From a virus, in IMG/VR virus record IMGVR_UViG_3300021467_000003, positions 1 to 39,865 of that record: DNA of 39,865 nt. One strand, given 5' to 3'. Below, one piece after another: positions 1 through 39,865 of this stretch. A model generated the notes under the pieces. That model made no database searches. It was not told where the DNA came from and worked only from the letters and a program-made list of their open reading frames with translations. The position numbers were made by a program, and so were the translations under genes. Numbering within the stretch: position 1 is the stretch's first letter; the number at the start of each line of letters is the position of its first letter.

Positions 1-39
1 TCCCTTTCCGTTAATCTTCTCACCCTCATTTTGAAAAAG
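1..39. repeat. Terminal direct repeat, left copy
   Basis: The first 39 bases are identical to the last 39 (39827-39865). An exact end overlap of this size is what an assembler leaves when a circular or circularly permuted molecule is reported as linear, so the real unit is 39,826 bases. The copy also holds the start of the gene at 39577-39855. Confidence 0.95.
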
Positions 40-61
40 AATAATAAAAAAAAGAGTTTTC

Positions 62-424
62 TTACTTCTTCTTAGGCTTAACCTTGCCAAGAGCTTCCGA
101 CAAATCCTTCTGCTTGCTCTCCTCCCTGAACCTCACTTTCTCCTTCCACTTCTGAATAATAGCAAGAACAGTCTCCTCAAACTCCTGCAAAGCCTTAACA
201 ACCTTCCCTGTCGGCCTGTCCTTCTCCTTGACATAAGTCATCCTCGCAATAAAAAACTCGTACAATGGAGTAGCCCAGTCCTTCCTGTTGTCAACAAGCT
301 TTTCCAACTTCTTCTTCAAGTCATCACTCTTAGTCTCAGGTATGCTTACTTCCCAGTAATCTGTGCAGAACCTGTGAATAATCACAGGAGCCTTCTCATC
401 TACTTTGTGTATTACATTCACCAT
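62..424 (-). CDS. Hypothetical protein, 120 aa
   Basis: I do not recognise a family. The protein is charged and mostly helical, with no signal peptide or membrane segment, and it has a basic C-terminus (ending KVKPKKK). The ATG start at 424 has a ribosome site (AGGTGAAT) six bases upstream. It is the last gene downstream of the annealing protein, two bases after that gene's stop, so it is probably co-transcribed and may act with it in DNA metabolism (inference from position only). A T-rich tract follows its stop on the coding strand. Confidence 0.8.
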   Translation of the reverse strand: MVNVIHKVDEKAPVIIHRFCTDYWEVSIPETKSDDLKKKLEKLVDNRKDWATPLYEFFIARMTYVKEKDRPTGKVVKALQEFEETVLAIIQKWKEKVRFREESKQKDLSEALGKVKPKKK

Positions 425-426
425 TC

Positions 427-1035
427 TTATTCACCTATTTTTTCTTCTGTTAATGGAAGCCCGTCTATTTCTTCCATCGCTGTTTTTCCTTCGCCCAGAG
501 CGAACCTCAAAGCTCTTGCAATACTTCTTGTCTCAGCCATCCTCACCAAATGCTTCTTAGTCATATCCGTCACATTCTCCTTGTTCGCATCCCCGTGCGC
601 CGTGAAATGCCTTACATATATCCTAACAAATTTCCCATCCACCAAGTTTTCCTCCCAGATTTCCACTCTGGCTTCAAAAATAGGCATATCCACAGTACTT
701 ATTTCTAACATCCTTGTCCTTATGCTAAAGCACTTCCCGAACTTCTCATGGGCTTTCTGCAGTAAATCAGTAAATTTAACATAGTCATCAAAGCTTCTAC
801 TAATCTCTGTTTGTTGCATTATTCTCAAGTCATTGTATTCCCTGTTCATAACATCGCAGACTGTTAGTTTAACAATGTCGCCCTTGTTAATTTTTCTCAA
901 AGTTTCTTCCTGGTCTTTCGTCATGGCTGTGTTCCTCTTAAAATTCCACCATTGTTCTTGGTCGTCTTTTATCCCGCCTGTCTTGAGGCTCTTAGCCTCA
1001 ACTTTTATCTCTTTCGTTGCTTCTTCTTTCTCCAT
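427..1035 (-). CDS. Rad52/ERF-like single-strand annealing protein, 202 aa
   Basis: Probable viral recombinase that anneals complementary single strands during replication or repair. The C-terminal half has the arrangement seen in many phage and archaeal-virus annealing proteins: a beta segment (FEARVEIWEE...VRIYVRHF), then AHGDANKENV, then the helix RMAETRSIARALRFAL and an acidic tail. The RMAETR-x-x-ARALR signature is the strongest clue. The N-terminal third is charged and variable. I chose the ATG at 1035 because AGGAGGT lies nine bases upstream; the in-frame ATG at 1044 sits directly against that site. No polymerase or helicase is encoded, so this is the only clear replication or recombination gene. 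Rad52-like versus ERF-like cannot be decided by eye. Confidence 0.7.
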   Translation of the reverse strand: MEKEEATKEIKVEAKSLKTGGIKDDQEQWWNFKRNTAMTKDQEETLRKINKGDIVKLTVCDVMNREYNDLRIMQQTEISRSFDDYVKFTDLLQKAHEKFGKCFSIRTRMLEISTVDMPIFEARVEIWEENLVDGKFVRIYVRHFTAHGDANKENVTDMTKKHLVRMAETRSIARALRFALGEGKTAMEEIDGLPLTEEKIGE

Positions 1036-1052
1036 TGTTCTCATACCTCCTT

Positions 1053-1730
1053 TTATTTTGTTTCTTCTAAATAATCGTCTTCCTTGCTTATCTCAAGATA
1101 AACATGAGTTATGTAATCAACACAAGCCTGAATACACCTCCTAAGAATACTTATCTTTAATTCCTTCTTTTGATTAATATTACCGCCTTTTTCATATAAG
1201 TCTATGAGTTCTTCTTTTTGCTCATTATAAACACTTTGCATGAGCTCAGTAGCACTATCATATATGCTATGCTTATAAGGTATCGGCTGAGGGCTTACCC
1301 TAATCTCTCTTACCAGCATGAAAACATTCTTACTCATATCCTTCTCAAAAGGCTTATGCAAAAAATCCGCTTCCTTACTCACAACATGAGGTAACGTGCA
1401 GGCATCCGTGCAGTAATGGAAAAGCTTTAACAAGCACTCCTTAGCTTCAGAGAACCTTGCTGTCCTATAGAAAGTCCTGAAATTCCATCTGAGAGCCAAG
1501 AACACCCCGCTTAAACTCCCAGCTTTCCATACAAAACCTTTCTTCTTAGTCTTGGTCATTTTCCTGCTGTGCATCCAATAACCATAATCAATATTATCCT
1601 TGTCAAGCTTGTCAGGGAAAACACTCCAGAAACTAATCTCATCCTCTGTGACATTAAGGAAGTCTCTCACAACCTCTGGCAATAACTCGTGAGCCCTCTT
1701 CGCTATTGCTATATGTGTTTTTGCGTTCAT
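1053..1730 (-). CDS. Zinc-dependent phospholipase C / S1-P1 nuclease-like protein, 225 aa
   Basis: The all-helical protein opens with THIAIAKRAHELLPEVV, continues with an FPDKLDKD motif and a YWMHSRK motif, and contains HYCTDACTLPHV near residues 105-116. This order of H, PD, H and H-x3-D-x5-H follows the zinc-ligand pattern of the zinc-dependent phospholipase C / S1-P1 nuclease superfamily. It has no signal peptide, so it would act inside the cell unless released by lysis. Hydrolysis of host phospholipid at egress, or of nucleic acid, are the two family activities; the sequence does not decide between them. AGGAGTT precedes the ATG. The 107-base leader upstream holds nested inverted repeats. 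Confidence 0.6.
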   Translation of the reverse strand: MNAKTHIAIAKRAHELLPEVVRDFLNVTEDEISFWSVFPDKLDKDNIDYGYWMHSRKMTKTKKKGFVWKAGSLSGVFLALRWNFRTFYRTARFSEAKECLLKLFHYCTDACTLPHVVSKEADFLHKPFEKDMSKNVFMLVREIRVSPQPIPYKHSIYDSATELMQSVYNEQKEELIDLYEKGGNINQKKELKISILRRCIQACVDYITHVYLEISKEDDYLEETK

Positions 1731-1837
1731 AAATCTTAACTCCTAATCATTTTTTTTTTTGTAAAGCAAGCAAGGGAACCCTCTTATTTCCCAGGAGATG
1801 GTCCTAATGAGAACCAGGAATGAGTAATCTCCCCTGC
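1731..1837 (-). promoter_or_regulatory. Leader with nested inverted repeats
   Basis: This is a 107-base non-coding gap. GGAGAT at 1794-1799 pairs with ATCTCC at 1827-1832, and inside it GGT (1800-1802) can pair with ACC (1813-1815). CCAGGA and AATGAG each occur twice in the same stretch. A run of eleven or so T (A on the coding strand) lies next to the ribosome site of the phospholipase-like gene. It could be an RNA structure or a terminator-promoter junction. No tRNA fold is visible. Confidence 0.3.
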
Positions 1838-2248
1838 CTACTTCTTTACCTGTTTACTCTTAAAAAGTTTTGACATGACCTTCGCTCTTTTACTTCTCGG
1901 CTTTATTTCTTTCCCACAAATAGGACAAACGTCTTTCTCTTTGCCTATCATAATATAAGGGTGCGTGCATTTTTCTTTTTTCTTCTCTGAACTAATAGGT
2001 TCTTTAGCATCCCAAATACTAACTTCTCGGAATCCTGTCTGGAAGTCCTTAATACTCGCCTTGAAAGTAGCTTGACAATTCTTACACACCAAGTACAAGT
2101 ATTTCACACCCTTACTCTTAGTCATGTATGTGTAAAAAAGGTTTCTTGACAGCATCCCTCTTTTCCAACAAGCTGGGCAGTTCAAAACAAAATAATCCTC
2201 CTCCATAAAAACCCATCGCCTCTGCCTTTTAAAAACCTTTTTCTTCAT
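1838..2248 (-). CDS. Double zinc-ribbon protein, 136 aa
   Basis: Two probable zinc sites are visible. The first pairs CPAC with CKNC about forty residues later; the second joins CTHPY with CPICGKEI. Between them and at the C-terminus the chain is strongly basic (KPRSKRAKVMSKLFKSK). Such small two-ribbon proteins usually bind nucleic acid or other proteins; the exact role is unknown. The ATG at 2248 has GGTGAT four bases upstream. A later in-frame ATG at 2206 would remove only a basic leader. It lies in the early or accessory run downstream of the ribbon-helix-helix regulator. Confidence 0.75.
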   Translation of the reverse strand: MKKKVFKRQRRWVFMEEDYFVLNCPACWKRGMLSRNLFYTYMTKSKGVKYLYLVCKNCQATFKASIKDFQTGFREVSIWDAKEPISSEKKKEKCTHPYIMIGKEKDVCPICGKEIKPRSKRAKVMSKLFKSKQVKK

Positions 2249-2273
2249 AATATCACCCTTATTTATTCTCCTC

Positions 2274-2777
2274 TTATTTTGTTCTCACTTCTCTCGGCAT
2301 ACTATCCAAGATATGCCTCTTATTCCTAACATCAAACTTCAAAACATCAACATTATCCGTGTTCTCAGCCAGCTTATGCGACAAATCATTAAGCTCCGCT
2401 GTGAGCTTCACATACGCCTCATTCCTAAGAAGCCTCTTATCAAGCTCGGCTTTCCTACTCGTCTCATTAGGAAACCTTTTTTTCCCCTCATCATCCACCT
2501 CAGCACTAATATTTGAAGCCGTACTATTCTCAATCCTGCTTATCTGCATCTTAACAGTCTTAATCTTAGTGCTAATAGCCGTCCTTTCAGCCAGCAAAGC
2601 TCTTAACTTCTCAGTGCTATCCCACAAGTCCTGCCTAAGCCAGCCAATATATGTGTCTTCTAAGTCCTTGTCTTTCAACTCTGTGAATTTTGGTTTCTTT
2701 AATCTTTTCACTTCCCCTATAAGTGTTTCTTTGTCTTCTTCAAGTTCTTTAATAAGTTTTTCTTTTGCGTCCATCAT
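2274..2777 (-). CDS. Coiled-coil hypothetical protein, 167 aa
   Basis: Long amphipathic helices dominate: residues 1-35 and about 55-150 have heptad-like spacing with many K, E and L. There are no cysteines and no membrane segment. It overlaps the upstream gene by four bases (ATGA), indicating translational coupling, and GGAG precedes the start. I recognise no family; a structural or DNA-metabolism adaptor role is only a guess. Confidence 0.75.
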   Translation of the reverse strand: MMDAKEKLIKELEEDKETLIGEVKRLKKPKFTELKDKDLEDTYIGWLRQDLWDSTEKLRALLAERTAISTKIKTVKMQISRIENSTASNISAEVDDEGKKRFPNETSRKAELDKRLLRNEAYVKLTAELNDLSHKLAENTDNVDVLKFDVRNKRHILDSMPREVRTK

Positions 2778-3082
2778 TTTTTTCTCCTCCGTTTCTTCAG
2801 ATATTCTTGGTTCTGGTCATAATGCTTTAGTCCCCACTTAAAAATCTTTTGTTTACCATAAAGCCTACATAAACCATTCATAACATATTTTGCTTCACGA
2901 ATCATCTTAACATTTTTATTGTGTTCTTTCTTTGTTTCCATTCTTTTTTGGTGCAACCATTGAACCCTCATCTCTTTTATTACTTGTCTTTGGTAAGTAT
3001 CACTTATCTCTCTTATATCTTCCCTTGTTATTTCCCCCATACTTTTATTAATAAATAATCTTCTTATTTCGTAGTCATCCAT
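2774..3082 (-). CDS. Basic hypothetical protein, 102 aa
   Basis: A lysine- and arginine-rich helical protein ending in KKRRRKK, consistent with nucleic-acid binding but matching no family I know. Its start overlaps the end of the ribbon-helix-helix gene by eight bases, and its end overlaps the next gene by four. The three form one translationally coupled unit. Confidence 0.7.
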   Translation of the reverse strand: MDDYEIRRLFINKSMGEITREDIREISDTYQRQVIKEMRVQWLHQKRMETKKEHNKNVKMIREAKYVMNGLCRLYGKQKIFKWGLKHYDQNQEYLKKRRRKK

Positions 3083-3317
3083 TTTCTTCTGCTTGGTCTT
3101 TTAAGTACTTGTATTTCTGGAATTCAAGGTAATGGTGTTTTGCCATTTCCTTATAATAATTTATATCTCTTAATATCATCTTCCTGCATACAAAGTTTAC
3201 GAGGTTGCTTACTGTTGTGCCTTCTTTCCTGGCTTTGTCCTCAAGCTTGTCAAGGACTATCTTGTCAAAATTTATGGTCTTAATTATTTTCCCTGTGCTC
3301 GCAGGTTTCTTCCTCAT
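3075..3317 (-). CDS. Ribbon-helix-helix transcriptional regulator, 80 aa
   Basis: Residues 10-50 fit the CopG/MetJ fold: a short strand IIKTINFD, helix KIVLDKLEDKARKEG, a turn T-T-V-S, and helix NLVNFVCRKMI. Such dimers bind short tandem operators through the beta ribbon. A charged helical tail follows and may mediate assembly. The gene is first in its unit. Its leader has a TATA-like box and two direct TAACTAT repeats ten bases apart, so autoregulation is likely. No Shine-Dalgarno is visible before the ATG, unlike most neighbours. Confidence 0.8.
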   Translation of the reverse strand: MRKKPASTGKIIKTINFDKIVLDKLEDKARKEGTTVSNLVNFVCRKMILRDINYYKEMAKHHYLEFQKYKYLKDQAEENG

Positions 3318-3373
3318 TTTTAATTTAATTTTTTTTTAATTCTATCAACGAAGCCAAAACCTCGTCTTATTTT

Positions 3374-3400
3374 TCCTTATATATAACTATTCTTAACTAT
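3374..3400 (-). promoter_or_regulatory. TATA-like box and tandem TAACTAT operator candidate
   Basis: On the minus strand a TTATATATAA box (about 3377-3386) is preceded by ATAGTTA at 3384-3390 and again at 3394-3400. The ten-base spacing is one helical turn. A partial copy (TAACTA) lies at 3420-3425. The position overlaps where the archaeal TBP/TFB complex would sit, a classic place for repression. The regulated gene would be the adjacent ribbon-helix-helix gene. Confidence 0.5.
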
Positions 3401-3443
3401 TTTTTAATTTTCTTACCTCTAACTAAACCTTTTTTCTTGCCAA

Positions 3444-3490
3444 ATAAGCATCTTCTCGCCGTGAGTTATAGGTGCTTATCCTTTTTTTAT
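3444..3490 (+). terminator. Hairpin plus U-tract, plus-strand orientation
   Basis: ATAAGCATCT (3444-3453) pairs with AGGTGCTTAT (3470-3479), with one G-U wobble if read as plus-strand RNA. A seven-T run follows directly. CTC (3455-3457) can also pair with GAG (3462-3464). Read on the minus strand the wobble becomes a C-A mismatch and no T run follows the stem. It sits in the 220-base gap 3318-3537, which holds no minus-strand gene. Confidence 0.45.
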
Positions 3491-3537
3491 TAAAATTAAA
3501 TTAAAATTTAATTAAAGGTTTTCTCTGGGATTATACT

Positions 3538-3726
3538 TCATTCCAAGTTTTCCTCTTGAGCAATATTTTCAGGAATATAATTTGGTGGGATGTATTCTTC
3601 TTCATTATGCTTGTGTATTGTCCTATAACTTCCGTCTTTGAAAACGTACACCCACATCTTCTTATTGCAAATAGGACAGGTTATGAGGTCTCTGCTGATT
3701 ATGTCCTTATATCTTTCATCAACCAT
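3538..3726 (-). CDS. Small zinc-finger protein, 62 aa
   Basis: A CPICNKKMWVYVF segment followed about eleven residues later by HKH gives a C-x2-C...H-x-H site, a single classical-type finger. The tail is acidic. It overlaps the 42-residue gene upstream by 28 bases and ends just before the AT-rich gap. The ribosome site is weak (AAGTGG). The role is unknown; regulator or adaptor are both possible. Confidence 0.65.
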   Translation of the reverse strand: MVDERYKDIISRDLITCPICNKKMWVYVFKDGSYRTIHKHNEEEYIPPNYIPENIAQEENLE

Positions 3727-3827
3727 TTCTTATTTCCACTTCTTATATAAACATATATTCCTTTCTCACTAATTTCTTCTAATGCATCAACCATCCTTTT
3801 TAATTGGATTATTATCTCTTTGTTCAT
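3699..3827 (-). CDS. Small hypothetical protein, 42 aa
   Basis: The reading frame begins MNKEIIIQLKRM and ends WLMKDIRT before a TAA. A strong ribosome site (GGTGGTGATA) sits immediately upstream of the ATG, which supports translation despite the short length. It overlaps the next gene by 28 bases in another frame. No motif is recognised. Confidence 0.55.
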   Translation of the reverse strand: MNKEIIIQLKRMVDALEEISEKGIYVYIRSGNKKWLMKDIRT

Positions 3828-3849
3828 TATCACCACCACTCTCCTTCTT

Positions 3850-4269
3850 CTACCATTTTCCAATATCTGGTTTCAGACCTATCTTTCTATCAATCATTAA
3901 TGCAATTTCTCTTGTCAACCGTATTAGTTCTAAAAAATCTTCTTTAGTCCATTTCTTACTTGTAAACCCATATCCCATTTCCAAACCCCTCTGTTGTAGT
4001 TTCTTAACTTTTTTTCTGATTGTATTCCACTCCTTGCCTTCTGGCACTCTTATTTCATATAAATGGTCTGATGCTCCATTTGCCCACAACTCTATTTGGT
4101 GGGAGATATACTTTTCTTCATCCCCATCATAAACTTTGTTACAACAGTCTTTGTGGAAATCCGTCCAGTATCCTTGTATTAATCTACGAACTCCTGTTGG
4201 TCCATCTCTTTCAAAGTGTTCTGCAAACTTTACAAGACAGATAACCAGTCCTTTCCCAAATTCCGACAT
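3850..4269 (-). CDS. Hypothetical protein, 139 aa
   Basis: A soluble mixed helical protein with a CC pair near residue 43 and several conserved-looking aromatic residues. I recognise no domain. The ATG at 4269 has AGGGGTG six bases upstream; an in-frame GTG at 4278 would put the site inside the gene. It follows the 40-residue gene with little spacing and belongs to the same run of small genes. Confidence 0.7.
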   Translation of the reverse strand: MSEFGKGLVICLVKFAEHFERDGPTGVRRLIQGYWTDFHKDCCNKVYDGDEEKYISHQIELWANGASDHLYEIRVPEGKEWNTIRKKVKKLQQRGLEMGYGFTSKKWTKEDFLELIRLTREIALMIDRKIGLKPDIGKW

Positions 4270-4274
4270 TATTT

Positions 4275-4397
4275 TCACCCCTTAAATTTTTCTCCTTCTT
4301 CTGCCATGTCCTCAAGCCAAGCCCTGAACTTAGTCGGAGTAAGCCGGTTATACTGGCTCAGCACTTCCTGATAAACCCTCTTCTCTATCTTCCTCAT
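4275..4397 (-). CDS. Small hypothetical protein, 40 aa
   Basis: Encodes a short helical protein beginning MRKIEKRVYQEVL and ending EKFKG. Its ATG overlaps the upstream TGA (ATGA), and the ribosome site of the next gene overlaps its own stop, so it is embedded in the coupled operon. No motif is seen. Confidence 0.6.
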   Translation of the reverse strand: MRKIEKRVYQEVLSQYNRLTPTKFRAWLEDMAEEGEKFKG

Positions 4398-4729
4398 TTT
4401 CTATTCTTTATGAATTCTCTGAGCTCCTTCTTTAAGCTCCTTGTCTGCCTCATATAAGCCACGCTAAGCCTGTACAATCTTCTCACTTCTCTTAACAGTT
4501 TCCTCGGAGAAAACTCCGCCTCGTTCTCCTTGATTTCCTCTGTCCACACACCCGCTTCCATTATCTTCTCGTTCAGCTCTAACAGTTTCTGGTCTAAGAA
4601 ATCTTTCTCTCTTGCTACGAGCTCAGCATATAGCTTCTCAAATTCCGAGTCGTTTATCTGTTTAGCTTCGTGTTTCCTTAGTAATTCGTGACGTTCTTTT
4701 GTGTGCGGGTTCTTTATTACAACAGCCAT
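4394..4729 (-). CDS. Helical hypothetical protein, 111 aa
   Basis: Highly charged with long helices; residues 30-60 and 80-110 look coiled-coil-like. There is no signal peptide, metal site or membrane segment. It is preceded by an 82-base gap containing two AAGGGTT repeats and no other feature. AAGGATT lies just upstream of the ATG. No family is recognised. Confidence 0.75.
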   Translation of the reverse strand: MAVVIKNPHTKERHELLRKHEAKQINDSEFEKLYAELVAREKDFLDQKLLELNEKIMEAGVWTEEIKENEAEFSPRKLLREVRRLYRLSVAYMRQTRSLKKELREFIKNRK

Positions 4730-4811
4730 GTTTAATCCTTGTTTTTAAGCTTTTCTCTTAAAACCCTTTTTTAACCCTTGGTAAACTGAAAAAATGGCTT
4801 ATACAGGGCTT

Positions 4812-4928
4812 TTATGTGCGTTTACGGGCGTCTCTGGGTATGAAAACATTTTCTACCAAGTATTTATACAAGGCATCAGGGTCTTCTGGGTTATGGGTTA
4901 AGCCCGCAGGCGTGTTTTCCTTATTCAT
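4812..4928 (-). CDS. Small hypothetical protein, 38 aa
   Basis: I chose the ATG at 4928 because GAGGTGAGA lies three bases upstream; a longer in-frame extension upstream would overlap the 55-residue gene. The protein begins MNKENTPAGLTHNPEDPD and ends in basic residues. It starts 10 bases after the upstream stop. No function is recognised. Confidence 0.55.
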   Translation of the reverse strand: MNKENTPAGLTHNPEDPDALYKYLVENVFIPRDARKRT

Positions 4929-4938
4929 TATTCTCACC

Positions 4939-5106
4939 TCATATTCCTTTCTTGCTTTCCCTATCAAATATTTCTTGTTCAGGAGGATATATCCTGTGTC
5001 TTTCCTTATCAAATTTTTCTTCCATCCTGTTCCAGTCAGCGTCCATCTCAGCAACATCCTCATCATACTGCCTGATTAAATCCTCAGTGCTTTCCTTCTC
5101 GCTCAT
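4939..5106 (-). CDS. Small acidic helical protein, 55 aa
   Basis: The frame runs from an ATG that overlaps the upstream stop (ATGA) to a TGA whose region also supplies the ribosome site of the next gene. The product starts MSEKESTEDLIRQYDEDV and is predicted to be helical with alternating charge. It looks more credible than the overlapping reading in the other frame because of the coupling at both ends. Confidence 0.6.
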   Translation of the reverse strand: MSEKESTEDLIRQYDEDVAEMDADWNRMEEKFDKERHRIYPPEQEIFDRESKKGI

Positions 5107-5375
5107 TTTTTAACCTCTTTTTTTGGTGGTATAAAATCCACATAAGGTTCTCCTTCTTCTGGAAAAACCACAGATACAAATCTTTTGTCCTTTATTGTTG
5201 CTATAAATATCACACTTACATCTTTTTTGAGATTAGAAGCATTTAGATATTTAGGCATCATATACTCAACCTCTGGCAATCTAATCTCTAATTTATGAAG
5301 TTTTTTGCTCCACACTTCTTTTTTATTTTTTCCTATTGTTTTTGCAACAAGATAATATTCAACACGCTGTTTCAT
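5103..5375 (-). CDS. Hypothetical protein, 90 aa
   Basis: A small alpha/beta protein with alternating strands (VEYYLVAKTIG, LEIRLPEVEYM, VSVIFIATIKDKRFVSVVF). It is preceded by AAGGAGGA eight bases before the ATG. There are no cysteines and no membrane segment. No known family; the size and compactness recall small virus-encoded inhibitors or modulators, which is speculation. Confidence 0.7.
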   Translation of the reverse strand: MKQRVEYYLVAKTIGKNKKEVWSKKLHKLEIRLPEVEYMMPKYLNASNLKKDVSVIFIATIKDKRFVSVVFPEEGEPYVDFIPPKKEVKK

Positions 5376-5390
5376 TTCAAATCCTCCTTC

Positions 5391-5507
5391 TTACCACAAC
5401 TCACTTATACCTTCCTTGCTCTGAAACCTCAGATGCTCATCATATATTCTTGTTCCTAAGATATGGAAGTCCTGACATTTCACACATTTATAATTCCTTA
5501 ATCTCAT
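5391..5507 (-). CDS. Small CxxC protein, 38 aa
   Basis: Begins MRLRNYKCVKCQDFHILG, containing a CVKC knuckle and a nearby H, half of a zinc ribbon. GAGGGTTG precedes the ATG. It overlaps the upstream gene by 20 bases and ends before the next ribosome site. Too short for a firm call. Confidence 0.5.
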   Translation of the reverse strand: MRLRNYKCVKCQDFHILGTRIYDEHLRFQSKEGISELW

Positions 5508-5697
5508 TTTCAACCCTCTTTACTTTTAAGCTCTTTATTTCTTCCTGTAAGTATTTTAAACAAACATGTATATTACCATCTGAATGTATATGAGCTACTA
5601 CATATCCATTAACTATATATCTACTATCATTACTGGGTTTAATCTCAATACGATTCTTGTAGTCGGTGAATGCGTTTTTTGATATTATTAAGTTCAT
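5488..5697 (-). CDS. Hypothetical protein, 69 aa
   Basis: A small beta-rich N-terminal half (NRIEIKPSN...RYIVNGYVVAHIH) is followed by a charged helix. It overlaps the 34-residue gene by four bases (ATGA), and the ribosome site GAGGTGAAAAG is inside that gene's end. No family is recognised. Confidence 0.7.
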   Translation of the reverse strand: MNLIISKNAFTDYKNRIEIKPSNDSRYIVNGYVVAHIHSDGNIHVCLKYLQEEIKSLKVKRVENEIKEL

Positions 5698-5798
5698 CTT
5701 TTCACCTCTACTTTCTCAGGTATTATGCCTTGAGCGAATAACTGTCTCTGTGTATGTGTAAAAAATCTTTGCAGTTCGATTCCGTTTCTTCTTTTCAT
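5694..5798 (-). CDS. Small leader protein, 34 aa
   Basis: This is the first gene after the promoter region that follows the major terminator. AGGAGGTGGGAAGC precedes the ATG, one of the best ribosome sites in the window. The product begins MKRRNGIELQRFFTHTQRQ and is basic and helical. Coupling with the next gene by ATGA supports it as a real, though unrecognised, peptide. Confidence 0.6.
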   Translation of the reverse strand: MKRRNGIELQRFFTHTQRQLFAQGIIPEKVEVKR

Positions 5799-5843
5799 GC
5801 TTCCCACCTCCTGGGCGCTTAATAACATATTCATAGTGGGTTG

Positions 5844-5888
5844 GTATTTAAATATTTTTCTTTTTTAATATACTTTTTCGTATATTAA
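5844..5888 (-). promoter_or_regulatory. Promoter with palindromic operator candidate
   Basis: TATTTAAATA (5845-5854) is a good archaeal-type TATA box about 52 bases before the ATG at 5798, leaving room for a leader with its ribosome site. Just upstream (5865-5888) lies a perfect inverted repeat, TTAATATAC and GTATATTAA separated by six bases. This is a likely dimeric-regulator site. It would control the gene run 5798-3538. Confidence 0.55.
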
Positions 5889-5931
5889 CTCGTTTTTTCA
5901 CTCTTTATAAAGCTCTCCTATTAGAAAAAGA

Positions 5932-5969
5932 AGCCACCACAAGAACATGAGGGGGGGTTTGTGGTGGCT
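5932..5969 (-). terminator. Strong hairpin terminator of the late gene block
   Basis: AGCCACCACAA (5932-5942) and TTGTGGTGGCT (5959-5969) form an 11-bp perfect stem. On the minus strand the stem is followed by TCTTTTTCT. It stands 17 bases after the stop of the last structural or lysis gene and separates that block from the promoter of the small-gene run. A-rich sequence on the other side makes bidirectional use possible. Confidence 0.75.
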
Positions 5970-5986
5970 GTAAAAAAAAAATTTTC

Positions 5987-6277
5987 TTATTTCTTGGCGA
6001 AGAGAGCTCTTCCGAGCTTCTTGCTTGGCATTGCTAAGCTCTGGAACTCGGCGAATCCGCCTGCTGCTAAGAACAAAGCGAACGCTGTTTTCAAGCTCCA
6101 GACTGGCTCAACATCAAAAGCTGCTGTCCCACCCACTACCAAGGCAGGCAGGCTGCTCACCACGAATTGTCTCCAGTCAAATTTCTGGTTGCTTTTAAGC
6201 CAGCCGATAATGTTTCTTGTCATCACTGCCAAGGCTATTACGCCAAGATATATTAATTGCATTGTTTCCGCTTCCAT
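5987..6277 (-). CDS. Small membrane protein, holin candidate, 96 aa
   Basis: Hydrophobic stretches at about residues 6-24, 38-52 and 64-78 suggest two or three membrane spans, followed by a basic tail (KKLGRALFAKK). This size and topology match phage holins, which form pores in the membrane at lysis. The alternative is a membrane anchor of unknown role. It is the last gene before the terminator and comes after the protease genes of the exit block, which supports a lysis role. GGAGGT precedes the ATG. Confidence 0.6.
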   Translation of the reverse strand: MEAETMQLIYLGVIALAVMTRNIIGWLKSNQKFDWRQFVVSSLPALVVGGTAAFDVEPVWSLKTAFALFLAAGGFAEFQSLAMPSKKLGRALFAKK

Positions 6278-6290
6278 CCTTTTACCTCCA

Positions 6291-6614
6291 TCATAAATAT
6301 AATCCTTTAACCTGTCTCCTGCGTTCCATCACCACGTTATATTTCTTAAGCCAGCCATTAACATAATAATTATGTCTCTCAAAATATTCTATGTGCTGGA
6401 TGAAAGCATTAATCTCATCCCTCACATCAACAAAGTAAGCATCAACGATTCTGAGCAACAAATAATCAAGGTATAAAACCATGTGCTTATCAATCTCTTT
6501 CCTACGCTTGATTTTAAGGTCTTTCCAAGTAACCCTGGGCTTGCTTAACTCTTCCTTTACAAGCACGTCTAAAGGCTTATTCTCAGGATTACTGATTATT
6601 CTTATCCTACTCAT
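6291..6614 (-). CDS. Hypothetical protein, 107 aa
   Basis: A basic helical protein with a central segment rich in aliphatic and aromatic residues (LYLDYLLLRIVDAYF). I took the ATG at 6614 because GGAGG lies ten bases upstream. It overlaps the tiny upstream frame (6607-6681) by eight bases. No family is recognised; a structural or chaperone-like helper is possible. Confidence 0.65.
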   Translation of the reverse strand: MSRIRIISNPENKPLDVLVKEELSKPRVTWKDLKIKRRKEIDKHMVLYLDYLLLRIVDAYFVDVRDEINAFIQHIEYFERHNYYVNGWLKKYNVVMERRRQVKGLYL

Positions 6615-6681
6615 CAAGCAACTCCTCCAAAAAAAGTTCTTCAAGAATAGTCTTCTTGTCACGACACTCATCACAGACCAT
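6607..6681 (-). CDS. Possible 24-aa CxxC peptide
   Basis: Its ATG overlaps the stop of the phosphoesterase gene (TAATG), and GGTGATGA is close upstream. The product starts MVCDECRDKKTILEEL and would carry one CxxC knuckle and an acidic helix. It fills the gap to the next gene exactly. It is short enough that chance cannot be excluded. Confidence 0.35.
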   Translation of the reverse strand: MVCDECRDKKTILEELFLEELLDE

Positions 6682-8453
6682 TACTCATCACCCTTGAAAA
6701 GTTTACCTGCAAAGACAAAACTACCGTTAATAATGATAGGCACATAAAGATTATAAAACCCGTTCTCCCTAACATACACCACTCCGAAACCATGAACCCA
6801 ACGATTAGGCCGGCCACTCTTATACTCTGGTGCCCGATTACATAAACAACCAATACTCTGAGCTGTATGATAATCCTCTGGGTCTTCCTCATGAACCTTA
6901 GTGTAAAGCTGCACGTCATGCGAGTTTTGGGTTATTGTCATCAAACCATTTCTCCTAATAACGAGCGTTCCGTTATTTGTGTTCACACACCATTTTATTC
7001 CTTTATAAAAAATCATTCTCAGATTATTTTTTGATTTAAGTTCATGAATTTTTTTATTTTGACAGTTTAGTTGACAACAAAGTTTCTTACCAAGACTTCC
7101 TTTTCTCCAATAAGGTGTGCTTTTATAACCATTCATGAATAACATTGCTTGAAAGAAATCAATCCACTCTTTGTTGTTACTGTAAAGAATTTTTTGATTA
7201 ACATATTTTCCAGAATAGGTTGTTCCATCCCCTTTAATATATTCTTCAAAAAACATTAAGAACTGCCTGTTTGAAAGATTCCATAACCAGCCAGGGACTG
7301 TGTTTTTATCTGGAAGGAAAGAAGTTATTATTTTACTGCCTTTAACATGTATTCTAAACCTGTATGGTTGCAAAACAGATATTTTGCTCTTTATCTTTTT
7401 TTTAAGTAAATAAGTGAAACCAAGATTATCAAGGAGTTCTTTTATTTCAACTATTCTTTTCTCTTCACTTTGAACAATATCAACATAAGGGGTGTTATTT
7501 ATATATCTAATACTTCCTTCACTGATAATCCAAGCCAATAATTTTAATAAATCATTAGAGATAGGATAATCTTTCTTTTGAACTTTCAATCCCGCAACAT
7601 CAAAAATTATAGCCCCTTTCTTACCAATCAATTCTTTAGCTTTCCCATATTTACGTTTTCCATTTGAACAATTTCTCCAAACCATTCCATGATTTTCATC
7701 CACTAACAAATTTATCAATGGTGATTTAAATTCAATCATTCTTCCATTGTGTTCAAAAACAAACTTCTTTTTGACTTCATCCCATTCTAACAAACCAGTA
7801 TCTTTATTAAGTGTTAAACAAACATCCCCTTCCTTTATATCATCCACCTTCAAAAAACCTCTCTTTGTCAATAACTCAGTTTCTTCATCAAAACAATGCG
7901 CATAAGCTACGCTTTTGCTGAAAACATCGCTTGTTCTCGCAGCATGGTACTTGTTCAGGTATGCTCCGTGAAACACTGTCAGCTTGCCTGTTTTTAATTT
8001 GCCTCTATAAACATTTCCTTGCTCGTCCTTGTGCTTGTAAGGTATCCATTTCCACTTCCTTCTTTTTAAATTCATTGCTTTCTCTGGTTCTATTAAGCCT
8101 TCCAACTGCGGGTTCTTAGTTATAAGCAGATAAGCCCATTCTTCATGATTACCACCCATATAAACCTTTTCGCAACCCTCTGGTATGGCTTTCTCGATTG
8201 GTCTCAGAATATCCCTTATAAAATTTTTATAATCTTTTAATAGTCTTTTTCCTTCAAAAAATTTCATGTTCTTCCTTTCTTTCTTCCAATGGTTAATCGC
8301 TCTCATCTCAAGAGCATCACCTAATAAGACAACTCTGTGCGGCTTAAACCAAGTCAGAAAATTAAGAACAGCATTAAAGCTTGGTTTATGATGATAAGGG
8401 TAATGTATGTCTGGCAGTAAGACTTCCTTCCTAATCTTTTCTTCTAAGCTCAT
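6681..8453 (-). CDS. Calcineurin-like metallophosphoesterase interrupted by an intein
   Basis: The spliced host protein would have 266 residues with the standard metallophosphoesterase motifs: D15-x-H17 (LPDIHYPY), GD46 (LLGDALE), GNHE at 101-104, H162 (FHGAY), then AYAH before the intein and SHDVQ after it. The final HxH metal-binding motif (normally GHTH-like) is only made when the intein leaves. These enzymes cleave phosphomono- or diesters; whether the substrate is nucleic acid, nucleotide or protein is unknown. Phage relatives often sit among DNA-processing or late genes. GGAGGTGAATT precedes the ATG. Removal of 324 residues leaves a normal-size enzyme. The gene follows the small coiled-coil gene with an overlap of 23 bases. 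Confidence 0.85.
   Translation of the reverse strand: MSLEEKIRKEVLLPDIHYPYHHKPSFNAVLNFLTWFKPHRVVLLGDALEMRAINHWKKERKNMKFFEGKRLLKDYKNFIRDILRPIEKAIPEGCEKVYMGGNHEEWAYLLITKNPQLEGLIEPEKAMNLKRRKWKWIPYKHKDEQGNVYRGKLKTGKLTVFHGAYLNKYHAARTSDVFSKSVAYAHCFDEETELLTKRGFLKVDDIKEGDVCLTLNKDTGLLEWDEVKKKFVFEHNGRMIEFKSPLINLLVDENHGMVWRNCSNGKRKYGKAKELIGKKGAIIFDVAGLKVQKKDYPISNDLLKLLAWIISEGSIRYINNTPYVDIVQSEEKRIVEIKELLDNLGFTYLLKKKIKSKISVLQPYRFRIHVKGSKIITSFLPDKNTVPGWLWNLSNRQFLMFFEEYIKGDGTTYSGKYVNQKILYSNNKEWIDFFQAMLFMNGYKSTPYWRKGSLGKKLCCQLNCQNKKIHELKSKNNLRMIFYKGIKWCVNTNNGTLVIRRNGLMTITQNSHDVQLYTKVHEEDPEDYHTAQSIGCLCNRAPEYKSGRPNRWVHGFGVVYVRENGFYNLYVPIIINGSFVFAGKLFKGDE
6924..7895 (-). mobile_element. Intein with LAGLIDADG homing-endonuclease domain, 324 aa
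   Basis: The element begins with C187 (CFDEETELLTKRGFLKV, a canonical block A) and contains GRMIEFKSPLINLLVDENHG (block B region with an H). It ends ...GLMTITQN before an S of the host protein. The middle holds two DOD-type helices, LLKLLAWIISEG and FFEEYIKGDG, marking a LAGLIDADG endonuclease. The residue before the terminal N is Q rather than the usual H; working inteins with this change exist, but splicing may be slower. The DNA looks more AT-rich than the flanks, consistent with recent invasion. Boundaries are set by the C and by N-S at the host HxH motif. Confidence 0.9.
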
Positions 8454-8568
8454 AATTCACCTCCTCCAATTTGTTAATAACCTCACCTAATTTCTTGCTG
8501 AAACGATTAATCTCATCACACTGTATTTGTTGTGTTGTGTTAAGATGCTTTAACTCATCCCAGCCCAT
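8431..8568 (-). CDS. Small coiled-coil protein, 45 aa
   Basis: From the ATG at 8568 the product begins MGWDELKHLN and continues as a charged amphipathic helix ending YELRRKD. No ribosome site is visible, but a TTTATAAG element lies 11-18 bases upstream. A longer in-frame start at 8649 would overlap the protease gene. It could form helical bundles with partners of the exit cassette. No family is recognised. Confidence 0.5.
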   Translation of the reverse strand: MGWDELKHLNTTQQIQCDEINRFSKKLGEVINKLEEVNYELRRKD

Positions 8569-8599
8569 TGTTATAAGCTTATAAATGTTTTGTGATATT

Positions 8600-9346
8600 C
8601 TACAAATATTTTTTAAGCACATTTTCAAAATCATTAACAGGAATAGCATAAATTAATTTCTTACCAGGATTTCTCAAGCGAACTATCCCTGCGAGTTTTA
8701 AAAAACCATTCCTATTAACAAAAACAGGGCTCCCGCTCAAACCATTACTCCCATCGCCTTCTAACACAACATAATGCTTGTTCTCATAAAAAACAACCGC
8801 GCTAATATTAGTCTTCCTGACCGTGCGGAAACCAGACCTCGGATAACCCACAACATAAGCTTCCTCCCCTATTAGTAAGTCCTCATACTTTATAATACCT
8901 GTTTTTACAGCTTTATACTTGTCTTTCTTCGTGCTAAGAATACTAATATCAGGGTCTTTAAAAGCCTCCTCAACCCTGGCTTCTAATAAGGAGTCTTCAA
9001 CATCATAAATGATTGTCTTCTTAGCCAATAACTTCTTAAAATTCAATTCTGGTGGGATGATGGTATGATAAACACTGATATAATAACTCTTGTCTTTCTT
9101 ATCATTGAAATTAAAAGCTGTTCCTCCTGACAAGCCACCAATAGGTATTCCTAAGTTATTCATGCCTATCCTGCCAGTGAAGGTCTTATAAACATTATTA
9201 AAAACACCTTGGTATCTCTGAAACCGTATTATCCTCTGTCTTTCCTCTCTGAATTTGGGAAAAATCATTTCCTGACTCCCATGATATGCTGATAACAAGC
9301 AAAAAACTGATGCTCCGACAAATAATTTTTTAAAAAAGGTTTTCAT
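8600..9346 (-). CDS. Exported trypsin-like serine protease, 248 aa
   Basis: Residues 1-20 form a signal peptide (MKTFFKKLFVGASVFCLLSA). The catalytic set is H94 in SVYHTI, D133 in DPDISIL and S204 in GDGSNGLSGSPVF, typical of the HtrA/trypsin fold. No PDZ domain follows. The enzyme would act outside the membrane, which suits degradation of a protein envelope or S-layer at exit. It sits directly after a holin-like gene and near a papain-like protease. There is no ribosome site; the start lies just after the previous stop, so reinitiation is probable. A role in virion maturation is less likely because of the export signal. Confidence 0.85.
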   Translation of the reverse strand: MKTFFKKLFVGASVFCLLSAYHGSQEMIFPKFREERQRIIRFQRYQGVFNNVYKTFTGRIGMNNLGIPIGGLSGGTAFNFNDKKDKSYYISVYHTIIPPELNFKKLLAKKTIIYDVEDSLLEARVEEAFKDPDISILSTKKDKYKAVKTGIIKYEDLLIGEEAYVVGYPRSGFRTVRKTNISAVVFYENKHYVVLEGDGSNGLSGSPVFVNRNGFLKLAGIVRLRNPGKKLIYAIPVNDFENVLKKYL

Positions 9347-9347
9347 A

Positions 9348-9572
9348 TCATTGAACCAATATTTTTATGATAAATCCTAATAATCCGCCTCCGAAAAGGA
9401 AGCCGAGAACTTTCAATGTCGCAATAGCACCTATCCTGAACTTGGTGTTCTTCTCAGTCTGGCTGTTAAGCTTCCTAAGATGCTCGTCCACCTGGTCAAA
9501 GCGTATCTTAACATCATCTTTAAGATTATCTATCCGCTCCGCAATCACCGCATTTGTTATCCGACCAACCAT
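9348..9572 (-). CDS. Holin-like / XhlA-type membrane protein, 74 aa
   Basis: The N-terminal 45 residues are an amphipathic coiled coil (NAVIAERIDNLKDDVKI...). Residues about 47-72 form one membrane span with glycines (LGFLFGGGLLGFIIKILV). This coil-plus-tail anchor layout is that of XhlA/hemolysin-type phage proteins, which work with holins or endolysins. GGAGTGATG precedes the ATG. A TATA-like box upstream suggests its own late promoter. It lies between the two proteases. Confidence 0.7.
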   Translation of the reverse strand: MVGRITNAVIAERIDNLKDDVKIRFDQVDEHLRKLNSQTEKNTKFRIGAIATLKVLGFLFGGGLLGFIIKILVQ

Positions 9573-9600
9573 TTTTTCATCACTCCAAAATAATTCTTCT

Positions 9601-9632
9601 CAGCATATATAAACTTTACGTATACATAATGT
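9601..9632 (-). promoter_or_regulatory. Candidate promoter of the exit cassette
   Basis: In the 67-base gap between the papain-like and holin-like genes, minus-strand TTTATATATGC (about 9603-9613) resembles an archaeal TATA box, some 35 bases before the ATG at 9572. Upstream of it the inverted repeat ATACA...TGTAT brackets TAATG. This could give the holin and protease genes timing separate from the tail genes. Confidence 0.4.
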
Positions 9633-9639
9633 GTATTAT

Positions 9640-10398
9640 TCATATTCTTATACTCCAAGCATCCCACCAAGGAACTAACTCTAAGTATTCGTAAGGCAGC
9701 CACGCCCTGCCGAACTTACCCCAAGCCGTCCTCCAACTATTCTGAATAAGGAAAGCCTTCTTCTTATCATCATAACCTATGATAGCAACGGCATGACCCC
9801 CCACAGACTTGTCATTATCAGGTAAAGGAACATCTTCGTCTCTGAGCATAACAAAGTTCTTCCAGACTGGTATTCCGAGCAGAACAGGATGATAACCTGC
9901 TAATGACGCCTTAACATCCTCAATTTCGCTTAATCTTAAATACTCTTTTATACGCCAGAACTTAGCAAAGCTATCAGCGAATATTCCAGGCTTATAATTA
10001 GGCATGTAATCAATGTAAGGCATAAGCTTCTCAGGACAAACACCAACTTTGTGCATGGCTTTGCAAGCATCCCTGAGATAACTCCCTTTGTCTTTCGGGA
10101 ACAACCCGTTAAGCTTCCTGCTATGATAATAATTATGCTGTTCGCTACCATCAATCCACCAATACTTGCCATGCCTTATTTTTCTTTCCATCTCAAAAAC
10201 GAGTATGGCGGCGTGAGCAGTACAACTATTCATACCACCTTGGTTTTTAATGTTGCTCGCATAATTTTTCAAGCTAATTCTTGGCGAAAGAGTCAGCCCA
10301 GAGAAAACATGGTCTCTCTTGTCCTTTCGGTCTTTCTTTAAACCAAGTCTTATCTTGCTTTTCGTTATAATCCTGTGTTCTTTCTCAAAGCCGAACAT
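9640..10398 (-). CDS. Papain-family (C1) cysteine protease, 252 aa
   Basis: The catalytic core is complete: Q53 and C59 in IKNQGGMNSCTAHA, H202 in GGHAVAIIGYDD and N220 in LIQNSWRTAWGKFG. There is no signal peptide and only a short N-terminal extension, so there is no long propeptide. Known C1 enzymes in tailed viruses are thought to act on envelope proteins or in virion entry. Here the position after the fibre gene and before the holin fits either a tail-associated entry protease or an egress enzyme. GGTGATAACTA precedes the ATG, which overlaps the fibre stop (TAATG). Confidence 0.9.
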   Translation of the reverse strand: MFGFEKEHRIITKSKIRLGLKKDRKDKRDHVFSGLTLSPRISLKNYASNIKNQGGMNSCTAHAAILVFEMERKIRHGKYWWIDGSEQHNYYHSRKLNGLFPKDKGSYLRDACKAMHKVGVCPEKLMPYIDYMPNYKPGIFADSFAKFWRIKEYLRLSEIEDVKASLAGYHPVLLGIPVWKNFVMLRDEDVPLPDNDKSVGGHAVAIIGYDDKKKAFLIQNSWRTAWGKFGRAWLPYEYLELVPWWDAWSIRI

Positions 10399-11372
10399 TA
10401 GTTATCACCTGCTGTTAAAGGTATATAATGACAATTCTTAATAATAATTATTTCATCACTTGCCACTGTGCTTGTAAGTTTAATTCTTGTCGCATATTTT
10501 TGCTGAGCGCTTGTATTAATATATGCGATGCTGTTCGTGGCTATGGTATAATTATTTCCGTTATCAGCACTAAAACTTTCAGTCACTGTTGTGGTTTCAT
10601 CTCCTTGTTTTATTCTAAAATAATAATACCTACAAGTAACGGTGTCTCCACCACCCGGCCAACTACTCTGTAATCTAAAATAATAATTCCCTGATAAACT
10701 GCTTATATCAACCACGCTTGAAAACACCCCATCTATATAAACAGTTGCGAGTTTATTTGTATCATCCACCCATACTTCAAAAGAGTGTGTTTGGCTACTC
10801 GGATTACCCACACCTGTATAACTTTTCAAAGTAACTTGTCCGCTTGTTGTGCCTAATAAATAAAGATAATAATTACCCGCACCACTACTACCAGAAACAG
10901 ACCAGTAAGCTTTAAACATGAATTTTTTATCTCCAGACCAGCCATTACTATTATTATCAGCATCCAAATTTACATTAGCGGTATTATCACTTGCTTGGCA
11001 ATAATCACTTGTCTCAGTCTCATTAGCACTCCCTGTGAATTTTGTTGTGTCAAAACTACTATCATCACACTCATCATAAATGGTGTAAATATCATATTGG
11101 AATTTTAAGAAAGCCATATTATATTTTTTATCGAAGTTCCCACCCGCCTGTCCTGGCATTTCAAGAACCACACTTGCATTACTCCCATAATAATAGTTCT
11201 CATCAGTATCATAAGTAAGATTTGTTTTTGTGCTTGCTTGGTCACTACTAAAATCAAAACTCACACTCCTATCAGCAACTTCATTTATAAGAGCTGTTGC
11301 GCTAAGTCTAAAATTATTCATTACTTCATCTGCATCAGGCAAATTCCCATTACTTATTTCTGTCCACACCAT
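10398..11372 (-). CDS. Tail fibre protein with concanavalin-like domain, 324 aa
   Basis: The N-terminal 40 residues (MVWTEISNGNLPDADEVMNNF) resemble tail-attachment segments of phage fibres. The middle contains a jelly-roll pattern typical of laminin-G/concanavalin-like lectins (FEVWVDDTNKLATVYIDG, then NYYFRLQSSW). A final beta region follows. It probably binds host-surface glycans. No signal peptide is present, as expected for a virion protein assembled in the cytoplasm. GAGGTGTG precedes the ATG. Confidence 0.7.
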   Translation of the reverse strand: MVWTEISNGNLPDADEVMNNFRLSATALINEVADRSVSFDFSSDQASTKTNLTYDTDENYYYGSNASVVLEMPGQAGGNFDKKYNMAFLKFQYDIYTIYDECDDSSFDTTKFTGSANETETSDYCQASDNTANVNLDADNNSNGWSGDKKFMFKAYWSVSGSSGAGNYYLYLLGTTSGQVTLKSYTGVGNPSSQTHSFEVWVDDTNKLATVYIDGVFSSVVDISSLSGNYYFRLQSSWPGGGDTVTCRYYYFRIKQGDETTTVTESFSADNGNNYTIATNSIAYINTSAQQKYATRIKLTSTVASDEIIIIKNCHYIPLTAGDN

Positions 11373-11375
11373 TCT

Positions 11376-11789
11376 TCACACCTCGATTGTTTGTCTTGCT
11401 CTTATTCTGAAAATAATTATAAGCCTCTTACTACTCGTCTTCTCTATGCCAGTAAAAGTTCCGAGAGCAGCCAAAAGCTTCGTAGCATCATTATTAACAA
11501 CACCCGCAGCATTCAAAGTCTCACCATTACACTGAGTATCAGATACTATCCCCCTAATAGTAACTTCCATCTTACTACTGTCAAGACTCGGATAACCAGT
11601 CTCAAAACCTTTATAATCACCAGTCCCAGCATCAAACTCTACCTTGCTATCAAGGTCAGTATCCGTTACCTGCGGTGTGGTCTGGTCTTTACCCATACAA
11701 AACTTATTAACAGCGCTTCTCGTGGGGCTTGCTATGAAAGCCCTCTCAAGCATTATCTTCAAACCATCATTAGTAAGCTGCACAGTCAT
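11376..11789 (-). CDS. Baseplate or fibre-attachment protein, 137 aa
   Basis: Starts MTVQLTNDGLKIMLERAF and continues with beta-rich, acidic sequence. Opening with a short ligand-free helix followed by beta strands is common in baseplate J/fibre-connector proteins. AGGTGATGATT precedes the chosen ATG at 11789; an upstream in-frame ATG overlaps the ribosome site. It lies between the small baseplate gene and the fibre gene, supporting a structural role. The family is not identified. Confidence 0.6.
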   Translation of the reverse strand: MTVQLTNDGLKIMLERAFIASPTRSAVNKFCMGKDQTTPQVTDTDLDSKVEFDAGTGDYKGFETGYPSLDSSKMEVTIRGIVSDTQCNGETLNAAGVVNNDATKLLAALGTFTGIEKTSSKRLIIIFRIRARQTIEV

Positions 11790-11803
11790 AATCATCACCT
11801 TTT

Positions 11804-12112
11804 TTATGTTACTTCTAAAACCTTGACAATAATGGCGGGGACTAACTCGCCTGCACTACCCTTAGCCGATATCGTCGTCCCACTCGCAATAACTTGTAAG
11901 TATAACTCGGAGCCTGCCGTTGCAAAACTATGCTCAACACCATTACTTACTTCCTCCCAATCATTACCACTCGCTGTTTTCATCCTAATAGTAGGACTCG
12001 GTCCTGTTATCCTGCTACTCGGAATAATACACTTTGCCTTTGTAATCGTTCCTCCTATGTTCTTGAAAACAGGTCCTAACGTTAACACCTTGACTCCAGG
12101 GAATGCTGGCAT
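11804..12112 (-). CDS. Small beta-rich tail protein, 102 aa
   Basis: The product is beta-rich with no charge clusters (PAFPGVKVLTLGPVF, SELYLQVIASGTTIS). The ATG at 12112 has GGTGAT six bases upstream; an ATG at 12118 overlaps the previous stop (ATGA) but sits directly on that site. The position among hub and fibre genes suggests a tail-tip component. No family is recognised. Confidence 0.6.
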   Translation of the reverse strand: MPAFPGVKVLTLGPVFKNIGGTITKAKCIIPSSRITGPSPTIRMKTASGNDWEEVSNGVEHSFATAGSELYLQVIASGTTISAKGSAGELVPAIIVKVLEVT

Positions 12113-12114
12113 CT

Positions 12115-12639
12115 TCATATCACCGTTAAGTTCCACACGATGCTCGTGTTAAAAGTGTTGTTCAGTACAGCGTTATTGTAGTCTCCGAAACAACTCACAT
12201 TCTTAGTCTCGTTGATTGTTAGGTTCATGAAGTCTTGGAAGCTCGTTGTAAGAGTTAAACTCGGACTGCCCGTAATATTATCATTCCCCACTATTAACCT
12301 TTGCACGTATGCAGTGCTGTTCGCAGTTGCTCTCACCCTGACCGTTATGTTCCTCGTGCCGTTATTTGTAAGCCTGTAACAAGGAGTAGTATTGCTCTGA
12401 CCGTAAGCACTCGTATTATACTGAGTGAAAGTCTGTGTTATGAAAGCCGTGAAGTTCGTATCCAATAAGCTTAGGTTTAAGTTGCTTATGTTCATAGGAT
12501 AATAAATCTCTGATATTTCTTGGCTTGTGTTAAGGCTTCCGTTCCCGCTGCTTACCCCCAGCAATTCTGGTTTTGGCTTACAAGAGATTATAAACAAGAC
12601 TAATATAATAAATGTTACAAAAATAATTGTTTTTCTCAA
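12115..12639 (-). CDS. Exported sequon-rich protein with lipobox-like site, 174 aa
   Basis: The hydrophobic N-terminus ends in LFIISCKP, which resembles a lipobox with C20. The mature part has about sixteen N-x-S/T sequons by eye and only two further cysteines. It starts with TTG, overlapping the hub gene stop (TTGA), after AGGTGG. The product would be anchored outside the membrane and heavily N-glycosylated if the host has an oligosaccharyltransferase. It lies among tail genes, where exported proteins are unexpected. The function is unknown; surface exclusion or adhesion are options. Confidence 0.7.
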   Translation of the reverse strand: MRKTIIFVTFIILVLFIISCKPKPELLGVSSGNGSLNTSQEISEIYYPMNISNLNLSLLDTNFTAFITQTFTQYNTSAYGQSNTTPCYRLTNNGTRNITVRVRATANSTAYVQRLIVGNDNITGSPSLTLTTSFQDFMNLTINETKNVSCFGDYNNAVLNNTFNTSIVWNLTVI

Positions 12640-14231
12640 AATACCACCTTATTATTTGTTACGTCTACCGTGGCTGTGGTCTCATCGCTTATCACGAACC
12701 TCGTATCAACAAACTCCTCCTCGTACTGGTTATCCTGATGACAAATACTCATAGTCACAGGGCTGTTCGTATAACTACCCTGCCATAATCCGCCACTTTC
12801 ACCCCAAGTATAAGTCTTCTTAGTAGTCCCGTCACCGAAGCCAATGCCCCAAGCCCCGTCATAACTCACATCCCAATCTTGCACCTCAAGCTCAGCCCTA
12901 CCTCTAAGAGTGTCAGGCAAATCAGCTACGATATTAACAAAACTAATATTCTGAGCTTCTCTTTTCTCAAGCTTACTAATCCTCTCCTCAATCTCTCTGA
13001 CTGTTATCCTATCCTGAATAGTCTCCTGTCCCAAATCAACAATATCATACATTGTCGGCCACTTATAAGTTATCCTCGTAACAGTCAAATATCTATGAAC
13101 ATCATTAATATCATCCTCTACTTTAACACTATCCCCAGGCCTAATCGGTATTATTGATTGTTCTATTTCCAAGAAGTTTGCGCTCGGAATCGGTCGAGAA
13201 AATCTGTCGAGTATTTCTTGAGCTTTTATTTCCGCATCTGTGACTGTGAGTATATCCGGATAATAAAAAGTGTCTTCTGACAATCCATAAGTATCTATAC
13301 TCACCTCATCTTTTCTTTGAACCGTTACAGGAACATAAATAGCGTAATTAACAATAACATTATTAGTCCCTGAAGCAGGAGCGGTTTCAAAAATAATCTT
13401 CTTATTTGATTTGTCTACCGTGTAGTCACCGCTCGGCCCATCAGTTATCCCCATTGTTTTTCTTGTTCCGCTCGGATGCTCCACCTCTATTATTTCAGGA
13501 ATTTGTGAGAGTGTAAATTCGGTTGTGCTACCATCACCATTAAACGTTTCTTTTCTCCAATCAAGAACCGGTCCCCCAACCAGTGTTACGCTGTTAACTA
13601 TGTGTTCTGTGTTCCATTCCCATCGGAGTATTCCCCCTGTGTTTGTTGTTCCAGAAACATTATAACGAATTATGTGATTATGGATATTTGTTCCTTTATT
13701 TTTAAAAACAACTTTGTCATTCTCAGGGTCATACCATAAGGTCCAGTTCAGGATTTTTCTTAATTTCTGCAATCTCTCAAATATTTTGTCATGGTTGCAG
13801 ATGAATCTGTTGAGTGTTGTTCCTTCTCCACTTATTTCCACATCACCTGTTAGTCCTCCATGTGTTTCTATGAGGCTTGTTGCTATTGTGCTTATAAGGC
13901 TGTCTTCAAAAACCCCTGTTATCTCTTTATCATCGAGTGTTGCGAGTTTATCTTTGGCAGCTATCTCCAAGAATGCTCCTTTCGGTCTTTTTGTGCTTAT
14001 ATTCCCTCTGAAAATAAAGTATTCTTGTCCTGTGTCTTTCCCTCTCTTAATTATTACCTCATCCCCATTATTAATAGTTACTGCGTCTTGCGCTGATTTA
14101 ACCAATAAAAGTTTTGCTGTGTCTATATTGTCATCTATCCCTGTGCTGTATTCCCATTGTGTCACGAAGTCTGTGACTTCTTCTCCCCTTATAGTCACAT
14201 GGGTTTTGCATGCAGCTGTTTTTTCAGTCAT
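12636..14231 (-). CDS. Tail hub / baseplate protein (gp27/Tal-like), 531 aa
   Basis: Residues 1-230 fit the two-barrel hub fold of phage tail-tip proteins (VTDFVTQWEYSTGI, GDEVIIKRG, LEIAAKDKLATLDD, LQKLRKILNWTLWYD). About residues 240-300 form an inserted beta module (GDGSTTEFTLSQIP...GDYTVDKSNKKIIF). Hub sequence resumes (GLSEDTFYYPDI...IRPGDSVKVEDD), then a short coiled coil and a C-terminal beta domain. It would close the tail tube and carry fibre proteins. No peptidase motif is seen. There is no clear ribosome site, and it starts just after the previous stop. Confidence 0.75.
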   Translation of the reverse strand: MTEKTAACKTHVTIRGEEVTDFVTQWEYSTGIDDNIDTAKLLLVKSAQDAVTINNGDEVIIKRGKDTGQEYFIFRGNISTKRPKGAFLEIAAKDKLATLDDKEITGVFEDSLISTIATSLIETHGGLTGDVEISGEGTTLNRFICNHDKIFERLQKLRKILNWTLWYDPENDKVVFKNKGTNIHNHIIRYNVSGTTNTGGILRWEWNTEHIVNSVTLVGGPVLDWRKETFNGDGSTTEFTLSQIPEIIEVEHPSGTRKTMGITDGPSGDYTVDKSNKKIIFETAPASGTNNVIVNYAIYVPVTVQRKDEVSIDTYGLSEDTFYYPDILTVTDAEIKAQEILDRFSRPIPSANFLEIEQSIIPIRPGDSVKVEDDINDVHRYLTVTRITYKWPTMYDIVDLGQETIQDRITVREIEERISKLEKREAQNISFVNIVADLPDTLRGRAELEVQDWDVSYDGAWGIGFGDGTTKKTYTWGESGGLWQGSYTNSPVTMSICHQDNQYEEEFVDTRFVISDETTATVDVTNNKVVF

Positions 14232-14233
14232 TT

Positions 14234-14701
14234 TTAACTAATGAAATCAACTATTTTTTTACCTTCAAAAAGCACAAGAGTATAATGCAATATATAACCA
14301 ACATCTCTTACTTCTGCGACTGTGTTAAAGCTATCAGCCAAGACTAAGTAATACTTATTTTGACTACCAGCACCAGCAGTATTGTTTTTATGGAATAAGG
14401 GATAATACCTAAAATTTGTTCCCATACCTGTGGCATTTACCCAGTCATCTAATGTTTTTATAAAGCTTTCTATCTCTCCTTGAGTCCCCATCTTTATTCC
14501 TTCAATAGTAATCATTCTGCTCCTACCCCAAACAGCTTCATGAAGTGCTGATGCACTACGCGATAATGGAACTGGTTTTTTAACCAATCCCCCCTGCAAG
14601 TCTGTTTCTTCCCTTATAATTTTTGTTTTTGTAGCAGTATCATTAAGCAACACTACTGTTGCACCATCAGTATCTGTTAATCTTCCTCTTTCGTTCGCCA
14701 T
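14234..14701 (-). CDS. Distal tail-type protein, 155 aa
   Basis: A compact alpha/beta protein with the pattern strand (MITIEGIKMG), helix (EIESFIKTLDDWV), strands (YYPLFHK...YYLVLADSF...YILHYTLVLFEG). This is typical of siphophage distal-tail or baseplate-ring subunits. The gene overlaps the end of the tape-measure candidate (TAATG) and precedes the hub gene, the standard place for a distal tail protein. Confidence 0.6.
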   Translation of the reverse strand: MANERGRLTDTDGATVVLLNDTATKTKIIREETDLQGGLVKKPVPLSRSASALHEAVWGRSRMITIEGIKMGTQGEIESFIKTLDDWVNATGMGTNFRYYPLFHKNNTAGAGSQNKYYLVLADSFNTVAEVRDVGYILHYTLVLFEGKKIVDFIS

Positions 14702-15567
14702 TATCCAACCACTCTTGTTCCGATAAAGTATCCTTGCAAGTTACCTTGATTAATCTTACCAGTATAATACTCGTCATCAATATAAGTGCCGAATCTTCCA
14801 CCACTTAAAGCACCACCACCTCTCCTTGCTCTTTCATTAATATACCTTACAAGCTCTGCCTGTTTATCCAATTCTGCCGTGACTTTCTTTTCCCCCTCTA
14901 CACGCTCATAAGTCTTATCAATAAGCTGATTAACATAATCAAGTCTTAACAATTCCATCCTAAGCTGTGTTTCCTCCTCGCTCGTCAAATCCTTAGAATT
15001 AAGCAACTGCAAATAAACAGCTTCTGCTTGTTGCAACTGAATCGCTTCCTGCTGCTCACTAAATTCAAGACCGCCTTCCATAAGCTTATTAAGACGCTCC
15101 TGTATCTTTTTAAGCTCATCTGCTGCTTTTATTTTATCCCAATAAGGACCAACTTCCCCACCTGTTCTAATCCATGGCTGAGCAACCGGGTAAGTTTTAA
15201 CATCAGCCAAATCTTCTTCTAAATACACATCGAGTTTATTAAGTAATTCTTTATGATTCTTCATCCAATTATAAATACTATCCACAGTCCATTCAGCGAA
15301 AGCACGGCCTATCTTGTCACCGAGAGCAGCAGCGCCATACCCACTGAAGAAAGCAGCTAAGCCAGCAAGTCCGAGAAGCCCTTGACCACCACCCCCGCCG
15401 AACATGGCTCCTGGTCTTTTCAAAAAACGACTAATACTCTTAAAACTAACATTTAAGTCTTTCATAAGACCCGTTTCTTCACTGCTCTTTCCAGGCATAA
15501 CACCCGCAGCAGGGACTCCACCATCCCCTGTTACGAGCTCAAGCTTCGCTTTTATCTCCGCTGGCAT
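14701..15567 (-). CDS. Short tape-measure candidate, 288 aa
   Basis: It occupies the slot after the tail chaperones where a tape measure belongs. A glycine-rich hydrophobic segment (GGGGGQGLLGLAGLAAFF, about residues 75-97) is followed by long helices with coiled-coil character (residues 130-250). The end is Gly/Tyr-rich. At roughly 1.5 angstrom per residue, 288 residues would give a tail of only about 40 nm. The ATG overlaps the chaperone gene end and has GGAGTTGGAGAG upstream. An alternative is a different tail protein, with the tape measure lost. Confidence 0.6.
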   Translation of the reverse strand: MPAEIKAKLELVTGDGGVPAAGVMPGKSSEETGLMKDLNVSFKSISRFLKRPGAMFGGGGGQGLLGLAGLAAFFSGYGAAALGDKIGRAFAEWTVDSIYNWMKNHKELLNKLDVYLEEDLADVKTYPVAQPWIRTGGEVGPYWDKIKAADELKKIQERLNKLMEGGLEFSEQQEAIQLQQAEAVYLQLLNSKDLTSEEETQLRMELLRLDYVNQLIDKTYERVEGEKKVTAELDKQAELVRYINERARRGGGALSGGRFGTYIDDEYYTGKINQGNLQGYFIGTRVVG

Positions 15568-15779
15568 CTCTCCAACTCCTTCTTCTCACGCATATAATTA
15601 AGGTATTCCTGCCTTATTTTTAAAAATTTTAAGCTAAGCTTATCAAAATCCTCTGGGTGCATACCGTACTTCTCAAGGAAACTAAGCTTTAACAGGTGTC
15701 TCTGGAGGATTCTTGCTGTCAGCCCTTTCGGAGCTTCCTCCCAAGCCATCTTCCGAAGGGCTACTTTTTTCGGCATCAC
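15552..15779 (-). CDS. Tail-assembly chaperone, T domain (reached by frameshift)
   Basis: This frame lies +1 (equivalently -2) relative to the upstream chaperone gene and overlaps its last 98 bases. The product continues MAWEEAPKGLTARILQRHLL and is helical, like T-type chaperone domains. An ATG at 15776 exists but lacks a good ribosome site. A run of six A is positioned for the shift. The fused product would be about 172 residues; it would load on the tape measure and recruit tube subunits in the cytoplasm. Confidence 0.65.
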   Translation of the reverse strand: MMPKKVALRKMAWEEAPKGLTARILQRHLLKLSFLEKYGMHPEDFDKLSLKFLKIRQEYLNYMREKKELERCQRR

Positions 15780-16071
15780 CCAACTCGTTAAGCTTATTAT
15801 AAGCCCTTATTATCCGCAGCACGTCCTTCCTCGGAGTGTTCTTAAGCTCCTCCTCAGTCACTTCCCTGTTCTTAATGCTCTTAACAAGCTTTAACCGTTG
15901 AAGCCTTATCAAATTAAAGCTCGTCTCCTTCTCTCCCGTCGCAGGATTAATCTTTTTCTCCTTAGCCTTCTCAGTCACTTCCTCCTCATCACCCCAAGTA
16001 AACTCTCCTATCTCGAGGTCAACGGGTTCTTTCCCGCCAATCCTCACATTCCTCACGATTTCTTTCTCCAT
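15682..16071 (-). CDS. Tail-assembly chaperone, G protein, 129 aa
   Basis: A helical charged protein located between the tail tube and tape-measure genes, the invariant place of G-type chaperones. The first ~30 residues are beta-like (VDLEIGEFTWGDEE); the rest is helical (NLIRLQRLKLVKSI...). After the putative shift point at K102, 27 low-complexity residues follow (Ser, Glu, Pro-rich), as expected for an unshifted tail. AGGAGGTCGATAAT precedes the ATG. The sequence itself has weak family likeness, so the call leans on synteny and the overlapping frame. Confidence 0.7.
   Translation of the reverse strand: MEKEIVRNVRIGGKEPVDLEIGEFTWGDEEEVTEKAKEKKINPATGEKETSFNLIRLQRLKLVKSIKNREVTEEELKNTPRKDVLRIIRAYNKLNELGDAEKSSPSEDGLGGSSERADSKNPPETPVKA
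15765..15770 (-). other. Candidate programmed frameshift site (A6)
   Basis: On the minus strand the G frame reads GCC GAA AAA AGT. The lysine tRNA on AAA can re-pair perfectly after moving +1 or -2 on the six-A run, and either move enters the T frame (GTA GCC CTT). A -1 shift would not. No firm downstream stem was identified by eye. Confidence 0.55.
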
Positions 16072-16164
16072 ATTATCGACCTCCTGGTCATTTTCTTTTT
16101 GCCTCTTCTCAGAGGTCTTTCATTCTCGCCCAAACATAAAGGGCTTTTAGTGTCTAACACCATT

Positions 16165-17175
16165 TTATGTTACTGTCCACCACTTAGCAAAAACATTGCT
16201 CGCTCCTGTCTTACCGCTCGTCTTAGCCCTACCACTAAAAGTAACCAGCACAACATCACCAGTGCCCATAGTAATAGGCTTACTAATACTTTCTATCATG
16301 CACTGGTCAAGATAAATCTCTGCTTTCTTATCACCACTACTGCTTCCCTGACTGAAAATAAGATGCAACTCTTTATCAGCTTCTGGCTCTGCTTCTCCCT
16401 CATCATCTACTGGGCTGTTGGCTTGCCCGTAGAAATCATCTCTCAAAGTAGTCGCTACTGTGCTACTCATAACCACAGTCGCACTCCAAGTTATGTTCCT
16501 CTCACCAGCGATAGGCATACTAATAAATATGGTGTTCCAATCACCGTAAACAATCATATTATTATTATAAGTGATGCTCACACTTCTCACACCACTCACA
16601 CTGCTTGGAGTATCACCCCATTTGAAAGTTCCTTCGCTTGTCATAACCCAAGGATGCGTGGTTGGCGGAGTATAAGCTGTGGCGCTTGTGCTGCTTGTCA
16701 CACTCTTACAAATAAGGTTAGCCGTGCAAGTCAGCACTCCTCCGAGAGTAGCGTCAAGTGTGAAGCTGTCAATAAAGCATCCTGTGTAAGTGTCAACGTC
16801 ATCACTACTACCCACACTACCACATTCTATGCTCGCAGGAATAATATTAGTATCAGCCGTTGTCCCTGTATAGTCTGCTTCTGTCAGAGTATAAGGGTCA
16901 CCTGTTGACCCATCTCCGTCTCTTGGGCCTATCGCGTGTTTCAAAAAGCTGAACTCGTGCACCTCGTAAACAATTGTAGGCCTGCAACTGAAACGTGTCT
17001 TAACAAAATTCTGTGCTTCCCTACCATCACCAGCTCCTCTCACTTCATAAATATCCCATCTGCTGTCAGGGGTGTAACTCTTAACCGTGCCTATAACTGT
17101 GTTCGTAGTAACCTCTGTTCCCCAAGTAGTTTCATCTCCGCTCTGTAAAGCGGTCTTAATATGCGTCCAAACCAT
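16165..17175 (-). CDS. Major tail tube protein, 336 aa
   Basis: The N-terminus (IKTALQSGDETTWGTEV) and overall Thr/Ser/Gly-rich beta sequence match the tail-tube fold of siphoviruses. Central strands (FIDSFTLDATLGGVLTCTANL) and the late segment (AEIYLDQCMIESISKPI) fit the paired barrel. It is longer than many tube proteins, leaving room for a surface domain at about residues 90-130 or 240-270. GGAGGAG precedes the ATG. The gene follows the tail terminator and precedes the chaperones, which is standard order. Confidence 0.8.
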   Translation of the reverse strand: MVWTHIKTALQSGDETTWGTEVTTNTVIGTVKSYTPDSRWDIYEVRGAGDGREAQNFVKTRFSCRPTIVYEVHEFSFLKHAIGPRDGDGSTGDPYTLTEADYTGTTADTNIIPASIECGSVGSSDDVDTYTGCFIDSFTLDATLGGVLTCTANLICKSVTSSTSATAYTPPTTHPWVMTSEGTFKWGDTPSSVSGVRSVSITYNNNMIVYGDWNTIFISMPIAGERNITWSATVVMSSTVATTLRDDFYGQANSPVDDEGEAEPEADKELHLIFSQGSSSGDKKAEIYLDQCMIESISKPITMGTGDVVLVTFSGRAKTSGKTGASNVFAKWWTVT

Positions 17176-17188
17176 TTTCTATCTCCTC

Positions 17189-17932
17189 CTATTCTCCTGT
17201 ATTGAAACGTTTAAACTGATATTCCAGGGTGCAACGACTCAAGCCCTGCTCCCTATTATAAGGTATCAGTATAGGACCATTAATTTTTTTAGGCTCAATA
17301 AGTTCTCCTATTGTGCTGTCACTCCTCCAATTACTCCTCGTCTTCCTTATTATTTCCCTCGCAACCCACTTCACACACATTTCATTATCAAGCTTCAAAA
17401 CATACGTGCTCGTAATCGTCTCACCAGCATAACTCGTAAGGTCCGAGCTGCTAAAATTAAGGTTTCCCGTGCTTCTACTCCACTCAACCGTGCCAGCGCT
17501 TAGGCTCGCTGGGTCTGTGAAGCTATTATCATCATTCTTCACTGTTACGGTGCCGAAACCCGTCCCGTCATGCTTAATATTAGTCACAGTATTAGGAACA
17601 TCAGCGAAGCTAAGCCTCGGGCTGTTGCTAATTGTCCCAAGACTCTCATTGGTGTTTGTCAAGCTCAGTATCCCCGTCTCTTTGCTGCTGACAACATCAA
17701 CCTGCAAAGTTACTGTGTCATAAGTAGTATTATCCCCTACACCGATTATTTCCCCGCTCTCATGAATCTTAGTTATTATAACTCTTGGATAAACATTCTT
17801 GCTCGTAATCTTCGGGCTCGGCCAATCAGCATAAATCCAATTAGCACCACCCCTATTACCACTATTAGGGTCTGTCAGGTTGTTTCTTAAAAAATTCCTG
17901 TACTCGTAATGCGGTTCAAGTCTGCTCGCCAC
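17189..17932 (-). CDS. Tail terminator with inserted beta module, 247 aa
   Basis: The outer parts fit a tail terminator/completion protein: PRVIITKIHESGE and TVTLQVDVVSSK early, then MCVKWVAREIIRKTRSNW and CTLEYQFKRFN at the end. Between about residues 87 and 180 lies an unrelated Ser/Thr-rich beta segment (TVEWSRSTGNLNFSSSDLTSY) resembling modules in neighbouring proteins. It would cap the tail tube and join it to the neck. GTG is the start. The usual family length is near 130-160 residues, so the insertion explains the excess. Confidence 0.65.
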   Translation of the reverse strand: MASRLEPHYEYRNFLRNNLTDPNSGNRGGANWIYADWPSPKITSKNVYPRVIITKIHESGEIIGVGDNTTYDTVTLQVDVVSSKETGILSLTNTNESLGTISNSPRLSFADVPNTVTNIKHDGTGFGTVTVKNDDNSFTDPASLSAGTVEWSRSTGNLNFSSSDLTSYAGETITSTYVLKLDNEMCVKWVAREIIRKTRSNWRSDSTIGELIEPKKINGPILIPYNREQGLSRCTLEYQFKRFNTGE

Positions 17933-17933
17933 T

Positions 17934-18350
17934 TTATCCGAACTGCTCCTTTATTATCTGATTTATTTTCTCCTGATTATAAAGCACTCTCCTAATCGGT
18001 GCGAACGGCGCCATGCCCTTAGGTAAAGACGCTCTTTCTTCTCTTGACAAATCCTTCTTCTTAATCGGAGTATCTGGGAAGTTGTCAAGCCCGTAAAGGT
18101 CGAAGTATTCGAAAGTCCCGTATTCCAAGTATTTCGCATAATAAACATCATTATCAATGTTTAACTCTCCGTCATTATCAACGTAATGATGGAACCCCCT
18201 AATATATCTACCACTTATATATAATCCGAGCTTTAATGCCTCGTCCTGTATAGCATTAACTATTCCCTCACCCAAGAGGAATAATACTTTCTTCCTGAAC
18301 TCAGGCCAGTTAATTATCTCATAAGTCCGTCCTTTATAGTTCAACAACAT
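17934..18350 (-). CDS. HK97 gp10-like neck / tail completion protein, 138 aa
   Basis: The sequence carries the family pattern ALKLGLYISGRY... followed by YYAKYLEYGTF and PKGMAPFAPIRR near the end. Such proteins bind at the head-tail neck. I took the ATG at 18350; an in-frame ATG-like start at 18491 would add 47 residues, including a hydrophobic stretch, and overlap the previous gene by 44 bases. Neither start has a convincing ribosome site. The 97 bases before 18350 hold a small GGGTTT/AAACCC hairpin. Confidence 0.75.
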   Translation of the reverse strand: MLLNYKGRTYEIINWPEFRKKVLFLLGEGIVNAIQDEALKLGLYISGRYIRGFHHYVDNDGELNIDNDVYYAKYLEYGTFEYFDLYGLDNFPDTPIKKKDLSREERASLPKGMAPFAPIRRVLYNQEKINQIIKEQFG

Positions 18351-18447
18351 TTTCAATGGGTTTCTTCTTATTATTAAAAACCCAATCAGCAGGGGAAGAA
18401 GAAACTCAAGACCCCTGCCGAATGGGAAAAAAGAGGTGAGTGAACAT

Positions 18448-18876
18448 TCACGTAATAGTCTCTTGTGTTCTCTTTTTACATCTGAAAACATAACACACAG
18501 CCACGCCCTTGACTATGTCAACACTAAGCCTCTCAACCACAACCCAAGCATCATAAGTCCCAGCCGTGCTGCCTTCAATAATAATGCTCACATCAGGCGT
18601 TATAAGGCTGGCTTGAGACTCCTCGGCGCTCACATACAAGACTCCTTCTCCGTGCTCAATCCACCCTGCTTCTATGAGCTTCTTATCAATATTAGTACCA
18701 TACTGTAAGTCCCCGACAAAAGTGTTATCGCTCGTGCTCCTATTGGTTACTTGTCCCTCAGTATTAACCGTCTCAGTTACTTTCCTATGAGTAAATGTTT
18801 TGCCGAACTTATCATGCAAGTCCCTCATATACTCCCTGAACCTCACACCGTCAGGGTCGCTTCTTGTCTTAACCAT
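18448..18876 (-). CDS. Head closure (stopper) protein, 142 aa
   Basis: A helical N-terminus is followed by a small beta barrel (TFVGDLQYGTN, GVLYVSAEES, VSIIIEGSTAGTYDAWVVVERL). This size and order, placed directly after the connector and before the gp10-like neck gene, match the head-closure protein that seals the capsid after packaging. AGGTAA lies upstream of the ATG. The assignment is from fold pattern and synteny. Confidence 0.65.
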   Translation of the reverse strand: MVKTRSDPDGVRFREYMRDLHDKFGKTFTHRKVTETVNTEGQVTNRSTSDNTFVGDLQYGTNIDKKLIEAGWIEHGEGVLYVSAEESQASLITPDVSIIIEGSTAGTYDAWVVVERLSVDIVKGVAVCYVFRCKKRTQETIT

Positions 18877-18878
18877 TA

Positions 18879-20234
18879 TTAATTACCTGCTATGTCCATC
18901 CTTCTGCCGAGCATACTAATAAGCTCTTCTATCTCGGCTTTTAACTGCTTAACCACTTCTGCAATGTTAACATAAACTTCTCCGACAGTCACACTCTTGC
19001 TTCCAAGGGTGAAGCTTGTCTCATCATCATAACTGCCTCCTGTCATAGCCACAACGCACTGCAAAGCAGCAAGCAGAGTTTCAAGGTCAACACCAAGATT
19101 ATAGTCTTTATCGTTGCTCGTAACACCAGCTGTGTACTTAACCCTTATATTCTTAACACCATCAGGAATACTCTGAGTTATGAAACTAAGACGTCCTTCT
19201 TTCGTCCACTGAACATTACGTATGCTTATCTGATTACTCACAACCCTGTCCGTGTCAGGGTATATCTCCCAGAGAACAGGAGCTGTCCCGAAACTACCAC
19301 CGCTAAGCCTTGCTCTCACCCAATAATAATCCCCTAAACCATTAACCGTGTTTTGTTCCCAGTCAGCAGGCCAGTCCCAATAAACATTACCATCAGCAAG
19401 GAACTTATCAGCATTCGTAACACTCGCAGTAACATTGCTTAGGCTCGCCCATGTGCTACCATTATAATACTCCCATGTGATTGCGAGGCTACCCCCATCA
19501 GTCCCGCTGGTTTGAAGTCTTATCCAGCAACCCATGAAAGGATAGCCCAGAGCCAAGTATAATGCGTCATTACTCGCAGGGCTGCTATTGAAAGGATAAA
19601 AAGTCGTGTTCGGGTCTTCTGCGTCGCTTTGCTCATCAGTATAACTTGTTCCGCTCGCATCATAGACCTGAACCTCGCTGAAAGTATTCTCATTCCTATC
19701 AAGGAACCATACTTCCTCAACGCTTGTAACAGGGAACTCGTCAAGCTGAATATAATCATACTTTTCCCTTATCTCGCTGAAAGGCCTGTCCGTTCTCGGA
19801 TAAGAGTCTGCTTTGTAACCATCAAAGTATTTTGTGAATGTCGTGCTACTCCAAACCCTGCCTGTTATCTCCCTAAGCCTCTCATCAGCGATGATTATGA
19901 AATTGTTTATGATACTATCATTTAAGGGGCTGTCATTAGCTAAGTAAGTGTAAGAAGCATAAAGAACGTCTGTTCCGAGAGCCGTGACACCAGTGTCTGT
20001 TAAGAGTATCCGCCCGCTGTCCTTATCAATGGTGTAATGAGTGGTTTCTGTCAAGCTGGTCATGTCATTGCTGCCGCTCGGAGCATGATACAAGCTATAA
20101 GTCCCAGCAATCACTTTATCATGGTCTAAGTCAAAATCTTTATTATTATTATCGCCTGTCCCAACGTTTTCATCTATTGCTTGCAAGCCTATCCCAGCTC
20201 TCTGAACAACCTTCGCAGTAGTACTTAATACCAT
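18879..20234 (-). CDS. Head-tail adaptor with inserted surface domains, 451 aa
   Basis: The C-terminal helices (DLETLLAALQCVVAMTGG, VVKQLKAEIEELISMLG) and a segment near IINNFIIIADERLREITG suggest a connector adaptor of the gp15/gp6 type, normally 100-150 residues. It is enlarged by an N-terminal beta module (GTYSLYHAPSG...THYTIDKDSGRILL) and a central domain (AITWEYYNGSTWASLSN, then YYWVRARLSGGSFG) seen in fibre or baseplate proteins. AGGAGGT eight bases before 20234 fixes the start; a TTG at 20297 lacks this. The extra domains may decorate the neck. Confidence 0.6.
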   Translation of the reverse strand: MVLSTTAKVVQRAGIGLQAIDENVGTGDNNNKDFDLDHDKVIAGTYSLYHAPSGSNDMTSLTETTHYTIDKDSGRILLTDTGVTALGTDVLYASYTYLANDSPLNDSIINNFIIIADERLREITGRVWSSTTFTKYFDGYKADSYPRTDRPFSEIREKYDYIQLDEFPVTSVEEVWFLDRNENTFSEVQVYDASGTSYTDEQSDAEDPNTTFYPFNSSPASNDALYLALGYPFMGCWIRLQTSGTDGGSLAITWEYYNGSTWASLSNVTASVTNADKFLADGNVYWDWPADWEQNTVNGLGDYYWVRARLSGGSFGTAPVLWEIYPDTDRVVSNQISIRNVQWTKEGRLSFITQSIPDGVKNIRVKYTAGVTSNDKDYNLGVDLETLLAALQCVVAMTGGSYDDETSFTLGSKSVTVGEVYVNIAEVVKQLKAEIEELISMLGRRMDIAGN

Positions 20235-20344
20235 TCTAAAAACCTCCTGAAAGAGCAGAAAATCATACTTATCATTCTCTCTTTTGGCTCTTGCCAATTC
20301 CTCCTATTCCTTTCTTTGCTTTCGCCTCTTGGCAAAATGGGAAG

Positions 20345-20373
20345 CCCAGCATTCCCGATGAGGTCATGCTGGG
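20345..20373 (-). terminator. Hairpin downstream of exported protein gene
   Basis: CCCAGCAT and ATGCTGGG form an 8-bp perfect stem around a 13-base loop, starting about 20 bases after the stop at 20393. On the minus strand it is followed by CTTCCCATTTTG, a weak T tract. It lies in a 158-base gap before the adaptor gene and could be a partial terminator or processing site. Confidence 0.45.
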
Positions 20374-20392
20374 GGGTTAAATAAAAATAATT

Positions 20393-21334
20393 TTATCGGT
20401 ATCCGCACACCACGTTAACCTTCACGCTCGTGCTGTTCAAGCTCACATCATCAACCCTGAGAGCGAACCTCTTGGTGCTGCTCCAATAAGGCTTGTCAAA
20501 GCTTATCATGTCATAATCCGTGGCATTATTCACATACCATGCGTCGCCCATAATATTATCCGTGCTTGCCTGCGAGCCATCAGTTGCGCTCACAACATAA
20601 TCCCCTTTCCAAAGACCTATTCTTTTCAAGCCTCCGAGTTCCAAGAATTGCAACTTCTTAATAAAGGATTGTGTTGAGCTCTCCTGGACAGGAGTGCAGT
20701 TAACAGGCACCTTGTTATACCAGGAATAATTAATCCCGACAGGCCAACTCTCATTGTAATAAGTATAATTAGCACTGACATTCACACCATTATATGGGCT
20801 GCTGTCATTAGTAAGTATTATGTTGCCAGTAGTATAAGTGACTGTGTAATCACCGCTCGGAATAACTGCTCCGCTCGTAGTATTAAATAACACAACACTA
20901 TCTTCTTTTATGCCTACATCGTTATAAGTGAGGTTGTCTCCTCCAGAAGCGTTTGTTAGGAGAAGATTCGTCTCGTTAACCACGCTTACCTCCTTGTAAG
21001 CATTCAGGGTTATGTTGCCTGCTTGGTAATCCGCTGAGTAATTACCTGAGCCGAGACTTGTTCCTGTATGCACATCAAACACGACCACGTCATACACGTC
21101 ATCATGACCGAGCTCTGTTACATTACCATAACCAAGCGTATAGGTTTCGTTCGTTACGGATGTGCCATTATAAAGGGTTGCGCTCGCAACAGTCCAGTAT
21201 TCCTTGGCAGCCTTCGCAGTGAAGTATTCCCGCTGATAATCACTCCACCCGAAAATCGCTGCTTGAGCATTAGCGGATGATAATAATACCAGCAAGAAAA
21301 TAAGACCTGCCAATAATAAGTCTTTTATTCTCAT
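20393..21334 (-). CDS. Exported sequon-rich beta protein, 313 aa
   Basis: A signal peptide spans residues 1-25 (IKDLLLAGLIFLLVLLSSANA). The mature part holds at least two copies of a beta module ending in Y-x-V/A-D/T-Y-x-x-GNI-x-L (GNYSADYQAGNITL and GDYTVTYTTGNIIL). Many N-x-S/T sequons are present. The ATG at 21334 has AGGGTG upstream; a GTG at 21346 is the alternative. It lies between decoration-type and adaptor genes, so it may be a surface partner of the virion or a secreted protein. No enzyme motif is seen. Confidence 0.7.
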   Translation of the reverse strand: MRIKDLLLAGLIFLLVLLSSANAQAAIFGWSDYQREYFTAKAAKEYWTVASATLYNGTSVTNETYTLGYGNVTELGHDDVYDVVVFDVHTGTSLGSGNYSADYQAGNITLNAYKEVSVVNETNLLLTNASGGDNLTYNDVGIKEDSVVLFNTTSGAVIPSGDYTVTYTTGNIILTNDSSPYNGVNVSANYTYYNESWPVGINYSWYNKVPVNCTPVQESSTQSFIKKLQFLELGGLKRIGLWKGDYVVSATDGSQASTDNIMGDAWYVNNATDYDMISFDKPYWSSTKRFALRVDDVSLNSTSVKVNVVCGYR

Positions 21335-21350
21335 AATCCTATTCACCCTT

Positions 21351-21719
21351 TTATGAACTGCTTAAAGCTACGCTGCCAATGTTCTCTACAATCACGAATC
21401 TCGTGGCGCTCACACCGAACAATACCAGCGTCTCGTACTGAGCATTAAAAGTCGCAATATCATTCGTCCCGTCAAAAGTCCCAGCTGTCAAGGTAACAGT
21501 ATGTCCTTCTGTCCCGCCATCACTCTGAGTGATAACCAGGAACTTGCCTTTCCTCGGCGCTGCTATCGTCATGCTAAGCGCGCTACTACTATTATGTAAC
21601 TCGATAAAAGTATAGTCTTGGTCTATACTCCCATCAGAAGTGTACCTCTTAGCTGTGAACTTCACTCCTTTTTTAAAATCCCATTCTCTATTCTCAAGCT
21701 GACTAATTCCGTGTGCCAT
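21351..21719 (-). CDS. Head decoration or beta-sandwich virion protein, 122 aa
   Basis: The product has no export signal and is beta-rich (YTFIELHNSSSALSMTIA, KGKFLVITQSDGG, ARFVIVEN). Position two genes after the capsid protein suggests a capsid decoration or fibre-base protein. AGGAGGTG precedes the ATG at 21719, ruling out a slightly longer GTG start. Family unknown. Confidence 0.6.
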   Translation of the reverse strand: MAHGISQLENREWDFKKGVKFTAKRYTSDGSIDQDYTFIELHNSSSALSMTIAAPRKGKFLVITQSDGGTEGHTVTLTAGTFDGTNDIATFNAQYETLVLFGVSATRFVIVENIGSVALSSS

Positions 21720-21793
21720 GATAGACACCTCCTATGTGTTCTTCCTCCTAAAAAAATAAGGGTAAAAAAAAATAAAATAAAAATTTTTTTTGT

Positions 21794-22120
21794 TTATCCG
21801 AGGTCGGAGTCTCCACCAGTACTCTCCCTGCTTGTGAATACTACAAGGACATCTCTCCTCTTATTATCAGTGCTCCCACCAATAGTTACTTTGTCAGGAG
21901 TCGTGGTGCTCCCAGTCCATTCCATTGGTTCGCTCGCACCAGTCCCTGTCGGGTCTTGTATTCCTGTAGCGAAGATAACATTCACATCAAAACCTATCAG
22001 GTCATCCATTGTGAAATAATCCCCGTCATCAGCAGTAGCCGCTGTCTTCACAACCGCCATTCCGAAACCCCCACTAATAGTTTTCGCTACCAGTGTGCAT
22101 CCATCTGTTACATCTGCCAT
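21794..22120 (-). CDS. Small capsid decoration candidate, 108 aa
   Basis: Gly-, Thr- and Asp-rich with short beta strands (GFGMAVVKTAATADDGDYF, VNVIFATGIQD). It follows the major capsid gene by 13 bases and has GAGGTGAA before the ATG. Phage decoration proteins of this size commonly sit here. No membrane segment or cysteine cluster is seen. An A-rich stretch on the plus strand (T-rich on the message) follows the stop at 21730-21790. Confidence 0.6.
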   Translation of the reverse strand: MADVTDGCTLVAKTISGGFGMAVVKTAATADDGDYFTMDDLIGFDVNVIFATGIQDPTGTGASEPMEWTGSTTTPDKVTIGGSTDNKRRDVLVVFTSRESTGGDSDLG

Positions 22121-22133
22121 TTTTTCACCTCAC

Positions 22134-23201
22134 TCATAATATACCATACATCTGGCTCATGCAACCCTCAAAAGTCACCACGAGGGCTTCATAAACCTTC
22201 AGCATGTACTTAACACTATCGTTGAGACTTGGCAACTCTTGGAATGTTATATCCTGTAACACTGCCATGAAGATGTATCTCGGGTCAAGGAATAATATCC
22301 TCCTGCTACCGCTTGTGGTTGGCATGAACTGGCTTCTGATAAAGTTAACACCGTCAAAGCTGAAGCTCCCAGGTATTCCGAAAGGCAGGTTCTCAGCTGG
22401 TGGTGCTGGTTGCCTCTGGAAATCCATGAGCAAGCCTTTGATATAGTTGTGTGTGGCTGCGTCTGTCACTGCGAGTGTTATCCTTCCCTTTGCGTTGTAA
22501 CAAGTGGCGAGCTCAGACCTTATATCTGCCAGTGTCGGATAAGCGCTGCTTTTGTCTGTGGTATTAGTCGTAATAGATTTTATTAATCCATTAAACTCTG
22601 TTGCGTATGTTGAGACATCACCATTAATAATGGTGTCTTCCTCAAGCTCTATCAAAGCCTGCGTCTTAACCTGCAGGTCAAGAGCGCTTGCGTCAATAAA
22701 GCCTCTCATAGCAGCAATCGCTGGGCCTGAGAGACTTCCCACACTATAACCATACTTCATGGTCACGCTTCCTCTGCTGTAAGTGTCAACATCCTCTGGT
22801 AGGGGTGCGTCCTCGCTTCTCCAATGAGCTCCGCCCTTAGCTGTCAGCCTATTATAATCATAGGTCTTTCCCCTCACAGCTCTCCTCGGGATTAATGCTC
22901 TGATTGGAGTCTCGTATCTGGTTCTGTCAACTATTTCTGGGTCAACATAAACAGGTATGAGTGCTGTTCCTGCTGTCCCGCTTCCTCCTGTCGCTGTGCT
23001 TATGCTCGGCCCTGCTTTCTGTAATCCTTCAAGTAATGCTCGTCCTATTTGTTCTCTCTTGTCAATCTTGTTCCAAGGGTCATAATAAACCTCTTCATGA
23101 GTTACTGCTCCGCCGAAGGCTTTCTCAAAAACAGCTTCTGCGCTTTTGCTGTAATCAGGGTCTTCCAAGTGCACGTCCTTATTAAAATATGTTGCTACCA
23201 T
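22134..23201 (-). CDS. Major capsid protein, HK97 fold, 355 aa
   Basis: The order of elements follows HK97-type capsid proteins: an N-terminal helical arm (about residues 1-65), the segment TALIPVYVDPEIVDRTRYETPIR, an E-loop-like region with a Gly/Arg-rich stretch (about 105-150), spine helix (LQVKTQALIELEEDTIING) and C-terminal strands (SGSRRILFLDPRYIFMAV...YEALVVTFEG). It lies directly after the protease/scaffold gene. GGAGGT is 11 bases upstream. No long delta domain is obvious outside the neighbouring protease gene. Confidence 0.9.
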   Translation of the reverse strand: MVATYFNKDVHLEDPDYSKSAEAVFEKAFGGAVTHEEVYYDPWNKIDKREQIGRALLEGLQKAGPSISTATGGSGTAGTALIPVYVDPEIVDRTRYETPIRALIPRRAVRGKTYDYNRLTAKGGAHWRSEDAPLPEDVDTYSRGSVTMKYGYSVGSLSGPAIAAMRGFIDASALDLQVKTQALIELEEDTIINGDVSTYATEFNGLIKSITTNTTDKSSAYPTLADIRSELATCYNAKGRITLAVTDAATHNYIKGLLMDFQRQPAPPAENLPFGIPGSFSFDGVNFIRSQFMPTTSGSRRILFLDPRYIFMAVLQDITFQELPSLNDSVKYMLKVYEALVVTFEGCMSQMYGIL

Positions 23202-23210
23202 TTTCTGTCC

Positions 23211-24209
23211 TTACCTCCATACTCTTTTTTGAACTTTTATAAAGTTCGCTACTGTTGGTTTCAAATTTTTGACTTCTGTCGTCTCAGTCTCCGCGTGTGG
23301 AAGCTTGTTAAGCACTTCCTCCCTCTTAACAGATTTGGGTTCTTCTACGGGTTTATTCTCTGCTTTGGGCTCTGCTGGTGCTGGTTCAGAAGCTGGTTCT
23401 GGTGCTGGCTCAGCAGGCTTAGGCTCTGCTTTTGGCTCTTCCTTAGGCTCAGCCTCTTCATTAGGCTTTGCCGGAGGAGCTTCTGTAGTCTCTTCCTGTT
23501 TCTTAATCTCTGCAATTGTCTCTGCCACTATTTTCTTTATATCTTCCTCTTTCATTGTATCTTCCTCCGATTTATTTTTTAAGGAAAATGATTTCGCAAT
23601 CCTCATAGCCATTGCGTGCTGATTCGCTGGTATGCCTACGAAATCAGCGCTTATTATCTCACCGTCAGTCCACCGCTTATAAGTCTTGCCGTCAATACTT
23701 ACTTCGTCATGAGAGTAAGGGATTGCGCTTATGCTCACTCCCATCTTTGCTCCTTCATCAATCATGTTCTTAAGCACTTTCGCTTGTGGGTTGCTTAGAA
23801 AAAACTTGGGTTTCGCTACGAGAGCGTGATGTTCGGGGCTTGTCTCCACTATCTGCTTATCAACCCAGTTGCATACGAGGTTGAGAGCTTTGTTCTCATG
23901 GTCTATTAGTCCTGGAAGCCAGTTCTTCATAACGGCTTTTTCCATGAAGCTCTTGGCTACTATCTCGTTATCTCGGTCTATGCTCGTATCACTCAAGACA
24001 GCTAAGTAATCATCATCGGTTTCTCCTGTTTTGAGTATGGGTGCGTAAAGAAATCTTTTATGAATCATATCCTTGTTGTTAACATCTTTTTTTCCAACAG
24101 TCGCTTGGCAGACAGCCCAAGCGCTTTCTTCTTTTGTTTTGCCTTTTCTCGGCTTAAAATTAGGGTCGTTCATGAGATGTTCAACACAACGGTCAACAGC
24201 TGCGGGCAT
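23211..24209 (-). CDS. Prohead protease fused to a scaffold-like tail, 332 aa
   Basis: Residues 50-210 form an HK97-type (S78) prohead protease: H104 in GLIDHENKA and S159 in MGVSISAIP fit the catalytic pair. Residues 1-40 carry the small motif EESAWAVCQATVG common in phage proteins. After residue 215 a Pro/Glu/Lys/Ala repeat-like stretch (PKEEPKAEPKPAEPAPE) ends in a helical segment and likely serves as internal scaffold, cleaved during maturation. AAGGTGAT precedes the ATG at 24209; an in-frame GTG at 24218 lies within this site. Confidence 0.85.
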   Translation of the reverse strand: MPAAVDRCVEHLMNDPNFKPRKGKTKEESAWAVCQATVGKKDVNNKDMIHKRFLYAPILKTGETDDDYLAVLSDTSIDRDNEIVAKSFMEKAVMKNWLPGLIDHENKALNLVCNWVDKQIVETSPEHHALVAKPKFFLSNPQAKVLKNMIDEGAKMGVSISAIPYSHDEVSIDGKTYKRWTDGEIISADFVGIPANQHAMAMRIAKSFSLKNKSEEDTMKEEDIKKIVAETIAEIKKQEETTEAPPAKPNEEAEPKEEPKAEPKPAEPAPEPASEPAPAEPKAENKPVEEPKSVKREEVLNKLPHAETETTEVKNLKPTVANFIKVQKRVWR

Positions 24210-24268
24210 GCATATCACCTTCGTTATTAAGAGTATTACCTTATAATACTATCTTATAATATAACTCC

Positions 24269-24287
24269 TATATTAATATACCTTTTT
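24269..24287 (-). promoter_or_regulatory. Candidate promoter of the capsid genes
   Basis: The 78-base AT-rich gap before the protease gene contains the palindrome TATATTAATATA (24269-24280), about 60 bases before the ATG at 24209, a suitable distance for an archaeal TATA box with a leader. Further TATTATAAG elements lie nearer to the gene. Confidence 0.35.
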
Positions 24288-24533
24288 TTATAGTTCTCTC
24301 TTAATACGCATACCTTTATCGCAGTAAGTGTTCCTGAAATTACGTTCGTCAATACTATCAGCGAAGTCTCTTTTTAGCTGAACAGCTTTAAGCAAGGTCG
24401 TGTCAAGGTCAACTAAGTAAACCACTATTTTTTCTTCGTCCTCGAACCATTTCATACGCCACTTACCTTTCTCTTCTGAAACAACTTGTCTTCTGTTCTC
24501 AAACTGGTCTATCTCCACTTCGAATACCTGCAT
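24288..24533 (-). CDS. Hypothetical protein, 81 aa
   Basis: A small soluble protein with mixed strands and helices (MQVFEVEIDQFENRRQ, IVVYLVDLDTTLLKAVQL). It is the last gene before the capsid promoter region, following the exported proteins. GGGGTGA precedes the ATG. It has no export signal, unlike its upstream neighbours. No family is recognised. Confidence 0.7.
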   Translation of the reverse strand: MQVFEVEIDQFENRRQVVSEEKGKWRMKWFEDEEKIVVYLVDLDTTLLKAVQLKRDFADSIDERNFRNTYCDKGMRIKREL

Positions 24534-24548
24534 TGTTATTCACCCCTA

Positions 24549-26417
24549 TTATGTCATGTTGAAATAGCAATTATTATCAGTAAAAATAATCCCTGTAGTA
24601 TTAATAAAAAGATTATCAATAATAACCATCGCACTACAATTCACCTTGTCCGTGCTCGTACCATTCTCAAAACTTAGGTTGTAACCGTTAATGTTACAGT
24701 TAGTTGTTATGTTGCAGTGGTCAGGCATATTAATCCTCCAATTACCAGCAGGACTCGGACAAGAGCAAGTATCTGTTGGTGCGGTTACAGTATAATTTGC
24801 ATAAATCGAATATGACCTATTCACAAGACTTGGAACCCAAGGGTCTGGGAATACTCCATAATTCTCAGCATCGCCCCCTCCACTTTCATTCGTATTAGAA
24901 TCATATTTTATTGCTAAACCACTAACGCCTGTAATTTCTGACCAAACAACAAGCCAATAATTAGTAGAAGCAATTAAATTTGGTCCATCTGAAAAATTGT
25001 GTGTATGCCAATCAAAGTCAAATTGACCAAAATCCGTTCTTTCGATTGTTTCATTAACAAATGAGTTGTCTGATTGTAGATAAATCCCACATTTAGTTTT
25101 TTCATTTGCTGTTACCAAATAACCATACCAAGACATACTATCTGCAGTTCCTGCTTCTGTAATTGGATAATAAGAACCCACAATAACTTCAACAGCAGGC
25201 GCCGTTAACCAAGTTCCTCCAATACTTGTCTTACCAAAAGAAGGGTCAATAATAACAGGATATTTAGCAGTATCAAGCCATTTATCATCAATAGTAATTT
25301 CCAATGTATTTTTTATTATATTCAATTCTCCCCAAACAGTATCATTATTTGCATCCATAATTAATGGTCTATAAATATGAAATGCTTTTCCTGTTTTATA
25401 TTTATTATTTGATTTAGAAGAATGGTAAACAGCATAAGAACCAACAACATTCTCTGGTCTATGGCTTCCTTCACAATCTGTAGCATTACAAGTAGCATTA
25501 GGCTCGCTAAAACCATTCTCAAGGTAAAGTGGTGATTGATAATAGAATTCTAAGTCAGAATAATTAATATTAAAAAGTAATTTATTACTTAAAGGTTTCT
25601 CTTTAAAAACTATTTCAAATTCAAAGCCGCCATTCTCAGAGACATTCCATAGAGGATAAAGATTAACATCAAAAATATCATACTCCTGAACAAGCTTATT
25701 ATCAATCATACTTTTTTTTTCAGTATGAGAAGCTTGTAATTCAACATCCAAGAAATCTTCCCTGTCCCACGTCCATAATTTCATTTGTGGTTTGGAAGCA
25801 TCAACTATCACATCAAGCTTGTCAAAACCTTTATCATTCCAATACTCGGTTGATTTAAGTTCTGCTTTATTTAATTTATTCCATTTCTTCTGCTTTCCAT
25901 CATAACTGAATTCAGTATCATTATAATTAATTTTATAGCATCTGCCTTTCTCACAATGAGTTTCTGTTGAAGAAGTATAAGTTATTATTTTTTCTTCTTT
26001 AATACTGGCATTATTATAAGCATAAGCAACACTCCCACCGAAATCAAACATAAGAGTATGCTTTCCAGAAGATAGAACATCAACCACGAAATGGCTTTCA
26101 GAAAAACAATAATAACTCTCAAACAAAATATATTCATCAGTAATAACTGAAGGCATAATAATATTATCTCCGCACTTCAAAGAAGTAAAATCTATATCCT
26201 CACCAAAAAAAGTATTATTAAAAGGAATAATCTTCAAATCTCCTCTTCCAACAACAGAAAAATTGGTAGTCCAGGGGTCACCCACAAAAGGATAACTCTG
26301 AATGTTGATTATGTGAATGAAGAATGATGTTCCAAACAAGATTCCTATGATAGTTAATACTACTGAGATGCTCTTATGTTTCAAAACCCAGTTTTTTATA
26401 CATTCCCATTTCATCAT
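24549..26417 (-). CDS. Membrane-anchored sequon-rich surface protein, 622 aa
   Basis: Residues 18-40 form one membrane anchor or uncleaved signal (SISVVLTIIGILFGTSFFI), leaving about 580 residues outside. A module around residues 300-420 contains GSYAVYHSSKSNNKYKTGKA, FHIYRPLI and WLDTAKYPVIIDPSFG, which I recall as recurrent in surface proteins of uncultured archaea and their viruses. A beta sandwich follows (NYWLVVWSEITG). Sequons are dense toward the C-terminus. The DNA appears more AT-rich than neighbours, suggesting transfer. There is no ribosome site. Role unknown: adhesion or surface exclusion are possible. Confidence 0.7.
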   Translation of the reverse strand: MMKWECIKNWVLKHKSISVVLTIIGILFGTSFFIHIINIQSYPFVGDPWTTNFSVVGRGDLKIIPFNNTFFGEDIDFTSLKCGDNIIMPSVITDEYILFESYYCFSESHFVVDVLSSGKHTLMFDFGGSVAYAYNNASIKEEKIITYTSSTETHCEKGRCYKINYNDTEFSYDGKQKKWNKLNKAELKSTEYWNDKGFDKLDVIVDASKPQMKLWTWDREDFLDVELQASHTEKKSMIDNKLVQEYDIFDVNLYPLWNVSENGGFEFEIVFKEKPLSNKLLFNINYSDLEFYYQSPLYLENGFSEPNATCNATDCEGSHRPENVVGSYAVYHSSKSNNKYKTGKAFHIYRPLIMDANNDTVWGELNIIKNTLEITIDDKWLDTAKYPVIIDPSFGKTSIGGTWLTAPAVEVIVGSYYPITEAGTADSMSWYGYLVTANEKTKCGIYLQSDNSFVNETIERTDFGQFDFDWHTHNFSDGPNLIASTNYWLVVWSEITGVSGLAIKYDSNTNESGGGDAENYGVFPDPWVPSLVNRSYSIYANYTVTAPTDTCSCPSPAGNWRINMPDHCNITTNCNINGYNLSFENGTSTDKVNCSAMVIIDNLFINTTGIIFTDNNCYFNMT

Positions 26418-26421
26418 TCAT

Positions 26422-29301
26422 TTATCCACAATTACCTATCTTACCACCATTATCAAAAACTATACAATGAACAGTAGAAATATTATAAGTTGACAAATTA
26501 AAATTATCAGTGTTATCATCATCAAAAACATAAGCCTCAACCTGGTCTTCAGATAAATGAGTATCAGCATCAGTGCCACAACTTAAAAAACCATACTCGT
26601 CGGTGTCAATCGTATCACAATCAGTCAAGGAATCAAAGGAAATATAATCTGAAAGAAGAATAATAAAATCTCCTCTTGCTTCAATCGCCATACCAGGATA
26701 AAATTCTCTTCCACTACCTTCATCCAAATACCCACCTAACATCAAATATAATCCTTCCCATTCAGGATGTGCTTCCTCCCTAATATAACCCCCCGTATCA
26801 CCATCGTCAGTTTGAGCATCAAATAATAAGTAAGAACTATTAGACCATACATCTGCTGTGTCATTATATCCGTCACCAATAGTCAAATCACCAATTATTT
26901 CAAAAGTCGAAACAGGCGTGGTCGTATTAACACCAACCCTATTATTAGTATCATCAATAAATAATGCTCCACCAAAAGTGTAATTACCAGAAGCAGTATC
27001 ACCAGCATCATACAAGATATTGGGACAGCTCTGGTCAACACTACAATTACCGATGGTTGTGTCAATACTGCTAATATTAATCTCGTTACCACCACTAATA
27101 CTAATATTATCCCCGCTAAAACTAAGAGTCTGACTATCAGTATTATCCAAGTAAGTGTTATCAGCAAAAGACTTATTAAGCAAAGTAGCATCGCCTATCT
27201 GGTTGTTAAGCTCAGAGAAAGTATCAAGCTCACTCTCATACAATATGTTAGAACAACTATTACTCACACTACAATTACCAATAGTTGTATCATCCAAATA
27301 ATAACTCCCATCCTGTCCGTCCAGCTTGTCAGCATCCCATAAACTATCATCACTACAACCAGCCCAATCAGAACAACCATAAGTCGTGTCATCATCCCTC
27401 GCATCAATGGTTGAGTTAATGGTTGTCCAGTTCAATTCCAAAGTATTACTATTGTTTATGAAATCAGCCAAATCAATACCCCACCAAGTATTAGTATCTG
27501 TGTCTCTCGCATCAATAGTAGAGTTAAGTTCTGTTTCATTAACATTAAACTCCGTGCCACTAAGATACAAGTAACTCCCAGCACTATAAGTCGTATCACT
27601 ATCCCTACTATCAATAGTACTATTAAGCAAAGACTCATTCAAACAGAGACTACCAGTACAATTATAAAGATAATCATCACCAAGACCCCAAACAGTGTCA
27701 ACCGTGTAATCCCAGCTACTATTAAAAGACCTGATAGTATTGTTAAGCTTGGACTCATTAAAAAAAAGCGTTGAACTACTCAGATAAAGGTAAACATCAT
27801 TAACACTGGTAATTAATTTGTTCTGAATGTTACTCCAATTAATTTTTCCCAAGAACCAGCTATTCGTACTTGTAAGATTATAATCCCCTTGATTCCAGTT
27901 CTGTGTCAAGCCGTCATAAGACAAGTAATTACCCAAATCAGGCATAGCACCATGAGTCACCACACCACCCCTTATATCAATCCAAGCATCATCCCAACTA
28001 TTAGCGTCTCTCAAACCACAATAAACATAGGTCGGCACAGCCAAGTATTCATGCATAGAAGGCAAGGTATAAGAAATAGGATTATCAACTAAGTCTAAGC
28101 AATCACCAACATTATTATAAGTAGTATCCGTGGTTAGGGGAGCGAGCTGATACAGTCGTGTCGTGTTCTCCTCTCCAATAGTATAAATAACATACCTCCT
28201 ATACTTATTAGTAGGGCACTGTATTAAGTCCGTGGTATTATCACAATGAGTAAGGTTAATACCTGTCTGCTCAACATAACCCCAAGTTCCGTTAATATGG
28301 CTGACAAGACGAATACCATTAACACTGGAATTACGAGCCAGAGTGTTAACAAGGGTTTTCACATACAAATACTCCCCGCTATACTGGTATAATTCGGGGA
28401 AGACAGTGTTGAAATCCAAGTTCATACCTGAATGCACTCTGAGATGAGCTGTTCTGAAAATAACCTTTCTGGTCTTAATCGTTTCTTTGTTCTTCACAGT
28501 CGCTCCTTTCGACATCTCCACACTACCATTAACAGCGTAAGCATTAAAAATATCGGCTATCCCGCCAGGGCTCAAAGCTGTGGTTATGTAATTATTGAAA
28601 GATGTGTTCTTAACAGTGCAAGTATTGTCAACATAGAAAACAAGGTGAGAGTTCTCACTCAAAGTAATAGTATCAGAGGTTATGTTACAATACTTAACCA
28701 GATTATCAGTCCTTGCTAATCTCACTACCATATCAGGATAAGTGATGTTAAGACTGTTAATACTCAGATTAACATTCCCCTCACTATCAATATCACCGCT
28801 CCAGATAACACCACTACCAATACTACCATCCAAAGGCTGACCAGCATAATAACCAGAAATATTAAGGTTGCCTTGATTAGCGTAATCCAGGTAAGCTAAC
28901 GAGCCACAACTACCAGGAACACTACAATTACCAATAGTAGTGTCGGTTATTGTGCATAAGTCACTGGTGGCTCCGCTAATATTACCGCAAGGAATAACGA
29001 GCAAATCTTGTATGTCACTCGGAGCATCATAAGAATCCCAGTAATCAGAACTATTAACATCAAGACTCCCTTCGTTTACTCGCAACAAGTAAGTATTATT
29101 ACCCTTACTCTCATTCCAGCAAAGACTTCCAGTACAATTGTAGAGGTAATTGCTCCCTGTCAAGTTCCAAGCCACTCCTCCAGTGCCTGCTTCGTAATAG
29201 TCAAGCCCTTTCCAAACAAGAGGATTATACTTGTATTCTGCGCTTACATAGAACGAGCTAATAAGAAGAAATACAAAGATTAAAAAAGTTGTTTTTCTCA
29301 T
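26422..29301 (-). CDS. Exported fibre-like repeat protein, 959 aa
   Basis: Residues 1-21 form a signal peptide (FLIFVFLLISSFYVSA). Repeats include LYNCTGSLCWNES near the start and a close copy near the middle (LYNCTGSLCLNES), three DTTIGNCSV-x-x-SC units, and several ELNSTIDARDTDT units. The C-terminal third starts NRVGVNTTTPVSTFEIIG, a motif of trimeric tail-fibre heads. So it resembles a tail fibre but bears an export signal and many sequons. No ribosome site is seen. Recombination between repeats could vary its length. It may be a secreted or surface receptor-binding or exclusion protein. Confidence 0.7.
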   Translation of the reverse strand: MRKTTFLIFVFLLISSFYVSAEYKYNPLVWKGLDYYEAGTGGVAWNLTGSNYLYNCTGSLCWNESKGNNTYLLRVNEGSLDVNSSDYWDSYDAPSDIQDLLVIPCGNISGATSDLCTITDTTIGNCSVPGSCGSLAYLDYANQGNLNISGYYAGQPLDGSIGSGVIWSGDIDSEGNVNLSINSLNITYPDMVVRLARTDNLVKYCNITSDTITLSENSHLVFYVDNTCTVKNTSFNNYITTALSPGGIADIFNAYAVNGSVEMSKGATVKNKETIKTRKVIFRTAHLRVHSGMNLDFNTVFPELYQYSGEYLYVKTLVNTLARNSSVNGIRLVSHINGTWGYVEQTGINLTHCDNTTDLIQCPTNKYRRYVIYTIGEENTTRLYQLAPLTTDTTYNNVGDCLDLVDNPISYTLPSMHEYLAVPTYVYCGLRDANSWDDAWIDIRGGVVTHGAMPDLGNYLSYDGLTQNWNQGDYNLTSTNSWFLGKINWSNIQNKLITSVNDVYLYLSSSTLFFNESKLNNTIRSFNSSWDYTVDTVWGLGDDYLYNCTGSLCLNESLLNSTIDSRDSDTTYSAGSYLYLSGTEFNVNETELNSTIDARDTDTNTWWGIDLADFINNSNTLELNWTTINSTIDARDDDTTYGCSDWAGCSDDSLWDADKLDGQDGSYYLDDTTIGNCSVSNSCSNILYESELDTFSELNNQIGDATLLNKSFADNTYLDNTDSQTLSFSGDNISISGGNEINISSIDTTIGNCSVDQSCPNILYDAGDTASGNYTFGGALFIDDTNNRVGVNTTTPVSTFEIIGDLTIGDGYNDTADVWSNSSYLLFDAQTDDGDTGGYIREEAHPEWEGLYLMLGGYLDEGSGREFYPGMAIEARGDFIILLSDYISFDSLTDCDTIDTDEYGFLSCGTDADTHLSEDQVEAYVFDDDNTDNFNLSTYNISTVHCIVFDNGGKIGNCG

Positions 29302-29309
29302 ATTGCATA

Positions 29310-29654
29310 TTAGCTATACGTGTAATTCGTCCTGTTACTCCACACAAAGTCGAACTCGTTGCTCCCCTGAGCCCAACTAACATTAATTACGTTGCTCCCG
29401 TTATAGCCGAGTTTCTGTATTCTCCAACCAGTCTCATTCTCAAGAGTCCCTGCCTGCGCCTCACCCATATAAACAGGGTTACTTCCTGAGTAATCTATCC
29501 TCGTAGTCCAAGCATTAATTTCTATTAGATAAACAGGCTTAGCCTTCTGACCCTGATAATCATACTTCTCAGTAACACTCGTACTACCAGTAAACAAGAC
29601 ACTACTACAAATAAGCAGTAATGCGAATAATATTATGAAAATAGTTCTCCTCAT
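29310..29654 (-). CDS. Exported small phage-type structural protein, 114 aa
   Basis: After a hydrophobic leader (residues 3-20, FIILFALLLICSSVLFTG) comes a domain (INAWTTRIDYSGSNPVYMGE ... ETGWRIQKLGYNGSNV) of a kind I recall from short structural proteins in many tailed phages. The appearance of a leader before such a domain is unusual. GAGGAG lies seven bases before the ATG at 29654; an ATG at 29660 overlaps the endonuclease stop. Several sequons are present. Confidence 0.65.
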   Translation of the reverse strand: MRRTIFIILFALLLICSSVLFTGSTSVTEKYDYQGQKAKPVYLIEINAWTTRIDYSGSNPVYMGEAQAGTLENETGWRIQKLGYNGSNVINVSWAQGSNEFDFVWSNRTNYTYS

Positions 29655-29656
29655 AC

Positions 29657-30370
29657 TCATTCTCCTCTCACAAATCTTATGGTTAATTTTTTTTGTTCTA
29701 TTTGTGTTACTTTACTATGACATCTACAACAAAGCGTTATCAAATTATTAATTTTATGTTCTTTACAAATCCGATATGGTATTAAATGATGAACTTGAAG
29801 CGGTTGATTATATATTTGATAACTTTGCTCTTGTGTTATTTTACATGCTTGACATGTAAAATTATCTCTGATAAGTATTAATTTTTTTATTCTTAACCAT
29901 TCTTTTCTCTTAATATATCTATTTTTTAATAAACCATCATCTTTATAATTCCAAGGTTTTTTATTAAACATAGGATTTTTAAAACCTTTTTTTGAATTAC
30001 TAATTTTTAATCTCGCTATTTTCGTTCTTGCAGGATTCTTTTCAACAAGATAAGCATTATTTCTTTTATAATGTCCTTTCTCTCTGAGTGTTTGGTGTGC
30101 CTTCTCAGTTATCTGTTGACCATTTCTAATTCCAACTTTATACTCATAATTCATTTGACAAGAAGTAGAACAATATTTCTGCCTAACACCGTTATGCCAA
30201 GTTCTTGTTTGTTGCTGAGTTAATTCTTTTCCACAATACAAACAATAAATAACAGGATTTCTTCTCTTAGGGGTGTGTTCACCAAGGTATTTTCCAGAAC
30301 AAAACCTGTTACAAAATATTTTATTCCTTTTATTCTCTATTTTCTTATTACAATATTTACAAGTTTTCAT
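29657..30370 (-). CDS. HNH endonuclease, homing type, 237 aa
   Basis: Two zinc knuckles precede the nuclease: C4, C7, C20, C24 and C43, C46, C67, C71. A NUMOD3-like segment (KKGFKNPMFNKKPW) follows. The HNH core has C173, C176, HH194-195 (LQVHHLIPY), N209 and C214/C217/H218. It is strongly AT-rich and basic. The ATG overlaps the portal stop (ATGA), and the stop overlaps the next start, so it is inserted cleanly between genes. Such free-standing enzymes spread by cutting alleles lacking them. A packaging-linked HNH is an alternative, but those usually sit next to terminase. Confidence 0.85.
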   Translation of the reverse strand: MKTCKYCNKKIENKRNKIFCNRFCSGKYLGEHTPKRRNPVIYCLYCGKELTQQQTRTWHNGVRQKYCSTSCQMNYEYKVGIRNGQQITEKAHQTLREKGHYKRNNAYLVEKNPARTKIARLKISNSKKGFKNPMFNKKPWNYKDDGLLKNRYIKRKEWLRIKKLILIRDNFTCQACKITQEQSYQIYNQPLQVHHLIPYRICKEHKINNLITLCCRCHSKVTQIEQKKLTIRFVRGE

Positions 30371-32559
30371 TCTCTTATAAATTTTATATATGACCTACAA
30401 TTGCAATGTGCGGGTGGAATCATTATTTCTCTCCCGTCAGGGCTGTTAAAAGGCTCATCAAACTCCCTTACTTGTCCGTGCATACCCCTACATATCTCTG
30501 TCGTCCTATCATCAAGGAAAGCCACATACTTCTTCTTACCTTTCACCCCACTATCCTTATAAGCCTGGAGCTTGCCCTCGTTAACGAAACGAGCACTCTC
30601 AGTCCGAGCTATCCTAAGAGCCTGACCTTCCTTAGCCTGCTTAAATATTTTTTGCACTCTTTCTTTAAGCTCGGATTCGCCTTCTTTCTTCATCATACCT
30701 TCCTTTATGCTGTTATAAATTTTTTTCTGCATCTCAGCCGCCACTCCTTTTATACCATGCCACTTCTTGCCGTCAGGCAATGTATACCCGTCAAACTGTT
30801 GCTTAGCATAAGCCTCTGCTTTGGTATTAAAAACCTGGCTCGCACCAATATCTGTGTCTAATTCTTCCTCTGCTGATTCTAATCCTTTCTTCATAGTCTT
30901 AGCCACGGCACGTTTAATCAAGTTATAGAACTCAACCGTGGTCATGCCCATAATCATTGTCCTAAGGAATTCTCCGAAGCTCTTAATAATAGTCGGCTCC
31001 TTGCTCTTGTGTATCTCCTTAACGGCTGCTAAGACTTTCTTCTCCCAATGGTCATACATCCTGACAATGAGGTCTCCGTAAGTCTCAACATCATACCACT
31101 CATCAATACCTGTTTGTCTTTTTGGTTTCTTCTTGGCTTTGTCAATGAAAATAAACTTCACCCCTCCTTTTTCTCCTCCTCTTCTTCGTTTATCTTCTTC
31201 ATCATCCTCTTCAACTTCTTCTTTTTGCTCAGCTTCCTCAACATTATCACCTCGTTCATTAAAAGGCAGGTTATTCATGAAAGCAAAAGGATTATCAGCG
31301 TACTCCGAGTCAAAAGGCGGAAGACCACGCTCAGCTCTCACCTCATTAATACTTCTTATCTTAGCCCTCACATCAGCGAGCTGCATCTCCTGGTCAATCT
31401 TTTCCTGTGCTGCGTCCCTCGGGAAATACTTAAACTGTAATGGTGTCCTCTTCTGCAAAGGCAAATCGTCCTCTCCGAGAATAGCGGGTATTATTATCCT
31501 ATTAATCTTCTTCTCTATCAGGTTCAAGTAAGGCAAGACGGCGTTCTTAACACTCACCCTGCTCTGTCCTTCCATTCCTGCCTTGAGAGCATCCTCATAA
31601 AAGCCTGCTTCTACAGGGCTCAGACCATAAACACCGAAAACAAGGTGCATATACCATTTTTGTCCTTTAAGCCATTCCATGTCCTTGTTGCTCATGCTTA
31701 TCTGGTCAATCTTATGATTTATCAAGTTATGCATGAGTATCTTATGAGGTTTTCCTTGGAACTTGTTCATCCAATCATCATAGAACTTCTGCAGGCTTTC
31801 CTTATTAGCGTTCGGCAAGCTCATAATAATGCTCGGAATAGCGTTGTTCAAGAAGAAGTCCTTGTTGTATCTCGTGCTCTGAATAAGCAGCTCTACTACT
31901 TGTTGAACGGCTTGTAAGGGGCTGAAACCATAAGGATTATATGTCCTGTTGTTCGTTTGGAAATAGCATATCTCGTCAACGTCAAAGCCTTTCGGGCTCG
32001 CTGCTGGGTTCTTAAAGCTGAACTGCCACCATTTAACTGGGAAGCCGTTAATATCCTGCTCTTTCAAAAAAGTGCTCGCATCATAAGGTAGTATTTCTAT
32101 AAGTTTTTTCTTGCCGTCAATGTTTTCCTTGTGCAGATACCATATGCCTGCGTCTATTTCTAACAAGTCGCTTAGCATGGGGTCAAGGATGTCGTTGAAA
32201 GTGGCGTCGGGTATCCTATTAGGGTGGTTTAAGAACTCCTTAACGTATTCTATCTGGTCTTTGTAAACATCCTCGTTCTGCTTCTCGCTTTCTTTGATAA
32301 TTATATCCCAGTCTGTCTGCTTAACCGTCTTCTTAATGGTGTTAGTGACCATCTGCACCCATGTGCTCTTAGCAAACTTTCTCAGGTCACTTATGTTAAT
32401 GTTTCTCGGAATGCCACGTATGGGGCTGTAATACCAGATAGGATAAACAGGTAGTTTGTCACTGCCTCTGCTTCGGGCTTCTGGCTGTAACAATAAGAAA
32501 TCCACGTCTTTAACGATAAAGGCATCCCTGACTTGCTTAAGCTTTTCTATGATATTCAT
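30367..32559 (-). CDS. Portal protein fused to MuF-like head morphogenesis domain, 730 aa
   Basis: Residues about 1-430 are portal-like (IIIKESEKQNED, YNPYGFSPLQAVQQVVELLI, WYMHLVFGVYGLSPVEAGFY). An acidic/basic linker at 440-490 leads to a helical region and a MuF-type domain at about 560-730: IARTESARFVNEGKLQAY, then FLDDRTTEICRGMHGQ and PPAHCNCRSYIKF. The portal forms the dodecameric DNA gate; MuF domains attach inside the head and can carry ejected cargo. Fusion of the two is known in some phages. No ribosome site is visible, but a TATA-like element lies upstream. It follows terminase by 73 bases. Confidence 0.85.
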   Translation of the reverse strand: MNIIEKLKQVRDAFIVKDVDFLLLQPEARSRGSDKLPVYPIWYYSPIRGIPRNINISDLRKFAKSTWVQMVTNTIKKTVKQTDWDIIIKESEKQNEDVYKDQIEYVKEFLNHPNRIPDATFNDILDPMLSDLLEIDAGIWYLHKENIDGKKKLIEILPYDASTFLKEQDINGFPVKWWQFSFKNPAASPKGFDVDEICYFQTNNRTYNPYGFSPLQAVQQVVELLIQSTRYNKDFFLNNAIPSIIMSLPNANKESLQKFYDDWMNKFQGKPHKILMHNLINHKIDQISMSNKDMEWLKGQKWYMHLVFGVYGLSPVEAGFYEDALKAGMEGQSRVSVKNAVLPYLNLIEKKINRIIIPAILGEDDLPLQKRTPLQFKYFPRDAAQEKIDQEMQLADVRAKIRSINEVRAERGLPPFDSEYADNPFAFMNNLPFNERGDNVEEAEQKEEVEEDDEEDKRRRGGEKGGVKFIFIDKAKKKPKRQTGIDEWYDVETYGDLIVRMYDHWEKKVLAAVKEIHKSKEPTIIKSFGEFLRTMIMGMTTVEFYNLIKRAVAKTMKKGLESAEEELDTDIGASQVFNTKAEAYAKQQFDGYTLPDGKKWHGIKGVAAEMQKKIYNSIKEGMMKKEGESELKERVQKIFKQAKEGQALRIARTESARFVNEGKLQAYKDSGVKGKKKYVAFLDDRTTEICRGMHGQVREFDEPFNSPDGREIMIPPAHCNCRSYIKFIRE

Positions 32560-32611
32560 GAATATGAAAACAAGGGGAGTGTGCTTATAATAATCCTTAT
32601 TATCAGAACTT

Positions 32612-32625
32612 GTATATAAATATAC
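32612..32625 (-). promoter_or_regulatory. TATA-like palindromic promoter before portal gene
   Basis: GTATATAAATATAC, an inverted repeat with 6-base arms, lies in the 73-base gap between terminase and portal, about 53-66 bases before the portal ATG. It would place transcription start near 32580-32590 with a short leader. The portal gene lacks a Shine-Dalgarno, which would agree with a newly started short-leader transcript. Confidence 0.45.
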
Positions 32626-32632
32626 CTATTTT

Positions 32633-34240
32633 TCATCCTATGTAGTACTCGAACTTGTTCGGCTGAGAATCTATGTCAAAGAAAATCAGTGCCGCTGCGT
32701 CCTGACTGTCATCAGTATAAATATCTCCATGCTCACCCTTACTAATATCAGGATGCCTAACATTCAAATAATTCCCCTTCCATTCACGCAAACAATTAAT
32801 AGCTTCCATTCTGAAACGCTTAAAACAAGCCTTCTCTTGTAATGTCATGGTATCCAAGGCGCCTGGTAATAAGAACCTACCCTCATTTATAGCGAGCTGG
32901 TAATTAAGATACATATGATGCTTATTCACGGGAGTGAATTTTACGGGTTTACAAACACCTCTTAAGCCTTTCCTTTCCATCTCCTGATAAGCGTCATAAT
33001 CCAAGCCATCATACTTCTTAATATAGTAATCTGCTATGGGGTCTCCCACTCCTGTACTGTCAATGTTGAACTTCACTATATTAGTATAATTGTTTAGGAA
33101 ATCATCTATCATGCTGAGCTGGTCTTGATACAAGACTCCTCTTATCATCATCCAATTAATAACCCTCCAAACAGGCTGAACACTCTTAGTCTCAACTATC
33201 TCTGGCTCGCCATCATCATTACTAACAGTCTCACTCCTAATAACCTCTTTCTGTCCTTCCTGCTTCAACACAATAACAAAAGTCACATCGCTCTCCTTAG
33301 CCACATCCATCCCTACCAAGACAGGCTCATCAGTGCTCCTAATAAGACCATACCCTGGCATAACAAGCTTATTAAATTGGCTCTCAGTCATCCACATACC
33401 TTTCTCCAACTGCCACTCCAAGAAATACTGAGTCCTAATCTCAGGATTACTCTCTCCCTTAAGCCTTATCTGCTCCCTAATATAATTCTCATAATTCAAA
33501 TGATAAGAGTCTTTTGTCTCCTCATACCTTTCCTTCTTATACTTCATAACATCCCAGCAATCATACTTAAAAACATTACTTCCCCTCTCAATACCCCTCA
33601 AGAAATAACAAACCCTGTAACCAGCCGTGCCTATGAAAACCTTACAAGCATTAGTATCAGTACCCATAGGCACGACCTTCTTATCAAACTCCACATCAGG
33701 CATGTCCTGAGACTCCTCAGAGATAATCAGGTGAACGGTCTTACTCTCAATCTTAGCCGTCGGCGTAACAGGGAAACAATAAACAGTATTACCATTGCTA
33801 AGCCTCACAGTCGTCCCGTTGCTTTCCTCAAAAGTCACTTTGAAATCAGCCCCGCATTTTTCCAAATAACTTTTTATCCTGTCAAAATCCGTCTTAGCCT
33901 GCTCCTTCTGAGGAGCGAAAATACCAATATAATAACCCTTAGTATTAAGCCTTATGCCGAGAGCCTTGAAAATACCTTTAATATTAGTCAAGAGATAGAC
34001 TACTGTCATGACTATGGCTTCCGTCTTACCGCTTTGCCTGCTAATCTCAATGAAAAACTCTTCTGCATCACGATTAATAGCCGCCTCTATAATAGCATTG
34101 CTCGGCTCTGTCTGATAAGGATAGAACTTTATCCCAAAATACTCCTCAACGAAACGGTCTCTGGCTTCAAATATCTTATTCAGAACCTTCCTTTTTATCT
34201 TTGAAGAGCTTCTCATACAACTTGGCTGCAGGGTCTTCAT
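32633..34240 (-). CDS. terL: Terminase large subunit, 535 aa
   Basis: The motor ATPase and nuclease that packages viral DNA. A Walker A of the type SRQSGKTEA lies near residue 70, and Walker B in HLIISEESQD near 177; here serine takes the place of the usual aspartate before the glutamates. An APQKEQAK motif lies between. The nuclease part shows LVGMDVAKESD (about 310) and FNIDSTGVGDP (about 395). Length is normal. I used the ATG at 34240, ten bases after GGAG; an ATG at 34216 or a TTG at 34246 are alternatives. It overlaps the small subunit by about 65 bases. Confidence 0.9.
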   Translation of the reverse strand: MKTLQPSCMRSSSKIKRKVLNKIFEARDRFVEEYFGIKFYPYQTEPSNAIIEAAINRDAEEFFIEISRQSGKTEAIVMTVVYLLTNIKGIFKALGIRLNTKGYYIGIFAPQKEQAKTDFDRIKSYLEKCGADFKVTFEESNGTTVRLSNGNTVYCFPVTPTAKIESKTVHLIISEESQDMPDVEFDKKVVPMGTDTNACKVFIGTAGYRVCYFLRGIERGSNVFKYDCWDVMKYKKERYEETKDSYHLNYENYIREQIRLKGESNPEIRTQYFLEWQLEKGMWMTESQFNKLVMPGYGLIRSTDEPVLVGMDVAKESDVTFVIVLKQEGQKEVIRSETVSNDDGEPEIVETKSVQPVWRVINWMMIRGVLYQDQLSMIDDFLNNYTNIVKFNIDSTGVGDPIADYYIKKYDGLDYDAYQEMERKGLRGVCKPVKFTPVNKHHMYLNYQLAINEGRFLLPGALDTMTLQEKACFKRFRMEAINCLREWKGNYLNVRHPDISKGEHGDIYTDDSQDAAALIFFDIDSQPNKFEYYIG

Positions 34241-34640
34241 ATTCAATCTTCTCCGCTACCTTCTCCTTACGACCATAAGCCTCCAAGAAACGAGTATACT
34301 TGTCCTGTGTGTCATTCAAAGCCTGTATAGCCTTAAGCTTAATAACAGGGCTGCTTTCGGGGTTGCTCAGAATCTTCTGAGCTTCTTCTATGGCTTTCTC
34401 ATAATTAATGCCGAGCTTAAAACTTATATGCTCAATATCTTCTTTTTTGAAAGCTTTAAGCAAGGCGTCCCTGTCATCGTAAATAGCGCTTCTATTAACA
34501 CCCCACTCTTTGGCGAGGTTGCCTATGTGTATGTTGCCCCAACCTATGCTCTGCATAAGCTTCTTTAGTCTTCTTCTCCGCTCCTCAGCGCTCAGCCTTT
34601 TATTCTTTTTTTTGTTGGGTTTTTGTTGGGTTTTCATCAT
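34176..34640 (-). CDS. terS: Terminase small subunit, 154 aa
   Basis: A basic N-terminus is followed by a helix-turn-helix (IGNLAKEWGVNRSAIYDDRDAL, split over residues 38-61) and a helical oligomerisation region (EKAIEEAQKIL...IKLKAIQALNDTQDKY). This layout, directly before terL, fits the subunit that recognises the packaging site. It overlaps the superinfection gene stop and the large subunit start. Confidence 0.8.
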   Translation of the reverse strand: MMKTQQKPNKKKNKRLSAEERRRRLKKLMQSIGWGNIHIGNLAKEWGVNRSAIYDDRDALLKAFKKEDIEHISFKLGINYEKAIEEAQKILSNPESSPVIKLKAIQALNDTQDKYTRFLEAYGRKEKVAEKIEYEDPAAKLYEKLFKDKKEGSE

Positions 34641-34816
34641 TCTTTAATAGCACTCCAAATGAGCGCTCCGACCCATCCGAGCAAAGTCCATCCCAAAAAA
34701 AGGTTAAGGATGAAAATAGCGGTGGTGTTCTTTTTGTTCAGCCTCCAAGCATTAATGCTTGGAAAGAAGTATATGAACAAAAACAACAAGGCGAAACCAA
34801 CATACCAGAGTATCAT
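34637..34816 (-). CDS. Superinfection-immunity (Imm-type) membrane protein, 59 aa
   Basis: Two membrane helices are separated by a short basic loop (PSINAWRLNKKNTTAI), and the second helix holds NLFLGWTLLGWVGALIWSA. This NLFLGWT-x-x-GW-x-x-A-x-x-W signature is typical of the superinfection immunity family related to T4 Imm, which blocks DNA entry of a second virus at the cell membrane. The gene overlaps its neighbours on both sides (ATGA upstream, TGATG downstream). It is unexpected within a packaging operon of a presumed archaeal virus. Confidence 0.8.
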   Translation of the reverse strand: MILWYVGFALLFLFIYFFPSINAWRLNKKNTTAIFILNLFLGWTLLGWVGALIWSAIKE

Positions 34817-35160
34817 ATTATCACATCACTTAATTCTTTCCTCATAACCCGACTAATAGTCACACGGTTATTAACAGGCCTCACATAATAAAGGCTTACA
34901 TCACAAAAATAATTCTTCTTAACATAATCCCTGAACCTCTTAAGCTGCTTATAAGCCCTCTTCTTAGCTGATTTGCTGTCCTTGCTCTTAATCTCGTATC
35001 CGTGGAAATGCGGTGTTTTCTTTAACAAGCCTGTTATCCTCACTATGTCCAGCTCGTTATAACCATTATACTTATAATACTTCCTCATCAAGTCAAGGTC
35101 TTTATTCTTCAACAAGTAATCATACACTAAGTCCACAATAGTATCATGTTCCAAAACCAA
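34813..35160 (-). CDS. PD-(D/E)xK-type nuclease-like protein, 115 aa
   Basis: The core NELDIVRITG followed by FHGYEIKSKDS matches the E/D...D-x(n)-E-x-K pattern of the PD-(D/E)xK superfamily (MmcB/VRR-like small enzymes), and the helix AKKRAYKQLKRFRDYV after it fits. The C-terminal strands continue the fold (CDVSLYYVRPV). It could act in DNA repair, recombination or packaging clean-up. It overlaps the immunity gene by four bases. Confidence 0.7.
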   Translation of the reverse strand: MVLEHDTIVDLVYDYLLKNKDLDLMRKYYKYNGYNELDIVRITGLLKKTPHFHGYEIKSKDSKSAKKRAYKQLKRFRDYVKKNYFCDVSLYYVRPVNNRVTISRVMRKELSDVII

Positions 35161-35168
35161 TTTCTAAT

Positions 35169-35669
35169 TCACCAAGTTCTTGTATTCGCTTTTTCTTCTC
35201 TGAGCTTCTGATAAGTCTCATTCTTCTCCGCATAATCCTTCCTAAGCTTATCAGGGTCTTCCAACTTCTGTTTTTTTGTAGTGAAAGGCAGGTTCTTCTT
35301 AAAAACCTCTGTCACCCTCCAACCTATCACTTTATGTATCCTACCAGGGTCTCCGGGACCAGCAATGATAGGCACGGTCACAACCTTGCCTTTCTCATCA
35401 GTCGCATACAAGTCATACATCACATGGTATTCGTCCCTGTTAATTCTCCTCACACAATCACCGAATTCCAAGCTCCCAGCAATAGGTGTCTTTGGTTCTA
35501 TGGTATGCCACTCCCCGTTCTCGTCTTTGTGAAACTCTGGTTTTCCTATAGCCACGAGTTCTTTCAGTCTTTCCCTGACTCTCTGCTCTATAGGCAGCAT
35601 TATATTATTGCTTCCCATGAACCTTGTTCTTACAAAATCCTCTTTAGTCTCAGTTTTCTTTTTTGCCAT
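35169..35669 (-). CDS. Hypothetical protein, 166 aa
   Basis: A soluble protein with a beta-rich middle (GSLEFGDCVRRINRDEYHVMY, VVTVPIIAGPGDPGR) and a charged helical end. The ATG at 35669 has AGGAGGA four bases upstream, and 20 bases overlap the previous gene. No family is recognised. Position before nuclease and terminase genes suggests early or packaging-related function only by association. Confidence 0.7.
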   Translation of the reverse strand: MAKKKTETKEDFVRTRFMGSNNIMLPIEQRVRERLKELVAIGKPEFHKDENGEWHTIEPKTPIAGSLEFGDCVRRINRDEYHVMYDLYATDEKGKVVTVPIIAGPGDPGRIHKVIGWRVTEVFKKNLPFTTKKQKLEDPDKLRKDYAEKNETYQKLREEKANTRTW

Positions 35670-36150
35670 CGTCCTCCTCCTTAAAGCCTTCATATCTTAG
35701 CTTTAACATGACTGGGTGCTGAATATCTTCAAGTCCGAGCTCTTCTCTTATCTCGTTCAGTATCTCGTTCTTGACTTGCATCTTCTTGGCTTCCGCGCTG
35801 TGTGGTATTCTGTCATAGCCTTTCTCTTTTCTTTTGAAACCGAGTTTCTTCATGCCTTCTGTTTCTAATTCTTTAAAATATTCCTTGGTGCCTTCTTTCA
35901 CGGCTTTAACAAAGGTTTCGTCTGCTTCTATGGCTATCTCGTAATTCTTGAACTCTTTCTCCCAGAATTTCTGCTCAACCATTTCTCTTAGTTGTTTCTC
36001 TTGTTGTTTCCTCTGAGCCATGAGTGCTGTGCGCTGGTCTAATAATTTCATGGCTTCTCCCATCTTGTATTCGTCTTCTGTTATTGTTCTCACTACGAAA
36101 CTATTTTTGCTTTTGCTTATTACTTCTCTTCGTATGCTTTTTCTTTCCAA
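35650..36150 (-). CDS. Coiled-coil hypothetical protein, 166 aa
   Basis: Starts with TTG after GGAGGAGAT. Residues 30-110 are largely helical with runs of K, E and Q (LMAQRKQQEKQLREMVEQKF), followed by a helix-rich acidic C-terminus. No membrane segment or metal site. It overlaps genes on both sides, so it is in one operon. No family recognised. Confidence 0.7.
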   Translation of the reverse strand: MERKSIRREVISKSKNSFVVRTITEDEYKMGEAMKLLDQRTALMAQRKQQEKQLREMVEQKFWEKEFKNYEIAIEADETFVKAVKEGTKEYFKELETEGMKKLGFKRKEKGYDRIPHSAEAKKMQVKNEILNEIREELGLEDIQHPVMLKLRYEGFKEEDDGKKEN

Positions 36151-36436
36151 TTTTATCTCCTCCTATTTTTTCTGGTTCTAATTCTTTCAAACCTGGTTTT
36201 ATGCTTGCTTCCCTACTGGTATCCCTGCCGAATAGTTTAATAATGATGTTCGTGAAGCGTCCTTCTAATAGTCTTTCCATGTCTATTTGTATTCTCTGCA
36301 ATGTTGGCGTGTCGCAACCAGGCATTATTAGGGTGTATATGTAGCCGTCCTCTAATTTTTTTATTGTGGCTTCTAATAAAGCCACATAACTATTCATAAT
36401 GTTCTCAAATTTTTTCTTGCTTACAAGCCCAAACAT
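36101..36436 (-). CDS. Hypothetical protein, 111 aa
   Basis: An alpha/beta core (YIYTLIMPGCD, TNIIIKLFG) is followed by a very basic tail (KKKHTKRSNKQKQK) suitable for binding nucleic acid. The ribosome site AGGAGGTGA overlaps the stop of the small membrane protein upstream. It overlaps the next gene by 50 bases. No family is recognised. Confidence 0.65.
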   Translation of the reverse strand: MFGLVSKKKFENIMNSYVALLEATIKKLEDGYIYTLIMPGCDTPTLQRIQIDMERLLEGRFTNIIIKLFGRDTSREASIKPGLKELEPEKIGGDKIGKKKHTKRSNKQKQK

Positions 36437-36439
36437 GTT

Positions 36440-36559
36440 TCACCTCCTAAGAATCGTTATTAAAAAAACTATTATTATCATTACAAATACAAGTATCTGC
36501 ATCCAGTAGACCTTGTTAGTCTGGTCAACCATCCTCCTAAGATTCAGCGAAGTATTCAT
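36440..36559 (-). CDS. Small single-span membrane protein, 39 aa
   Basis: The product begins MNTSLNLRRMVDQTNKV and then spans the membrane (ILVFVMIIIVFLITIL), ending RR. It overlaps the winged-helix gene stop (ATGA), and its end carries the next ribosome site. This arrangement supports a real gene despite its length. Function unknown. Confidence 0.6.
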   Translation of the reverse strand: MNTSLNLRRMVDQTNKVYWMQILVFVMIIIVFLITILRR

Positions 36560-36762
36560 GGTATTCTTATGAAACGGCACATCTGCCCTCTTAATTCCTT
36601 GCTATATCCTAATCTACTTTCAATAAGCTTCCATTTAAGTAATTGTTTTATATTATAGTTCACTGTGTTTATGTTAAGCCCGAGTTTCTCTGCGAGCTCC
36701 CTTGTTGTGAACCATTTACTTTTATGTTCTGATAATAATTTATAAATATCGTGTTGTCCCAT
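36556..36762 (-). CDS. Winged-helix regulator, 68 aa
   Basis: Residues 4-50 form a winged helix: IYKLLSEHKSKWFTTRELAE, then KLGLNINTVNYNIKQLLKW as recognition helix and wing. The chain is too short for an added sensor domain. It follows the nuclease-like gene almost directly and is probably a virus transcription regulator. A direct operator cannot be assigned. Confidence 0.75.
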   Translation of the reverse strand: MGQHDIYKLLSEHKSKWFTTRELAEKLGLNINTVNYNIKQLLKWKLIESRLGYSKELRGQMCRFIRIP

Positions 36763-36763
36763 T

Positions 36764-37147
36764 CTATAAGTAAATAGTTACGCAATTATCCTTTTTTATT
36801 TTCTTGTTGGTTTCGAACTCGTACCTAGTATTATTGTCAATGTTAACAAGGTCTATTCTCCTGTCCTTCTCCTTGTTAGGAACAGCTTCTGTTATGAAAT
36901 TAGTCTTGTTCTTCTTAAAACCGCTCATTTCAAAACTAATAGTGTTAGCGAATATTCTTAATTGCTTTTTTAATTCAGGGCTGAACTTTATGTCTCCGTA
37001 TCTTCCGAGCATTAATGACGATACGGCTTTTGCGAGCTCATGCCTCACACTATTATTGTTATTAAAAAACACGGCGTTCTTAGCTCTCTTAATAATATTA
37101 CTGCACCCAGGCGTATGATATTCAGTTATGTAGTTTCTTCTTGACAT
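36764..37147 (-). CDS. Possible nuclease-like protein, 127 aa
   Basis: The late motif DRRIDLVNIDNNTRYEFETN (D-x(n)-E-x-E) recalls a PD-(D/E)xK core, though the usual lysine is displaced and the protein stops soon after, so it may be inactive or another fold. Residues 1-90 are basic and helical. GGTGAGGAGT precedes the ATG at 37147. It overlaps the zinc protein gene by 26 bases. Confidence 0.55.
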   Translation of the reverse strand: MSRRNYITEYHTPGCSNIIKRAKNAVFFNNNNSVRHELAKAVSSLMLGRYGDIKFSPELKKQLRIFANTISFEMSGFKKNKTNFITEAVPNKEKDRRIDLVNIDNNTRYEFETNKKIKKDNCVTIYL

Positions 37148-37283
37148 ACTCCTCACCGAGCTTTTTCTTACATTCTTCGCAGTAGCTTAGCCTGTTAGCG
37201 CACCAGTACACGTCAAACTCAGCCATTACTTTCTGTCTTATAACTTTCTGGCAGTTATCACATATTTCAAGAACTTTAATCAT
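37122..37283 (-). CDS. Small zinc-ribbon protein, 53 aa
   Basis: Two knuckles, CDNCQK near residue 8 and CEECKK near residue 35, form a likely zinc ribbon. GGGAGTG lies six bases before the ATG. It is first after the 203-base gap and its promoter candidates. The next gene starts inside its end. Such ribbons in viruses often bind RNA polymerase or nucleic acids; the role here is unknown. Confidence 0.65.
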   Translation of the reverse strand: MIKVLEICDNCQKVIRQKVMAEFDVYWCANRLSYCEECKKKLGEEYVKKKLHN

Positions 37284-37304
37284 AATACGCACTCCCTTGC
37301 TTTA

Positions 37305-37340
37305 TAGGTATATTTATAAATGCTTATATTTAAATTTTTC
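37305..37340 (-). promoter_or_regulatory. Promoter candidate of the gene run 37283-34176
   Basis: Two minus-strand TATA-like elements, ATTTAAATATAAGC (about 37323-37336) and ATTTATAAATATACC (about 37308-37322), stand 30-50 bases before the ATG at 37283. The first leaves space for a leader that includes the ribosome site. No palindromic operator is obvious. Confidence 0.45.
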
Positions 37341-37430
37341 GGAATTTCTCCATTAACCCCTTTAATTATCCAATCACCAGCTTTTACCTCTTACTTCTTC
37401 CCTTATGTCTACTTTAAGCATACCACTATT

Positions 37431-37482
37431 TAAATGGTTATTAAAAATAGTCATTTTCAAAAATCTTCCAAATGACCATTTA
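37431..37482 (-). terminator. Inverted repeat after the repeat-protein gene
   Basis: TAAATGGTTATT (37431-37442) and AATGACCATTTA (37471-37482) pair at 11 of 12 positions around a 28-base loop, just after the stop at 37487. On the minus strand T-rich sequence lies within and after it. It may end the transcript from the right end. Confidence 0.4.
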
Positions 37483-37486
37483 AAAA

Positions 37487-37933
37487 CTATTTCTTCTTCT
37501 GCTTCTTTTTTGTTGTTATTTTTCCGTCTATGGTTTTTTGTATGTGTTTTTTTCTTCTTGCTTGTATTTTGTTGCAGGTTATGTTTTGGTATGCTATGCA
37601 TACTGCGTAGTAACTAATATTCCTGCAGGTGATGTTTCTGCAAATAATATTGGAGCAAGTGATGTCTCTACAATTGGTGTTTCTACAGCTGATGTCCAAG
37701 CATATGACGTCTTTACAATTGATGTCTACGCAGATGATGTTCCAACAATTGATATTTCTACATTTGATGTCCCCATAACATTTGATACTCAAGCATTTAA
37801 TATCTCTACAATTAACTATGTCAGCCTCTATGTTTATATCAAAATTACAAGTTAGATTTTTGCCTTCACAATCCAACACGCCGTTTCTGACCAGCTTCCT
37901 CAATTCATCATTATTTTTCGGTCTCAAATCCAT
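37487..37933 (-). CDS. Cysteine-ladder pentapeptide-like repeat protein, 148 aa
   Basis: Residues about 38-118 repeat every five residues with a Cys and a D/N-I pair (CRNINCWNIICVDINCKDVI). The regular spacing suggests a right-handed beta helix with an internal cysteine ladder, in the manner of pentapeptide repeats. The N-terminus (LRPKNNDELRKLVRNG) is helical and the end is very basic. Pentapeptide proteins can mimic DNA or shield gyrase; nothing here proves this. An opposite-strand frame is also open and repetitive because of the 15-base period. AAGGAG precedes the start. Confidence 0.75.
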   Translation of the reverse strand: MDLRPKNNDELRKLVRNGVLDCEGKNLTCNFDINIEADIVNCRDIKCLSIKCYGDIKCRNINCWNIICVDINCKDVICLDISCRNTNCRDITCSNIICRNITCRNISYYAVCIAYQNITCNKIQARRKKHIQKTIDGKITTKKKQKKK

Positions 37934-37938
37934 TCTCC

Positions 37939-38211
37939 TTATTCCACCTCACCAAAGATATTTTTAATATCCTTCCACAAAACAGCATAGTTAGAACCTT
38001 TTACCATAATCTTCCTTTTCTCCAATCCCTTCAAGCATTCTATTACATCGCTTTTAAAAATAATAGGTATTGGTTCGTGAGTTATTAAGAAAGCCCTTTC
38101 CAGTAAAGGAACAAACCCCTCATTTACTGTTTTTCTTTTTATTTTCTTAACTTCTGTTAATCCTCTTCGTCTTTTATAAACTTTCCTTCTTCCGCCTTTT
38201 CTTCTTCCCAT
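37939..38211 (-). CDS. Basic hypothetical protein, 90 aa
   Basis: The ATG at 38211 has AAAGGAGGT eight bases upstream. The first 30 residues are extremely basic (GRRKGGRRKVYKRRRG), followed by a mixed alpha/beta core (PLLERAFLITHEPIPIIF). Likely binds nucleic acid. It overlaps the previous gene by 38 bases. No family recognised. Confidence 0.65.
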   Translation of the reverse strand: MGRRKGGRRKVYKRRRGLTEVKKIKRKTVNEGFVPLLERAFLITHEPIPIIFKSDVIECLKGLEKRKIMVKGSNYAVLWKDIKNIFGEVE

Positions 38212-38524
38212 CCTCTTTACCTCCTTTGAAACCCCAAAAAATTCTATAAGCAAGTTTGAATAACCAAGCATTATATTTATCAATATCAACATCCTTTTTT
38301 TCTGAAACAAACTCCTTTACTTCCCCTTTAAGCCAAGGGTGATGTTTAAATAACAAAGATGGTTTATCTTTATATTCCAAATAAAACATAAAATTATATT
38401 TGGTACGACTCGCAATACACTCACAAGCCCAGCGTAATTCTTCAATAATATCCATATTCCCTCCTAGCTTCTTATACTGCCCCAACAAAGCATAAATCTT
38501 CTCACTAGCCTTCTTAGACCTCAT
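38174..38524 (-). CDS. Hypothetical protein, 116 aa
   Basis: Helical N-terminal half with Trp/Cys (ELRWACECIASRTKYNFMF), a Trp/His-rich middle and a basic end. It overlaps the membrane-protein gene by four bases (ATGA). No signal peptide or known motif. The role is unknown. Confidence 0.65.
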   Translation of the reverse strand: MRSKKASEKIYALLGQYKKLGGNMDIIEELRWACECIASRTKYNFMFYLEYKDKPSLLFKHHPWLKGEVKEFVSEKKDVDIDKYNAWLFKLAYRIFWGFKGGKEDGKKKRRKKESL

Positions 38525-38763
38525 TTAAAACCAACCCCTTCGTTCTTGTTCTCCCAAACAATTTGAGTATAATTAGAAACATCTCCTCCGTAACTCCCAA
38601 CAACACAACACTTATTTATGTTCAAAACCACATCTTCTTGAACATCATGGTTTTCTCCAACGAAAAAACCCAGTACAAATAATATAAAACAAAAAAGAAT
38701 ACACAAAACCCACAAAAACATTTTCCTTTTCATTTTAATCTTTGAAAACCCCCCTCTTCTCAC
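38521..38763 (-). CDS. Single-span membrane protein with external cysteines, 80 aa
   Basis: One membrane helix (FLWVLCILFCFILFVLGFFV) is followed by a short outer part containing CC and one sequon (NYT). GTG at 38763 has GGAG 11 bases upstream; an ATG at 38733 is the alternative and would remove ten residues. Possibly a small surface protein. No family recognised. Confidence 0.6.
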   Translation of the reverse strand: MRRGGFSKIKMKRKMFLWVLCILFCFILFVLGFFVGENHDVQEDVVLNINKCCVVGSYGGDVSNYTQIVWENKNEGVGFK

Positions 38764-39229
38764 TCATCATTTTCTCCTTCAGATTTGTATTTATTAACGA
38801 TTTGTATTTATTAACATATTTTAAAATCAGTTTCTTAGCAGTCTCATATTTAATATACACTTGCTCATTATCTCCTCTCCCAAATTTCTCTCCAAAAACC
38901 CTGTTATTAAGTAAGTCTATTTCAATATTATTAATAAACCGACCATCTATTTCCATTAAAGGAATAAAATCCTTTTTTTCTTTCTCATTCTTTTGCTTCT
39001 TATATATTTTTGAGAAAGCACCGAAATTATTAGCATAACCTTTGAATTTTGTTTTTAATCTTTTATCTTCTACTTCCCCAGCCATCTTATTCACAGCTCT
39101 CTCCATCTGTTTACAAAACTGAAACATTAAAGAATCAACACACTCCTTGTTTTTCTCTTTAAGTGCTTCCTTTAAACACCTCTCTGCTATTTTAAGCTCT
39201 CTCATACCTTCTCCCTCACTCATCTTCAT
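38735..39229 (-). CDS. Helical hypothetical protein, 164 aa
   Basis: Charged helices with several Cys in the first 45 residues, then beta segments (IDGRFINNIEIDLLNNRVFG) and a helical end. AGGTGAT lies four bases before the ATG at 39229, and an ATG at 39223 is also possible. No membrane span and no recognised family. Confidence 0.65.
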   Translation of the reverse strand: MKMSEGEGMRELKIAERCLKEALKEKNKECVDSLMFQFCKQMERAVNKMAGEVEDKRLKTKFKGYANNFGAFSKIYKKQKNEKEKKDFIPLMEIDGRFINNIEIDLLNNRVFGEKFGRGDNEQVYIKYETAKKLILKYVNKYKSLINTNLKEKMMSEKRGVFKD

Positions 39230-39283
39230 AAATATCACCTCTTAACTCTCCATAGATTTTCCTATGACTAATCCATACTCGTA

Positions 39284-39607
39284 TTACCAACATCTTTTTC
39301 TCTTATCCCTCCTTATCTTCAAAAAAAGATTAACAGCTATTATATGAGCACAAACCTGACCCTTACGATTATTCCTCACACAATTCTTTCCATCACAATA
39401 ATATCTCTGCCTCACAGGGTCCCAAACTACTTTATAACTGGTCTCATTATAACCCAGTATAGGCTTAATCCTCCACTCATACCTACTTATTTCCTCTATT
39501 AGTTTAAGCCTGTTAATCTTCCTGGCTTTCTCAATCCTCGTTCCCCTAAATAATTCGAGATACGTGTCATAAAATATTATTGGCTCTCCTTCTTCCACCA
39601 ATCCCAT
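39284..39607 (-). CDS. SWIM-like zinc protein, 107 aa
   Basis: The second SWIM-like gene: C71, C76, C86 and H88 form C-x4-C-x9-C-x-H, a spaced variant of CxC...CxH. Sequence before it (YKVVWDPVRQRYY) gives the strands that SWIM domains usually have. GGAGGGG lies six bases before the ATG at 39607. It overlaps the preceding SWIM gene by 31 bases, and the pair may have arisen by duplication. Probable nucleic-acid or protein binding. Confidence 0.7.
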   Translation of the reverse strand: MGLVEEGEPIIFYDTYLELFRGTRIEKARKINRLKLIEEISRYEWRIKPILGYNETSYKVVWDPVRQRYYCDGKNCVRNNRKGQVCAHIIAVNLFLKIRRDKRKRCW

Positions 39608-39855
39608 TTCCAACCCCTCCTTTTTATCACGGCTTGTCTTACCAGCTTTATGTGTTTGCACAGCTCCGCTGGCTTATTAACACCCCAAAGGCTTCCGTGC
39701 TCGCAAGTGCAGTGAGGCTTGCTTTCATCCTTGTAAATCCATACTGTGTGTTTGAAGATTTTGTACTCAAACCATCTACTAGTTTCTCTTATGAACCTTA
39801 CTTTCTTCCAATTCTTCTCCAAGTATTCCCTTTCCGTTAATCTTCTCACCCTCAT
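39577..39855 (-). CDS. SWIM zinc-finger protein, 92 aa
   Basis: C49, C51, C66 and H68 form the SWIM signature CxC-x14-CxH (HCTCEHG, then ELCKHI), preceded by strands WFEYKIFKHTVWIYKD as in the family. SWIM domains bind DNA or proteins. The gene starts inside the right terminal repeat and lacks a ribosome site; when the circle is closed a T-rich stretch (bases 40-61 on the other end) precedes it. It is the first gene of the accessory run. Confidence 0.8.
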   Translation of the reverse strand: MRVRRLTEREYLEKNWKKVRFIRETSRWFEYKIFKHTVWIYKDESKPHCTCEHGSLWGVNKPAELCKHIKLVRQAVIKRRGWKWDWWKKESQ

Positions 39856-39865
39856 TTTGAAAAAG
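39827..39865. repeat. Terminal direct repeat, right copy
   Basis: Exact duplicate of bases 1-39. See the left copy; one of the two should be removed to obtain the circular unit. Confidence 0.95.

Follow-up and report, generated by a model that had tools for sequence, protein, structure and literature searches.

Predicted exported, sequon-rich proteins encoded among the virion genes of a probable archaeal tailed virus

Signal-type N-termini and sequon excess within the virion gene block

Five open reading frames (ORFs) in the virion gene block of a 39,865-base IMG/VR virus record (the window, meaning the whole stretch of DNA analysed) combine a signal- or anchor-type N-terminus with a clear excess of N-x-S/T sequons, and their products are predicted to be exported, N-glycosylated proteins. 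In the reading that we favour, at a probability of roughly 50%, these proteins would be expressed late and shown on the infected cell, where they would serve exclusion or adhesion. The main genes of the window lie on the minus strand. PHROGs matches identified genes for the terminase (32633-34246), portal-MuF (30367-32559), head protease (23211-24218), HK97-type capsid (22134-23201), neck (17934-18491), and a tail protein (16165-17175), together with a weak PHROGs call for a connector (18879-20297), and this head, neck, and tail set therefore assigns the genome to a tailed virus. The gene at 12636-14231 was considered baseplate-type from its position. The genes for the 116-, 959-, and 622-aa proteins sit between the portal and the protease, that for the 317-aa protein sits between the capsid and the adaptor, and the 174-aa gene comes directly after the baseplate-type gene, which it overlaps by 4 nt. 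Ordinary cytoplasmic genes, encoding the capsid, the protease, and small proteins, are also located within 20393-29654.

Signals were called by a home-made hydropathy rule, which is crude and gives cleavage as a prediction, and the expected number of sequons was obtained by shuffling each ORF's own residues for the 53 ORFs of the window. By this rule, the five proteins to which a preliminary description of the sequence had assigned signal peptides or anchors all carry a positively charged stretch at the N-terminus, with a hydrophobic core behind it; two of them, listed there with 114 and 313 residues, are the 116- and 317-aa ORFs taken from later starts. The 116-aa protein (29310..29660, on the minus strand like the other four) has a signal-type N-terminus and 5 sequons against 1.7 expected (z 3.0). 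The 959-aa protein (26422..29301), which is rich in repeats and carries Cys pairs, has a signal with a YVSA-type end and 42 sequons for 17.9 expected (z 6.7), and the 622-aa protein (24549..26417), with an N-terminal anchor, has 20 for 8.6 (z 4.4). The 317-aa protein (20393..21346) opens with a signal-like N-terminus and contains 17 sequons (5.1 expected, z 5.9). The 174-aa protein (12115..12639), singled out earlier for its sequon density, has 17 against 5.2 expected (z 6.3) and a motif, FIISC, that is only lipobox-like; a lipobox is absent from the other four proteins. The lipoprotein-like 174-aa protein and the 622-aa protein are probably anchored in the membrane, and we propose that the 116-, 959-, and 317-aa proteins are cleaved or weakly anchored.

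When compared with the rest of the genome, as the preliminary description had suggested, the sequon excess proved to be confined to these five of the 53 ORFs (z 3.0-6.7), and z exceeded 2.5 in no other, including the capsid, portal, and terminase. Virion proteins rich in Ser/Thr or Asn, encoded at 10398, 16165, 17189, and 18879, gave z values of 0.0, -1.2, -0.3, and 0.7, respectively. Nine ORFs carry a strong hydrophobic segment at the N-terminus, and all five would be among them by chance with a probability of approximately 4e-5. A signal-bearing trypsin-like protease (8600-9346) has no sequon excess, and a signal alone is therefore insufficient to produce one. The first of the Ser/Thr-rich proteins (324 aa; 10398..11372, minus strand) has no signal and, from its position and composition alone, is a candidate for an ordinary cytoplasmic fibre; family searches with this protein gave no match. 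None of the five signal-bearing proteins could be assigned confidently to a family in Pfam, PHROGs, or NCBIfam, and AlphaFold single-sequence models had a mean pLDDT of 36 for the 317-aa protein and 33 for the 622-aa protein, values too low for the models to be used.

Related viruses and the probable host

Capsid-based searches resulted in approximately 100 related loci. In the non-redundant viral set, the 57 ORFs with a signal and a length of 120 aa or more contain 1,149 sequons against 546 expected (O/E 2.11), and the 694 signal-less ORFs contain 1,626 against 1,578. For the reversed motif S/T-x-N, the signal-bearing group shows no excess (1.02), and the preference for N-x-T over N-x-S is 1.46 in that group versus 1.10 in the signal-less one. 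Among signal-less ORFs rich in Asn, Ser, and Thr, the excess is smaller (O/E 1.32) and may in part reflect ORFs truncated at the N-terminus by a contig end, such as the copy of the 959-aa protein in L002. A signal-bearing, sequon-rich ORF is present in 14 of the 24 loci with at least 8 kb seen downstream of the capsid gene. Two loci, L027 and L073, encode signals without a clear sequon excess, and no signal-bearing, sequon-rich ORF was found in the well-known archaeal tailed viruses HFTV1, HSTV-1, and psiM2 or in the first 50 kb of a fourth, phiCh1.

Individual sites are also retained between near relatives. The L107 homologue of the 959-aa protein, with 86% identity across 559 residues, retains 25 of 26 sequons; the S/T position stays Ser or Thr in 25 of 25 sequons versus 68 of 80 positions elsewhere, with Ser-Thr exchanges occurring within sequons, and the Asn is kept in 25 of 26 sequons versus 29 of 32 elsewhere. 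The homologue in L002 keeps 15 of 16 sequons. Because the Asn counts are small, this retention is supportive rather than decisive.

Capsid relatives were located in two Woesearchaeota bins, one Nanoarchaeota bin, and one further archaeal bin, and another is encoded on a 4.6-kb contig in a WOR-3 bin. STT3 is encoded in all five bins. An archaeal host, as presumed in the preliminary description, is supported, and so is its capacity for N-glycosylation. The virus probably infects tiny Woesearchaeota-type archaea, a host assignment that is taken from relatives in bins that can be wrong. Some large exported proteins of bins G002 and G004 have a sequon excess of their own, up to 299 against 114 expected in an ORF of 4,956 residues. 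The combination of an export signal, sequons that appear to be under selection, and a host with an oligosaccharyltransferase is that of an N-glycosylated exported protein, and the viral products are predicted to belong to this category. Tailed proviruses of Woesearchaeales have been reported (PMC11705971), in a text in which neither "signal peptide" nor "glycos" occurs.

Domain composition and exchange among near relatives

A protein of the relative L004 that lacks a signal shares 33% identity with the C-terminal domain of the 116-aa protein. The L004 domain in turn shares 51% identity with a collagen-linked protein, again signal-less, encoded ahead of a large ORF in the viral contigs L163 and L164. 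The phage collection yielded no match to the 116-aa domain. Two regions of the 622-aa protein gave matches: residues 262-546 correspond to a protein of podovirus ctMEh928 that has no signal at its likely start (MKLKESAAGLLSRHD), and residues 34-138 to a domain found in large host ORFs that are themselves exported and sequon-rich. Some part of the 622-aa protein, mostly residues 34-138, was matched in 61 of the 343 genomes of the phylum searched, and its C-terminal stretch occurs in host surface proteins too. The sole neighbourhood of a host-domain carrier read gene by gene, on a 509-kb contig (L197), contains ABC-transporter-like and HAD-like neighbours and gave no viral match. A second carrier of the 34-138 domain, a 2,958-aa protein (L200:3958-12834), has Kelch repeats and a late membrane segment with DEAD/ResIII behind. 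The same arrangement has been described for SPEARE proteins (PMC6642349), in which a large adhesion region outside the cell is followed by a late membrane segment and a restriction-type domain inside it, and the 2,958-aa protein appears to be SPEARE-like. No membrane segment near the C-terminus and no DEAD/ResIII match were found in the viral exported ORFs; the five proteins would thus not be classed as SPEARE-like adhesins, with which only the 622-aa protein has a single domain in common.

A link to annotated tail fibres is provided by L027, whose capsid is 62% identical to that of the window. Its 1,294-aa protein opens with a clear signal, has a small sequon excess (25 versus 20.8 expected), and is 36% identical over 156 residues to the tail fibre of Pseudomonas phage Rollin (WNV50591) and 34% identical over 336 residues to that of MW202484 (UOF77672). 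These two fibres have neither a signal nor a sequon excess, whereas all five window proteins have a signal or anchor; location in the virion block and variable C-termini are features that phage tail fibres share with the window proteins. The mature N-terminus that follows the signal (PQGDINLR-like) is common to at least nine viral proteins, and its alignment matches 4 of the 343 host genomes, with the N-terminal part covered in only one of the four.

L188 encodes a signal-bearing protein of 1,602 aa that has 34% identity to the 959-aa protein in the latter's N-terminal half; neither the 959-aa nor the 317-aa protein matched the phage collection. A link of the 317-aa protein to a virion adaptor domain is weak and appears only after profile iteration, and IMG/VR scans with the 622- and 317-aa proteins returned no relative. 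CDTIDTD and VGIGT-type repeats were considered as a mark of tail fibres and rejected, as host chromosomal exported proteins have them. The L188 locus (G183:C21:1-20000, from an archaeal bin) encodes exported sequon-rich proteins along with short pilin-like hydrophobic proteins, gave no match to tailed-virus hallmark genes, and is possibly another mobile element.

In the neighbouring virion genes, near relatives L002, L107, and L108 share approximately 85-90% identity with the window. In place of the 622-aa protein, L002 encodes an unrelated 693-aa lipoprotein, carrying a lipobox, and L107 a different exported protein; the first ~600 residues of the 959-aa protein are conserved among near relatives, and the remainder differs. 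Such swapping would fit receptor-binding and exclusion proteins alike. The HNH endonuclease gene (29657..30370, minus strand, PHROGs HNH match) located between the portal and 116-aa genes is missing from L107 and L108, where the 116-aa gene has, at its start, a 4-nt overlap with the end of the portal gene. Family-wide, the upstream ORF lies within 30 nt of the start in 33 of 40 exported genes, and given this tight spacing the exported genes are probably translated with the virion genes.

Proposed display on the infected cell and alternative roles

From the signal-like N-termini, sequon enrichment and retention, homologies, operon position, and swapping seen in the sequence, we infer export, glycosylation, surface location, and function as follows. 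The five genes would be part of a late virion operon, and their products would be exported by the host Sec pathway, N-glycosylated by the host STT3/AglB at the outer membrane face, and displayed on the infected cell. Built from phage-type domains and, in the 622-aa protein, one host surface-protein domain, and swapped fast, they would most likely serve late remodelling of the infected-cell surface: masking of receptors, so that competing viruses are kept out and progeny do not re-adsorb, and/or cell-to-cell attachment. DPANN archaea are thought to adhere via surface proteins. This display is favoured because sequon excess is restricted to signal-bearing ORFs, with the reversed-motif control and the 25 of 26 sites kept; because STT3 is encoded in the five bins and some large exported host proteins have a like excess; because of the host surface domain of the 622-aa protein and the anchors, lipobox-like or uncleaved, of some members; and because of the tight coupling to virion genes and the swapping of whole proteins or C-termini. 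Against it, early exclusion would be poorly served by late expression, and the tail-fibre relative in L027 and the common viral mature N-terminus would fit a role in the virion.

The viral proteins resemble Woesearchaeota and Nanoarchaeota surface proteins in signal or anchor, sequons, the 34-138 domain, and repeat style, but are shorter, virus-encoded, and placed in a virion operon, and have phage domains as well. T5 Llp and TP-J34 Ltp are superinfection-exclusion lipoproteins of phages; the 174-aa protein likewise appears to be a virus-coded exported lipoprotein, whereas here the set is larger, heavily sequoned, and inside the virion operon. Tailed viruses are known to build their fibres in the cytoplasm, and fibre-type proteins on an archaeal secretory and glycosylation path would mean either that this rule is broken or that infected cells bear a virus-coded coat. 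The exported, sequon-enriched, and partly fibre-like character proposed in the preliminary description was upheld, and the cell coat and the joining to virions that it offered as roles are the two leading candidates.

A tentative second reading is that at least some of the proteins are true virion fibres, exported, glycosylated outside the membrane, and mounted during or after exit. The genes lie within the virion block and have C-termini that vary as in receptor-binding proteins, the signal-bearing L027 protein matches two annotated tail fibres, domains of signal-less virus proteins occur inside the 116- and 622-aa proteins, and the common mature N-terminus is rare in host genomes, as a docking segment would be. 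However, the 174- and 622-aa proteins look membrane-anchored and would be ill fitted to a lipid-free particle, and the signal-less 324-aa candidate fibre is encoded as well. Archaeal head-tailed viruses are described as lacking lipids and exiting by lysis, and HRTV-DL1 as unaffected by loss of N-glycosylation (PMC10384203). HFPV-1, SSV1, and SSV19 have virus-encoded spikes or coat proteins that receive host N-glycosylation, as proposed here, but these viruses have membranes or bud (PMC10384203), whereas the present virus encodes a tailed head and tail set. No precedent for exported fibre-type proteins in archaeal tailed viruses was found in the openly accessible literature, a scope that excludes most subscription papers. 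It is rather unlikely that, in this group, fibre-type proteins are exported, acquire their N-glycans outside the membrane, and are added to the virion while it exits or afterwards; if true, there would be an assembly step beyond the cytoplasm, and the particle could be disguised or directed by its host-like glycans and host surface domain.

Host-derived cargo (morons), in which captured surface adhesins would benefit the host or a long-lived infection and have no part in virion function, is improbable: the 622-aa protein does carry a domain of host surface proteins, and host exported proteins do have repeats like those of the 959-aa protein, but most of the genes lie within 30 nt of co-directional virion genes in many relatives and several products carry phage-type domains. 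It is very improbable that the proteins are cytoplasmic and the excess and signals a by-product of repeats and hydrophobic N-termini, since internal repeats in some proteins, the crude signal rule, and the signals without clear excess in L027 and L073 are outweighed by the composition-matched shuffles, the reversed-motif control, the near-expected signal-less ORFs, and the sequon retention. The findings also show exchange between these viruses and DPANN surface proteins, and the combined signal and sequon signature offers a handle for finding such viruses.

Other genes of the window were also noted. The trypsin-like protease with a signal-type N-terminus is encoded beside a papain-like protease (8600-10398), and the two are candidate enzymes for breaking down the S-layer during entry or lysis. 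The metallophosphoesterase gene at 6681-8453 contains an apparent intein at approximately residues 183-515, with a Cys start and a QN-S end, and ORFs of L038, L058, and L059 have inserts similar to the middle of its product. At 37487-37933, a 148-aa signal-less protein with 17 cysteines is encoded, in which a C-x-x-I-x-C-type motif repeats regularly.
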